This document shows positions 1 to 41,520 of a stretch of 41,520 nt of DNA, piece after piece. Position numbers and translations under genes: made by a program. The stretch covers positions 1-41,520 of the forward strand of contig JANQLP010000087.1 of assembly GCA_028280515.1 (NCBI GenBank), given 5' to 3'. This DNA comes from Hyphomicrobiales bacterium (GTDB lineage: Bacteria; Pseudomonadota; Alphaproteobacteria; Rhizobiales; Methyloligellaceae). Numbering within the stretch: the first letter of the stretch is position 1; each line of letters opens with the position of its first letter. The notes beneath the pieces are model-generated. The model was not told the origin of the DNA and ran no database searches. It worked only from the letters and a program-made list of their open reading frames with translations.

Positions 1-95
1 AGAAGAAGGGCATCATGAGAGAGCGCCTCGAGGCGCTCTCTCAGACCAACTGACATCTTAACTTTGCACGCCGACTGACATCTCAAAATGGTTGC
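1..95 (+). mobile_element. IS-type end with the 3' end of an inward-running ORF
   Basis: A plus-strand frame entering from outside the window reads KKGIMRERLEALSQTN and stops at the TGA at 51-53. The stop lies inside the first of two direct copies of ACTGACATCT (49-58 and 74-83). The same arrangement, with a stop inside a paired ACTGACATCT-like repeat, occurs in inverted orientation at the right edge (41440-41472). Of the 19 bases from ACTGACATCT onward, 18 match the right edge. Paired short repeats next to the last codon of an element gene are typical of insertion-sequence termini, IS21-like elements among them. The family is not proven because only 16 residues of the ORF are visible. Confidence 0.5.
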
Positions 96-681
96 AACAA
101 CGCGTCTGTTGGTGGTCAAAGTTCGCCGATCCCCTCGGCTCAACGCCAATCGGTCACGGATGAAGGCTGCTGTCGCTCTTGAAGGCTTCGCGACGGTTTT
201 GACTTTTGTCATGTAGTTCCTCCAGCTTGGCTGTACCTCGCCGCAGCCCGCTAGACTTGCGTCGTTAACAGATGTTGCCATCGCTGTGGCGATGGCGCAG
301 GAAAGGCCTCACTCGGGCATTTGCGTCAGGCGAAGAGTCGTCCGCAGCAGCCTCTCTCCGACAGGTGTTCGCACGTTAGATTGTTGAGCAGACCAATCTC
401 GGTTTCGTCGATTGCAGCGATGGTGCAAACTGCCGATGACCAGTTCGAGCATACATGTCGCGGTGTCTTCGTATGTCATGCAACCACGGGCCGAGCGGAA
501 GTAGCGTCGGGTGAAGATACCGACTTCGTGCGCGACATGATGGCGTTCGACGACCTGAAACCGTCCCCAATTCGCCGGATCACGGACCTTGGTGTGCGCT
601 TGCGCATGGCGGCCGCGGCACTGCGTGTCGGCGCGGAAGCGTAGAGGTCCTGGCATCGGTGACGCATGTCGACGTCTGAGC
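96..681. other. Intergenic stretch, no recognisable gene
   Basis: This lies between the left IS-type end and the stop of the Na/Pi symporter gene. Short open frames exist on both strands around 309-685, but none has a convincing ribosome binding site or a protein pattern I recognise, and they overlap one another. No clear terminator hairpin was seen. It is probably non-coding or decayed sequence beside the mobile element. Confidence 0.5.
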
Positions 682-2391
682 TCAACAGGGCGAGGAACGA
701 AATGACGTGTGCTCGGATTGTAGGGCCCCGTTGTTCTGACGATCGTTCGACTGTTTGAGCCGACTGTCTGTCAGGAGACCTGCTCGTTCGAGGATAGGGT
801 AAGCGACGGCTGTAATGTGGCTGTTGATGCGCTTGAGATCGCGAAGGACGTCCAAGTGCAAGGAGGAACTCTCCATCGAATCCGGCCTGCGACCCTCCAG
901 CCGCGCAAAGTGCCGTTCGACGAGGCCGTACTCCGTTGCACGAACCACGGATTTCTGACGCAGGAGCTCGCGTGCCGCCTCCAGATCACCGGATATGAAG
1001 ACCGAGAGCGAGAGCCTGAGGTTAGCCAGCACCTGGCGGTGAAAGTCCTCGAGCTCATCCATGCCTTCGGTGGAGAACGAGACATGGTGCTTGCATTTGC
1101 GCGCGGCAAGATCCATCAGGTTCTTGTCAATGATGTCGCCGATGTGCTCGAGGTTGGTGGCGAAGGCGAGCATGTCCACAATACGATTGCTCTCTTTCTC
1201 ATCCAGCTCCTCTCGCGACATTCGCGTAAGGTACACTTTGATCGCCTCGTGCAGATCGTCGACCATATCATCGTCGGCCTGGACAGCCCTTCTCACTGCT
1301 TCGTCATCACCTCGCAACGCAATCATGGTGCGCGTCAACATTGACTCGACGGTATCGCCCATGCGCAGTGTCTCACGCGCGGCGCAGGCAAGCGCAACTG
1401 TCGGAAGTTCAAGCGCGTCGTCGTCAAGATTGGTTGGATGTCCCATATTGCCCGTGCTCGTGCGGTCCGGAATGCCAAGACATAGAACACGGGCAACAAG
1501 CGTCAGCAGCGGCAACCAAACGATGGCAAGCGCCAAGTTCAAGGCTGTATGGGAATTGGCAACCAAACGACCGGGGTCTGGGTCGATCCACTGCATGACC
1601 TCCGTTAGCCAAGGAAGTCCCAGCAGTGCAATCAGTATCCCCGTGGCACGCATGGCAAGGTTCCCCAAGGGAATACGTCTGGCAGCCGGCGATCTACCCG
1701 AAGTCAGGACAACGGGGACGACGGCGCCGCCAAGATTGGCTCCCAGAACGAGAGCAAGCGACAAAGGAAAAGAAAGCACACCGGTCGACGCGAGCGACAT
1801 GATAAGCACGACCACGGCAACGCTTGAGTGAATGACGTAGGTCAGCAGCGCGGCGATCAACAGGGCGAGCATCGGTTCGTCGGAAAGTGATCCTAAGATC
1901 AGGGCAAGCGTTTCGGACGAGCGCAGCGGTTCGGACGCGGATACGATGAGTCGTATCGACAGTAGCACCAGACCTAGACCGATCGCGACGCGTCCCAGGT
2001 TCTTAGGGCGCGTTCCAGAGCTCGTCAGAAAGATAGCCACCCCCACGCCGGCCAATAGAGGCGCAAGCCAATGAAGGTCGAGTGACAGCGCTTGAACGAC
2101 CAAGGTCGAACCAAGATCGGCGCCTAGGACGGCGGCGAGGCCAGCCGTTAGTGCAATGGCCCCGCTGCCGGCAAAGGAGACAATCATGAGTCCGGCGGCC
2201 GTACTGCTCTGCAAGATGGTCGTCACCACGATGCCGATTCCGAATGCGCCCATTCGGTTTCGAGTCGCCTCGCCGATGGCTTGCCGCAACCGCGTCCCCC
2301 AGGCACGGGTAATCCCCGTCTGAACCATCCGCAGACCCCAGATGAGGATCGCGACGGCGCCGACTAGGTTGAGAACGACTTCGATTGCCAC
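682..2391 (-). CDS. Na/Pi cotransporter family protein with C-terminal PhoU-like domain
   Basis: This 569-residue inner-membrane protein belongs to the NptA/YjbB-type sodium-phosphate symporter family. The N-terminal half has about eight to nine hydrophobic segments carrying the two inverted family repeats: ILQSSTAAG near residue 60 and VIHSSVAVV near residue 190, the latter the diverged QSSS-type repeat. From about residue 330 the protein is helical and soluble, with a PhoU-like pattern (NLEHIGDIIDKNLMDLA, then RINSHITAVAYPILERAG). The start chosen is GTG at 2391: AAGGGG sits 7 bases upstream and overlaps the stop of the ATPase gene. A longer frame to 2421 would overlap that gene. It lies 11 bases behind the peptide-type ABC genes on the same strand and is probably co-transcribed, an unusual partner. 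Bacterial homologues export or import phosphate; direction cannot be inferred. Confidence 0.88.
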   Translation of the reverse strand: MAIEVVLNLVGAVAILIWGLRMVQTGITRAWGTRLRQAIGEATRNRMGAFGIGIVVTTILQSSTAAGLMIVSFAGSGAIALTAGLAAVLGADLGSTLVVQALSLDLHWLAPLLAGVGVAIFLTSSGTRPKNLGRVAIGLGLVLLSIRLIVSASEPLRSSETLALILGSLSDEPMLALLIAALLTYVIHSSVAVVVLIMSLASTGVLSFPLSLALVLGANLGGAVVPVVLTSGRSPAARRIPLGNLAMRATGILIALLGLPWLTEVMQWIDPDPGRLVANSHTALNLALAIVWLPLLTLVARVLCLGIPDRTSTGNMGHPTNLDDDALELPTVALACAARETLRMGDTVESMLTRTMIALRGDDEAVRRAVQADDDMVDDLHEAIKVYLTRMSREELDEKESNRIVDMLAFATNLEHIGDIIDKNLMDLAARKCKHHVSFSTEGMDELEDFHRQVLANLRLSLSVFISGDLEAARELLRQKSVVRATEYGLVERHFARLEGRRPDSMESSSLHLDVLRDLKRINSHITAVAYPILERAGLLTDSRLKQSNDRQNNGALQSEHTSFRSSPC

Positions 2392-2402
2392 GTGAGATCC
2401 CC

Positions 2403-4106
2403 TTAGTCGGCCTTCGCGCACGAAGCCGGACGATCCGTTTGGTCAACCAGTTCGATGGCGGTGCCCTCAAGCAGCGCTTTGCCTGGAACGGCGTTCAGCA
2501 GCGATCGTGTGTAGTCCTGCTGAGGCGATTCGAACAGCGACTGAGTCTCCTGCATCTCGACGATTTCGCCCGAACGCATGACGGCTATCCGCGAGCAGAT
2601 TTCCGCAGCGACCCGCAGATCGTGCGTAACGAAGAGGACGCCGAGATCACTGCGGTCGCGGATCTCGCGGAGGAAGTTCAAGATTTGAGCCTGAACGGAG
2701 ACATCAAGCGCCGAGACGATTTCGTCGGCGATCAGTAGAGCGGGCTGCATCGCCAAAGCCCGCGCGATACAGATGCGCTGGCGCTGACCTCCCGAAAACT
2801 CGTGAGGAAAACGTGTGACCGCCCTGGCGTCGATGCCGACGTCTTCAAGAATGGCCCTTGCCCCTTCCCAGGCCTCCTGACTTGACACGCCCATGTTGAG
2901 AGGGCCCTCGACAATCGACTGGCCGATAGACCGTCTGGGATTGAGCGACCGATAGGGATCTTGAAAGACGATTTGGAGGCCCTTGCGAAAGGCACGATTG
3001 TCCCTGGCGATTAACGCCTTTGTCTCTTCACCACGAAATCTAATCTCGCCGTGATCGCTTTGCTCCAGATTGGCGATTATCCGAGCCAGTGTCGACTTGC
3101 CACATCCGGACTCGCCGACCAGGCCAACGATCTCACCCTCATAGACCTGTAGACTGGCATCTCGGAGCGCCTGTACCTGCCGGCCCTTTGCCGACAACGA
3201 CCGACCGACATAGGTCTTGGATATGTCCCTGGCCTCGATCAGAAGTCTGTAATGGTGCGGCTGATTGCCGGTTCGCGGCTGGAACCTGGGAACCGACGCC
3301 ATGAGCATGCGGGTGTAGTCCTGGGCCGGGCTTTCGAGAACCGATCGTGTCGGGCCGGACTCGACGACCCGGCCGTAGCGCAAGACCGCAACTCTGTCGC
3401 CAACTTCCGCGGCGACGCCCACGTCGTGTGTGATCAGCAAGACCGCGGCGTTGTAGTCAACACAGACCTTTCTGATCAGGCTTAGGATTCGTGCCTGTGT
3501 CGTGACATCGAGCGCTGTTGTCGGCTCGTCGGCGATAAGCAAGGCCGGCTCCAGCGCAAGCGCCGAGGCGATCATGACCCGTTGTTGCTGGCCGCCGGAT
3601 AGCTGATGCGGATAGGCGGCATAGAGCCGTTCGCAGTCAGGCAGCTGCATGTCGTCCATCAAGGTCAGGACTCGGTCGCGGCGCTCCTTTTTTCGGAGCT
3701 TGGTGTGAGTGCGCAGAACTTCAGAGATCTGGTCGCCAACCGGCAGCAGCGGATTGAGCGCCGTCATGGGTTCCTGGAACACCATGGAGACCTGCTGCCC
3801 TCTCATCTGGCGCATGCGGCGCGGTGAAAGGGCAAGCAGATCCTGCCCATTCAGGCCGATGCGCCCGGAACGGACATTGACCACGGGTCGCGGCAGCAAG
3901 CCCATGATGGCAAGCGCGATGATGGATTTGCCCGAACCGGACTCACCCAGAAGACACAGGATCTCGTTCCGCGCGACCGAAAAGGATACATCGTCTACAG
4001 CCAGGCGCCGTTCGGCATCCGGCGGCAAAGTGACGGTCAGGTTCTCAACCTCCAGCGCCTTGTTCACCGTGTCTGGCAAAGTTGCCACGGACTTTGCGGC
4101 GCCCAC
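2403..4106 (-). CDS. Fused double ATPase of a peptide/nickel-type ABC importer (DppD-DppF fusion)
   Basis: Two complete ABC ATPase domains lie in one 567-residue chain. Domain 1 has Walker A GESGSGKS, signature LSGGQQQR and Walker B LLIADEPTTALD. Domain 2 has GESGCGKST, FSGGQRQR and LLIADEIVSALD. Each domain ends in the short oligopeptide/dipeptide-type tail (for example FESPQQDYTRSLLNAVPG). It energises uptake through the two permeases encoded just upstream. The start is inferred as GTG at 4106, which overlaps the permease stop as TAGTG and has GGAG 8 bases upstream. The longer open frame to 4265 runs through permease coding sequence and reads like non-protein. In the second Walker B, Ile follows Glu where Pro is commoner; I recall this in other fused proteins. 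Confidence 0.93.
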   Translation of the reverse strand: MGAAKSVATLPDTVNKALEVENLTVTLPPDAERRLAVDDVSFSVARNEILCLLGESGSGKSIIALAIMGLLPRPVVNVRSGRIGLNGQDLLALSPRRMRQMRGQQVSMVFQEPMTALNPLLPVGDQISEVLRTHTKLRKKERRDRVLTLMDDMQLPDCERLYAAYPHQLSGGQQQRVMIASALALEPALLIADEPTTALDVTTQARILSLIRKVCVDYNAAVLLITHDVGVAAEVGDRVAVLRYGRVVESGPTRSVLESPAQDYTRMLMASVPRFQPRTGNQPHHYRLLIEARDISKTYVGRSLSAKGRQVQALRDASLQVYEGEIVGLVGESGCGKSTLARIIANLEQSDHGEIRFRGEETKALIARDNRAFRKGLQIVFQDPYRSLNPRRSIGQSIVEGPLNMGVSSQEAWEGARAILEDVGIDARAVTRFPHEFSGGQRQRICIARALAMQPALLIADEIVSALDVSVQAQILNFLREIRDRSDLGVLFVTHDLRVAAEICSRIAVMRSGEIVEMQETQSLFESPQQDYTRSLLNAVPGKALLEGTAIELVDQTDRPASCAKAD

Positions 4107-4933
4107 TAGATCTTCTCCGCCAACTTGGGATCGAGGGAGTCGCGCAGGCCATCGCCGAGCAGATTGACGCCGAGCACAGTGATCGTCAGAAACAGACTGG
4201 GAAACAGGATCAGCCAGGGCGCGACCTGAAACGAAATCCGCGCTTCTGCAATCATGTTGCCCCAACTCGGGTATTCGGGCGGCACGCCGACACCAAGAAA
4301 TCCAAGGGTCGCCTCGGTGAGGATTGCCGCGGCGCAGATATAGGTCGCCAGCACGACGAGTGCAGGAAGCGCATTGGGCACGATGTGGCGCTTAATGATG
4401 ACAGGTCGCGGCGTGGCGACGGCGACGGCGGCCATCACATAGAGTTCCTCGCGCAGGCTCAGGACCAGGCTGCGTACGAGGCGAACGACGCGCGGGACTT
4501 CGGGCGTGGCGATCGCCACGACAACGGTCATCAGACTATTGCCAAAGGTTGCCGCCAGGGCGATTGCCAGCAACAGGCCCGGAATGGCCATCAGACCATC
4601 CATGATGCGCATTACGACGGCGTCGAGCGGCCGGAAGAAACCCGATGTCGCGCCGATCGTCGCGCCGAGAGCCACGGTCACCAGCGTAACGACCGCCCCA
4701 ACAACAAGCGATGTCTGCCCGCCATAGAGCGTTCGGCTGAACACGTCGCGGCCGAGCGCGTCGGCGCCAAACAGATGTTCGGGGCCAGGTTGCGCGAACC
4801 GTGAGAAGGGTTCGATCAGGAGGGGATCTGCGCTGGAGAGCCATGGTGCGAGCAGTGATGGAACTAGCACTGCGCCCAAAAGCACCGCGCCCATCCAATA
4901 GGAAGAGTTCATTCTGCTGGAGCCGCGTCTCAT
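4106..4933 (-). CDS. ABC transporter permease, DppC/OppC type
   Basis: This 275-residue inner-membrane permease pairs with the DppB-type subunit to form the import channel. The N-terminal region has one membrane segment, then the DppC hallmark HLFGADALGRDVFSRTLYGG near residues 53-72, and about five further membrane helices. The EAA-type loop that contacts the ATPase (AVAVATPRPVIIKRHIVPNA) and the C-terminal VNLLGDGLRDSLDP motif are intact. GGAGG lies 8 bases before the ATG. It starts 17 bases after the dppB-type stop and ends in a one-base overlap with the ATPase gene, so it is clearly part of one operon. Confidence 0.93.
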   Translation of the reverse strand: MRRGSSRMNSSYWMGAVLLGAVLVPSLLAPWLSSADPLLIEPFSRFAQPGPEHLFGADALGRDVFSRTLYGGQTSLVVGAVVTLVTVALGATIGATSGFFRPLDAVVMRIMDGLMAIPGLLLAIALAATFGNSLMTVVVAIATPEVPRVVRLVRSLVLSLREELYVMAAVAVATPRPVIIKRHIVPNALPALVVLATYICAAAILTEATLGFLGVGVPPEYPSWGNMIAEARISFQVAPWLILFPSLFLTITVLGVNLLGDGLRDSLDPKLAEKI

Positions 4934-4950
4934 AACCTGTGCCTCCGTGA

Positions 4951-5907
4951 TCAGAGTCGAATGCGCGGATCGATGTAGACATAGAGAATGTCGATGATCG
5001 TGTTGATGATGACGTAGACCGCCGACGTCAGGATAATGATGCCCTGGATAAGCGGATAATCTCGCTTGTTGATGGCATCAACGGTCAGACGGCCGATACC
5101 TGGAATGTTGAAGACCGTCTCGGTGATTACGACGCCGCCGATGATAAGCGCGAAGCCTAGTCCGATGACCGTCACGATCGGCACCGCTGCGTTGGGTAAG
5201 GCATGGCGAATCAGCACTTCGCGCTCGCTGAGTCCGCGCGACCGCGCCGTGCGGATGTAGTCCTCGTTCAGCACATCCATGACGGTCGCCCGCGTGATAC
5301 GTGCGATAAGAACAATGTAGACCGTGCCGAGCATCAGTGTCGGCAGCGTTATAGCGAGGAGAAACGGTCCGATGCCATCGCTGATCGGGACGAACCCCTG
5401 GACGGGAAACAGGTCAAGCTGCAGAGAGAGGAGCAGAATCAGGCAGTAGCCAAGGACGAAGGCTGGCATAGCGAAGCAGATGGCCGAGAACAGCATAAGC
5501 GATCGGTCGATGAGGGACCCCGAGCGCCATGCGGCGATCACACCGAACGGCACCGCAACCAGTGTTGAGAAGATGATCGTGGTCAGCGTCAGGGAGATCG
5601 TTGGATCGAGGCGTTGACCGATCAGTTCCAGCACCGGGATATTGCTGAAGATCGAAATGCCAAAGTCGCCCTGCAAAATGTTGCCGAGCCAGATGAGAAA
5701 CTGTTGATGAAACGGCTGATCGAGGCCAAGGCCCTTTCGGATCCTCTCGACGTCTTCCGGCGATGTATCCTCGCCGGCGATAACGGTCGCGGCGTCCCCG
5801 GGCGCGAGATAGAGCAGTGAGAAAACAAACAGGGCGACAAAAAGCATCACCCAAATCATGGACGCTAAACGCCGGGCGGCGAAAACAGCAAAGGCCATCC
5901 GTCTCAC
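4951..5907 (-). CDS. ABC transporter permease, DppB/OppB type
   Basis: This 318-residue permease has six predicted membrane segments. The N-terminus RRLASMIWVMLFVALFVFSL is followed by the family region LAPGDAATVIAGEDTSPEDV and LGLDQPFHQQFLIWLGN. The cytoplasmic coupling loop reads YIRTARSRGLSEREVLIRHA, and VVITETVFNIPGIGRL precedes the last helices, as expected for the family. The start could be GTG at 5907 or ATG at 5898; neither has a strong ribosome binding site. It lies between the binding-protein gene, separated by a hairpin, and the DppC-type gene. Confidence 0.92.
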   Translation of the reverse strand: MRRMAFAVFAARRLASMIWVMLFVALFVFSLLYLAPGDAATVIAGEDTSPEDVERIRKGLGLDQPFHQQFLIWLGNILQGDFGISIFSNIPVLELIGQRLDPTISLTLTTIIFSTLVAVPFGVIAAWRSGSLIDRSLMLFSAICFAMPAFVLGYCLILLLSLQLDLFPVQGFVPISDGIGPFLLAITLPTLMLGTVYIVLIARITRATVMDVLNEDYIRTARSRGLSEREVLIRHALPNAAVPIVTVIGLGFALIIGGVVITETVFNIPGIGRLTVDAINKRDYPLIQGIIILTSAVYVIINTIIDILYVYIDPRIRL

Positions 5908-5930
5908 GCTCTGCTTCTTGAGTTCAAGAA

Positions 5931-5962
5931 TGCCTGTCCCGGCGCGCGCACCTGGACAGGCA
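5931..5962 (-). terminator. Intercistronic stem-loop after the peptide-binding protein gene
   Basis: TGCCTGTCC (5931-5939) and GGACAGGCA (5954-5962) form a perfect 9-bp stem around a 14-base GC-rich loop. It lies in the 78-base gap between the binding-protein stop and the first permease. There is no T-run after it, so a 3'-stabilising or attenuating hairpin that keeps binding-protein transcript in excess is more likely than a full terminator. Confidence 0.55.
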
Positions 5963-5985
5963 CGAGGTTCTGAGTTCTGTCTCGC

Positions 5986-7587
5986 CTAGTCGGCGGCGCT
6001 CTCGGATTTCCTCATGTTCCAGAACACCACCACACCAGTGCCTATCGGGACGAAGTCGGTGACGGTTTCGCTGTGGGCAACCGGCTCTGCCCATTGACCG
6101 AATGGGATCCAGGGACTGCCGACGGTAAAGGCGCGCTCCTGATACGCGCGCGCGATCTCCTGGCGTTCCTCGACGGTTTCCCCAAGCGGCCATGCAGCAC
6201 GCAGCGTTTCGAGTTCTTCGTCACAGGCCCAACCGAACCATCCGTCCGCGCAAGCTGCGGAGTAGCTCGCGTTGAAGAACGGGTTGTGCCGTGAGCCAGC
6301 AGAGCCGTACGTGATGAAGATGTTCCAGCCGCCATCCTCGGGCGCGTCCGTAGACGTCCGGCGTTTCGCCAAGGTGGACCAGTCCATGGACTGGACATCG
6401 GTGGTCAGACCGATACTGCGAAGGGCTTGCGCCGTCAGAAGGATCGACGAGTTGATCGCCGGGTCGTCCGCGTTGAGCAGCACGATCGGCTCATCAAAAT
6501 CCCAGCCGATTTCCTCAAACAGCTCGCGGGCTCGTTCCTTATCGAAACCAGACAGCGCCTCGCCACCGATGTCCGACGACATCGGCGTGCCGCACGCGAA
6601 CAGCGACGCGCACGGTTTTGAGTACTCCGGATTGCCGGCGATCGCCTGGAGATAGACCTCCTGATCGATCAGCCAGGCGAGTGCCTCATGTGCGCGCGGA
6701 TCGTCAAATGGCGGATGAAGGTGGTTGGGGACCACCATGCCGACCCAGCCATCCCGGTTGACCTGGGTCGTCGTCAGGCCTTCCGTCTGGTCGACAATCG
6801 GCAGCATATCGATCGTCGGGCTTTCCAGAATGTCGACCTCGCCGGCCATGAGGGCGGACAATGCGGTTTGCTGATCAGGCATGATCAGCCATTCCACACG
6901 ATCCACATGGACATGCTTGCCGCCCGCGACATCGCTGGCCGGCTCATCGCGCGGCACGTAATTCGGGTTCTTTCGATAGACGATCTTGCTGCCGGGGACC
7001 CATTCCTCCTCAACAAAAATGAACGGTCCCGAACCGACATACTCCGTAATCTGCTCGTCGGGGCTGGTTTCGGCGACCCGCTTGGGCATCATGAACGGCA
7101 CGTTGGCCGCACCCTTGGCGAGCGTGTCAATCGTCGCGCCGAACGGTTCGCTGAGTACCATTTCGAACGTCTTGTCGTCGATGGTGTTCATCGCGCTCAT
7201 GTATTCCATGAGCACCTGGCCGGCCCCGTCCCGCGCGCCCCAGCGTTGGATTGAGGCGACACAATCCTCCGCGGTCACCGGCGTCCCGTCATGCCATAGC
7301 AGCCCTTCGCGAAGCGTGAAGGTGTAGGTCAGGCTATCGTCGGAGATATCGTAGCTTTCAAGCATCTGCGGGTGGGTGAGGCCATCGGCGTCTTTCGCCA
7401 ATAGCGTGTCATAGACCATGTAACCGTGCCGGAAAGCGCCGCCGGCGGTAGTCCAGATCGGATCAATCGATTCGAGGTCATAACCTGTGGCGAACCGGAT
7501 TGTCGTCTCGGCGAGAGCAAGTGCCGGTAACGACAAGACCAGGGAAACCGTCAGAGCCAGGGTCGGCAGTGGATTTCGGAACTTCAT
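5986..7587 (-). CDS. Periplasmic substrate-binding protein of the peptide/nickel ABC importer (SBP_bac_5)
   Basis: This 533-residue exported receptor captures the solute for the adjacent permeases. The chosen ATG at 7587 has AAGAGGGTG upstream and begins a clear signal peptide, about residues 1-26 with cleavage after LALA. The mature protein starts ETTIRFATGYDLESIDPIW and shows the family-5 pattern: LLAKDADGLTHPQMLESYDI, FTLREGLLWHDGTPVTAEDC near residue 90, and a CASLFACG segment. The longer frame to 7638 adds a non-signal leader and is rejected. It is the first gene of the operon, divergent from a DeoR-type regulator. The ligand may be a short peptide, opine or sugar oligomer and cannot be deduced. 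Confidence 0.93.
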   Translation of the reverse strand: MKFRNPLPTLALTVSLVLSLPALALAETTIRFATGYDLESIDPIWTTAGGAFRHGYMVYDTLLAKDADGLTHPQMLESYDISDDSLTYTFTLREGLLWHDGTPVTAEDCVASIQRWGARDGAGQVLMEYMSAMNTIDDKTFEMVLSEPFGATIDTLAKGAANVPFMMPKRVAETSPDEQITEYVGSGPFIFVEEEWVPGSKIVYRKNPNYVPRDEPASDVAGGKHVHVDRVEWLIMPDQQTALSALMAGEVDILESPTIDMLPIVDQTEGLTTTQVNRDGWVGMVVPNHLHPPFDDPRAHEALAWLIDQEVYLQAIAGNPEYSKPCASLFACGTPMSSDIGGEALSGFDKERARELFEEIGWDFDEPIVLLNADDPAINSSILLTAQALRSIGLTTDVQSMDWSTLAKRRTSTDAPEDGGWNIFITYGSAGSRHNPFFNASYSAACADGWFGWACDEELETLRAAWPLGETVEERQEIARAYQERAFTVGSPWIPFGQWAEPVAHSETVTDFVPIGTGVVVFWNMRKSESAAD

Positions 7588-7810
7588 GATGCACCCTCTT
7601 AAGTTTGTTCTGTTCTCAAAAAGCGAGACTGGTCGCAATCAAGGCATGCGAGGTCCGCACGCGGCGTCCGAACCGGCACACCGTCCCGGCCGATTAGCTC
7701 ATCGACCGATCCATCGATGTCGATGGGTCGGCCATTTGCGAGCCTTCGCCGCCATGCCATCCTCTCGTCCGACAACGCCTTCTAACCGAGTTGAATGACC
7801 GTTTTGCATG

Positions 7811-7857
7811 AAGTTATTTGTTTGTTCGCTTTTGTTTGTGTCTAAGTTTGGACTTAG
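7811..7857. promoter_or_regulatory. Candidate operator in the dpp-type/deoR-type divergent region
   Basis: TTTGTTTGT occurs twice as a direct repeat (7817-7825 and 7831-7839), 14 bases apart. It is followed by a perfect inverted repeat, CTAAGT TTGG ACTTAG (7842-7857). DeoR-family repressors commonly bind such T/G-rich direct repeats. The region lies just upstream of the regulator start at 7906 and about 225 bases upstream of the binding-protein start, so it could serve both promoters. Binding is inferred only. Confidence 0.4.
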
Positions 7858-7905
7858 CTGCGATGCAGACGAGACGGCGGAGCGGTTTGGACGAATGGAG
7901 TTCTG

Positions 7906-8667
7906 ATGAAGTTTGCGGAGAAGCGCCGTGCCCGTATTCTCTCGATCGTTCAGGAATACGACGCCATCGAGGTCGCGCGGTTGGCCAGCCAGCTTGACGT
8001 TTCGAAAATGACGATCCGGCGGGACCTCGCCGTGCTGCAGCAGCAAGGTCTTTTGCACCGCGTGCGTGGTGGCGCGGTGACCAAGCGCCAGCGGTCGCTG
8101 GATCCGCTCTTGGAGCGCGAGACGATCAATGTGGCGGCCAAGGCCAAGATCGCTGATCTGGCCATGGAACTCGTTGCCGATGCGCGAAATCTCTTCATCG
8201 GCGGCAGTTCGACGCTGACCTTTCTGGCGCGGCTGTTGGTGGATGTTCCGGACATCAACATCACCACTAATTCGATGCGCATCGCCCAGATCCTGGCGGA
8301 AGCCCGGAAACCGGATGTAACGCTGATTGGCGGCGCTCTGATGCCTAACGCCCAGGTGCTGATCGGCGGTGAGACGATCGAACTGCTGCAAAGGCGCTTT
8401 TTCGATCTGGCTTTCGCCGGCATCGCCGGCATCGATCTTGACAACGGCTTTCTCGAATCGAACGAATGGCACGTAGCCCACCACCATGTGATGCGCCAGA
8501 GAGCCAAGAAGTTTGTGGTCCTTGCCGATCACACGAAACTGGGCACTCCGGCAGACTTCTGCGCCTTGCCGCACAACGAGGTTGACGTCCTCGTGACCGA
8601 CCGAAAGCCTGATGCAGCTTACACCGCATGCTTGGCGGACAGCGGCATCACCCTCGTGCATCCCTGA
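7906..8667 (+). CDS. DeoR/GlpR-family transcriptional regulator
   Basis: This 253-residue cytoplasmic regulator has an N-terminal DeoR helix-turn-helix, RRARILSIVQEYDAIEVARL followed by LDVSKMTIRRDLAVLQQQG, then LLHRVRGGAV. From about residue 75 the C-terminal DeoR effector domain follows, with the ribose-isomerase-like signature LFIGGSSTLTFLARLL and later LADHTKLG and VDVLVTD. The length matches the family, and TGGAG precedes the ATG. Such proteins usually repress sugar or polyol catabolic genes and are released by a phosphorylated intermediate. Here it is divergent from the peptide-type ABC operon and probably controls it, which suggests the ligand may be sugar-like rather than a peptide. 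Confidence 0.92.
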   Translation: MKFAEKRRARILSIVQEYDAIEVARLASQLDVSKMTIRRDLAVLQQQGLLHRVRGGAVTKRQRSLDPLLERETINVAAKAKIADLAMELVADARNLFIGGSSTLTFLARLLVDVPDINITTNSMRIAQILAEARKPDVTLIGGALMPNAQVLIGGETIELLQRRFFDLAFAGIAGIDLDNGFLESNEWHVAHHHVMRQRAKKFVVLADHTKLGTPADFCALPHNEVDVLVTDRKPDAAYTACLADSGITLVHP

Positions 8668-9122
8668 CTCCGGCTTGATACCTGGCTGGCTCGGCTCCAT
8701 CGACTGATCGCTAGCGGCGGAAACGTGAATCGTGGTTGTCGAGGCGCTCACGCCGACCTGGTCAGTCTTCCTCGCCGTATTTATCAAGGCCGTCATACTG
8801 ACGCGCCGTGTTTTCGCCGAACCCGGTCAATGGCATGCAGATGCCCGCTTCGCCGGCGGTGGCTATGACCCTGTGCCGCGTGGGGGCAGCTCTGTTCCAG
8901 ATTGTTCATCAGCTTGAAGCCGCCCGAGATGGCGTGGCCCGGGCGTCCCTTGGTCGCGGTTAGCCCCGAACCTTCCAGCCCGAGCCACAACCAGCAACCA
9001 CATGCATCGCAAGGGTGCCGTCAACTGATCGCTTTTGATCATGGTTAGTTCGATCGGCGTCGCCCATTCCTCCGGTGTTATGTCGTCTTGAGCGAGCAAG
9101 TTGCGGGCCGCTTTGGATGCGG
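8668..9122. other. Intergenic region between convergent genes, holding one copy of a 102-bp repeat
   Basis: No gene could be supported here. Open frames on both strands are short and do not resemble known proteins. The stretch contains the left copy of the 102-bp repeat described separately (8948-9049). It may be the remains of a gene once preceded by that element on the minus strand. Confidence 0.5.
8948..9049 (-). repeat. 102-bp repeat, left copy (orphan leader-like element)
   Basis: Aligned without gaps against 13197-13298, about 83 of 102 bases match by eye. Read on the minus strand both copies begin ATGATCAAAA, contain a GATC-N6-GATC mini-hairpin, the shared core TTGCGATGCATG and a GGTTCGGGGC block, and end GCGACCAAGG. 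In the right copy that ending forms the ribosome binding site of palB. In this left copy no start codon or recognisable gene follows. Confidence 0.65.
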
Positions 9123-10124
9123 TCATGGCGTCGCTCTCAAGGCGATGGTACCGACGCACGGTTCGGTGTGCACAAGCCGGGTGCCCGCAACCAGGGCCGT
9201 AATCTTGCCGAAGGCGGTGTCTCGCCCGAGGTACCGCATGCCGCAATCGGACGCTGGATGCAGGCGCTCTGGCGGCACGATGGCCAATGCGGCTTCGAGA
9301 CGTTCCGCAATGTGTGATAGTGTCTCGACGGCTTGGTTGCCCAGGTCGAGCAGACCCAGGATTACATGTTTGTCACCGCAGTGGCTCAACACGTCTGGCG
9401 TATGGCCGGGCTGATCGTACTCCAGGCTGATGCCGGCGATCGGTGTATCGGACAGGATCTCAAGGACTTCCGGATAAGACCTGCTCGCCGATTTCTCGCG
9501 GTAGACCAGCGCATAGCCATAGCAGACATGAATGATGACCGGGGCTTTGATGCCGGTCACCAGACGTTCGACGGATTCCACACCGAAGGCGCGGACTTCG
9601 TCCAAGGCGAAGTGGAAGCTTGGTTCGTCGACTTGGAGAACGTCGGCGCCCGCGGCATCGAGCACCTTGAGTTCCTTGTTGAGCGCGGCCGCCAGCGCCA
9701 TGACCAGCGGCCTTTGGTCTCCGTAGAAGTGGTCGGCGAGCTGGCGTGACAGGGTGAGCGGGCCGACCACGTTCGCCTTGACCGGTTTCGCCGTGTTGGC
9801 CTTCAGAAATAGTAGTTCATCGACACTTATCGGACCGCGCCAGCTGTCGGCATCGATGACCTTGGGTTTCAAGGTGCTGCGTTCGGCATATTCCTCGAGA
9901 CCGGTCTCATCACGCTTGGCGCTCTCGGTCGGCGTCTCGGCGGCGACCTTTTCAGGATGCGCCGTATCGACGCCGGTCAACCCGGACAAGAAGTGTCGGT
10001 CATAGGACGGGCGCTGCGCCTCGCCATCGGTCAACAAGTCCAGCCCCGCGCGCTCCTGGTCGTAGATGGCGAGCCGGGCCGCGTCCTCCTTCGCCTCCTG
10101 GACTCGGCCTCCGGGCGCCACCAT
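9123..10124 (-). CDS. MetE-like cobalamin-independent methyltransferase family protein, 5'-truncated
   Basis: This matches the short COG0620 family related to the MetE C-terminal domain: methyl transfer to a thiol such as homocysteine, with zinc. The zinc ligands are visible as HVC (in VIIHVCYGYA), Glu in ISLEYDQPG and Cys in ASDCGMRYLG. Also present are DQERAGLDLLTDGE, NVVGPLTL and VLQVDEPSFHF. The family normally begins with a TTxVGSxPR strand and about 40 further residues before this point. Here recognisable homology starts only at RVQEAKEDAARL, directly at the junction with a LysR remnant. The ATG at 10124 gives 333 residues; a longer frame to 10199 reads through LysR sequence. Probably inactive or altered. 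There is no convincing ribosome binding site. Confidence 0.75.
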   Translation of the reverse strand: MVAPGGRVQEAKEDAARLAIYDQERAGLDLLTDGEAQRPSYDRHFLSGLTGVDTAHPEKVAAETPTESAKRDETGLEEYAERSTLKPKVIDADSWRGPISVDELLFLKANTAKPVKANVVGPLTLSRQLADHFYGDQRPLVMALAAALNKELKVLDAAGADVLQVDEPSFHFALDEVRAFGVESVERLVTGIKAPVIIHVCYGYALVYREKSASRSYPEVLEILSDTPIAGISLEYDQPGHTPDVLSHCGDKHVILGLLDLGNQAVETLSHIAERLEAALAIVPPERLHPASDCGMRYLGRDTAFGKITALVAGTRLVHTEPCVGTIALRATP

Positions 10125-10917
10125 GAGCCGTCCATCGCTCGCATGCGTTGATGGTACGCCAGCGGCCCTGCGTCTGGCCAACGGTGTCGAGTCCGGCATG
10201 CGCGCGATCTATGAGGCACTGGACGAGGTCAGAGGCGTCACGAATCGAGAGCCGCATCTTCAGGTGCTGGTGCCAGCGACGCTAGCGTTCTATTGGCTGC
10301 TGCCGCGTTTGGCCGCCCTGCGGCAATCGGGACTGAAACTGAAAGCTGATGTCCGGCACACCAACACGCACGAGAACTGGCTGGACGTGCCGTTCGACAT
10401 TGAGATTCGGTCCGACCGGGAGATCCCATCCGCCAATGCGCGGGTCTCGATCTTCCATGACCGCCTGGGCCTCGTCGCTGCGCCAAAGCTTGCCGATGTA
10501 TTTAGAAAGAAGGGCGGCGTGTGTGCTCTTACATTCTTGGAGAGTGAGACCCGTCCTGGCCAACTCGACGATTGGCTTACGTGCGCCGGTCTGGCGCGAG
10601 ACGAGCTTCGACGAGTCGAGGCTTTCGAGCGTAACTACATCGCCATCGAGGCGGCGTTGATCGGTCAGGGCGCCATCGTCGCGCCGTTGGCCGTGGTCGG
10701 CAACCATCTGGTGCGCGGCAGCCTGGTGCAACTGTTGGCGGACATTACCGTCGTCGGATCCGAGTTTTCCGCCGTCTATGACCGGCTCGCCGACAACGCG
10801 CGTTACGCACGGGCCTTTGCCGGCTGGTTGCAGACGATGGCGTTGACGCAGAGCTCGAACAGCCCGCCGGCCGGCGCCGACCTCTCGGCAGCGCCGGCGT
10901 TGGGGATCATTCAGTAG
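10123..10917 (+). pseudogene. LysR-family regulator remnant lacking the DNA-binding domain
   Basis: The 264-residue frame is the effector-binding part of a GcvA-like LysR regulator. TPAALRLANGVESGMRAIYE resembles the linker end of the helix-turn-helix domain, and HLQVLVPATLAFYWLLPRLA begins the periplasmic-binding-like fold, which continues to the usual end (AGWLQTMAL). The first roughly 65 residues, carrying the winged helix-turn-helix, are absent. The frame upstream is instead the antisense of the MetE-like gene. Without the DNA-binding domain it cannot act as a regulator. In intact genomes LysR/MetR-type genes often lie divergent from metE, so this pair seems to have lost its shared promoter and both 5' ends in one deletion. 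Confidence 0.72.
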
Positions 10918-11108
10918 CGCCAGCCGCTACGATCCACGGGTCAGGTGTTGTGCGGATTCCCGCAATCAGCCAGGAGCCCGAACGGATAGAGACTTATTGC
11001 TTGCCGCCTTCCGTGGCTCATGCCGTCATGAGCGGGGACAGCGCTCACGTCGTCGCAGAGCCGACGCAAAACCGGCGCAGGCATATGCGCGTGAGAATGG
11101 TGAACGCG

Positions 11109-11972
11109 CTATCTTAGAAACCGCCGTTCGGTCTCCTTCATACCGTCCATATCCTGCAGTCGGAAGATTTCGGTCACAGGGACGATGGCGGCGTTAACAT
11201 TTTGGATGCCGCCGTCCGCGCGGATTTGGGCGAAGGTCGCCTGCATGGCGCTTACGGCAGCCCGAATGGCATGATTGCCCCAGATGACGAGCCCCACCTT
11301 GTCGGTACCCTTGATGCGTTCGACCGTCATCTGCGGATAGGTTGTGGGGACGAGGGCGAGTGGGACCGCTCCGTCCCAGCCGGTGATGAAGGTCTCGATC
11401 TCGTCGGGCGTCTTTTGCCTGGAGTGGACGAGGATCATGTCGGCGCCAGCTTCGGTATAGGCGCGGGCGCGTTTGTGTGCCTCAGCCTGGCCAAGGCTCG
11501 CGATCAGCGCTTCGGTACGGGCAATGACTAGGAACTCGTTTGACGTCCGTGCCGCGCTGGCAGCTTCGATTTTGCCGCAGAACTCCTCGATGCGCACCAG
11601 CTCCTGCCGACCGTCGACAACGAGGCTGGTCACTTTGGGGAAGGTCTTGTCCTCGATGACGACGGCGGCCGCCCCGGCGCGTTCATACTCGGTGGTCGCG
11701 TGCACCACGTTAACCGCGTTGCCGAAGCCGGTGTCGATATCGGCGATGATCGGTAGCAATGTTGCGCCGGCGATAGCGCGGACCATCTCCAGATGTTGTG
11801 TCATGGTGATCAGACTGACATCTGGCAGGCCATAGAGCGCCGACAGCTCGAAGCCCGACGCCCACAGTGCTTCGAAGCCGGCCTCCTCAGCGAGTTTGGC
11901 TGACAGAGGTGAATGAGTCGCCATTGCCTGAACCGTACCGTCTTGGGCGATCAGCGCGCGCAGGCCGACCAT
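11109..11972 (-). CDS. palA: Phosphonopyruvate hydrolase (PEP mutase/isocitrate lyase superfamily)
   Basis: This cytoplasmic enzyme cleaves the C-P bond of 3-phosphonopyruvate to pyruvate and phosphate. The 287-residue chain closely follows the Variovorax enzyme as I remember it: AMATHSPLSAKLAEEAGFEA, ASGFELSALYGLPD, the metal-binding stretch IADIDTGFGNAVNV, the lid motif EDKTFPKVTSL, DGRQELVRIEEF, HSRQKTPDEI and GNHAIRAAV. PEP mutase has Asn in EDKxxxxxNS; Thr at that position (EDKTFPKVTS) matches the hydrolase. The ATG overlaps the palB stop as TGATG, with GGAG upstream, so translation is probably coupled. Isocitrate-lyase-like C-C lyases are the alternative, but the motif argues against them. 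Confidence 0.86.
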   Translation of the reverse strand: MVGLRALIAQDGTVQAMATHSPLSAKLAEEAGFEALWASGFELSALYGLPDVSLITMTQHLEMVRAIAGATLLPIIADIDTGFGNAVNVVHATTEYERAGAAAVVIEDKTFPKVTSLVVDGRQELVRIEEFCGKIEAASAARTSNEFLVIARTEALIASLGQAEAHKRARAYTEAGADMILVHSRQKTPDEIETFITGWDGAVPLALVPTTYPQMTVERIKGTDKVGLVIWGNHAIRAAVSAMQATFAQIRADGGIQNVNAAIVPVTEIFRLQDMDGMKETERRFLR

Positions 11973-13189
11973 CAAGCTGTCTCCGCCATCAGCGTATCGC
12001 AAGCCTCCTGCAGCCGCTCACAGGCGCGCACGACGTCGCCGGTCGAGGCGGCAAAGGACAGGCGCATGTGGCCGGGCGCCCGGAAGCTCGAACCGGGCAC
12101 GACCGCAACGCCAAAGCGCTCCAGAAGGAGCATGGCGAAATCAACATCGGAGCCAATGGGCGTGCCGTCGGGCGCCTTGCGACCGATCATTGCCTCGCAA
12201 GAGACGAGCACGTAGAAGGCTCCGTCCGGCACGCGGCAGGCGAGACCTGGCATGCGGTTCAGGTGTTCGCAGATCAGATCGCGCCGCTTGCGCAGCGTAT
12301 CGCGGAACGCCTTGAGATGCGCCTGGTCCCCGACAACGGCTTCAAGCGCGGCACGTTGGGCGATCGAACTGGCATGCGAGGTGGTCTGGCCCTGGATCGT
12401 TGTCATCGCTTTGATGAGCGGCTTGGGGCCGGCGCCCCAGCCAATGCGCCAGCCCGTCATGGCATGCGCTTTCGAGACGCCGTTGACGATCAGAATGCGG
12501 TCAGAAAGGTCGGGCGCCATAGCGGCAAGTGAAGCGAAACGTGCCGGCGAATAGACAAGCTGCTCGTAGATCTCGTCACAAAGCACGGCGACGTGATCGT
12601 TGCCGCGCAACACTTCGGCGAGTGCGTCCAATTCGCTCGCGGTGTAGACCGCGCCAGTGGGATTGGACGGCGTGTTCAGGATCAGCCAGCGCGTGCGCGG
12701 CGTGATCGCGGCATCCAAAAGTGCCGGCGTCAGCTTGAAGGTGGCGCTCGCCATGCCATCGGCGATAATCGGCACACCGCCGGCCAACTTGGTCATTTCC
12801 GGATAGCTCACCCAGCAGGGTGATGGCACGACCACCTCGTCGCCTGGGTCGAGCGTTGCCAGCAGAGCATTGACGATGACCTGCTTGGCACCGCTGCCGA
12901 CGATGATCTGGTCCGGCGCATAAGCAAGGTCATGGTCTTGATCGAGCTGGCCAGCGATCGCTTGCCGCAGGTCCGGGATGCCCGCCACCGTTGTGTAACG
13001 GGTGTGTCCACCGCGTATGGCTGCCACACCGGCGGCACAAATCGCTTTGGGCGTATCAAAGTCCGGCTCGCCCTGAGTCAGCGCAATGATATCATGGCCT
13101 CCAGCGGACAGTGCCCGTGCCTGGGCGGTCATGGCCTTTGTGGCCGACGGCGCGACGTCAAGCATACGTTGCGCGAGACCTATTGGCAT
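11972..13189 (-). CDS. palB: Class I aminotransferase, probable phosphonoalanine transaminase
   Basis: This 405-residue PLP enzyme of the aspartate aminotransferase Ib type is predicted to convert 2-amino-3-phosphonopropionate to phosphonopyruvate for PalA. Motifs include ALTQGEPDFDTPKAI near residue 40, GSGAKQVIVNAL (cofactor phosphate site), NTPSNPTGAVY, CDEIYEQLVY and the Schiff-base lysine in VNGVSKAHAMTGWRIGW. The C-terminus keeps the substrate-carboxylate Arg region (MRLSFA). The start is ATG at 13189, 6 bases after AAGGA. An open frame extends upstream to 13291 through the repeat element but reads unlike an aminotransferase. Substrate assignment rests on coupling to palA and a LysR gene, the arrangement known for phosphonoalanine degradation in Variovorax; by sequence alone it is an aspartate-type aminotransferase. 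Confidence 0.85.
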   Translation of the reverse strand: MPIGLAQRMLDVAPSATKAMTAQARALSAGGHDIIALTQGEPDFDTPKAICAAGVAAIRGGHTRYTTVAGIPDLRQAIAGQLDQDHDLAYAPDQIIVGSGAKQVIVNALLATLDPGDEVVVPSPCWVSYPEMTKLAGGVPIIADGMASATFKLTPALLDAAITPRTRWLILNTPSNPTGAVYTASELDALAEVLRGNDHVAVLCDEIYEQLVYSPARFASLAAMAPDLSDRILIVNGVSKAHAMTGWRIGWGAGPKPLIKAMTTIQGQTTSHASSIAQRAALEAVVGDQAHLKAFRDTLRKRRDLICEHLNRMPGLACRVPDGAFYVLVSCEAMIGRKAPDGTPIGSDVDFAMLLLERFGVAVVPGSSFRAPGHMRLSFAASTGDVVRACERLQEACDTLMAETA

Positions 13190-13298
13190 GTGCATTCCTT
13201 GGTCGCAGTGTGCCCCGAACCTCCCAGCCCGAACCGCTTCCGGCAACCGCATGCATCGCAAAGGCACGGTCAACCGATCGTTTTTGATCATGACTTGT
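13190..13298 (-). promoter_or_regulatory. Leader of palB carrying the right copy of the 102-bp repeat
   Basis: The 108-base gap between palR and palB is almost filled by an element (13197-13298) that recurs at 8948-9049. In the minus-strand transcript it starts right after the palR stop with ATGATCAAAA and ends in the AAGGA that serves as the palB ribosome binding site. Potential pairings in this copy are GATC/GATC, GTGCC with GGCAC, and GGTTG with CGACC. The last two would fold the element on itself close to the ribosome binding site. It may be a regulatory leader or a small interspersed repeat. I do not recognise it as a named riboswitch. Confidence 0.45.
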
Positions 13299-14230
13299 CA
13301 TGATGCCGTGCCGGTTTCGGTCAACGATGGGCGGCAAAGCCGAACCAGCCAGCGGCAAAACGCGCGGGCTAGGTCGGGATTGCGGCTTCGGTCGACGGCA
13401 TAGGCGCGGTAGCGCATGCCGCTGGCTGCCCGGCTCTCCGGTAAAATGCCCAGCATCCCTTCACGCACCAAGTCCCTGACCAGTATCTCGGGCGCCACCA
13501 GTAGGCCAAGGCCGGTGGTGACGGCCGGCAGCGCCAGATAGTGGTGATCGTATCGGGCGCCGATTGTCACGTCGGCCGGCTCCATCCCCATAGCCGTCAA
13601 CCAGCGCGGCAGGATGTCGGGCCGCGAGGTGATGGTGAGGATCGGGACGGCGGCGGTAAGGTCCAGTCCCTTGCTCCCGGTCAGCTTGGGCGTCCCAACA
13701 CAAACCAAATGTTCCTCAAGCAGCTCCCAATGGTCCGATGGTTCCGTGACGGTCAGATCGCGGGTGATCAGCACGTCGTAGGCATCCGTCAGCGTTGGCG
13801 CCGACAGCGACGTGATCAGGTCGACAGTGGCGCGGCCTGTCGCTCCCGAGAAGGTCTGAAGGTTGGGGATCATCGTGGTGTAGGCGAAGGTCGACAGCGA
13901 AGTGCGCACGACGATGCGATTGATGTCAGCGGAGCTCCGGCGCATGCGCCGCATGGCGAAAGAGATCTCGTCAAGCGGTTCACTGACGGCATCGGCCAAC
14001 AGTTTGCCGAACTCGGTCAGCGCCGATTTGCGCCCGCGCCGCTCGATCAACTTGGCGCCAAGATGAGCTTCCAGCACCGCTAGATGTCGGCTCGCCGCAC
14101 TCTGGGTGATGCCCAACACCCTTGCCGCTCCGGTGACGCTCTGCTCACGCGCGATTGTCACAAAAACGCGTATGGCGTTTAGCGGCAACGTCTCTTTCTC
14201 TCTACCGGCGTGTTCAAGCTCGTGCGTCAT
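13298..14230 (-). CDS. LysR-family regulator, probable PalR-like activator
   Basis: This 310-residue protein has an N-terminal winged helix-turn-helix (LNAIRVFVTIAREQSVTGAA, then VLGITQSAASRHLAVLEAHL, LIERRGRKSALTEFG) and a full effector-binding domain, TAVPILTITSRPDILPRWL through to the C-terminal RYRAYAVDRSRNPDLARAF. Its length is normal. It is transcribed in the same direction as palB and palA, 108 bases upstream of palB, and is divergent from a phosphodiesterase. LysR regulators normally sit next to their target. The shared 210-base region before 14441 is the likely control site, with a phosphonate such as phosphonoalanine as the inferred inducer. It resembles the GcvA-like branch. Confidence 0.87.
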   Translation of the reverse strand: MTHELEHAGREKETLPLNAIRVFVTIAREQSVTGAARVLGITQSAASRHLAVLEAHLGAKLIERRGRKSALTEFGKLLADAVSEPLDEISFAMRRMRRSSADINRIVVRTSLSTFAYTTMIPNLQTFSGATGRATVDLITSLSAPTLTDAYDVLITRDLTVTEPSDHWELLEEHLVCVGTPKLTGSKGLDLTAAVPILTITSRPDILPRWLTAMGMEPADVTIGARYDHHYLALPAVTTGLGLLVAPEILVRDLVREGMLGILPESRAASGMRYRAYAVDRSRNPDLARAFCRWLVRLCRPSLTETGTAS

Positions 14231-14440
14231 GCCGTCTCTCTGCCTCGCTGCTCGATGGTCCGGACCCTCGTCGCCGCAGCCGCTTCCGGCACGCGACGAT
14301 GCTGTTCAAGTCATTCGTCTAGCATGCGCAGGGCAGGTGCACCCATCGCATTTATTCATGCTTGTCATCAAACTATCGCTGAACCACTCAGTGGTCGCGA
14401 TAGGCTAGCCGGCGGCCTCGGGCCGAATTGGAGATCCCCT

Positions 14441-15925
14441 ATGACCACAACCTGCCTACTTGTCGGTTTTGACGGACTGCGCCCCGATCTGGTATCGCCG
14501 GAACTGACACCTCATCTGTGCCGTCTCAAAGCTTGGGGCGTGACATTTGCGAACCATGTTACCGTCTATCCCAGCGAAACGCGCGTCGTCTTCGCCAGTC
14601 TTGTGACCGGCACTACCGCCGATCGGCACGGCATGATCGGCAACCGATTTTTGGACCGTTCCGCCGTGCCGCCGCGCATGGTCGACACCGCAGACGCCGC
14701 TCTACTAGAGCGCTTCGATGCCGAGACCGATGGCAGGCTCATGACAGCCACGACGCTGGGCGAAGCGCTCAACGATGCCGGCAAGTCGCTCGCCGTTCTT
14801 GCTTCCAATTCGCGCGGCGCCACACGCTGTTTGAACCATAAGGTGAAAGCGCTGGAGCAGTTATGTCTGTCGGGGCATTTTGAAGACATCGCCACGCCAG
14901 CCGATGCGGCATCCGATATCCTCAAGGCGCTCGGCCCGTTACCGCCAGCCGCCGAACCGGGCACGCCCGATCTCGAAGCGCAGACCGTGCTGACGACGGC
15001 GTTCCTTGATTACGTCTGGCCGAGGTATCGGCCGGACGTGACGTTACTCTGGTATTCGGAACCGGATCTAAGCTCGCACTTCTCAGGGGTGGGTGCGCCT
15101 GAAACGAAGCAGGCAATTGCGCATGCCGATGCCCAGTTCGGCCGCATTCTCGACTGGTGGATGGCCGAAGGCCATGAAGTCGGCGTGCAACTTTTTGCCA
15201 CCTCCGATCATGGTCACATCACCGCGCATACGCGCGTCTCGGTGGCCGATACGCTAAACGCCGCTGGCTTAACTGCTGGAGCAGCGTTGGGGCCCGACGT
15301 CGACGCCGTTATCGTGCCGGGGCAGGTCGGTGCCATCTATCTGACTGATCCGACCGAGGCCGCAATCGCTAGAGCCAGCGCGGCCCTGATGGACACGGAT
15401 TGGTGCGGCTCGATCTTCACGCGGGGCCGCAACGATATCGATGGTATCGCACCGGGCACGTTCGCGCAGGGCTTGGTTTTTGCCGAACATGCCCGCGCGC
15501 CAGACGTCAACTTCTGTTTCCTGTCGGAAGATCAAAATGATCAGTACGGGCTTTCCGGCCAGACCTATTACGACAGCGGTCTCGCGCCTGGTCTTGGTGT
15601 GCATGGCGGACTGCATTCGCGGGAACTAGCCAGTGTCGCGATCGCGGCAGGCTCTCATTTCGAGAACGGCACCACGTCTACACTGCCGACCTGTGTATCG
15701 GACATCGCCCCGACACTGCTGCAGTTGCTGGGTCTGGCACGCCCGCATTCGGTAACGGGGCGCGTATTGGAGGAGGCCTTTGTCGAGCCGGACTGCAAGA
15801 ACTCCGTTCCCACTGAGACAATCGTGCTCGAGACGCATCTCGGAGAGTACGCGCAGACGCTCAACCGTATTCGCTATGGCGACGTCACCTATCTCTCGGA
15901 TGCGGGAGCCAGTCGGCACACCTAA
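14441..15925 (+). CDS. Type I phosphodiesterase/nucleotide pyrophosphatase-family hydrolase (alkaline phosphatase superfamily)
   Basis: This 494-residue metal-dependent phosphoester hydrolase has no signal peptide. The metal-binding N-terminus reads LVGFDGLRPDLVSPELTPHL. The nucleophile Thr lies in YPSETRVVFASLVTG near residue 47. Later metal ligands are EPDLSSHFSG (Asp, His), SDHGHIT (Asp, His) and GVHGGLHS (His). A short adapter ends the protein. ATG at 14441 has GGAG 7 bases upstream; a longer frame to 14210 lies in the divergent promoter. Next to palRBA it may release a phosphonate from an ester or act on a related phosphonate; phosphonoacetate hydrolase belongs to the same superfamily. 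The substrate is uncertain, and nucleotide or phospholipid diesters are alternatives. Confidence 0.85.
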   Translation: MTTTCLLVGFDGLRPDLVSPELTPHLCRLKAWGVTFANHVTVYPSETRVVFASLVTGTTADRHGMIGNRFLDRSAVPPRMVDTADAALLERFDAETDGRLMTATTLGEALNDAGKSLAVLASNSRGATRCLNHKVKALEQLCLSGHFEDIATPADAASDILKALGPLPPAAEPGTPDLEAQTVLTTAFLDYVWPRYRPDVTLLWYSEPDLSSHFSGVGAPETKQAIAHADAQFGRILDWWMAEGHEVGVQLFATSDHGHITAHTRVSVADTLNAAGLTAGAALGPDVDAVIVPGQVGAIYLTDPTEAAIARASAALMDTDWCGSIFTRGRNDIDGIAPGTFAQGLVFAEHARAPDVNFCFLSEDQNDQYGLSGQTYYDSGLAPGLGVHGGLHSRELASVAIAAGSHFENGTTSTLPTCVSDIAPTLLQLLGLARPHSVTGRVLEEAFVEPDCKNSVPTETIVLETHLGEYAQTLNRIRYGDVTYLSDAGASRHT

Positions 15926-15949
15926 TTGTGAGTGAAGACAAACAAGTCT

Positions 15950-16258
15950 TCATTTCCGGATCGATTGGATCACGTCGCGTAAGGTGTCTCGGTCTACTAT
16001 CGCCTCAGCCAACAGACTCGGGGATAGTTCAAGGTTCCCAGAGGCGGCCGACTACATCAGCTCTGGACGACCCAGTTCGTTGAGGGTGAGACATGCTTCC
16101 CGCATTTCTGCTGCGCGGCGCAAGCCGTGTCTGGCTGAACCCTCAAGAGCGGCCACCGCCGTCTTGTCCCAATCAAGTCCTGGATAGCCCTCTTCAACGT
16201 TGTTGATGACTTCTTGTACAATGTGAAATCTGTTGGCTGTCCCTACCAAGTACTCCAT
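15950..16258 (-). pseudogene. C-terminal fragment of an NAD-dependent dehydrogenase (DUF1932-like), with internal stop
   Basis: The frame 16258-16052 reads through FHIVQEVINNVEEGYPGLDW and then SARHGLRRAAEMREACLTLN. This resembles the helical C-terminal domain of 6-phosphogluconate/3-hydroxyisobutyrate dehydrogenase-like oxidoreductases (the RRAAEMREVAxTLxELG pattern). A TAG at 16052-16054 interrupts it, and the same frame continues for 33 codons to a TGA at 15950. The NAD-binding N-terminal domain is missing because the sequence upstream is an insertion-sequence gene. It is a dead relic. Confidence 0.6.
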
Positions 16259-16308
16259 CCGCCGATTGAGACTTGACCAACTGGTTTGACGGTCGAAGAT
16301 CGGTCGCC

Positions 16309-17199
16309 ATGTTGAATGTCCTGCGAACTCTATTGCGGTATCTGTTTTGTCGCTTGCTGTGTGGGCCAGCGACCGAAACGGACTTAATCGCGCTTCGTCA
16401 TCAAGTCCTTTCGTTGCAGCGTCAGTTGAAGATGCGACCTAAGCTTACGCCGTGGGATCGCCTGTTGTTCGCGGAGCTGTACAAGGTGAACCCGCTATCG
16501 GTTCGATCGATATTGATCGTGAAACCGGATACGGTCGTTCGCTGGCATCGCGCCGGCTTCCGGCTGTTCTGGAGAATGCAGAGCCGGCAGGGTCCAGGAC
16601 GACCGAAGATCCCTGCCGAGACACGTGCGTTGATCCGGGAGATGAGTAAGGCGAACGTCCTGTGGAGAGCGCCCCGCGTTCACGGAGAGTCGCTCAAACT
16701 CGGCGTCGACGTCTCTCAGTCGACGGTCGCCAAGTACATGGTCGAGCGAGTCGGCCCACCGTCTCAAGCCTGGACGGCTTTTCTCAAGAATCACGCGGAT
16801 GGCATCGCAGCGATCGATCTCTCTGTCGTGCCGACGCTTGGCTTAAAGCTGCTGTGTGGGCTTGTCGTCCTGGATCACGGTCGACGCAGGATACTGCATG
16901 TGGCGGCGACACATCACCCAACGTCCGCGTGGATTGCACGCCAGATCGTCGAGGCGTTTCCATGGGAAGAGGGGCCAGAATACACCCTTCGCAATAGGGA
17001 TGCCTCATACGGTTCTTCGTATCGACGACGACTACAGGGGATGCGCATTCGAGATCGACCAGTTGCGCCACAATCTCCGTGGTAGAACGGATACGTTGAG
17101 CGTGTAATTTGGTCGATCAGACGCGATCTGCTGGACCACGTTGTGGTCCTAAACGAAAGGCACATCAGAAGTCTGCTTCGCCGATATGTGATCTATTGA
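16309..17199 (+). pseudogene. DDE (integrase-core) transposase, nonsense-mutated and 3'-truncated
   Basis: The N-terminus LLRYLFCRLLCGPATETDLI leads into ALRHQVLSLQRQLK and a helix-turn-helix region (PDTVVRWHRAGFRLFWRM). An rve-type catalytic core follows: first Asp in GIAAIDLSVVPTLGLKLL, GLVVLDHGRRRILHVA, SAWIARQIVEAFPWEEGP, second Asp in LRNRDASYGSSYRRRL, then RIRDRPVAPQSPW. At 17083 a TAG replaces the usual Gln codon of SPWQNGxVER. The same frame continues NGYVERVIWSIRRDLLDHVV, with the catalytic Glu, to RRYVIY and a stop at 17199, where the usual YYNxxRTHxSL tail is lost. It is related to widespread alphaproteobacterial rve-core transposases. ATG at 16309 matches the family N-terminus better than 16273. 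Confidence 0.82.
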
Positions 17200-17309
17200 A
17201 ACAGCTACCGAACTCATTTGGGATTGGCGAAAGACACCCCCGCCTATCGGCCAATTCACTCGTTCGGCAAGATCTCGTCGCAGCCATTCCTGGGTGGCCT
17301 GCACCATGC
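17200..17309. other. Short spacer between transposase and recombinase remnants
   Basis: This holds no recognisable gene. It joins two truncated mobile-element genes and is probably debris from the lost 3' ends of both. Confidence 0.4.
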
Positions 17310-17816
17310 CTATCTGCAGACGGAATAATTGGCAGGGACACCCGTCCATTTCGGATTGCGGGGTTTGAGGTGGGCCTGCACCGCCTGCCATTCGACCTTG
17401 GTCACGATGGCGGGCACTTCCATGACGACATGTTCGAAATTTGGCTTCGGGCGCTTGGCTTTTGAGTCGTAGGTGTTGAAGCGATGCTCGCCGATATAGG
17501 TTGTGCGAGTCAGAATCTGATTGACGGCGGCAATACCGCAGCGTCCACCATCGCGGGTGCGGACGTCGCGTTCGTTGAGATGCTTGGCGATCGTCTTGAG
17601 CCCCGCCGGGTCGCTGTCGCAGTAGCCGCGTAGCGCTAAGCGATAGATGAGCTGCACTGTCTCTGCCTGGATCGGATTGATCTCCAACTTCTTCTTGATC
17701 TTGGCGCCGCGCTTTTCCGCCTCGATCTTTCGGTAGCCAATCGGCGGCAAGGCGCCGTTCCAGAAGCCGTGGCGCGCACTCTCCTTCATGGCCGGCAGCA
17801 CGTGAAACGTTGTCAC
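17310..17816 (-). pseudogene. Serine recombinase fragment (recombinase and zinc-ribbon region only)
   Basis: The 168-residue frame matches the middle of large serine recombinases: ARHGFWNGALPPIGYRKIEA, KKLEINPIQAETVQLIYRLA, AGLKTIAKHLNERDVRTRDG, VNQILTRTTYIGEHRFN and EWQAVQAHLKPRNPK. The N-terminal resolvase domain with the catalytic Ser and the C-terminal coiled-coil and zinc ribbon are both missing. The 5' side abuts the truncated end of a LysR gene at 17813-17816, and the 3' side ends near a transposase relic. It cannot catalyse recombination and marks an old mobile-element insertion. Confidence 0.8.
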
Positions 17817-18160
17817 TGCCGCGCATGCGAGACATAGAAACTGCGCAACGACGCCTTATATATCGCCAGCCGCAAACGGCCCTCCATTCCGAATGCCACC
17901 GCTGCAACGATCTCGTGTGCCTGGTCAACGTCCGCGATGACCCTCCGCGCGTCGACAACGAACGCCCGCCCCACTTCTGTTAGGTGGGCACCCGTGCTTC
18001 TGCACTCGAATAGGGTGACGACGAGTGCGCTTTCGAGTGCCGTAATCTGACGGGACACCGCTGAAAGATTGCCGCCAAGAACACTAGCCGCTCGGCGGAA
18101 ACTCAGTTCATCTGCCGTTGCCAAAGAGTAGTAGAGGCGCCGCAGCTCCATTCGGATCAC
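17813..18160 (-). pseudogene. LysR-family regulator, 3'-truncated
   Basis: The 115-residue frame has the LysR helix-turn-helix (MELRRLYYSLATADELSFRR, ASVLGGNLSAVSRQITALES, TLFECRSTGAHLTEVGRAF) and the linker helix (DARRVIADVDQAHEIVAAVA). It breaks off just after the first strand of the effector domain (MEGRLRLAIYKASL), where the serine recombinase fragment begins. It starts at GTG 18160, overlapping the MFS stop, or at ATG 18151. It was probably the regulator co-transcribed with the exporter. Without the effector domain it may be non-functional, although the DNA-binding half could still be made. Confidence 0.78.
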
Positions 18161-19725
18161 AACCGTTCGCCGGATTGCCCAAGTGCTCCAACGTGTCGCA
18201 GCGTGACCGCGGCGAGGATCGCAAGTAGCGTCATGCTAATCGCGCTGACGATCGCCGAGCCATTTAACCCTGCTGTGAACGCAATCTGCGCCTCTTCGAT
18301 CAACCTTGTTGGCAGGTCGGAGGCTATGGCTGATGCCGTCCAGAGGCTGTCGCTGACCGCTTCACGTTTGTCGTCCGCGAGATTGTCGGGCATGTGGTAG
18401 AGCATCGCGCGTCGATAGACGGCTGTGGCGAGGCTACCGAGAACGGCGATGCCGATTGAGATGCCAACGTCCTGAACGGTCTCGGACATGGCTGACGCTG
18501 ATCCCGCCTTGGCGGGCGGCGCAGCCCCGATCACGAGGTCGGTCCCCAGTGCAGCGATGACCCCGTTGCCGAGATAAGCCAGCCCCAAGCCTGCCACGAC
18601 CAGCGCCACGCTAGCGCCTCCATGACCGACCCCGGCGAGCATCAAATACCCGACGGCCGAAAGAACGAGCGATCCGGCGACGACGAAGCCGGGCCGGACA
18701 GACCGAGCAAGAAGCGGTGCACCGATACCGCCGACGATTATGCCGAGCGCTGCAAGGCCCAGCCACAGGCCTGCAACAGAGGGCGCATAGCCTGCCACCA
18801 ATTGCAGGTATTGGGCGGTGAGCAACATTGTCCCGCCGACCGCCACCAGCCCGACCAACAAGACGATCAGAGCAACTGAAAAGGTCTTGTTGCCAAACAA
18901 GCGGATATCGACAAGAGGATCGGACAACCGCCTTTGCCGGCGCACGAAGAGCACGGCGAAGAACAGGCCAACGACAATGGCGGCGATCGCGTCGGGAGCA
19001 ACACCGTATCTAGCGACTTGCTTGATGCCGTAGATCACCGGCAGCATTGCGGAAAGCGAGATCGCCACACTGAGAAGATCGATCCGCCCTCTGTTCGGCG
19101 CGCGATACTCAGGCAACAGAAAAGGGGCGAGCAGAAGCATGAAAGCGGCGATAGGCACTGCGAGTAGGAAGGTGGCACCCCACCAGAATTGCTCCAGCAG
19201 ATAGCCGCCAACGACAGGTCCCAATGCGTAGCCGACTCCAAAGATCGTCGTCCATATCCCGAAGGCAAGCGCGCGCTCACGAGGATCAGCGAAGAGGTTA
19301 CTGATGAGTGCCAGGGTTGATGGCATCAACGTCGCGGCGGCCACACCGAGCGCTGCGCGCGCTGCGATCAACATTGCTGCGCTTGTTGAGAAGGCCGCAA
19401 TTGCCGAAGCAACCGCGAAGGATGCAACGCCGATCATTAACAGCTTGCGCCGTCCGATGCGGTCGCCGAGCGTGCCCATAGTGATGAGAAAGCCACCGAG
19501 CATGAAGCCGGAAGCGTCTATGATCCAAAGCGCCTGCGTGCTCGTTGGCTGAAGGTCAATCGCCAGCGCAGGCAAGGTCATGGGCAGGAAGGTGAGATCG
19601 AGTCCGAGCAGCATAGTCGGCAGGGCCAACAGCGCCATCCCTAGCCACTCGTGCACGCCGGCCTTGGTCGGCAACCGCGCCTCGTCTTGGGCCTTAGCAA
19701 CCCCTGCATCGCACTGAACTGTCAT
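18157..19725 (-). CDS. MFS exporter, DHA2 (14-helix) drug/H+ antiporter type
   Basis: This 522-residue inner-membrane protein has about 14 hydrophobic segments. MFS motif A is GTLGDRIGRRKLLMIG near residue 85. The first helix carries the DHA2 pattern LLGLDLTFLPMTLPALAIDL, and motif C-like GVGYALGPVVGGYLLEQFWW follows. A long loop with IASDLPTRLIEEAQIAFTAG lies before the last helix, as in QacA/SmvA-like exporters. GGAGG lies just upstream of the ATG. Proton-driven export of cationic drugs or biocides is the family role. It is divergent from an MmyB-like regulator, which probably controls it, and overlaps a truncated LysR gene. Confidence 0.9.
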   Translation of the reverse strand: MTVQCDAGVAKAQDEARLPTKAGVHEWLGMALLALPTMLLGLDLTFLPMTLPALAIDLQPTSTQALWIIDASGFMLGGFLITMGTLGDRIGRRKLLMIGVASFAVASAIAAFSTSAAMLIAARAALGVAAATLMPSTLALISNLFADPRERALAFGIWTTIFGVGYALGPVVGGYLLEQFWWGATFLLAVPIAAFMLLLAPFLLPEYRAPNRGRIDLLSVAISLSAMLPVIYGIKQVARYGVAPDAIAAIVVGLFFAVLFVRRQRRLSDPLVDIRLFGNKTFSVALIVLLVGLVAVGGTMLLTAQYLQLVAGYAPSVAGLWLGLAALGIIVGGIGAPLLARSVRPGFVVAGSLVLSAVGYLMLAGVGHGGASVALVVAGLGLAYLGNGVIAALGTDLVIGAAPPAKAGSASAMSETVQDVGISIGIAVLGSLATAVYRRAMLYHMPDNLADDKREAVSDSLWTASAIASDLPTRLIEEAQIAFTAGLNGSAIVSAISMTLLAILAAVTLRHVGALGQSGERL

Positions 19726-19778
19726 GTCGCCTCCTTGTCTGAGGCGGACAATCCAGCTAAGCTATTCCTGTTACAATA

Positions 19779-20606
19779 TTGGAAATTATCCTATTACTGT
19801 TGGCGATAGTCTTGTCTGACCGAACCCTCGCGCGCAACCGACCCGAGCTGTCTGACTTTGTCACGCGCCATCGGAAAAAACTCACCCCTGCGGATGTAGG
19901 GCTGCCGACCACTGGCGGGCGGCGCACACCGGGGCTTAGACGCGAAGAGGTCGCCGCACTCGCGGGCGTGGGGCTCACCTGGTATACATGGTTCGAACAA
20001 GGCCGCGATGTTCAGGTCTCGGAGAGCTTTCTGCTCAAAGTCGCCAAAGCGCTGAAACTGGATGATGCCGAGTGCAATCATCTCTTCCTGTTGGCCCACC
20101 GGCGCCCACCCCCTCCAGAAGCGCGTCAATGGCCATCGGTCGGTCCATTGATCCAGCAGTTGCTGGACGATCTGACAGAACGTCCAGCATATGTATCGAA
20201 CCTTCGTTGGGACGTCATTGCCTGGAACGCAGCGGCCGATCGTCTGTTCGAGTTTTCTAGTCGGGCGCAACATGACTGCAACATCATCCGCATGGTCTTT
20301 GCCGATCCTGACTTACGGCGACGACTGCCAGCTTGGCGTGAGGATGCACCCAAATTGTTGGCGCAGTTCCGCTATGACATGGCCGCCACTCCGGACGATC
20401 CCGATATGCGTTGGCTAGTCGAAGACCTTAAGAAGGTGTCGCCTGACTTCCGACGCTGGATCGAACAGCCGAGCATGGAAAGCTATGCCAGAGGTCTCAG
20501 CAGTTTACTTGCCGACGATGCGCAATTCCGTTTCGCCCACGAGATGCTCACAGTAGACGAGCACCGCCATCTCAAGATGATCGTCTATTTCCAGCAATCC
20601 CAATAG
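19779..20606 (+). CDS. XRE-family regulator with MmyB-like ligand-binding domain
   Basis: The helix-turn-helix lies at about residues 25-95: LSDFVTRHRKKLTPADVGLP, GRRTPGLRREEVAALAGVGL, TWYTWFEQGRDVQVSESFLL. The MmyB-like domain follows: RWDVIAWNAAADRLFEF, RMVFADPDLRRRLPAW, a core with DPDMRWLVEDLKKVSPDFRR, and a C-terminal FAHEMLTVDEHRHLKMIVYF. This fold can bind a fatty-acid-like ligand in known members. The start is uncertain: TTG at 19779 is the longest, and TTG at 19812 would remove a leader that looks non-native. It is divergent from the MFS exporter with only about 50 bases between them, so it is the likely repressor of that gene. Confidence 0.85.
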   Translation: MEIILLLLAIVLSDRTLARNRPELSDFVTRHRKKLTPADVGLPTTGGRRTPGLRREEVAALAGVGLTWYTWFEQGRDVQVSESFLLKVAKALKLDDAECNHLFLLAHRRPPPPEARQWPSVGPLIQQLLDDLTERPAYVSNLRWDVIAWNAAADRLFEFSSRAQHDCNIIRMVFADPDLRRRLPAWREDAPKLLAQFRYDMAATPDDPDMRWLVEDLKKVSPDFRRWIEQPSMESYARGLSSLLADDAQFRFAHEMLTVDEHRHLKMIVYFQQSQ

Positions 20607-21168
20607 CGTGTTTCGGCGCTCTATCTCGAAAGAAAACGAGCTTAGGCGAGTTCTGAGGTGCCGTTATCGTGTGGCTATGGCGAGCTCGTAGTTCTCTTGT
20701 TCATCCAAAGTTGCGCGCCACATACTCCAGTAGTTTTGCTGGCGCTAACCGTGTCGTGAGTTCGGATAGGCCGTATCGCGGAAAGTAGCGTCAGGCTTAG
20801 TGTGTGGTGGAGCGTCCTGATCGAGTACTCCCCAGTGAGCGATGAAGAGCATTGACTACGACCCAACTCTTCGTGAGATGCGCCAGATCATCTACCGGCT
20901 GACGCGCGGGGTGGACGCGTGGCTGGTGATGTCGAATCAGACGAAAAGGGGGCGTCCTGGCTTCGCTTCCGGTGATTCGGAAGTGCTGCGCATTGCACAG
21001 GGCATGGTGCACATGGTCGGCATATCGACACACTCCGTGCCGAACTAACGGAGGAGCTGAACTTACGCCCTCAATTAGGCCACACTCTCCATAATGCAGA
21101 TTCTGCAACACGCGACCGAGCCACTGACTGTCTGACATCAGCTTGATGAGGCCGTCTTGCACTCCGTC
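20607..21168. other. Intergenic region of about 560 bases, no supported gene
   Basis: Small frames occur on both strands, for example 20842-21048 (+) and 20797-21162 (-), but they overlap each other, lack convincing start signals and match nothing I know. TCCATAATGCAGAT at 21088-21101 recurs at 41394-41407 and, with one change, at 29438-29451. Confidence 0.5.
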
Positions 21169-22776
21169 CTACACAGCCAGCGCGACACCTTGGTTCCAGG
21201 GATCGGCCGCGCCGTGGAGCTCGTCTTCGGAGTCGATCAGAATGGCGTGGACGCGAGCGCACAGGTAACTCTTGTGACTCCGTCTGGCCTGGTAGCCCTT
21301 CGCCTCCAGCGCATCGCAAGTGTACTGCGGTATTCTTGCTGGAACATCAATGATGTCACTGACGGTGGAAAAGCGGGGCGCGTCGACGGCCTCGCTGATC
21401 GACATGCCGAAGTCAACGATGTTGAGAATCACCTGAAGCACGGCCATGGGTATGTGCGCGCCGCCTGGTGCGCCGAGAACGACGTAGGGATTGTCTCCCC
21501 GGAACAGCATCGTTGGTGTCATGAAGTTGGCACGTCGTCGGCCTGGCGCGAGAGATTGCCGGTTGCCTGATCGCGGGTCGAACGACGCTATGCCACCGTT
21601 GTACATGAACCCCAGTCCGGGCGTGATGACGCCGGACAGCTTGCCGTTTGTGTGGGTCAGGCTGACACAGGTGCCCTGTTCGTCGACGGCTGAGATGTGC
21701 GTTGTGCTCGGTGCATCGGCGGTCGCCCGCGCCACGTGACAGATTTCGCCATCGCGGATTGCCTTGGCCTCGCGCTCGGCCACCTGAGGATCGAGAAACT
21801 CCTGGTCCGGCGCGTCAAAGAATCGCGGGTCCCCGATCATACTGTCCTTCGCGACCTGACCGCGCTTCATGACCTCCGATACGAGAGCGATGTACTCGGG
21901 CGTGTTGTGGCCAAGTCCCACAAGATCGAAGTGTTCCAGCGTCTTGAGCATTTTGAGAAGCATCAGCCCGATCCCCGGCGGACGCGTCGCCGCGACCCGA
22001 ATGCCGCGATAGCTACCCCACAGCGGATCATCGAGCTGAAGGACAAAATTTTCAAAGTCTGCCTTTGTCAGGAGGCCGCCGTTCTTACGAAAGTCGGTAT
22101 CCATGCGTTCGGCGATATCGCCTTGGTAGAACACTTCTGCGCCTTCTTGAGCGATCTGTCTCAGTGTCGTGGCAAGGTCGGGGTTCCTGACGATGCTCCC
22201 GACGGGCAGGACACCGCCATCGCTGCCGAAGAACAGGTGTGCGTAGGCCTTCGTATACGCCATGCGTTCGACGTTCTGAACGCGGCCTGTAGGATCGTGA
22301 GCCGTCCAGTAGTCGTAGACATAGGGCGTAACGGTGTAGCCGTTCTCAGCGAAGTCAATCGCTGGTTCGATCAGGTCGCGCCAGGCCAGCCGCCCATGAC
22401 GCGAATGCAGATGCTGCAAGGCCTTGATGTTCCCCGATGCCGCAACGGACGTGTAACCGAGTTCGTTGACGCGGCCTTCCACGACGAACCCATAACCGTC
22501 ATACATTTGACAGTCAAAGATGTCCTCCCACATTCCTTCCTTTGCCGACATGGGCGCGGTGAAGACGGCGGAGATACACTCGTGAAGCCCTTGTGTCGGA
22601 TTGAAGATTTGGCAGATGGAACTACCGGCCAAACCGCATTCGAACTGATCCATGACAAACTGGGCAAAAGCACATGCGATCGCAGCATCCGCGGCATTGC
22701 CTCCTTTCAGAAAGGTACGGGCGCCAACCTCTGTGGCATCCGGCTGTGGCGCGACGATCATGTTTTGTCGGGGCAA
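21169..22776 (-). CDS. Gamma-glutamyltransferase-family protein (Ntn hydrolase)
   Basis: The fold and length (about 535 residues) match self-cleaving gamma-glutamyltransferases. The N-terminal region has TEVGARTFLKGGNAADAAIA. The mature small subunit is predicted to begin at the Thr of DAPSTTHISAVDEQGTCVSL, near two thirds of the chain. The end carries GGAHIPMAVLQVILNIVDFG and ISEAVDAPRF. There is no signal peptide, so a cytoplasmic location is likely. In the large subunit the usual GxGGGGF stretch reads GLAGSSICQIF, and the usual DFREMAP-type Arg is not evident near VFTAPMSAKEG, so the acyl donor may differ from glutathione. TTG at 22776, 6 bases after GGAG, is the preferred start; ATG 22761 and TTG 22827 are alternatives. 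It follows the GMC gene on the same strand. Confidence 0.83.
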   Translation of the reverse strand: MPRQNMIVAPQPDATEVGARTFLKGGNAADAAIACAFAQFVMDQFECGLAGSSICQIFNPTQGLHECISAVFTAPMSAKEGMWEDIFDCQMYDGYGFVVEGRVNELGYTSVAASGNIKALQHLHSRHGRLAWRDLIEPAIDFAENGYTVTPYVYDYWTAHDPTGRVQNVERMAYTKAYAHLFFGSDGGVLPVGSIVRNPDLATTLRQIAQEGAEVFYQGDIAERMDTDFRKNGGLLTKADFENFVLQLDDPLWGSYRGIRVAATRPPGIGLMLLKMLKTLEHFDLVGLGHNTPEYIALVSEVMKRGQVAKDSMIGDPRFFDAPDQEFLDPQVAEREAKAIRDGEICHVARATADAPSTTHISAVDEQGTCVSLTHTNGKLSGVITPGLGFMYNGGIASFDPRSGNRQSLAPGRRRANFMTPTMLFRGDNPYVVLGAPGGAHIPMAVLQVILNIVDFGMSISEAVDAPRFSTVSDIIDVPARIPQYTCDALEAKGYQARRSHKSYLCARVHAILIDSEDELHGAADPWNQGVALAV

Positions 22777-22814
22777 GTCCCTCTCCGTTCTTCTGGGTTG
22801 TCGTGGTCTTCGTT

Positions 22815-22896
22815 GTAAATCTGACAAACCGGGCCGCAGTACCGTGATGGATGCAAGGGCTGGTGTTCCTTACGTCATCTGACGAAATCTGACATC
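22815..22896. promoter_or_regulatory. Repeated ATCTGAC motif before the GGT-like gene
   Basis: AAATCTGACA occurs at 22817-22826 and 22885-22894, and CATCTGACG at 22876-22884, within the gap between the GMC stop and the GGT-like start. Three closely spaced copies could be a regulator site or an RNA element. No matching regulator can be named. Confidence 0.25.
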
Positions 22897-22901
22897 GAAC
22901 A

Positions 22902-24590
22902 CTAAGGCGCCACCGCATAGGGTGGGTTCCAGGTCGAACGCGACCGATGGTCGAGTTCACCATCGGCCGTCACGACGTAGGACAGGTGAGCCCTCGGAAG
23001 CAGCTCGACGCCGCGAATCAGATCTGCCGCGCGCTCCGCGATCATGACCGTTGGTGCATTGAGGTTGCTGCTCGTCTCGCTGGGCATGACGGAAGCATCG
23101 ACGACGCGCAGGCCGTCAACACCGCGGACTCGCAACATCGGATCGCATACCGCGCCGCTATCGCTGCCCATGCGGCACGTGCCGCACGGATGATAACCGC
23201 TGGAGGCATTCTCCCGTATAAAGCGGTCAATCTCGTCATCGGTCCGTGCGTCGGCACTCAGATGATGTTCGCGACCGCGAAACGGATCGAACGCCGGTTG
23301 ACACACGATCTCGCGCATCAGTTTGACGCCGTTACGCATATCGATGATGTCTTGGTGTTCTGCCAGATAGTTGGGATCGATCAGCGGCACTGCCTGGGGA
23401 TCGGCGCTGGACAGGCGGACTGTGCCGCGACTCAAGGCCCGCAGCGTGCCGCCTCCGAGATTGAAGCCATGGGTCCGACTTGGTTGCCAGCCGTCGAGCA
23501 GAATGGGTTTGAAATGAACCTGGACGTCGGGGTGCGCAATGTCGGGTCGGCTTCTAAGAAAGGCGCCGACCTCAACGTGGTTGGTGCTTCCCGGCCCCCT
23601 GCGGGTCGTCAGCCACTGGGCCCCCAAGAGCGCCATGCGATGGGGTTGCAGATACCTCGCCAAGCATACTGGCTTCGTGCTTTCGTACTGGATCATGGCA
23701 TACAGATGATCCTGCAGGTTGCTGCCGACCCCCTGTGAATCGACGACGACGTCAATGCCATGACCACGCAGGTGGTCTGCCGGACCGATGCCGGACAGCA
23801 TGAGGAGCTGAGGCGATCCGAATGCGCCGGCACAGAGCAGGATCTCGCGTTCAGCGGTTGCCGTATGCAATTGTCCATGTAGGACGTACTGGACAGCGGT
23901 CGCTCTAGTCTGTTCGATGACGATCTTCTGAACGAGAATTTCGGTTTGAACGATTAGGCCAGCCGGTTGACCGTCTCGTCGCAGGTAGGCGTGAGCTGTG
24001 CTCGCGCGCACGCCGGCGTCGACGTTCATGTCCCACGGCCCAAAACCTTCTTGTTGATAGCCGTTGACGTCGGGGGTGTAGGGATGGCCGGCCTCGGATC
24101 CGGCCTCCAGAAAGGCGGAGACAACTGGATTCTCGACGGTGCCTTGGCGCACGACGATCGGACCCTCCTTGCCTCTATACGCGCTCGAGGCGCCTAGATA
24201 GGTCTCGCTGCGTCGGAAGTAGGGAAGCACCTCGGCATAGGACCAGCCTTGCGCGCCCTCCTCGTTGGCCCAGCGCTCGTAGTCGAGCGCATGTCCGCGT
24301 AGAAACACCATTGCATTGATAGATGACGAACCGCCCAGCACCTTGCCCCTGGGCTGATAGATCCTGCGGTTTGCGAGGTTGGGCTGGGGTGTCGACCAGT
24401 ACGACCAGTTGTAGGGGCCGCCCTGGAAGTTGCGGGCAAAAGCGGCCGGCATTTGAATCGTCCAGCTTCTGTCGACCGAGCCGGCCTCAAGGAGCAGAAC
24501 CGTCGTGCCGGGGTCTTCGCACAGCCTGGCGGCAAGGATACTCCCTGCAGTACCGGCACCGACAATGATGTAGTCATACGTTAGGGACAT
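22902..24590 (-). CDS. GMC-family FAD oxidoreductase (choline dehydrogenase-like)
   Basis: This 562-residue flavoprotein oxidises an alcohol to an aldehyde or ketone. It has the FAD-binding DYIIVGAGTAGSILAARL at the N-terminus, GMC signature 1 (PRGKVLGGSSSINAMVFLRG near residue 80), signature 2 (GAFGSPQLLMLSGIGPADHL near residue 250) and the catalytic His in SGYHPCGTCRMG. C-terminal SSNLNAPTVMIAERAADLI is typical of the family. About 25 extra residues follow the usual end. No signal peptide or membrane anchor is seen. The substrate is unknown; choline-like, polyethylene glycol or long-chain alcohols are used by relatives. A palindromic half-site pair lies 34-64 bases upstream, shared with the divergent MerR-type regulator. 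Confidence 0.92.
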   Translation of the reverse strand: MSLTYDYIIVGAGTAGSILAARLCEDPGTTVLLLEAGSVDRSWTIQMPAAFARNFQGGPYNWSYWSTPQPNLANRRIYQPRGKVLGGSSSINAMVFLRGHALDYERWANEEGAQGWSYAEVLPYFRRSETYLGASSAYRGKEGPIVVRQGTVENPVVSAFLEAGSEAGHPYTPDVNGYQQEGFGPWDMNVDAGVRASTAHAYLRRDGQPAGLIVQTEILVQKIVIEQTRATAVQYVLHGQLHTATAEREILLCAGAFGSPQLLMLSGIGPADHLRGHGIDVVVDSQGVGSNLQDHLYAMIQYESTKPVCLARYLQPHRMALLGAQWLTTRRGPGSTNHVEVGAFLRSRPDIAHPDVQVHFKPILLDGWQPSRTHGFNLGGGTLRALSRGTVRLSSADPQAVPLIDPNYLAEHQDIIDMRNGVKLMREIVCQPAFDPFRGREHHLSADARTDDEIDRFIRENASSGYHPCGTCRMGSDSGAVCDPMLRVRGVDGLRVVDASVMPSETSSNLNAPTVMIAERAADLIRGVELLPRAHLSYVVTADGELDHRSRSTWNPPYAVAP

Positions 24591-24623
24591 GGGACAACAG
24601 ACGCATTGAGCTGAATGACAAAA

Positions 24624-24654
24624 TTGCAGAACATATATTCTCTTTGTTCTGTAA
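24624..24654. promoter_or_regulatory. Candidate operator, TTGCAGAACA-N11-TGTTCTGTAA
   Basis: Two inverted 10-base half-sites (24624-24633 and 24645-24654) differ at one base and are separated by 11 AT-rich bases. The site lies between the divergent GMC and MerR-XRE-cupin genes, close to where both promoters should be. A third half-site, TGTTCTGTAA, occurs at 29124-29133 upstream of the orphan binding protein. This is a natural candidate for binding by the adjacent regulator. Confidence 0.5.
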
Positions 24655-24732
24655 GTATATCAAGTTGCTGGACCGTGCAACGACAAAGGCGTTAGGCATG
24701 TTGCCGATGTGTTGGGATAGGGGAGATCCCGT

Positions 24733-25578
24733 GTGCCGGTGAACAAGAAGCGCAAACGCCGTTCGGATCAGCCTGGGCCGCCAGCCAGAAGGGTGAGTCG
24801 GATGAAGGTTTCCGACGTTGCGAGCATAGCGGGTGTAAGCCCCTCGACCCTGCGTCTATGGGAGAAACACGGTCTGGTGGAGCCGGAGCGCACACCGAGC
24901 GGACACAGGTACTACAATGAGGAGTCACTCGCGCGGATCCGGGACATCGCTCGACTGCGCAGTGTTCAGGGGCTCAACTTTGCGGCAATCAAACAGGTAC
25001 TGGGTGATGAGAGGTCCGACGTCCACGCCGTTACCCAGCCGCTAGGTGCGAGATTGCGTCAACTCCGAGAGTCCAAGCAGCTGACGCTTCGCGACGTTGC
25101 TGCGCTGACAGGCCTTGCGCATTCCTTCATCAGCGTCTTGGAACGCACGTCCGGGGGCGCGTCTATGACCAGCTTGAAGAAGCTTGCTGAATGCTATGGC
25201 ACCTCGGTCACCGCATTGATAGAAGAAGCGGCCGGACCCGCGAAGAACCTCGTCATGCGGTCGAAAGACAGCCGCGTCGCACCGGTCCTTGGACCCAGTA
25301 TCTTCATCGAACAGCTTTCCAACCACCTCGAGCACTTGGACTGTCAGCGTTGGCGCATCGCCCCTGGGGCGTCCAGCGACGGTTCCTATGACCACGACGG
25401 TGAGGAGTTTCTCTTTGTCCTACAGGGCAGATTCGAGATTTCAATCGAAGGCTACGGCAAGTACAAGCTGCAGGCGGGTGACTCGGTGGCCTTCCCCAGC
25501 ACGAACCCGCACTCGTGGCGCAACCCTGGCAAAGAGGAAGCTATCGTCATCTGGGTCAACACGCCTCCGACATTCTAA
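24733..25578 (+). CDS. Three-domain regulator: MerR HTH, XRE HTH and cupin
   Basis: In this 281-residue protein residues 24-90 form a MerR-type winged helix (MKVSDVASIAGVSPSTLRLW, EKHGLVEPERTPSGHRYYNE, DIARLRSVQGLNFAAIKQVL). Residues about 103-165 form an XRE helix-turn-helix (LGARLRQLRESKQLTLRDVA, LTGLAHSFISVLERTSGGAS). Residues about 205-275 form a cupin barrel (WRIAPGASSDGSYDHDGEEF, LFVLQGRFEISIEGYGKYKL, GDSVAFPSTNPHSWRNPG). XRE-cupin proteins such as PuuR sense small metabolites and repress catabolic genes; the added MerR domain gives two DNA-binding units. GTG at 24733 has GGGGAG upstream; ATG 24802 is the alternative. It lies divergent from the GMC gene beside a palindromic site. Confidence 0.9.
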   Translation: MPVNKKRKRRSDQPGPPARRVSRMKVSDVASIAGVSPSTLRLWEKHGLVEPERTPSGHRYYNEESLARIRDIARLRSVQGLNFAAIKQVLGDERSDVHAVTQPLGARLRQLRESKQLTLRDVAALTGLAHSFISVLERTSGGASMTSLKKLAECYGTSVTALIEEAAGPAKNLVMRSKDSRVAPVLGPSIFIEQLSNHLEHLDCQRWRIAPGASSDGSYDHDGEEFLFVLQGRFEISIEGYGKYKLQAGDSVAFPSTNPHSWRNPGKEEAIVIWVNTPPTF

Positions 25579-25689
25579 CGTCGAAGTCCCGTGCTGTTTG
25601 GCGAACGGTCTGCGCATCCGTCGCCCGCATCGTCGTAAGCTCCGAAGTCAATCATCGTCGGTGTGGTTACCTTGGCTTCATCGAGAAAC

Positions 25690-27525
25690 CTAGCAATCGC
25701 CCCTCTTGGAAAGCGGCAGGGACAGCAATGATCCGCTCTTGCCGTGCAGGACCGTCAGAGACGGTAGTCTGCCGTGGGGTACCTGAGCGAAGTGGTCGAC
25801 GTCCGCGCCTGCAATTGACAGACGCAGACGGCTCCCCTGACGGAGTGTCCATGCGACTGGAAGAAGCGCAAAGCGAATGCGTTGTGATCCGTCTATGGGC
25901 ATGGGAGCGGCATCGTGTCGGGAGCAGCTATGATAGGGCCAGGTTGTTCTGTAGTTCTCTGGGCATGATGACTCCTTTCGATGGAGCGCGCGCAGCATGC
26001 CTTCAGTCACATACTGCACCTGGCCGTCCTGCTGCACCTCCGACAGGTAGGCAAAGATGGCGGCGTCCGGTTCGCTTGAACGTACGTTCAGCGACAAGAC
26101 CGCGTGACCGCACAGTTGCAGGTCCTTCGGAAGGGGGTCGGAGGTGTAGGTCAACATGCACGCATCGCGACCCTGCCAGTCCGCATAGTAATCCACACAA
26201 TCCAGTCCTGAAATGCGTTCATATCTCGTCTGTCGCCCGGTCGCGGTTGACGGATCGACCTTGTACGCGGCACCTCCCTCGTCAGGCGCGTCATGGACAA
26301 GCCGGCGATCGGGACCCAGGAATAGCTCCTCTGCTTGAAGAGTAGGCGGCCAGCTTGATGCAGAACGCCAGACCTCGTCGTGCATGACGAAGTAATGGAC
26401 AGGCTCCTCATCGCGTAACCCGGTTTCCATTTCTGCAAGATACTGATCAAAGAACCGAAGGACCTCCGCCATGAGCGGAAAGCGTGGCGTCACCTCAGAC
26501 CGCCAAGGTGACGTGTTGACTTTCGCGCCGTGATCCCAAGGTCCAATGAGGAGGTGCTTGTTGGTGTTTTCGAGAGTCAGATGGCGGCTGATAACGCCAT
26601 TGCAGTACCCGGCGCCGTCCGTCCATCCACTCACCGAATAGACGGCAACGTCCTCTCGAATACCGTCGGCGTAGTTCGAGGGAGCGAGCGCGGCGACGGT
26701 GAACGCCGAATCATAGGGCAGCGGCTCGTCCCGAAACCTAAACTCCGCCATCAGGTCCGGCATTCTGAAGTTGCCACGGTGCTCCTTGAGCGCGGCCTCC
26801 AAGAGTCGGCCGTCCTGATCTTCATCGACAGGGTGGGGCCCATCCAGGTTGGTGTCGCGAAACGTCGAGTATCGCTCGAGCTCTTTTCCCTTAACGTTGT
26901 CCAGTGCATCCATCATCGCGCCGTAGTCTCGCGCCAGGCTTTGCACCAAGAGGCCGCCGGGATAGTAGTTGTCCGCGTAGGTGTCCCAAACGGAGAACAG
27001 AGGCGCGATCGCCTTGACGGCAGGATGGCCGGTCGAGGCTAGAAAATCGCTTGCGGCGCCGAGGTAAGAAATCCCAGTCGCGCCAATACGGCCGTTGGAC
27101 CAGGATTGCTTTACAGTCCAATCTGCGATCTCGGCGTGGTCAAGTCTCTCCGCAGGAGAGCGAAAGCTATCGCGTGTGCCAAAGCTGGCACCGGTTCCGC
27201 GCACGTCTATGACAACCAGTGCGTATCCCCGCGGCACGAAGGTGTCGCGGTACGCCGCGATGCCGGGACAGGCTTCGGTGCCCGCGCTGTCGTCCTTAAC
27301 GCGAAACCGACGATAGTAAGGCGTCATGATCTGGATGGTTGGCCAACGCGTGCCGGCAGCGCCCGTTCCGTCAGGCAGATAGACGTCGACGGCGAGTCGG
27401 CAGCCATCGCGCATTGCGAGGTACAGCGAGACCGGCTGAGCGATCGAGTGGGCTGGCAGACGTTGCGAGATATAGTCGCTTGGGGTTACGCGCCAAGCCT
27501 GCCCTCGAAAGTCATCATCTGACAT
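25690..27525 (-). CDS. CocE/NonD-family serine hydrolase (X-Pro dipeptidyl-peptidase S15 type)
   Basis: This 611-residue protein has an alpha/beta-hydrolase core and a C-terminal jelly-roll domain. The N-terminal core includes PVSLYLAMRDGCRLAVDVYL and YALVVIDVRGTGASFG. The nucleophile Ser is in RIGATGISYLGAASDF near residue 148. The acid Asp is probably in SVSGWTDGAGYCNG and the His in LLIGPWDHGAKV. The tail has LRQGSRLRLSIAGADVDHFA, as in cocaine esterase and glutaryl-acylase relatives. ATG at 27525 has GGAGG 8 bases upstream. No signal peptide is visible. It cleaves an ester or amide; the substrate is unknown. It is on the same strand as the upstream binding-protein gene, separated by a hairpin. 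Confidence 0.9.
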   Translation of the reverse strand: MSDDDFRGQAWRVTPSDYISQRLPAHSIAQPVSLYLAMRDGCRLAVDVYLPDGTGAAGTRWPTIQIMTPYYRRFRVKDDSAGTEACPGIAAYRDTFVPRGYALVVIDVRGTGASFGTRDSFRSPAERLDHAEIADWTVKQSWSNGRIGATGISYLGAASDFLASTGHPAVKAIAPLFSVWDTYADNYYPGGLLVQSLARDYGAMMDALDNVKGKELERYSTFRDTNLDGPHPVDEDQDGRLLEAALKEHRGNFRMPDLMAEFRFRDEPLPYDSAFTVAALAPSNYADGIREDVAVYSVSGWTDGAGYCNGVISRHLTLENTNKHLLIGPWDHGAKVNTSPWRSEVTPRFPLMAEVLRFFDQYLAEMETGLRDEEPVHYFVMHDEVWRSASSWPPTLQAEELFLGPDRRLVHDAPDEGGAAYKVDPSTATGRQTRYERISGLDCVDYYADWQGRDACMLTYTSDPLPKDLQLCGHAVLSLNVRSSEPDAAIFAYLSEVQQDGQVQYVTEGMLRALHRKESSCPENYRTTWPYHSCSRHDAAPMPIDGSQRIRFALLPVAWTLRQGSRLRLSIAGADVDHFAQVPHGRLPSLTVLHGKSGSLLSLPLSKRGDC

Positions 27526-27663
27526 GGACACGACCTCCAAATCTAACGCTCAAGTCCGGCTGGGTTGTGCTGTCGGTAAAGCGTGCTTTGTATGTCTGCG
27601 CGTAAGTGATCTCGCGCAGCGCTATGCTTTTGCCAAGAACTCTGCGGTGGAACGTGGAGGTCA

Positions 27664-27698
27664 GGAAACGAGCAGGATCAGTCCGCTTGCTCGTTTCC
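27664..27698 (-). terminator. Stem-loop after the orphan binding-protein gene
   Basis: GGAAACGAGCA (27664-27674) and TGCTCGTTTCC (27688-27698) are perfect 11-bp inverted repeats around a 13-base loop. The structure lies 22 bases past the stop of the binding-protein gene and before the hydrolase gene on the same strand. There is no long T-run on either side, so it may stabilise or partly terminate the transcript. Confidence 0.6.
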
Positions 27699-27719
27699 CA
27701 ACAAGCTCCACCAGTTAGA

Positions 27720-28871
27720 TCAGAAACCGGCTTTGATTTCTTCGAACACCTCTATGTAGTGCTCGCGAGTCGAAGGGGGGATCTCCGACAAGTAACGCGT
27801 GCCTTCCATAAAGGCCACGGGGTCGGAGATACCAAGTTTGTCGAGAGTTTCTTGGGGCACCATGTCGAACGCTTTCATGTTGCAATGGCCGTAGCCGCGT
27901 TCGGTTAGGTTGAAGATACCGCTCTCCGGCGACGAGACGGCGTTCAGGTAGTCATAGACCTTATCGATGTCGCCTTCGCCGTTGGTGATGTGCACGTCGC
28001 CGCACACCCAAGTGTAGATGCCTTCCTTAGGGTTCATGTATTCGATGTTGACGCCCTGATCCTTCAGCTTCAGCACCGAACCGTTCCATGCGTAGGAGGC
28101 GACGAGCTCGCCGGTCGCCAAGCCTTGTTCGACGGACGTGACATCCGTCCAGTACCAGCGCAGAAGGTCACGTTGCTTCTTTATCAACGGTATGGCGCGT
28201 TCAAGCTCCTCTTCTGTCATATCGAAGGGGTTCTCCGCACCGATCACCGCCCCAGCCACGCCAAACACGGTGTCCACCGAATCAAAGGTGCCAAGCCTGT
28301 TGGCGTACTTCTCGTCAAAGAGGATCATCCAGGAGTGATTCTCGGCGCCAGCATACTCCGGTGCCAAGTCTGGTCGAAACAAGACCGAGCTGTTGCCCCA
28401 CGAGCGCGGTAGGAAAACCTGCTGGCCGTTGACCTGCGCACCTTCAATCGTCTTGAGACTTGGGAAGACATCGTCCCAATGCTCCAATCGGCTGGTATCA
28501 AGAGGTGCCAGGAACCCTGCGTCCCACCAGCGGCGCAGACTATAAGTGCATGGCGTCGCAATATCGGGTTGGAAACCAGCCCGCATTTTCTGAAAGCCTT
28601 CTTCTTCCTCACCCCAGAATGCGAAAGATGGCATCAGACCATGTTTTTCGACATACCCTGGAAATCGTTCGGGCAGGTCACTGCCCGCCCAGGTAAAGAC
28701 CATCAGATCGGGATCCGCATCGTACTCTTGAGCGAGAGACGGCCGGCGCACCATCGGCAGCATGACTGTCGCGAGGCCGACTGAGGCCAAGACCTGGTTC
28801 ACCTGGCGGCGCGAGATGTCGTTGTTGGCCAGCCGCGAACGGAATTCTTGAATGTCCATTACTCGTGTCAT
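27720..28871 (-). CDS. Periplasmic polyamine-type substrate-binding protein (PotD/PotF-like), orphan
   Basis: This 383-residue exported binding protein has a signal with a twin-arginine pair (NDISRRQVNQVLASVGLATV), suggesting Tat or lipid-independent export, with cleavage near PSLAQE. The mature protein follows the spermidine/putrescine-binding family: LMVFTWAGSDLPERFPGYVE, GFQKMRAGFQPDIATPCTYS, a domain with VFLPRSWGNSSVLFRPDLAP, ELVASYAWNGSVLKL and the tail EIPPSTREHYIEVFEEIKAG. ATG at 28871 has GGGAG 7 bases upstream; the frame to 28964 adds a non-signal leader. No permease or ATPase gene lies nearby, so it must use a transporter encoded elsewhere or act in sensing. Confidence 0.9.
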   Translation of the reverse strand: MTRVMDIQEFRSRLANNDISRRQVNQVLASVGLATVMLPMVRRPSLAQEYDADPDLMVFTWAGSDLPERFPGYVEKHGLMPSFAFWGEEEEGFQKMRAGFQPDIATPCTYSLRRWWDAGFLAPLDTSRLEHWDDVFPSLKTIEGAQVNGQQVFLPRSWGNSSVLFRPDLAPEYAGAENHSWMILFDEKYANRLGTFDSVDTVFGVAGAVIGAENPFDMTEEELERAIPLIKKQRDLLRWYWTDVTSVEQGLATGELVASYAWNGSVLKLKDQGVNIEYMNPKEGIYTWVCGDVHITNGEGDIDKVYDYLNAVSSPESGIFNLTERGYGHCNMKAFDMVPQETLDKLGISDPVAFMEGTRYLSEIPPSTREHYIEVFEEIKAGF

Positions 28872-29636
28872 CTTGTGTCTCCCTAGACGTGTCGGCGGAG
28901 CGGTGCTCCCACGGCCCGGTGGTTGCTGTTCGGCAATGCGCTCAGCAACTGCGACTTTCCGCATCAGTCGATGGTAAGGCGTGGTCTGTAAGAATTTAGC
29001 TTTGGATATGCGAAAGCCTTATCCGTATGACCCAATTTCACCATCATTTGTGCGACTTTGCCGTGTCGAACCTTTCGCATTGTTAGCGAATCATGCATCA
29101 CTGTCTACAAGATAATCTATATATGTTCTGTAATAATGAGATTGGCAATCGATGCAAGTTCGCGCCACACGACGAACCTCTTGTGCGTGCTTCGAGCCTT
29201 GTGGGCGGGCTCGCTGGCACCTCTAAACAACGGTCTTGGCGGCTTTTTTCCGTGGCCCAGACTGCACGTCAACTTGCCCATGGCGACGGCGTGGTTCGCT
29301 CGTCTGGTCAGGATCCCACTGTACGCCCCGCGGATGACTCAAACTACATGCTGTCAGGACAGATGGAGTAAGACGCTAAGAGCCTGCGGCACGTGCGCGC
29401 GCGCCCATGCTGCATCCTAGACGGCTGTGACGTTGTTTCCATAACGCAGATTATGGCGCCCGACGACGTAAGCGCGATGCAATGTCTGCCCTTAGCGACG
29501 TTGAGTGTTGATTGACGTGGCTACTGACCGTCATCATGTGCTCAGCGCGACAGCGATCAAACTGGCTCGTTGATCTTGGCACGGCTGGACACCTCTCTCT
29601 TTGACCCAACTAGGGTGACATCGCCTGCAACCGCCG
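28872..29636. other. Long intergenic region with the binding-protein promoter area
   Basis: No gene is supported. The part from 28980 to 29150 is AT-rich and should hold the minus-strand promoter of the binding protein. It contains the half-site at 29124-29133. Small plus-strand frames at 29058-29420 and 29093-29371 overlap each other in different frames and match nothing I recognise. Confidence 0.5.
29124..29133 (-). promoter_or_regulatory. TTACAGAACA half-site upstream of the orphan binding protein
   Basis: On the minus strand this reads TTACAGAACATATAT, matching the left arm of the 24624-24654 dyad (TTGCAGAACATATAT) at 14 of 15 positions. It lies about 250 bases upstream of the binding-protein start. 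A partner half-site at the same spacing is weak. It suggests shared control of both transcription units. Confidence 0.35.
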
Positions 29637-30362
29637 TTAAGCCTGCTTTAGCGCCTTGGCGAGCACAAGCGTATCGTCGGCAAGAATCTGCAAATGATCG
29701 CGCATGCGTTTGCAGACTTCCTCTTCGTCACGGCGCATCAACGCATCCATGATGCCGTCATGCTCGCCAATCGATTCGGCGATGCGCCCCGGGCGGAAAG
29801 TGATGAAACGGCGATAAGGAACCAGCCGGCGATTCAGTGCGGTGGCCTCATCGGCAAGTACCGAGTTGTGGCTTGCGATATGGACCGCGCGATGGAAGGC
29901 GTGGTTCAGCTTGAAGAAGGTCTCCGCATCACCTTCGACCGCGGCAGCCCGACAAGCCTGGTGCGCCGCGACGATTGACTCCCTGTCATTGTCGGTCATA
30001 CGCCGGGCGGCGAGTCGGGCGGCAAAAGCCTCGACTTCCGCCATGACCTCATAGAGTTCGATAATCTTTTCGACTGTCAGTGTCGACACAATGGCGCCCT
30101 GCCTCGGTCGAACCTCGATCAGGCCGGACGAAGCCAACTCCTTAAGGGCTTCTCGAACTGGTGTACGCGATACCTGAAAGCGCTTGGACAGACCGGCCTC
30201 GTCTAGACGGGTGCCGGGCTTGAGGCGCCCCTCAATAATATCTGTCTCGAGCTCCTTGCGTAATCGATGCGCAAGCGTGGCGGCGCGGGGACTGTCGATT
30301 CGGCCGCCTGTCGACGGCCCCTCGACACGCGCTGCATCGTCGACAGGGAAGTGATCGCTCAT
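29637..30362 (-). CDS. GntR-family regulator, FCD subfamily
   Basis: This 241-residue protein has an N-terminal GntR winged helix (LAHRLRKELETDIIEGRLKP, GTRLDEAGLSKRFQVSRTPV, REALKELASSGLIEVRPRQG) and an all-helical FCD effector domain with its metal-binding pattern (ELYEVMAEVEAFAARLAARR, FFKLNHAFHRAVHIASHN, ESIGEHDGIMDALMRRDEEE). FCD regulators usually bind a carboxylate, often with a metal ion. The ATG at 30362 fits the family; an open frame continues to 30515 through the intergenic promoter and is rejected. It is divergent from the 11-gene operon starting at 30485 and is its likely repressor. Confidence 0.9.
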   Translation of the reverse strand: MSDHFPVDDAARVEGPSTGGRIDSPRAATLAHRLRKELETDIIEGRLKPGTRLDEAGLSKRFQVSRTPVREALKELASSGLIEVRPRQGAIVSTLTVEKIIELYEVMAEVEAFAARLAARRMTDNDRESIVAAHQACRAAAVEGDAETFFKLNHAFHRAVHIASHNSVLADEATALNRRLVPYRRFITFRPGRIAESIGEHDGIMDALMRRDEEEVCKRMRDHLQILADDTLVLAKALKQA

Positions 30363-30446
30363 TGGCTCTTCACCGTTCGTTTCCCTTGCATATCGCCTGA
30401 CATCGGACACAGCAAGCTTGACGCGAGCATGCAATAGAGAAAATAT

Positions 30447-30475
30447 TGCACACAATTTGTTGCTTTGTGTATGCA
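30447..30475. promoter_or_regulatory. Candidate GntR operator between regulator and catabolic operon
   Basis: TGCACACAA (30447-30455) and TTTGTGTATGCA (30464-30475) form an imperfect inverted repeat around 8 bases. It ends about 10 bases before the first gene of the operon and about 85 bases upstream of the gntR-type gene. Position and symmetry fit an FCD-type regulator site; the centre is less conserved than the classical TGTATACA core. Confidence 0.4.
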
Positions 30476-30484
30476 CATAGAGGG

Positions 30485-31657
30485 ATGGTGATCGGCGTGC
30501 CCGAGCCGGAAGCATCTGAAATCGCCATGATTGAGCAGCGCAATCGTCACTTCGATGCGCTGTTCTCGGGGCAAGGGGTGAAGTGGCTTGGTCAAAACAC
30601 CAACCATACCGCGCCTCATCCAGCGGTCAGGTCAGCCATGATCGAGTGTATCGATTCCGGCGAGTTCCATGTTTACGCTCCACCCCTTGGTTTTGAGGCG
30701 TTACGTCAGGCGATCTTGCGGGATCTCAGCCTGGATAGCGCATTTTCTGTTTTGGTCACCGACGGTGCGATCGAGGGTCTTTATCACGCGTGCCGAACAT
30801 TCATCGGGCCGGGAGAAGAGTTCCTGGTCACCGATCCCGGTTGGCTGTGGCCGCGCCGATTTGCAGCAAGCAGCGGCGCCCGCGTTATCGAGCTTCCCAT
30901 CTACGACAAAGCGGCCGGCTATCGGCTTCGCCCCGAGCAACTGCGCCAGGCCATAACGCCTAAAACCCGGCTGATCTATTTGGTCGATCCCAGCAACCCC
31001 CTGGGCTCCGTGCAGACCCGCGCGGAGATTGTTGAGATCGCGGAATTGGCGCGAGAGGCTGGCATCACGTTGATCCATGACTGTACCTATCGACACTTCG
31101 CCGGGGAACACACGCTCGCTGCGACGTATTACCCGGAAGGCACGATTACCACGTACAGTTTCTCGAAATGGCTCGGCATTGCCGGGCTGAGGCTTGGCGC
31201 GCTGGTGGCGGCCCCTGATGTGATCGCACGTCTTGCCGTGGCGGCACCGAACAACCTGGGCGCCTCCGTGCTGGCCCAGCGCGCAGCCCTTGCGGGTTTG
31301 GAGCACAAGGCGGATTGGTTCCCCGCCGTGCAGGATGCTCAGCTTGCCAATCAAGCGTCTATCAAAGCTGCAGTTGATGCTGTCCCGGGTCTCGACATTG
31401 CTGTCTACCCATCGAACGGGAATTTTCTTGCCATTGATGTTAGCGGCGCATCGGTCACGCCGGAGCGTCTTTGCGAGTACTACCTCGAGCGAAACATGCT
31501 CATTCGCCAAGGCAGCTATCACACGGCTCAAGTCGGTGATCGGTTCATAAAGGTAAGCACGACCGTGCCCAGCGAGTGGATGGCGGAGTTTTGCGATCAG
31601 CTTGGTGAGGCCGTTCAAGTGTGTCGTCGCCAAAACGCCGCGGGCTCTTTGTTCTAG
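30485..31657 (+). CDS. Class I/II PLP-dependent aminotransferase
   Basis: This 390-residue cytoplasmic fold-type I enzyme has VTDGAIEGLYHACRTFIGPG (cofactor phosphate region), DPGWLWPRRFAASSGARVIE, LVDPSNPLGSVQTRAEIVEI, the cofactor-contacting Asp in LIHDCTYRHFAGEHTLA, and the Schiff-base Lys in SFSKWLGIAGLRLGALVAAP. A C-terminal small domain ends near VSTTVPSEWMAEFCDQL. The start is uncertain: ATG 30485 is close behind AGAGGG, and ATG 30527 is a fallback. It is the first gene of the operon. It may remove the amino group of the imported compound or of a keto acid formed by the FAD dehydrogenase. Confidence 0.88.
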   Translation: MVIGVPEPEASEIAMIEQRNRHFDALFSGQGVKWLGQNTNHTAPHPAVRSAMIECIDSGEFHVYAPPLGFEALRQAILRDLSLDSAFSVLVTDGAIEGLYHACRTFIGPGEEFLVTDPGWLWPRRFAASSGARVIELPIYDKAAGYRLRPEQLRQAITPKTRLIYLVDPSNPLGSVQTRAEIVEIAELAREAGITLIHDCTYRHFAGEHTLAATYYPEGTITTYSFSKWLGIAGLRLGALVAAPDVIARLAVAAPNNLGASVLAQRAALAGLEHKADWFPAVQDAQLANQASIKAAVDAVPGLDIAVYPSNGNFLAIDVSGASVTPERLCEYYLERNMLIRQGSYHTAQVGDRFIKVSTTVPSEWMAEFCDQLGEAVQVCRRQNAAGSLF

Positions 31658-31698
31658 CGAGGGACCTGCATGTCGGTGAAGGAGAAGAGGGGTCAGTT

Positions 31699-32481
31699 TT
31701 GGATCTTCGTCTGACGGGAAAACGGGCTCTGATAACCGGAGCGTCTCAAGGTATCGGTGAGGGGCTTGCGGAAGCTTTTGCCGAGGAGGGCGTCAATCTT
31801 CATCTGGTGGCGCGCAACGAGGACCGTCTGAAAGAGGTGCAGAATAGACTTGCTGATAGCTTTGACGTCGCCGTGGAGATTCACCCGTGCGATCTGACCG
31901 GCGCCAGTGTCATTGGCGATCTCGTATCCGCAGTCGGTGACGTCGATATCCTGGTCAACAACGCCGGCCGTATCCCGGGTGGCAACCTAGAATCCATCGA
32001 TGACGCGGCTTGGCGTGACGGCTGGGAACTCAAGGTCTTCGGTTACATCAACCTGACCCGTGCGGTTTATCCGTTGATGCGGTCACGCGGCAGCGGCGTG
32101 ATCATCAACAATATCGGCAATGCCGGTCAGATCTATGACGCAGCTTACGTCGCGGGCACGGCCGGCAACGCGAGCTTGATGGCACTCACCCGAGCGATGG
32201 GCGGTCGCAGTCTCGACGATGGAATCCGCGTCGTGGGGGTTAATCCCGGACCCGTCGATACCGAGCGCATCTACAATCTCCTCAGGCGCCGGGCCCTAGA
32301 CTTGTATGGAGACGAGGCGAGGTACACCGAACTCCTCAAACGCTATCCGCTTGGGCGACCAGCGACCGTACGCGAGGTCGTTGATCTGATGGTTTTTCTG
32401 GCATCCGATCGCTCCGGCTACACCTCCGGCACCATTGTGACGGTCGATGGCGGCATCACGTCACGCAACTCGATCATCTAG
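31699..32481 (+). CDS. SDR-family oxidoreductase with an atypical active site
   Basis: This 260-residue Rossmann protein has TGASQGIGEG (residues 13-22, NAD(P) binding), NNAG at 87-90, and VVGVNPGPVDTERI and SGYTSGTIVTVDGGI near the end. The usual Ser-Tyr-x-x-x-Lys set is altered. Tyr150 is present in DAAYVAGTAGNASLM, but the Lys position holds Thr154, and the Ser position 13 residues earlier is Asn137. I recall a branch of SDR proteins sharing the YxAGxxGNAxLMAxTRAxGG pattern, so this is probably family-specific rather than decay. TTG at 31699 follows AGGGG by 6 bases; longer frames to 31621 run into the aminotransferase gene. It may have non-classical chemistry. Confidence 0.85.
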   Translation: MDLRLTGKRALITGASQGIGEGLAEAFAEEGVNLHLVARNEDRLKEVQNRLADSFDVAVEIHPCDLTGASVIGDLVSAVGDVDILVNNAGRIPGGNLESIDDAAWRDGWELKVFGYINLTRAVYPLMRSRGSGVIINNIGNAGQIYDAAYVAGTAGNASLMALTRAMGGRSLDDGIRVVGVNPGPVDTERIYNLLRRRALDLYGDEARYTELLKRYPLGRPATVREVVDLMVFLASDRSGYTSGTIVTVDGGITSRNSII

Positions 32482-32491
32482 GATCTGCGCC

Positions 32492-33370
32492 ATGCCATTC
32501 GCGGAAACAGATGACGGCATCCGGCTTTACTACGAAGTCGAAGGCGAAGGCGTGCCGCTTGTCTTCGTGCATGAGTTCGCCGGGAATTTCTGGAGCTGGG
32601 AGCCGCAGATCTCTGCATTCACGCGTCGCTATCAATGCATCACGTTCGCGGCGCGAGGCTATCCACCCTCCGATGTTCCCGACGATCTAGGAGCCTATTC
32701 TCAAGCCCGCGCAGCAGACGATATTTATGCGGTCATGGCCGCAGCCGGGATCGATTCAGCCCATCTTGTGGGTCACTCCATGGGCGGATTCGCTGTGTTG
32801 CATGCGGCCATGCGGGCACCCGAACGCGTCCGCTCTTTGGTCGTGGCGGGAACCGGCTATGGCGCCGAGAAGGCGTACGAGGACTATTTCCGCGACATCT
32901 CGGAACAGGTCGCTTGCGGTTTCGAAAGCGGCATCGACAGATTTGCGCCTATCTATGCCGAGGGTGCGTCGCGTGTGCAGTTCCAGGCGAAGGATCCGCA
33001 CGGCTGGCGCCTTTTTGCCGAACGGCTTGCCAAACACTCGGAAATGGGTGCGGCCAACACCATGCGCGGTGTTCAGGCTCGACGGCCTTCGCTCTACGAC
33101 CTTGAAAACGAACTTCGTGGCATTGCCGCCCCAACCCTGATCATCAGCGGCGATGAGGACGATCATTGTCTGCAACCGGGTATCTTTCTGAAGCGTGTCA
33201 TTTCAGCTTCCGGGCTCGCGGTCTTACCGAAGTGCGGTCACACCATCAATCTCGAAGAGCCCGAGCTGTTTAACAGGTTGCTTGGGGACTTTCTGACGTC
33301 AGTCGACCTGGGTCGTTGGGGCAAGCGGGATCCGCGGGCCGACCCGAGCCAAATCATGAGAACGTCATGA
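32492..33370 (+). CDS. Alpha/beta hydrolase
   Basis: This 292-residue hydrolase has an oxyanion-side VPLVFVHEFAGNFWSWEPQI, nucleophile Ser in AHLVGHSMGGFAVLHAAMRA near residue 94, acid Asp in LIISGDEDDHCLQPG and His in VLPKCGHTINLEEPELFN. It resembles the enol-lactonase/haloperoxidase-like group, acting on esters, lactones or C-C bonds. AGGA lies 8 bases before the ATG. It starts 10 bases after the SDR stop, and its TGA overlaps the next ATG as ATGA, so it is translationally coupled to the M20 amidohydrolase. Confidence 0.9.
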   Translation: MPFAETDDGIRLYYEVEGEGVPLVFVHEFAGNFWSWEPQISAFTRRYQCITFAARGYPPSDVPDDLGAYSQARAADDIYAVMAAAGIDSAHLVGHSMGGFAVLHAAMRAPERVRSLVVAGTGYGAEKAYEDYFRDISEQVACGFESGIDRFAPIYAEGASRVQFQAKDPHGWRLFAERLAKHSEMGAANTMRGVQARRPSLYDLENELRGIAAPTLIISGDEDDHCLQPGIFLKRVISASGLAVLPKCGHTINLEEPELFNRLLGDFLTSVDLGRWGKRDPRADPSQIMRTS

Positions 33371-34632
33371 GCCAGACCGCTTCGAACACAGCGGTTTTGC
33401 CGTCACAACACGTCGATACAGGGCGATTGTGGGATCGCCACATGAAACTCGCCGAATTCGGCGCGACACCGGCCGGCGGCGTCAACCGACTGGCCTTGTC
33501 GGACGAGGAGATCGCCGCACGCAAAGTGCTTGTTGCCTGGGCCCAAGATGCGGGTCTGAAGCCGCGTCATGACCCCGTCGCGAATCTCTTCTTTCGTCTG
33601 GAAGGTAGCGATATCGGTGCGGCGCCGGTGCTTTCCGGTTCACACATCGACTCGCAGCCGACCGGCGGTAAGTTCGACGGCACCTTTGGTGTTCTTGCCG
33701 CGCTCGAGGCGGTCTCAGCTATCGCTGCCCACGGGAAACGGCCGCGCCGATCAATCGACGTCGTGGCCTGGATGAACGAAGAAGGCTCGCGGTTCTCTCC
33801 GGGTATGATGGGATCGGAAGCGTTCACGGGCCAGCGTCCTCTGGAAGATATCTTTGCGGTCGTCGATGCCGAAGGCGTTGCTGTCAAAGATGCTGTCGCG
33901 CGTGTTTTGGATGCGGATGCCGGGATTGCATCGGGGCCACTCGGGTTTCCAGTTCATGTGTTCGTTGAGGCCCATATCGAGCAAGGACCTGTCCTCGAAC
34001 GGGATGGCCTGGCCATCGGAGTCGTTACAGGTATTCAGGGCAGTCGGCGGTTCCGTGTCACCGTGACGGGCGAGGCCGCCCACGCTGGGACGACGCCTCG
34101 TGGCGAGCGCAGGGACGCTGTTCTTGCTGCTGCTCGCATGATCAATGCGTTGGCCGGTCTAACGGCCGAACCCGCCGATGTGATGTTCACCGTCGGGTTG
34201 CTGCGCGTCCGGCCCAATGCACCGTCCGTGGTGCCGGAGGAAGCGTACTTCTCCATCGACCTGCGTCATCCCGATAATGCGGTGCTGACCCGGCTCGGAG
34301 ACGCTATCGCCGCGTGTTGTGCGCAGGAGAAGGGGCCTTGCGGCCTGGATGTCCAAGAGATTGCCAGCGCGCCCTCACTCGACTTTCCCGAAGCGCTTCG
34401 CCGACGCATCAGCACTGTCGCGGAACGACTGGGTCTGGGTTGGCGAGAAATCTATTCCGCCGCCGGACACGACGCACGTCAGCTTCATTATCATTGCGAT
34501 AGCGGCATGATTTTCGTGCCCTGTCGCGACGGGATCAGCCACAACGAAGCCGAATGGGCCGAACCCGAGCACTTGGCCGACGGTGCACGGGTTTTGACCG
34601 ACGTTTTGTGGGATGCCGCCAATGATCCATGA
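33367..34632 (+). CDS. M20-family amidase, allantoate amidohydrolase/N-carbamoyl-amino-acid hydrolase type
   Basis: This 421-residue enzyme is a dinuclear metal hydrolase. Expected ligands are His in LSGSHIDSQPTGGKFDGTFG with the bridging Asp in the same stretch, Glu-Glu in AWMNEEGSRFSPGMMGS, His in VEAHIEQGPVLE, and the C-terminal His in DGISHNEAEWAEPEHLADGA. The dimerisation domain includes VTVTGEAAHAGTTPRGERRD. Relatives hydrolyse allantoate, N-carbamoyl-beta-alanine, hydantoin-derived N-carbamoyl amino acids or, as YlmB, formylaminopyrimidine. It lies directly before an SsuABC/ThiXYZ-type importer, and YlmB is likewise linked to ThiXYZ; the other operon genes do not fit thiamine salvage. 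It removes a carbamoyl, formyl or acyl group from nitrogen. Confidence 0.9.
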   Translation: MSQTASNTAVLPSQHVDTGRLWDRHMKLAEFGATPAGGVNRLALSDEEIAARKVLVAWAQDAGLKPRHDPVANLFFRLEGSDIGAAPVLSGSHIDSQPTGGKFDGTFGVLAALEAVSAIAAHGKRPRRSIDVVAWMNEEGSRFSPGMMGSEAFTGQRPLEDIFAVVDAEGVAVKDAVARVLDADAGIASGPLGFPVHVFVEAHIEQGPVLERDGLAIGVVTGIQGSRRFRVTVTGEAAHAGTTPRGERRDAVLAAARMINALAGLTAEPADVMFTVGLLRVRPNAPSVVPEEAYFSIDLRHPDNAVLTRLGDAIAACCAQEKGPCGLDVQEIASAPSLDFPEALRRRISTVAERLGLGWREIYSAAGHDARQLHYHCDSGMIFVPCRDGISHNEAEWAEPEHLADGARVLTDVLWDAANDP

Positions 34633-35452
34633 TGTTCGCGATACCCCACCGAACATCGGCGGAGCGTCCGATCCGCTCGTCAGCTTTGATCGTGTGTCCA
34701 TGATCTATGGCGCAGAAACCGAGCAGGCGGTCCATGCCCTAAAGGATGTCGATCTTCACGTTGACGAGGGAACGTTTGTTTCGCTGATAGGGCCATCAGG
34801 CTGTGGCAAGAGTACGTTGTTGCGAGTCCTTGCTGATCTCATCGTTCCGTCCAGTGGTCTGGTCCAGGTCGGCGGACACCCACCGGAGGCGGCACGTCAG
34901 TCACGTGAAATAGGATTCGTGTTTCAGGATCCGGCATTGCTGGAGTGGCGCAAGATCCTCCAGAACGTTGCTTTGCCACTTGAGCTTCAGGGGATTTCCC
35001 GCGCACAGCGGGAGAAAGAGGCACGTCGACTGATCTCCCTTGTCGGTCTGGACGGTTTTGAGAATGTTCGGCCATCACAGCTTTCTGGCGGCATGAGGCA
35101 GCGCGCCGCGATCGCGCGCGCACTCTCGACCTCGCCCCGTGTCATGCTCATGGATGAGCCTTTTGGTGCGCTCGACCAGATAACCCGTGACCGCATGAAC
35201 ATGGAGCTGGTCGGTATCTTTGAAACGACTGGCATCACGGTGTTGTTTGTTACGCATTCGATCCGTGAAGCGGTGCTGCTTTCTGACCGGGTTGTGGTCA
35301 TGAGTCCGAGACCGGGCCGGATCGTACGGATTTTCGACGTCGATTTGCCACGTCCGCGAACCTTGGCGTCGCGCGACAGTGACGCATTCGCCGAGCTGGT
35401 GAGCCTTGGCACGAAAGAGCTGGAAGAAGGTTATGGCGACCAGATCCGCTAA
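34622..35452 (+). CDS. ABC transporter ATP-binding protein, nitrate/sulfonate/taurine type
   Basis: This 276-residue ATPase has Walker A LIGPSGCGKSTLLRVLADL, Q-loop GFVFQDPALLEWRKILQNVA, signature PSQLSGGMRQRAAIARAL, Walker B VMLMDEPFGALDQITRDRMN and H-loop FVTHSIREAVLLSDRVVVM. The Q-loop/DPALLEW region and the short C-terminus are typical of the SsuB/TauB/ThiZ branch. ATG at 34622 follows GGGA by 8 bases; ATG 34613 is also possible. Both overlap the M20 stop. It powers the permease encoded next. Confidence 0.93.
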   Translation: MIHDVRDTPPNIGGASDPLVSFDRVSMIYGAETEQAVHALKDVDLHVDEGTFVSLIGPSGCGKSTLLRVLADLIVPSSGLVQVGGHPPEAARQSREIGFVFQDPALLEWRKILQNVALPLELQGISRAQREKEARRLISLVGLDGFENVRPSQLSGGMRQRAAIARALSTSPRVMLMDEPFGALDQITRDRMNMELVGIFETTGITVLFVTHSIREAVLLSDRVVVMSPRPGRIVRIFDVDLPRPRTLASRDSDAFAELVSLGTKELEEGYGDQIR

Positions 35453-36254
35453 CCCAGGTACGCCAGAGAGCGTGATGGCGAAGTGGCTCGGGGTCGCGGC
35501 GAGAAGCATATGGCCACCCTTGGTGACGGCTGTTGTGGTGGTGGCGACCTGGGAGGCGGTTTGCCGGCTGTTCGAAGTGCCTGCCTACATGATCCCGGCC
35601 CCATCGCGGATCTGGATGGCCTTCATCACCAATCCAGAATCACTTCTCTTTAATGCGGGCGTTACGCTGTTCGAGGCCGTAACCGGGTTTCTCATCGGTT
35701 CAATCTTGGGCGCTATGCTTGGCACGGCATTCGCCTATTCCCGCCTGCTTGCGCGCGGCATGATGCCGTACATCATCGCGGCCAACACAATTCCCGTCGT
35801 TGCCATCGCACCGATCATCATTCTGTGGTTCGGCCACGGCGTGCAATCGAAGATCGCGGTAACGGCGTTTCTGTCATTCTTTCCGCTTGCCCTTAACATG
35901 ATGAAGGGTTTGCAGTCCTACGATCGCGTCATCATGGATGTGTTCCATGTTTCAGCAGCCAACGAATGGCAACGCTTCTTCAAGATGCGTTTGCCGAACG
36001 CGCTTCCCTACGTTTTTGTCGGACTCAAACTAAACGTCACATTCTCGGTAATCGGAGCCATCGTTGCTGAGTTCGTCCAGGCCGACAAGGGCCTGGGCTT
36101 CGTCATCATGACCACCTATCGGACGCTGAACATGCCGCGCCTTTGGGCGGCCATGCTGCTTTCGGCGCTGATCGGAATCATGTTCTTCGCGCTGATTGCG
36201 CTTATCGAAAGGTGGGCGATCCCCTGGCACAGCTCCATGCGAAATGACGAATAA
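35433..36254 (+). CDS. ABC transporter permease, SsuC/TauC type
   Basis: This 273-residue membrane protein has about six hydrophobic helices. The family stretch PAYMIPAPSRIWMAFITN follows the first helix, then PYIIAANTIPVVAIAPIIIL. The coupling loop that docks on the ATPase reads VFHVSAANEWQRFFKMRLPN. AIVAEFVQADKGLGFVIM and a final helix end in IERWAIPWHS. The start at 35433 overlaps the ATPase gene by 20 bases, with GGAAG upstream; ATG 35475 is an alternative. It forms the channel for the substrate delivered by the binding protein at 36335. Confidence 0.93.
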   Translation: MATRSANPGTPESVMAKWLGVAARSIWPPLVTAVVVVATWEAVCRLFEVPAYMIPAPSRIWMAFITNPESLLFNAGVTLFEAVTGFLIGSILGAMLGTAFAYSRLLARGMMPYIIAANTIPVVAIAPIIILWFGHGVQSKIAVTAFLSFFPLALNMMKGLQSYDRVIMDVFHVSAANEWQRFFKMRLPNALPYVFVGLKLNVTFSVIGAIVAEFVQADKGLGFVIMTTYRTLNMPRLWAAMLLSALIGIMFFALIALIERWAIPWHSSMRNDE

Positions 36255-36334
36255 CAGGAGCAAGTTGTGAAGAGGCACAGAACAACAGGGGACGTCGAGG
36301 TAAGAGGAAAGGCATCAACAATAGGAGGTTTGCC

Positions 36335-37345
36335 ATGACCAGGTTGTTAAGCACCACGGTGTGTTTTGTCATAAGCATGATGATGTTTGGTCTTGTCAGC
36401 GGGGCGAAAGCCGAAGAGACCTTGCGTCTCGAATGGGTGATGCAAGGTCAGTTTGCCGGACCGATCGTGGCCCTCGACAAGGGCTACTACAGCGACGCCG
36501 GCGTCGATGTCGAGTTGTTGCCGGCTGGCCCTGATATCAAGCCGGCCGTGACCGTCGCCCAGGGCGCTGACACTTTTGGTCTGGGTCATCCCAACCAGAT
36601 TATCGCGGCACGCTCGAACGGTGTGCCGTTGGTCATGGTGATGCAATTCGGTCAAAAGAGCGCAACCACCTACATTGCGCGTGCTGACAGTGGCATCACC
36701 TCGGTCGAGGACATGCCGGGTCACAGCGTTGGTCTTTGGTTCGGCGGCGACGAGCACGAGTTTGTTGCCATGCTGAACGCCGCGGGTGTCGAACAAGAGG
36801 ATGTCACGATCATCTCGCAGGGCTACGACATCATTGCGTGGCTGAACGGCGAGTATGACGTCATGCAGGTCACACGATTTAATGAGTTACAGCTTGTTTA
36901 TGACAACGGCTATACGGCCGATGATCTCGTTTTCCTTAACCCGGAAGACTATGGCGTCGCGCTTGTTTCCGGTGGCCTCTTCACCACGGAAGAAGTGATT
37001 GCGGAACAGCCTGATATGGTTCAGGCCGTCGTCGAGGCAACAATGCGGGGCTGGAAGGATGCCCTTGCTGACCCTGAGGCTGCCGCGGAGATCGTCGTGC
37101 GCTACAACGACGAGCTCGATGTGGCCAGTCAGGTTGCTCAGATCAAGGCGATGGGTGACCTGATTTGTGCCGGTCCGACGTTGAATGGCGAGTTTGGCAA
37201 GTCGGTCCTTGCCGACTGGCAGACTTCCCAGGACGTTATGCTGGGTGCCGGTGTGATCGATAGCGAAGTCGTTCTTGAAGAAGGCTTCACCAACGACTTC
37301 TGGACAGCTGTCGCCGAAGAAAACAAGTCGGTGGTCTGTCCGTAA
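36335..37345 (+). CDS. Periplasmic NMT1/THI5-like substrate-binding protein
   Basis: This 336-residue protein has a signal peptide of about 26 residues (LLSTTVCFVISMMMFGLVSG, cleaved after AKA). The mature part begins EETLRLEWVMQGQFAGPIVA and continues KGYYSDAGVDVELLPAGPDI, FGLGHPNQIIAARSNGVPLV and GHSVGLWFGGDEHEFVAML, all typical of ThiY/SsuA-type binding proteins. A strong AGGAGG lies before the ATG. Relatives bind pyrimidines, sulfonates, riboflavin or aromatic acids. It belongs to the ATPase/permease pair just upstream and is followed by a strong hairpin and a paralogue without a signal peptide. Confidence 0.93.
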   Translation: MTRLLSTTVCFVISMMMFGLVSGAKAEETLRLEWVMQGQFAGPIVALDKGYYSDAGVDVELLPAGPDIKPAVTVAQGADTFGLGHPNQIIAARSNGVPLVMVMQFGQKSATTYIARADSGITSVEDMPGHSVGLWFGGDEHEFVAMLNAAGVEQEDVTIISQGYDIIAWLNGEYDVMQVTRFNELQLVYDNGYTADDLVFLNPEDYGVALVSGGLFTTEEVIAEQPDMVQAVVEATMRGWKDALADPEAAAEIVVRYNDELDVASQVAQIKAMGDLICAGPTLNGEFGKSVLADWQTSQDVMLGAGVIDSEVVLEEGFTNDFWTAVAEENKSVVCP

Positions 37346-37359
37346 CGTCTTGTGTGCAG

Positions 37360-37395
37360 GACAGCCGGCGCCCGTTCGCCAAGGCGCCGGCTGTC
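37360..37395 (+). terminator. 13-bp perfect stem-loop between the two binding-protein genes
   Basis: GACAGCCGGCGCC (37360-37372) pairs perfectly with GGCGCCGGCTGTC (37383-37395) across a 10-base loop. It lies 14 bases after the periplasmic binding-protein stop. No T-run follows, and the next gene starts 25 bases later. It probably protects the upstream message or partly terminates transcription, giving more binding protein than enzymes. Confidence 0.65.
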
Positions 37396-37420
37396 AGCTG
37401 ATACAATGAGGACCCTTCCG

Positions 37421-38371
37421 ATGCCGTCGTCGCAGGAAGAGCAAGTCATTCGTATACGCCTTCTATGGCTGCCGCAGGCGCAGTTCGCCGGCTATCTGCT
37501 GGCGCAAGCGCAGAGCCAAGCAGCCGACGAAAGTGTGCGTATTGTCTGTGAACCGGCTGATCTAAAGGTCAGTCCAACCGTGGCCGTGCTTGAAGGCGAG
37601 GCGGAGTTCGCTGTTGCCAGCCCGGCTCATATCGTGGAGTCCGGCGCACCGGACGATCTTGTCTGGCTGCTGACAATTCAGCAGGAAAGCCCGCTTCTGT
37701 ATCCGGTGTGGCGTGACAGCGGCATCGAAACGCCACTTGATCTCAAGGAACGATCTGTCGCTATTTGGCCAGGCAATGAAGATCTTGAATTCCAATGGAT
37801 GGTCAAACGGGCGGGCTTGGATCCCGCTACAGTGAGGCGAAAGCCGGTCGGTGACACCGTAACGCCGTTTCTGAACCACGACGTCGATTGTGCGCAGATG
37901 ACCTGCTACCACGAACTTCACGTAGCCGAAGCACAACTGTCTGACTTCGACGCGATCCGTGTGTTCTATGCTGCTGATTACGGCGCAAGCCTGATAAAAG
38001 ATGGCTTGATCGCTCGACGCGACTGGGTTGAACGTAATACGGACCAGGTGCAAACGGTCGTTGACGCGGTGCTATCGGGTTGGACCATCGCATTTGACGA
38101 TCGGGCGATTGCACTTGAGGCTTGTGTTGCGGCGCGGCCGGACATGGATAGGGAAGACCATCAACGCCAGCTCGCGGATATTCGTGCGCTCTCGTTGTGC
38201 GGGCCGACCCTGACACACGGCCTGGGCTATCCTGATAGGGAACATGCGCGGCGTGCGGTCGAGGCTGCCGAGAGCGTTGGTATTGGAAAGTCTGGCCTTG
38301 TATCCGAGAGCATGGTCATGTCGAAGTTTTGGGAGTCTGCGCCGGAGGTGTCTCGGCGCAGGGCATGGTGA
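37421..38371 (+). CDS. NMT1/THI5-like protein without signal peptide (cytoplasmic binding-protein paralogue)
   Basis: This 316-residue protein aligns along its length with the preceding binding protein: IRIRLLWLPQAQFAGYLLAQ against LRLEWVMQGQFAGPIVA, FAVASPAHIVESGAPDDLVW, RSVAIWPGNEDLEFQWMVKR, TCYHELHVAEAQL and VFYAADYGASLIKDGLIARR. No signal peptide or membrane segment precedes the domain. ATG at 37421 follows AGGA by 8 bases; ATG 37406 is possible and also gives no signal. Its stop overlaps the start of the FAD dehydrogenase gene (ATGGTGA). It may be a cytosolic sensor, a substrate carrier or an enzyme, as yeast THI5 is a member of this fold that acts in synthesis. Confidence 0.88.
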   Translation: MPSSQEEQVIRIRLLWLPQAQFAGYLLAQAQSQAADESVRIVCEPADLKVSPTVAVLEGEAEFAVASPAHIVESGAPDDLVWLLTIQQESPLLYPVWRDSGIETPLDLKERSVAIWPGNEDLEFQWMVKRAGLDPATVRRKPVGDTVTPFLNHDVDCAQMTCYHELHVAEAQLSDFDAIRVFYAADYGASLIKDGLIARRDWVERNTDQVQTVVDAVLSGWTIAFDDRAIALEACVAARPDMDREDHQRQLADIRALSLCGPTLTHGLGYPDREHARRAVEAAESVGIGKSGLVSESMVMSKFWESAPEVSRRRAW

Positions 38372-39525
38372 ACGATACCGCCGAGGTTGTTGTCGTTGGC
38401 GCCGGAATTGTCGGCGCCGCCATCGCCTATGAGTTGGCGAAGCGTGGCCATGATGTTCTGATCGTTGAGAAGGGTACGCTTGGTGGTGCGGTATCGGGCG
38501 CCAGCCTGGCCTGTATCAGCACGCATATGATGGATCTCGACGAGTTGCCGTTGCTGCGGTGGTCGTGTGAAGCCTGGAAACGGCTTCATGATGAGTTTGG
38601 CGGCTTTGAGTATCATGCGTGTGGTCAGCTCCGTTTTGTCTTGAGAGATGATGATATCGATGTCGCCAGGCGTTGGGTCGACGCTGAGAGGGGAGTCGGA
38701 CTGGCCCCCGAGTTGCTTGACCCAACACAGGTGCGTGAGGTCGAGCCGTTGCTCGAGGGCCCGGTCGTGGGAGCTTCCTGGTCTACAGCGGACGCTGTCG
38801 TGAACCCTTTTCTCGCGGTGCGGATGTTTCTGAAGGCGGCTCGATCGCAAGGCGCCCGTGTTCGAGCCCATTGTCCGGTGGAGGCGTTGGTCGAGAGCGA
38901 TGGCGCGATCCGTGGTGTTCGCACGACGGATCGAGAGGTCGTTGCGGCGCGTCAGGTTGTTTTGGCGGCCGGGCCCTGGACCGCACGGCTAGCGGCCACT
39001 GTTGATCTGGCGTTGCCGATCAAACCTCGCAAAGCGCAGTGCCTCGCGACGGTTCGTATGCCGCCGTCTATCAGGCGTGTGGTTGGCGCCTGCGAGAGTG
39101 GCGGTGGTGTGGAAGCCGGTTACACGCAGATTCAGCAGGCGCATAACGGCCAGATCCTGTTCAATACCGTCTTGGCCGGCGGGCAATCGGATGACGGTGC
39201 TCAAGACAACGTATCGCAGGTCGATGAACCGTTCGTCAGGGATTCGGTAGCGACCCTTCTCATGCTGTTTCCGCAGCTCTTGGACGTTGCGTTGTTACGC
39301 TCCTGGGTCCGTTTTGAAGCTGTGACGCCGGACGATCGCTTTTTGATCGGCTCGGGCGGACCTGATGGTCTATGGATCGCGGCCGGTGACTGCGGCACAG
39401 GATTTGTGCGTGCTCCGGCAATAGCCCGCTGTGTTGCCGACATGCTCACGGACGAGACGCCGATTTTCGATACCTCGATCTACGCGCCCGGCCGCTTCGA
39501 TGGTTCGAAGGCTGCCTGGGCATGA
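38365..39525 (+). CDS. FAD-dependent amine/amino-acid dehydrogenase, DAO-type (beta-like subunit)
   Basis: This 386-residue flavoprotein has an N-terminal dinucleotide fold (VVVVGAGIVGAAIAYELAKR, followed by DVLIVEKG), GTLGGAVSGASLACI, a substrate domain, and the C-terminal FAD segment TPDDRFLIGSGGPDGLWIAA with CGTGFVRAPAIARCVADML. It belongs to the glycine/D-amino-acid oxidase family, close in style to HcnC, OoxB and beta subunits of heteromeric proline or opine dehydrogenases. It should oxidise a C-N bond. Overlapping starts tie it to the gene before it and to the 2Fe-2S subunit after it. Confidence 0.91.
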   Translation: MVNDTAEVVVVGAGIVGAAIAYELAKRGHDVLIVEKGTLGGAVSGASLACISTHMMDLDELPLLRWSCEAWKRLHDEFGGFEYHACGQLRFVLRDDDIDVARRWVDAERGVGLAPELLDPTQVREVEPLLEGPVVGASWSTADAVVNPFLAVRMFLKAARSQGARVRAHCPVEALVESDGAIRGVRTTDREVVAARQVVLAAGPWTARLAATVDLALPIKPRKAQCLATVRMPPSIRRVVGACESGGGVEAGYTQIQQAHNGQILFNTVLAGGQSDDGAQDNVSQVDEPFVRDSVATLLMLFPQLLDVALLRSWVRFEAVTPDDRFLIGSGGPDGLWIAAGDCGTGFVRAPAIARCVADMLTDETPIFDTSIYAPGRFDGSKAAWA

Positions 39526-39767
39526 CGCGGATTGTGGTCAACGGTGTGACGTGCGACGTACCCGCTGGGTTCACCGTTGCTGCGGCGTTGCTGTCGGTCG
39601 GTCACGTCGCCCTTCGACGCAGTATTCGACGGCACGAACCGCGAGGCCCGTTCTGTGGCATGGGGGGCTGCTATGAATGCGTGGCCCGTGTCGACGGGCA
39701 GGCCGACGTGCGGACATGTGTTACCGAAGTGCACGAGGGCATGCTGGTGGAGGTCGATCCACCATGA
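39522..39767 (+). CDS. Small 2Fe-2S ferredoxin-like subunit (HcnA-like)
   Basis: This 81-residue protein has the cluster-binding pattern C-x4-C-x2-C-x12-C in FCGMGGCYECVARVDGQADV followed by RTC. The N-terminus VVNGVTCDVPAGFTVAAALL is the ferredoxin-like strand pair. Small proteins of this kind carry electrons in heterotrimeric FAD dehydrogenases such as hydrogen cyanide synthase and opine oxidases. Its ATG overlaps the preceding TGA as ATGA, and its own stop overlaps the next start in the same way, so the three subunits are made in step. Confidence 0.91.
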   Translation: MTRIVVNGVTCDVPAGFTVAAALLSVGHVALRRSIRRHEPRGPFCGMGGCYECVARVDGQADVRTCVTEVHEGMLVEVDPP

Positions 39768-41188
39768 CGCGACGCCTGAAAAGTGATCTCGTGGTGATCG
39801 GCGCCGGACCCGCCGGGCTTGAAGCGGCCGCCGTTGCGAGTGCGGCCGGCGTTTCCGTGACGGTACTCGACAATTTTGCCGCGCCAGGCGGGCAGTACCA
39901 CATGCAACCCGGAGGCTCCGACTCCAGATTCTGCAAGGCATCGCAGGTACGCCAAGGCGTGGCGGCCATACGCCGTGTGATTGATCACGGTGGAGCCATA
40001 CTGAGCGGCGCAGAGGTGTGGGGCGTCTTTCCCGGCTTTTCGGTTCATGCCCAGGACGGCGAAGGTGCGATCCGGCTGGATGCGCAAACCCTACTCATTG
40101 CCACGGGTGCCCATGATCGGACGTTAGCATTTCCTGGATGGACGCTGCCGGGTGTCATGACGCCCGGCGCGGCACAACGCCTTGCGAAGACCAGTGGCAT
40201 CCCGCCGGGCAAGCGGACCTTGCTTGCAGGCAGCGGCCCCTTCTTGCTGCCGGTCGCCAATGCCGTGCTCAAGGTGGGAGGACGATTGGCCGAAATCCTG
40301 GAAGCGCGCCACCTCGATGCCGGCCCATTGACACTCCTGTTGAAACACCCTGAGAAGTGGCCGGAGGCGGCGCGGTTGTTGTGGCCGCTCATTGTTCACC
40401 GTCCACGGTTCCGCTTCGGTGAGGTTGTGATCGAAGCGTTGGGTGATGAACGGGTCGAGGCGGCTCGTGTTGCGCCACTGGATGCCGGCGGGAAACCACT
40501 TCCAGAACAGGCGCGCTTGGTCGAGAACATCGACTCGTTACTGGTTGGTTATGGTTTTCGCCCACAGATTGAGATGACCTCGATACTGGGGTGTGAGCAT
40601 CGTTTTGACGCGTTATCCGGCGAATGGTGTTGTGTGGTCGGCGATGAAACTGGCGCAACGAGTGTGCCGGGTGTGTTCGCGGCGGGTGAGATTGTATCGG
40701 TCGGCGGCGCGGTGCCAGCGCGGCTCTCCGGCAAGATCGCTGGTCTTGGTATCGTCGAGCATCTAGGTGGGGATGCGACCGCCGAAGAGCGCCGGGCCTT
40801 GGTGCGTCAACTCGGTCGCGCCCGCCGTTTTGCCGATGCCCTCCACCGCGCTTTCGCGCCACCTCAGGGTCTGCCAGGGAATCTGCCTGACGAAACTCTG
40901 ATCTGCCGCTGCGAGGACGTTACCGTCGGTGAGCTTCGCCGCGAGATGGTCAATGGTGTCGATGATGTCTATGGCGCAAAGTTATGGACGCGGGCCGGCA
41001 TGGGCGTCTGCCAAGGCCGTATCTGCGGATGGGGTATCGCACGGTTTATCGCAGCCGAAACGGGAACGTCGGTCTCAGACCTTGGTTTCAACCAACCCCG
41101 TATCCCGCTTCGTCCCGTTCCTCTGCGGGTGGTTCAAGCGTCACTTGAGAACGGATACTCGGGACAAGCCGATGGCGTCGTTTCATAG
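39764..41188 (+). CDS. FAD/NAD(P)-binding oxidoreductase subunit with C-terminal BFD-type 2Fe-2S domain (alpha-like)
   Basis: This 474-residue subunit has an N-terminal dinucleotide fold (DLVVIGAGPAGLEAAAVASA), the second nucleotide motif ATGAHDRTLAFPGWTLPGVM, GKRTLLAGSGPFLLPVANAV, and GVFAAGEIVSVGGAVPARLS. The C-terminal region carries four Cys as CRCEDVTVGE and MGVCQGRICGWG, the bacterioferritin-associated-ferredoxin-like cluster domain. This layout is that of HcnB, OoxA/NoxA and alpha subunits of heteromeric proline dehydrogenase, passing electrons from the DAO-type subunit to the respiratory chain. It is the last gene of the operon. Confidence 0.91.
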   Translation: MTRRLKSDLVVIGAGPAGLEAAAVASAAGVSVTVLDNFAAPGGQYHMQPGGSDSRFCKASQVRQGVAAIRRVIDHGGAILSGAEVWGVFPGFSVHAQDGEGAIRLDAQTLLIATGAHDRTLAFPGWTLPGVMTPGAAQRLAKTSGIPPGKRTLLAGSGPFLLPVANAVLKVGGRLAEILEARHLDAGPLTLLLKHPEKWPEAARLLWPLIVHRPRFRFGEVVIEALGDERVEAARVAPLDAGGKPLPEQARLVENIDSLLVGYGFRPQIEMTSILGCEHRFDALSGEWCCVVGDETGATSVPGVFAAGEIVSVGGAVPARLSGKIAGLGIVEHLGGDATAEERRALVRQLGRARRFADALHRAFAPPQGLPGNLPDETLICRCEDVTVGELRREMVNGVDDVYGAKLWTRAGMGVCQGRICGWGIARFIAAETGTSVSDLGFNQPRIPLRPVPLRVVQASLENGYSGQADGVVS

Positions 41189-41439
41189 GTCATGTTCGCA
41201 CAACGGCCATCGTACTCATCTCGTATGGACGAAAAAACCACGCCAACTTCGACCTATTCACGCGATCGACAAAATCTTGCTACGGCCGGTCCCGACCGGA
41301 CTGCACCTTGCCTGTTTAAGGATGTCGTGACTCGCAAGGACGGGGAAATCCGACCGGAGTCCGGATTGCTGGAAACTGCCCACACCACCATTTTCCATAA
41401 TGCAGATCGTGGGGCTCGTTTCTGTAGGCGCAGAGTTAA
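41189..41439. other. Intergenic region before the right IS-type end
   Basis: No gene is supported between the operon end and the IS-type repeats. Short frames here are antisense to one another. TCCATAATGCAGAT at 41394-41407 recurs elsewhere in the window. No clear terminator follows the operon. Confidence 0.45.
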
Positions 41440-41520
41440 AACGTCAGTGCTGAGCAAAGTTGAGATGTCAGTGTCCGTCCCTGTTGATGGTGATTTTGGG
41501 GATGGTGCTGGCGATGGTCT
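41440..41520 (-). mobile_element. IS-type end with the 3' end of an inward-running ORF
   Basis: On the minus strand a frame entering from the window edge reads TIASTIPKITINRDGH and stops at the TGA at 41470-41468. The stop lies inside ACTGACATCT (minus strand of 41463-41472), and a second, diverged copy lies at 41440-41449 (CACTGACGTT on the minus strand). The block matches the left edge in inverted orientation. The encoded C-terminus differs from the left one, so these are related but not identical elements or opposite genes of the same type. The family is unassigned. Confidence 0.5.

Follow-up and report, generated by a model that had tools for sequence, protein, structure and literature searches.

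An eleven-gene operon built on a conserved four-gene catabolic core, with a pyrimidine-type base as its candidate substrate

Which compound does a bacterial operon degrade when it combines an ABC importer, four enzymes of different families, a second binding protein and a three-subunit flavin dehydrogenase, and do its genes form one pathway? The locus lies in a 41,520-nucleotide stretch from a Hyphomicrobiales bacterium (contig JANQLP010000087.1), the whole of which is called the window here. The original prediction described an 11-gene catabolic operon with a divergent FCD-GntR gene and with overlaps at most borders, and both points are borne out. ORF calling with Pfam and NCBIfam profiles found eleven full-length, co-directional ORFs between 30485 and 41188 with the regulator alongside (Table 1), and the set is a real, intact bacterial operon. 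With the preferred starts, six of the ten borders overlap (alpha/beta hydrolase and M20 amidase by 4 nt, M20 amidase and ATPase by 11, ATPase and permease by 20, SBP2 and DAO subunit by 7, and the two following dehydrogenase borders by 4 each); the other four have gaps of 10–80 nt. The start of the SDR gene is uncertain: the candidate GTG at 31621 would give a seventh overlap, and codon 31696 is GTT. The preferred regulator start is the ATG at 30362, and the longest ORF begins at 30515. Because the contig ends at 41520, 332 bases past the last operon gene, an additional operon gene may lie beyond it. No description of the operon or its core, and no assigned substrate, was found in the open-access papers searched, in agreement with the earlier view of it as a candidate undescribed pathway.

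Table 1. Positions of the operon genes and the divergent regulator in the window.
Feature	Coordinates	Strand	Basis or remark
FCD-type GntR regulator	29637..30362	-	Pfam FCD 99.6 bits, GntR 66.8 bits
Divergent intergenic region, presumed promoter/operator	30363..30484	.	122 bases separating two preferred starts
Core gene 1, class I PLP aminotransferase, PRK06225/NF004870 family	30485..31657	+	start 30485 or 30527
Core gene 2, SDR-fold protein, PRK06125/NF004779 subfamily, lacking canonical Ser/Tyr/Lys	31621..32481	+	start uncertain
Core gene 3, alpha/beta hydrolase	32492..33370	+	Abhydrolase_1; Ser, Asp, His conserved
Core gene 4, M20 amidase, hydantoinase/carbamoylase family	33367..34632	+	TIGR01879
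ABC importer ATPase	34622..35452	+	Pfam ABC_tran; start 34613 or 34622
ABC importer permease	35433..36254	+	Pfam BPD_transp_1; NCBIfam models below cut-off
SBP1, substrate-binding protein, presumed periplasmic	36335..37345	+	NMT1 domain; signal-like N-terminal segment by eye
SBP2, NMT1-domain paralogue without signal peptide, presumed cytoplasmic	37406..38371	+	NMT1; inferred starts
DAO-type FAD subunit (beta) of three-subunit dehydrogenase	38365..39525	+	Pfam DAO 217.8 bits
2Fe-2S small subunit (gamma)	39522..39767	+	Fer2_4; C-X4-C-X2-C-X12-C
FAD and BFD-type 2Fe-2S subunit (alpha), HcnB/SoxA-like	39764..41188	+	Pyr_redox_2, Fer2_BFD, SO_alpha_A3

A conserved core with exchangeable front ends

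The operon was compared with 91 relative loci, which record titles assign to alpha-, beta- and gammaproteobacteria. The aminotransferase, SDR-fold, alpha/beta hydrolase and M20 genes occur together within 7 kb on a single strand at 76 of these loci, so the core genes are not rarely together, and a GntR relative scoring at least 60 bits is present at 72. The importer, SBP2 and dehydrogenase part is found at 8 of the 91, each time alongside three or all four core genes. Other front ends include TauD (10/91), NtaA/DmoA-type LLM enzymes (11/91; that of locus L113 matches TIGR03860), class II aldolase (20/91) and Tct or Liv importers, and some relatives have a RutF-like reductase (239.6 bits against a cut-off of 254.75). 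The four core genes form a conserved unit to which any of several interchangeable front ends is attached. The complete uptake–oxidation–hydrolysis route that had been proposed thus stands as a complete-looking, conserved gene set, and not as one indivisible 11-gene pathway.

In a sample of 297 genomes from the host's order, picked independently of neighbourhood, the aminotransferase that marks the core occurs in 14, and all 13 of these that are relatives of the window carry the four core genes within 20 kb; for the host's phylum the count is 4 of 329. Record titles and sources describe the bacteria that bear the aminotransferase as plant-associated, soil and probably marine.

Active sites of the core enzymes

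By alignment, three of the core enzymes carry conserved, unusual active-site residues. The aminotransferase (Aminotran_1_2; NF004870, 473 bits against a cut-off of 351) has a predicted structure (pLDDT 92.9) whose best fold matches are class I aminotransferases, and the class I motifs Lys222 (PLP), Asn165-Pro166, Asp193 and Tyr196 are invariant in all 91 sequences. In the same 91, Lys350 occupies the usual place of the C-terminal Arg (Arg386), which we take to bind the substrate carboxylate in class I enzymes; a second aminotransferase encoded in the window has Arg at the aligned position. The Lys would suit an amine substrate, which argues for a 5-(aminomethyl)pyrimidine, arising either from base-degraded thiamin (formylaminopyrimidine) or as an N-substituted aminomethyluracil from tRNA. 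The M20 enzyme would then remove an acyl group in the manner of YlmB, the dehydrogenase (or TauD or an LLM enzyme) would remove the N-substituent, and the aminotransferase would act on the aminomethyl group. Removal of alkyl groups from nitrogen is within the range of NtaA-type LLM, TauD and DAO enzymes alike; YlmB, however, presumably belongs to a different M20 branch, and we consider this substrate unlikely.

The SDR-fold protein (NF004779/PRK06125, 391 bits against a cut-off of 261) had been called an atypical SDR. Its family is upheld, and TGxxxGIG is present in nearly all of the relatives, but the departure goes further than the term implies: aligned with five canonical SDRs, all 86 sequences have Gly166, Gly179 and Asn183 at the places of the catalytic Ser, Tyr and Lys. 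An ordinary dehydrogenase function is unlikely. The alpha/beta hydrolase has a distant likeness to RutD (71.6 bits against a cut-off of 238.5).

The M20 amidase exceeds the cut-off of the hydantoinase/carbamoylase family (TIGR01879, 393 bits against 204), with 5thw, 5i4m, 4wjb, 5tp4 and 8c46 as its nearest PDB entries. Amidases of this family presumably bind the substrate carboxylate through an Asn and Arg pair; Arg317 is kept in all 82 module sequences, whereas Ser304 stands where all five PDB relatives compared have Asn. The enzyme may still act on a carbamoyl group, and its family is consistent with a route for hydantoins or for N-carbamoyl or N-acyl amino acids, in which it would serve as carbamoylase or acylase and the amino acid produced would be transaminated or oxidised by the dehydrogenase. 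Dihydropyrimidinase relatives near the core at four gammaproteobacterial loci agree with such a route (L045, 747 bits against a cut-off of 647, and L048, L060 and L108, the last also with a hydantoin-racemase-like ORF noted by eye), as does the host's own dihydropyrimidinase, which lies in a separate hydantoin-type cluster with an NMT1 importer elsewhere in the genome. Nevertheless, the invariant Ser304, the absence of dihydropyrimidinase from 87 of the 91 loci and the nucleoside-cleaving enzymes described below, which it leaves unexplained, make this route improbable. Dihydropyrimidinase is common regardless, being present in 180 of the 283 order-sample genomes that lack the aminotransferase.

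The dehydrogenase, the binding proteins and the substrate

Both GxGxxG ADP-binding motifs of the dehydrogenase were found (GAGIVG in beta, GAGPAG in alpha). The gamma 2Fe-2S motif (family form C-X4-C-X2-C-X11-12-C) is matched by CGMGGCYECVARVDGQADVRTC and follows the DAO gene in eight of eight relatives, and the RxW motif of beta, a putative FMN site, is RSW at 312 and invariant in nine of nine sequences. The PDB entry nearest to beta, 1y56_B, is named there 'sarcosine oxidase'; we take it to be a subunit of an archaeal L-proline dehydrogenase. These motifs are those of the opine/D-hydroxyproline/L-proline dehydrogenase family, whose opine or imino-acid activity is putative here. Alpha matches Pfam Fer2_BFD with the spacing C-X-C-X32-C-X4-C; the form C-X-C-X15-20-C-X4-C, printed for this family and HCN synthase in PMC4575208, was not found. 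An opine or imino-acid route, with an opine or proline-like compound oxidised by the dehydrogenase and the products processed by the other genes, would fit the nearest PDB entry and the subunit order and motifs of OpnDH, D-HypDH and L-ProDH given in PMC4575208. Yet the DAO subunit is absent from 83 of 91 core loci in the stretch examined, so the dehydrogenase cannot define the core substrate, and the protein families matched within the operon include neither a pyrroline nor an arginine enzyme. We regard this route as very unlikely; the opine suggestion in the original prediction has the dehydrogenase family as its sole basis.

For the importer ATPase the best NCBIfam models are SaoA, taurine-type and nitrate-type, all below their cut-offs. 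SBP1 is nearest in the PDB to 4nmy, 3ix1 (ThiY) and Thi5 and matches the SsuA-family model weakly (51.9 bits against a cut-off of 163.5); a Bosea-type binding protein is likewise nearest to 3ix1 and 4nmy. The nearest solved relatives of the importer's binding protein bind thiamin or its pyrimidine. By nearest sequence and fold the importer appears ThiXYZ-like, and pyrimidine binding is a prediction. SBP2 (predicted structure, pLDDT 92.4) has ThiY 3ix1, 4nmy and Thi5 as its best folds and no signal peptide at its inferred starts; the second binding-protein paralogue noted earlier is thus an NMT1 paralogue, presumably located in the cytoplasm. That SBP1 and SBP2 are nearest to formylaminopyrimidine-binding and thiamin-bound proteins favours the 5-(aminomethyl)pyrimidine alternative, and base-degraded thiamin is taken up by ThiXYZ and 'deacetylated' by YlmB according to PMC5627462. 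On the other hand, an untargeted look over the surroundings of the core turned up no thiamin gene, and the uridine-phosphorylase-like and deoC genes of relatives do not fit thiamin.

The best substrate clue is the nucleoside-cleaving neighbours of relatives. In Rhizobium sp. CB3060, a BMP ABC importer, the aminotransferase, SDR, hydrolase and M20 genes, a nucleoside phosphorylase and deoC form one run, accompanied by a divergent phosphopentomutase and an NMT1 importer; CB3171 has the same layout save for a transposase insertion, and both loci are on plasmids. Microvirga alba has a phosphorylase 59% identical to the Rhizobium one in line after the aminotransferase and SDR genes, and a DeoC relative. 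With the uridine phosphorylase model (cut-off 280) the phosphorylase reaches 238 and 219 bits, whereas a purine-phosphorylase model gives it 88 and 91. A Neorhizobium plasmid has a nucleoside hydrolase beside the core (best models RihC, which is not pyrimidine-specific, UriH and RihA, 165–147 bits, all far below cut-off), and genome G940 has a 90% identical one near the core. Among the 91 loci the phosphorylase occurs at two and the nucleoside hydrolase at one, CB3060 and G940 being additional.

These uridine-phosphorylase-like and deoC neighbours favour a pyrimidine-type base over a general N-acyl or carbamoyl nitrogen compound, the substrate first proposed, although the carbamoyl reading of the M20 enzyme may still hold. 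We therefore propose, with moderate confidence, that the operon is catabolic for a pyrimidine-type base or derivative, including a pyrimidine with an N-linked substituent. Also in its favour are the conservation of the core, the dihydropyrimidinase of the gammaproteobacterial loci, the RutF-like reductase, the likeness of SBP1, SBP2 and the Bosea-type binding protein to 3ix1 and 4nmy, and the dehydrogenase motifs. Several observations weigh against this proposal: nucleoside-cleaving genes are at few loci and none is in the window; most front ends, namely TauD, LLM, aldolase and Tct/Liv, are substrate-neutral; dihydropyrimidinase is widespread in genomes without the aminotransferase, and the host has its copy in the separate hydantoin-type cluster; and the NMT1 family is broad with few ligands known, the SsuA-family model also matching SBP1 weakly. 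No ring-opening enzyme of known type is among the Pfam and NCBIfam families matched in the operon.

The gene content and its conservation, the exchange of front ends, the nucleoside-cleaving genes of relatives and the conserved residues are observed. The scheme that we infer from here on, which covers the substrate class, each reaction and its place in the order, the electron acceptor and what SBP2 does, would begin with uptake of the pyrimidine-type compound by the ThiXYZ-like importer. The dehydrogenase, with SBP2 as its cytoplasmic ligand-binding partner, would oxidise a C–N single bond, either of an N-substituent or of a saturated ring, and pass the electrons to the respiratory chain. Once the ring is open, its carbamoyl or amide portions would be cut by the M20 amidase and alpha/beta hydrolase and the amino group taken off by the aminotransferase; the SDR-fold protein would use its dinucleotide-binding fold in a step other than normal SDR catalysis. 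In relatives, other front ends in the dehydrogenase's place would give the same core substrate. More tentatively, and with considerable doubt, the core may represent a further bacterial route of pyrimidine ring breakage besides Rut, Pyd and Urc, in which an SDR-fold protein lacking the SDR catalytic residues, an aminotransferase lacking the carboxylate Arg and a carbamoylase-like M20 enzyme with a changed pocket would work together; in its window variant a protein of periplasmic-binding-protein fold would have moved to the cytoplasm as ligand-presenting partner of a three-subunit flavin dehydrogenase. A pyrimidine route, if true, would add a way of recovering nucleic-acid nitrogen. An SDR with conserved loss of catalytic residues and a binding protein without signal peptide pose concrete questions of enzymology, and the candidate ligands are few, so the substrate is directly testable with SBP1 and SBP2.

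Comparison with known systems

The operon shares with the Rut pathway a distantly RutD-like hydrolase and, in some relatives, a RutF-like reductase and an LLM enzyme, but RutA, RutB and RutC are absent among its 11 genes and the L113 LLM enzyme is of NtaA/DmoA type. It resembles the reductive (Pyd) pathway in that its M20 enzyme is related to the N-carbamoyl-beta-alanine amidohydrolase 8c46 and dihydropyrimidinase is present in some relatives and in the host; unlike in that pathway, a search of the host at E 1e-60 gave no match to PreA (NF006183), which only 2 of the 14 aminotransferase-positive genomes have. Thiamin salvage by ThiXYZ and YlmB likewise combines an NMT1/ThiY-like binding protein, ATPase, permease and M20-type hydrolase, whereas the operon's M20 enzyme is of the hydantoinase/carbamoylase family and stands among catabolic enzymes, with no thiamin gene noticed. 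The opine, D-hydroxyproline, L-proline and HCN synthase dehydrogenases agree with the operon's complex in their beta-gamma-alpha gene order, a pair of FAD motifs, RxW, and a 2Fe-2S motif in gamma and another in alpha; the alpha motif differs in spacing (X15-20 in PMC4575208, against X32), and the operon couples its dehydrogenase to an NMT1 protein without signal peptide and holds no opine or proline genes. Finally, SBP2 does not have the cysteine-rich motif that yeast Thi5 carries and is a member of a catabolic operon, but it resembles this cytoplasmic NMT1/THI5 protein both in its predicted fold and in its absent signal peptide.

Operon structure and the conserved core

The operon is catabolic, conserved and intact-looking. 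All eleven of its genes were recovered, with the domains originally named for them, as full-length open reading frames on one strand, and the FCD-GntR regulator lies beside them in the opposite direction. The overlapping gene borders were likewise borne out, with six of ten junctions overlapping at the preferred starts and the remaining gaps spanning 10-80 nt. The G+C content of the operon is 59.6%, compared with 59.7% for the part of the window upstream of it. The window is itself an entire contig (G000:C205) of 41520 bases. Only 332 bases remain after the last gene of the operon, which may therefore extend past the contig. Other gene groups seen in the window and in the rest of the host genome are listed with it below.

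Features of the window and of the host genome (G000)
Feature	Location	Strand	Content
Operon	30485-41188	+	eleven genes: four-gene core, importer, SBP2 and dehydrogenase subunits
Separate run of genes	9123-14230	-	Meth_synt_2, PEP_mutase, class I aminotransferase, LysR; looks like another unit
Genes upstream of the operon	21169-28964		gamma-glutamyltranspeptidase, GMC oxidoreductase, S15 peptidase, SBP_bac_8 binding protein
Multidomain protein	24733-25578	+	281 residues; combines two distinct helix-turn-helix domains (MerR_1 and HTH_3) with a cupin (Cupin_2)
Hydantoin-type cluster, separate from the operon	L115 (G000:C27:5500-25400), 8960-17632		NMT1-like importer adjoining TRZ/ATZ-type amidohydrolase, dihydropyrimidinase, N-carbamoyl-D-amino-acid-hydrolase-like and hydantoin-racemase-like ORFs (names assigned by eye, dihydropyrimidinase excepted)

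The core comprises an aminotransferase, an SDR-fold protein, an alpha/beta hydrolase and an M20 amidase. Its aminotransferase was found in 14 of the 297 genomes of an order-wide sample and in 4 of 329 drawn from the phylum as a whole; relatives of the other three core genes were all present in the ~20-kb stretches around the order relatives (13/13). When GTDB contigs were scanned with an aminotransferase profile of five rows, 209 relatives were confirmed; the best 80 belong to alpha-, beta- and gammaproteobacteria by their record titles. Nine plasmid records carry the aminotransferase. We compared 91 loci, composed of these 80 named loci, seven unnamed ones and four of the plasmid loci, after dropping six duplicates (six of the 13 order-sample loci duplicated named ones and hence fall outside the count); because the named loci are simply the 80 best of the 209 relatives that this one scan confirmed, near relatives are over-represented.

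The core is tight (four genes on one strand within 7 kb) at 76 of the 91 loci, and four others (L033, L043, L045 and L049) hold all four genes in rearranged form. At the thresholds used, at least one core gene is missing from the remaining 11 (L021, L037, L042, L048, L050, L056, L060, L064, L077, L081 and L097), five of which stop at a contig edge, or close to one, on the side where the gene is lacking; in L021, the M20 matches are divided between two ORFs. Gene content was taken from ORF lists for the low-GC loci L045 and L060, the gene caller having been trained on high-GC loci, and from similarity to the query proteins only for L048, L073, L075 and L098. A GntR relative (at least 60 bits) accompanies 72 loci and an ABC ATPase relative (at least 120 bits) 61. 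It is hence the core that forms the conserved unit, and the genes beside it vary from locus to locus. The full eleven-gene set is rare. Neither operon nor core was found described in the open-access literature searched, a scope outside which most subscription papers fall.

Active-site residues of the core enzymes

The altered active sites make the core the more interesting part of the operon. The SDR-fold protein retains the Rossmann motif but carries Gly166, Gly179 and Asn183 where the catalytic Ser, Tyr and Lys belong, in all 86 sequences, so that 'dehydrogenase' is a mere label for it. Gly179 and Asn183 were placed at the Tyr and Lys positions by alignment and by residue count to a conserved NPG motif, which together rule out an enzyme that has kept its Tyr and lost only the Lys. 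Asp173 and Tyr176 are invariant in the same 86 sequences. Five SDRs of the same subfamily from elsewhere (L126-L130) are likewise devoid of all three catalytic residues; five canonical SDRs in the same alignment retain Tyr-x-x-x-Lys. L126-L130 are PRK06125-type proteins outside the module, and their neighbours are CoA-ester, ring-hydroxylating or ABC-importer genes.

The aminotransferase retains the PLP lysine, and Lys350 replaces the C-terminal carboxylate-binding Arg in 91 of 91 sequences; this Arg is present in a second aminotransferase encoded in the window. The predicted model of the core aminotransferase (pLDDT 92.9) best fits ordinary class I aminotransferases, and the fold is therefore uninformative on substrate. 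The HxD, NEE, HIEQ and SH motifs of the M20 amidase are retained, as is the Arg of the Asn/Arg pair, whereas Ser304 (82/82) stands in place of the Asn found in the five PDB relatives aligned. In the hydrolase, Ser111 and Asp236/Asp238 are present in 89 of 89 sequences and His265 in 88, with one gap.

Candidate substrates

Several readings of the substrate were weighed. An opine operon was judged unlikely because the DAO subunit is missing from the stretches covered at 83 of the 91 core loci. The SsuABC look of the importer might suggest sulfonate use. At E 0.01 in the PDB, the binding protein SBP1 matches ThiY and Thi5 and not SsuA; it does, however, give weak matches to the SsuA-family (51.9 bits; cut-off 163.5) and taurine (24.7 bits; cut-off 304) NCBIfam models, so that sulfonate use is disfavoured only. 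Mimosine was considered since two plasmid hosts came from Leucaena/Calliandra, and no fitting paper was found in the open-access literature. The classical reductive pyrimidine pathway was rejected, as PreA was not found in the host at E 1e-60.

Among the genomes of the order sample, PreA is present in 2 of 14 that carry the core aminotransferase versus 105 of 283 that do not (Fisher p 0.09). Dihydropyrimidinase is present in 13 of 14 versus 180 of 283 (p 0.02); counting only genomes that have it but no PreA, the figures are 11 of 14 versus 78 of 283 (p 0.0002). Because these genomes are mutually related and at most five candidates were scored per genome, the dihydropyrimidinase association was set aside and given no weight as proof of substrate.

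Other clues come from relatives and are absent from the window. In Rhizobium sp. CB3060, a plasmid host read outside the 91 loci, a BMP-type importer (binding protein, ATPase and two permeases), the four core genes, a nucleoside phosphorylase and deoC run in one direction. A phosphopentomutase gene is divergent from them, with an NMT1 importer next after it, and thymidine phosphorylase lies ~4 kb further on the other strand. The CB3171 locus is similar, with a transposase insertion. Microvirga alba (L043) has importer, aminotransferase, SDR, a phosphorylase sharing 59% identity with its Rhizobium counterpart and a relative of DeoC (31%), with hydrolase and M20 on the opposite strand. The phosphorylase scores far higher as a uridine phosphorylase than as a purine phosphorylase, yet under the curated cut-off; at E 1e-40, a search of 72,556 plasmid records finds relatives of it only on the two Rhizobium plasmids and, as udp genes, in Pseudoalteromonas (five).

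In Neorhizobium galegae (L021), the core is followed by a cupin and a nucleoside hydrolase, an order repeated in a genome from another sample (G940) whose hydrolase is 90% identical. The best models for the L021 hydrolase are RihC, UriH and RihA, each far under its cut-off; since RihC is not pyrimidine-specific, the enzyme indicates a nucleoside more than a pyrimidine. Dihydropyrimidinase lies inside the gammaproteobacterial loci L045, L048 and L060, which look like close relatives of one another; in L108 it is separated from the core by ~4 kb. For the window's SBP1 and the other main type of binding protein, the nearest solved structures are 3ix1, a formylaminopyrimidine-binding ThiY, and 4nmy, a thiamin-bound protein. 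Each clue is weak singly; combined, the context of the relatives and the structural neighbours of the binding proteins point to a pyrimidine-type base. This is the best supported reading of the operon substrate, and we judge its chance of being correct to be about even.

Exchangeable front ends and the window's own variant

The front ends include ThiY-like importers of two kinds as well as Tct or Liv importers. An importer with a class II aldolase occurs at 20 of the 91 loci, accompanied by TauD (10) or an NtaA/DmoA-type LLM monooxygenase (11), and none of the 91 has both. A conserved cupin protein of ~310 residues is found at 12 loci (L021, L029, L031, L034, L103, L105-L110 and L112), every one with the class II aldolase; it matches only Cupin_2 and AraC_binding in Pfam and may be read as gentisate-dioxygenase-like from its sequence. 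A RutF-like reductase is present at five loci; the Bradyrhizobium loci L111, L113 and L114 have such a reductase, and the cupin was not found there. Further partners are an 8-oxoguanine-deaminase-like amidohydrolase (six loci; 396-424 bits in those scanned, against a cut-off of 532), a CodA-like protein (two) and, by clustering, a molybdenum hydroxylase (seven).

The dehydrogenase and SBP2 are the window's own variant. The front end of importer, SBP2, DAO, 2Fe-2S and FAD subunits recurs at eight of the 91 loci (L035, L036, L037, L038, L054, L071, L094 and L101). The core is tight in seven, L037 having no M20 within its stretch; the gamma 2Fe-2S motif follows DAO in all eight, and the FAD subunit is above threshold in seven, that of L038 running off the end of its stretch. 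An aldehyde dehydrogenase lies between core and importer in five (L037, L038, L054, L071 and L094), and none does so in the window operon.

SBP2, an NMT1 paralogue of SBP1, has many invariant residues, and at the inferred starts its first strand begins within ~20 residues, with no hydrophobic leader (9/9). The DAO subunit accompanies it at all eight loci where SBP2 was found, and the two genes overlap in the window. At E 1e-20, the host alone among 30 genomes of its family gave a match; at E 1e-60, a search of 385 genomes from the class, in which no more than five candidates were scored for each, yielded only the window protein. The folds nearest to the predicted model (pLDDT 92.4) are ThiY, the thiamin-bound protein and Thi5. 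Thi5 has a cysteine-rich motif, and a Thi5-like enzyme was rejected because SBP2, despite the shared fold, lacks it. We infer that SBP2 binds or presents a ligand in the cytoplasm.

The PDB chain nearest to the DAO subunit is 1y56_B. The dehydrogenase family described in PMC4575208 agrees with the window enzyme in the order DAO, 2Fe-2S, FAD and in its motifs, but the spacing differs in one cluster motif of the window enzyme.
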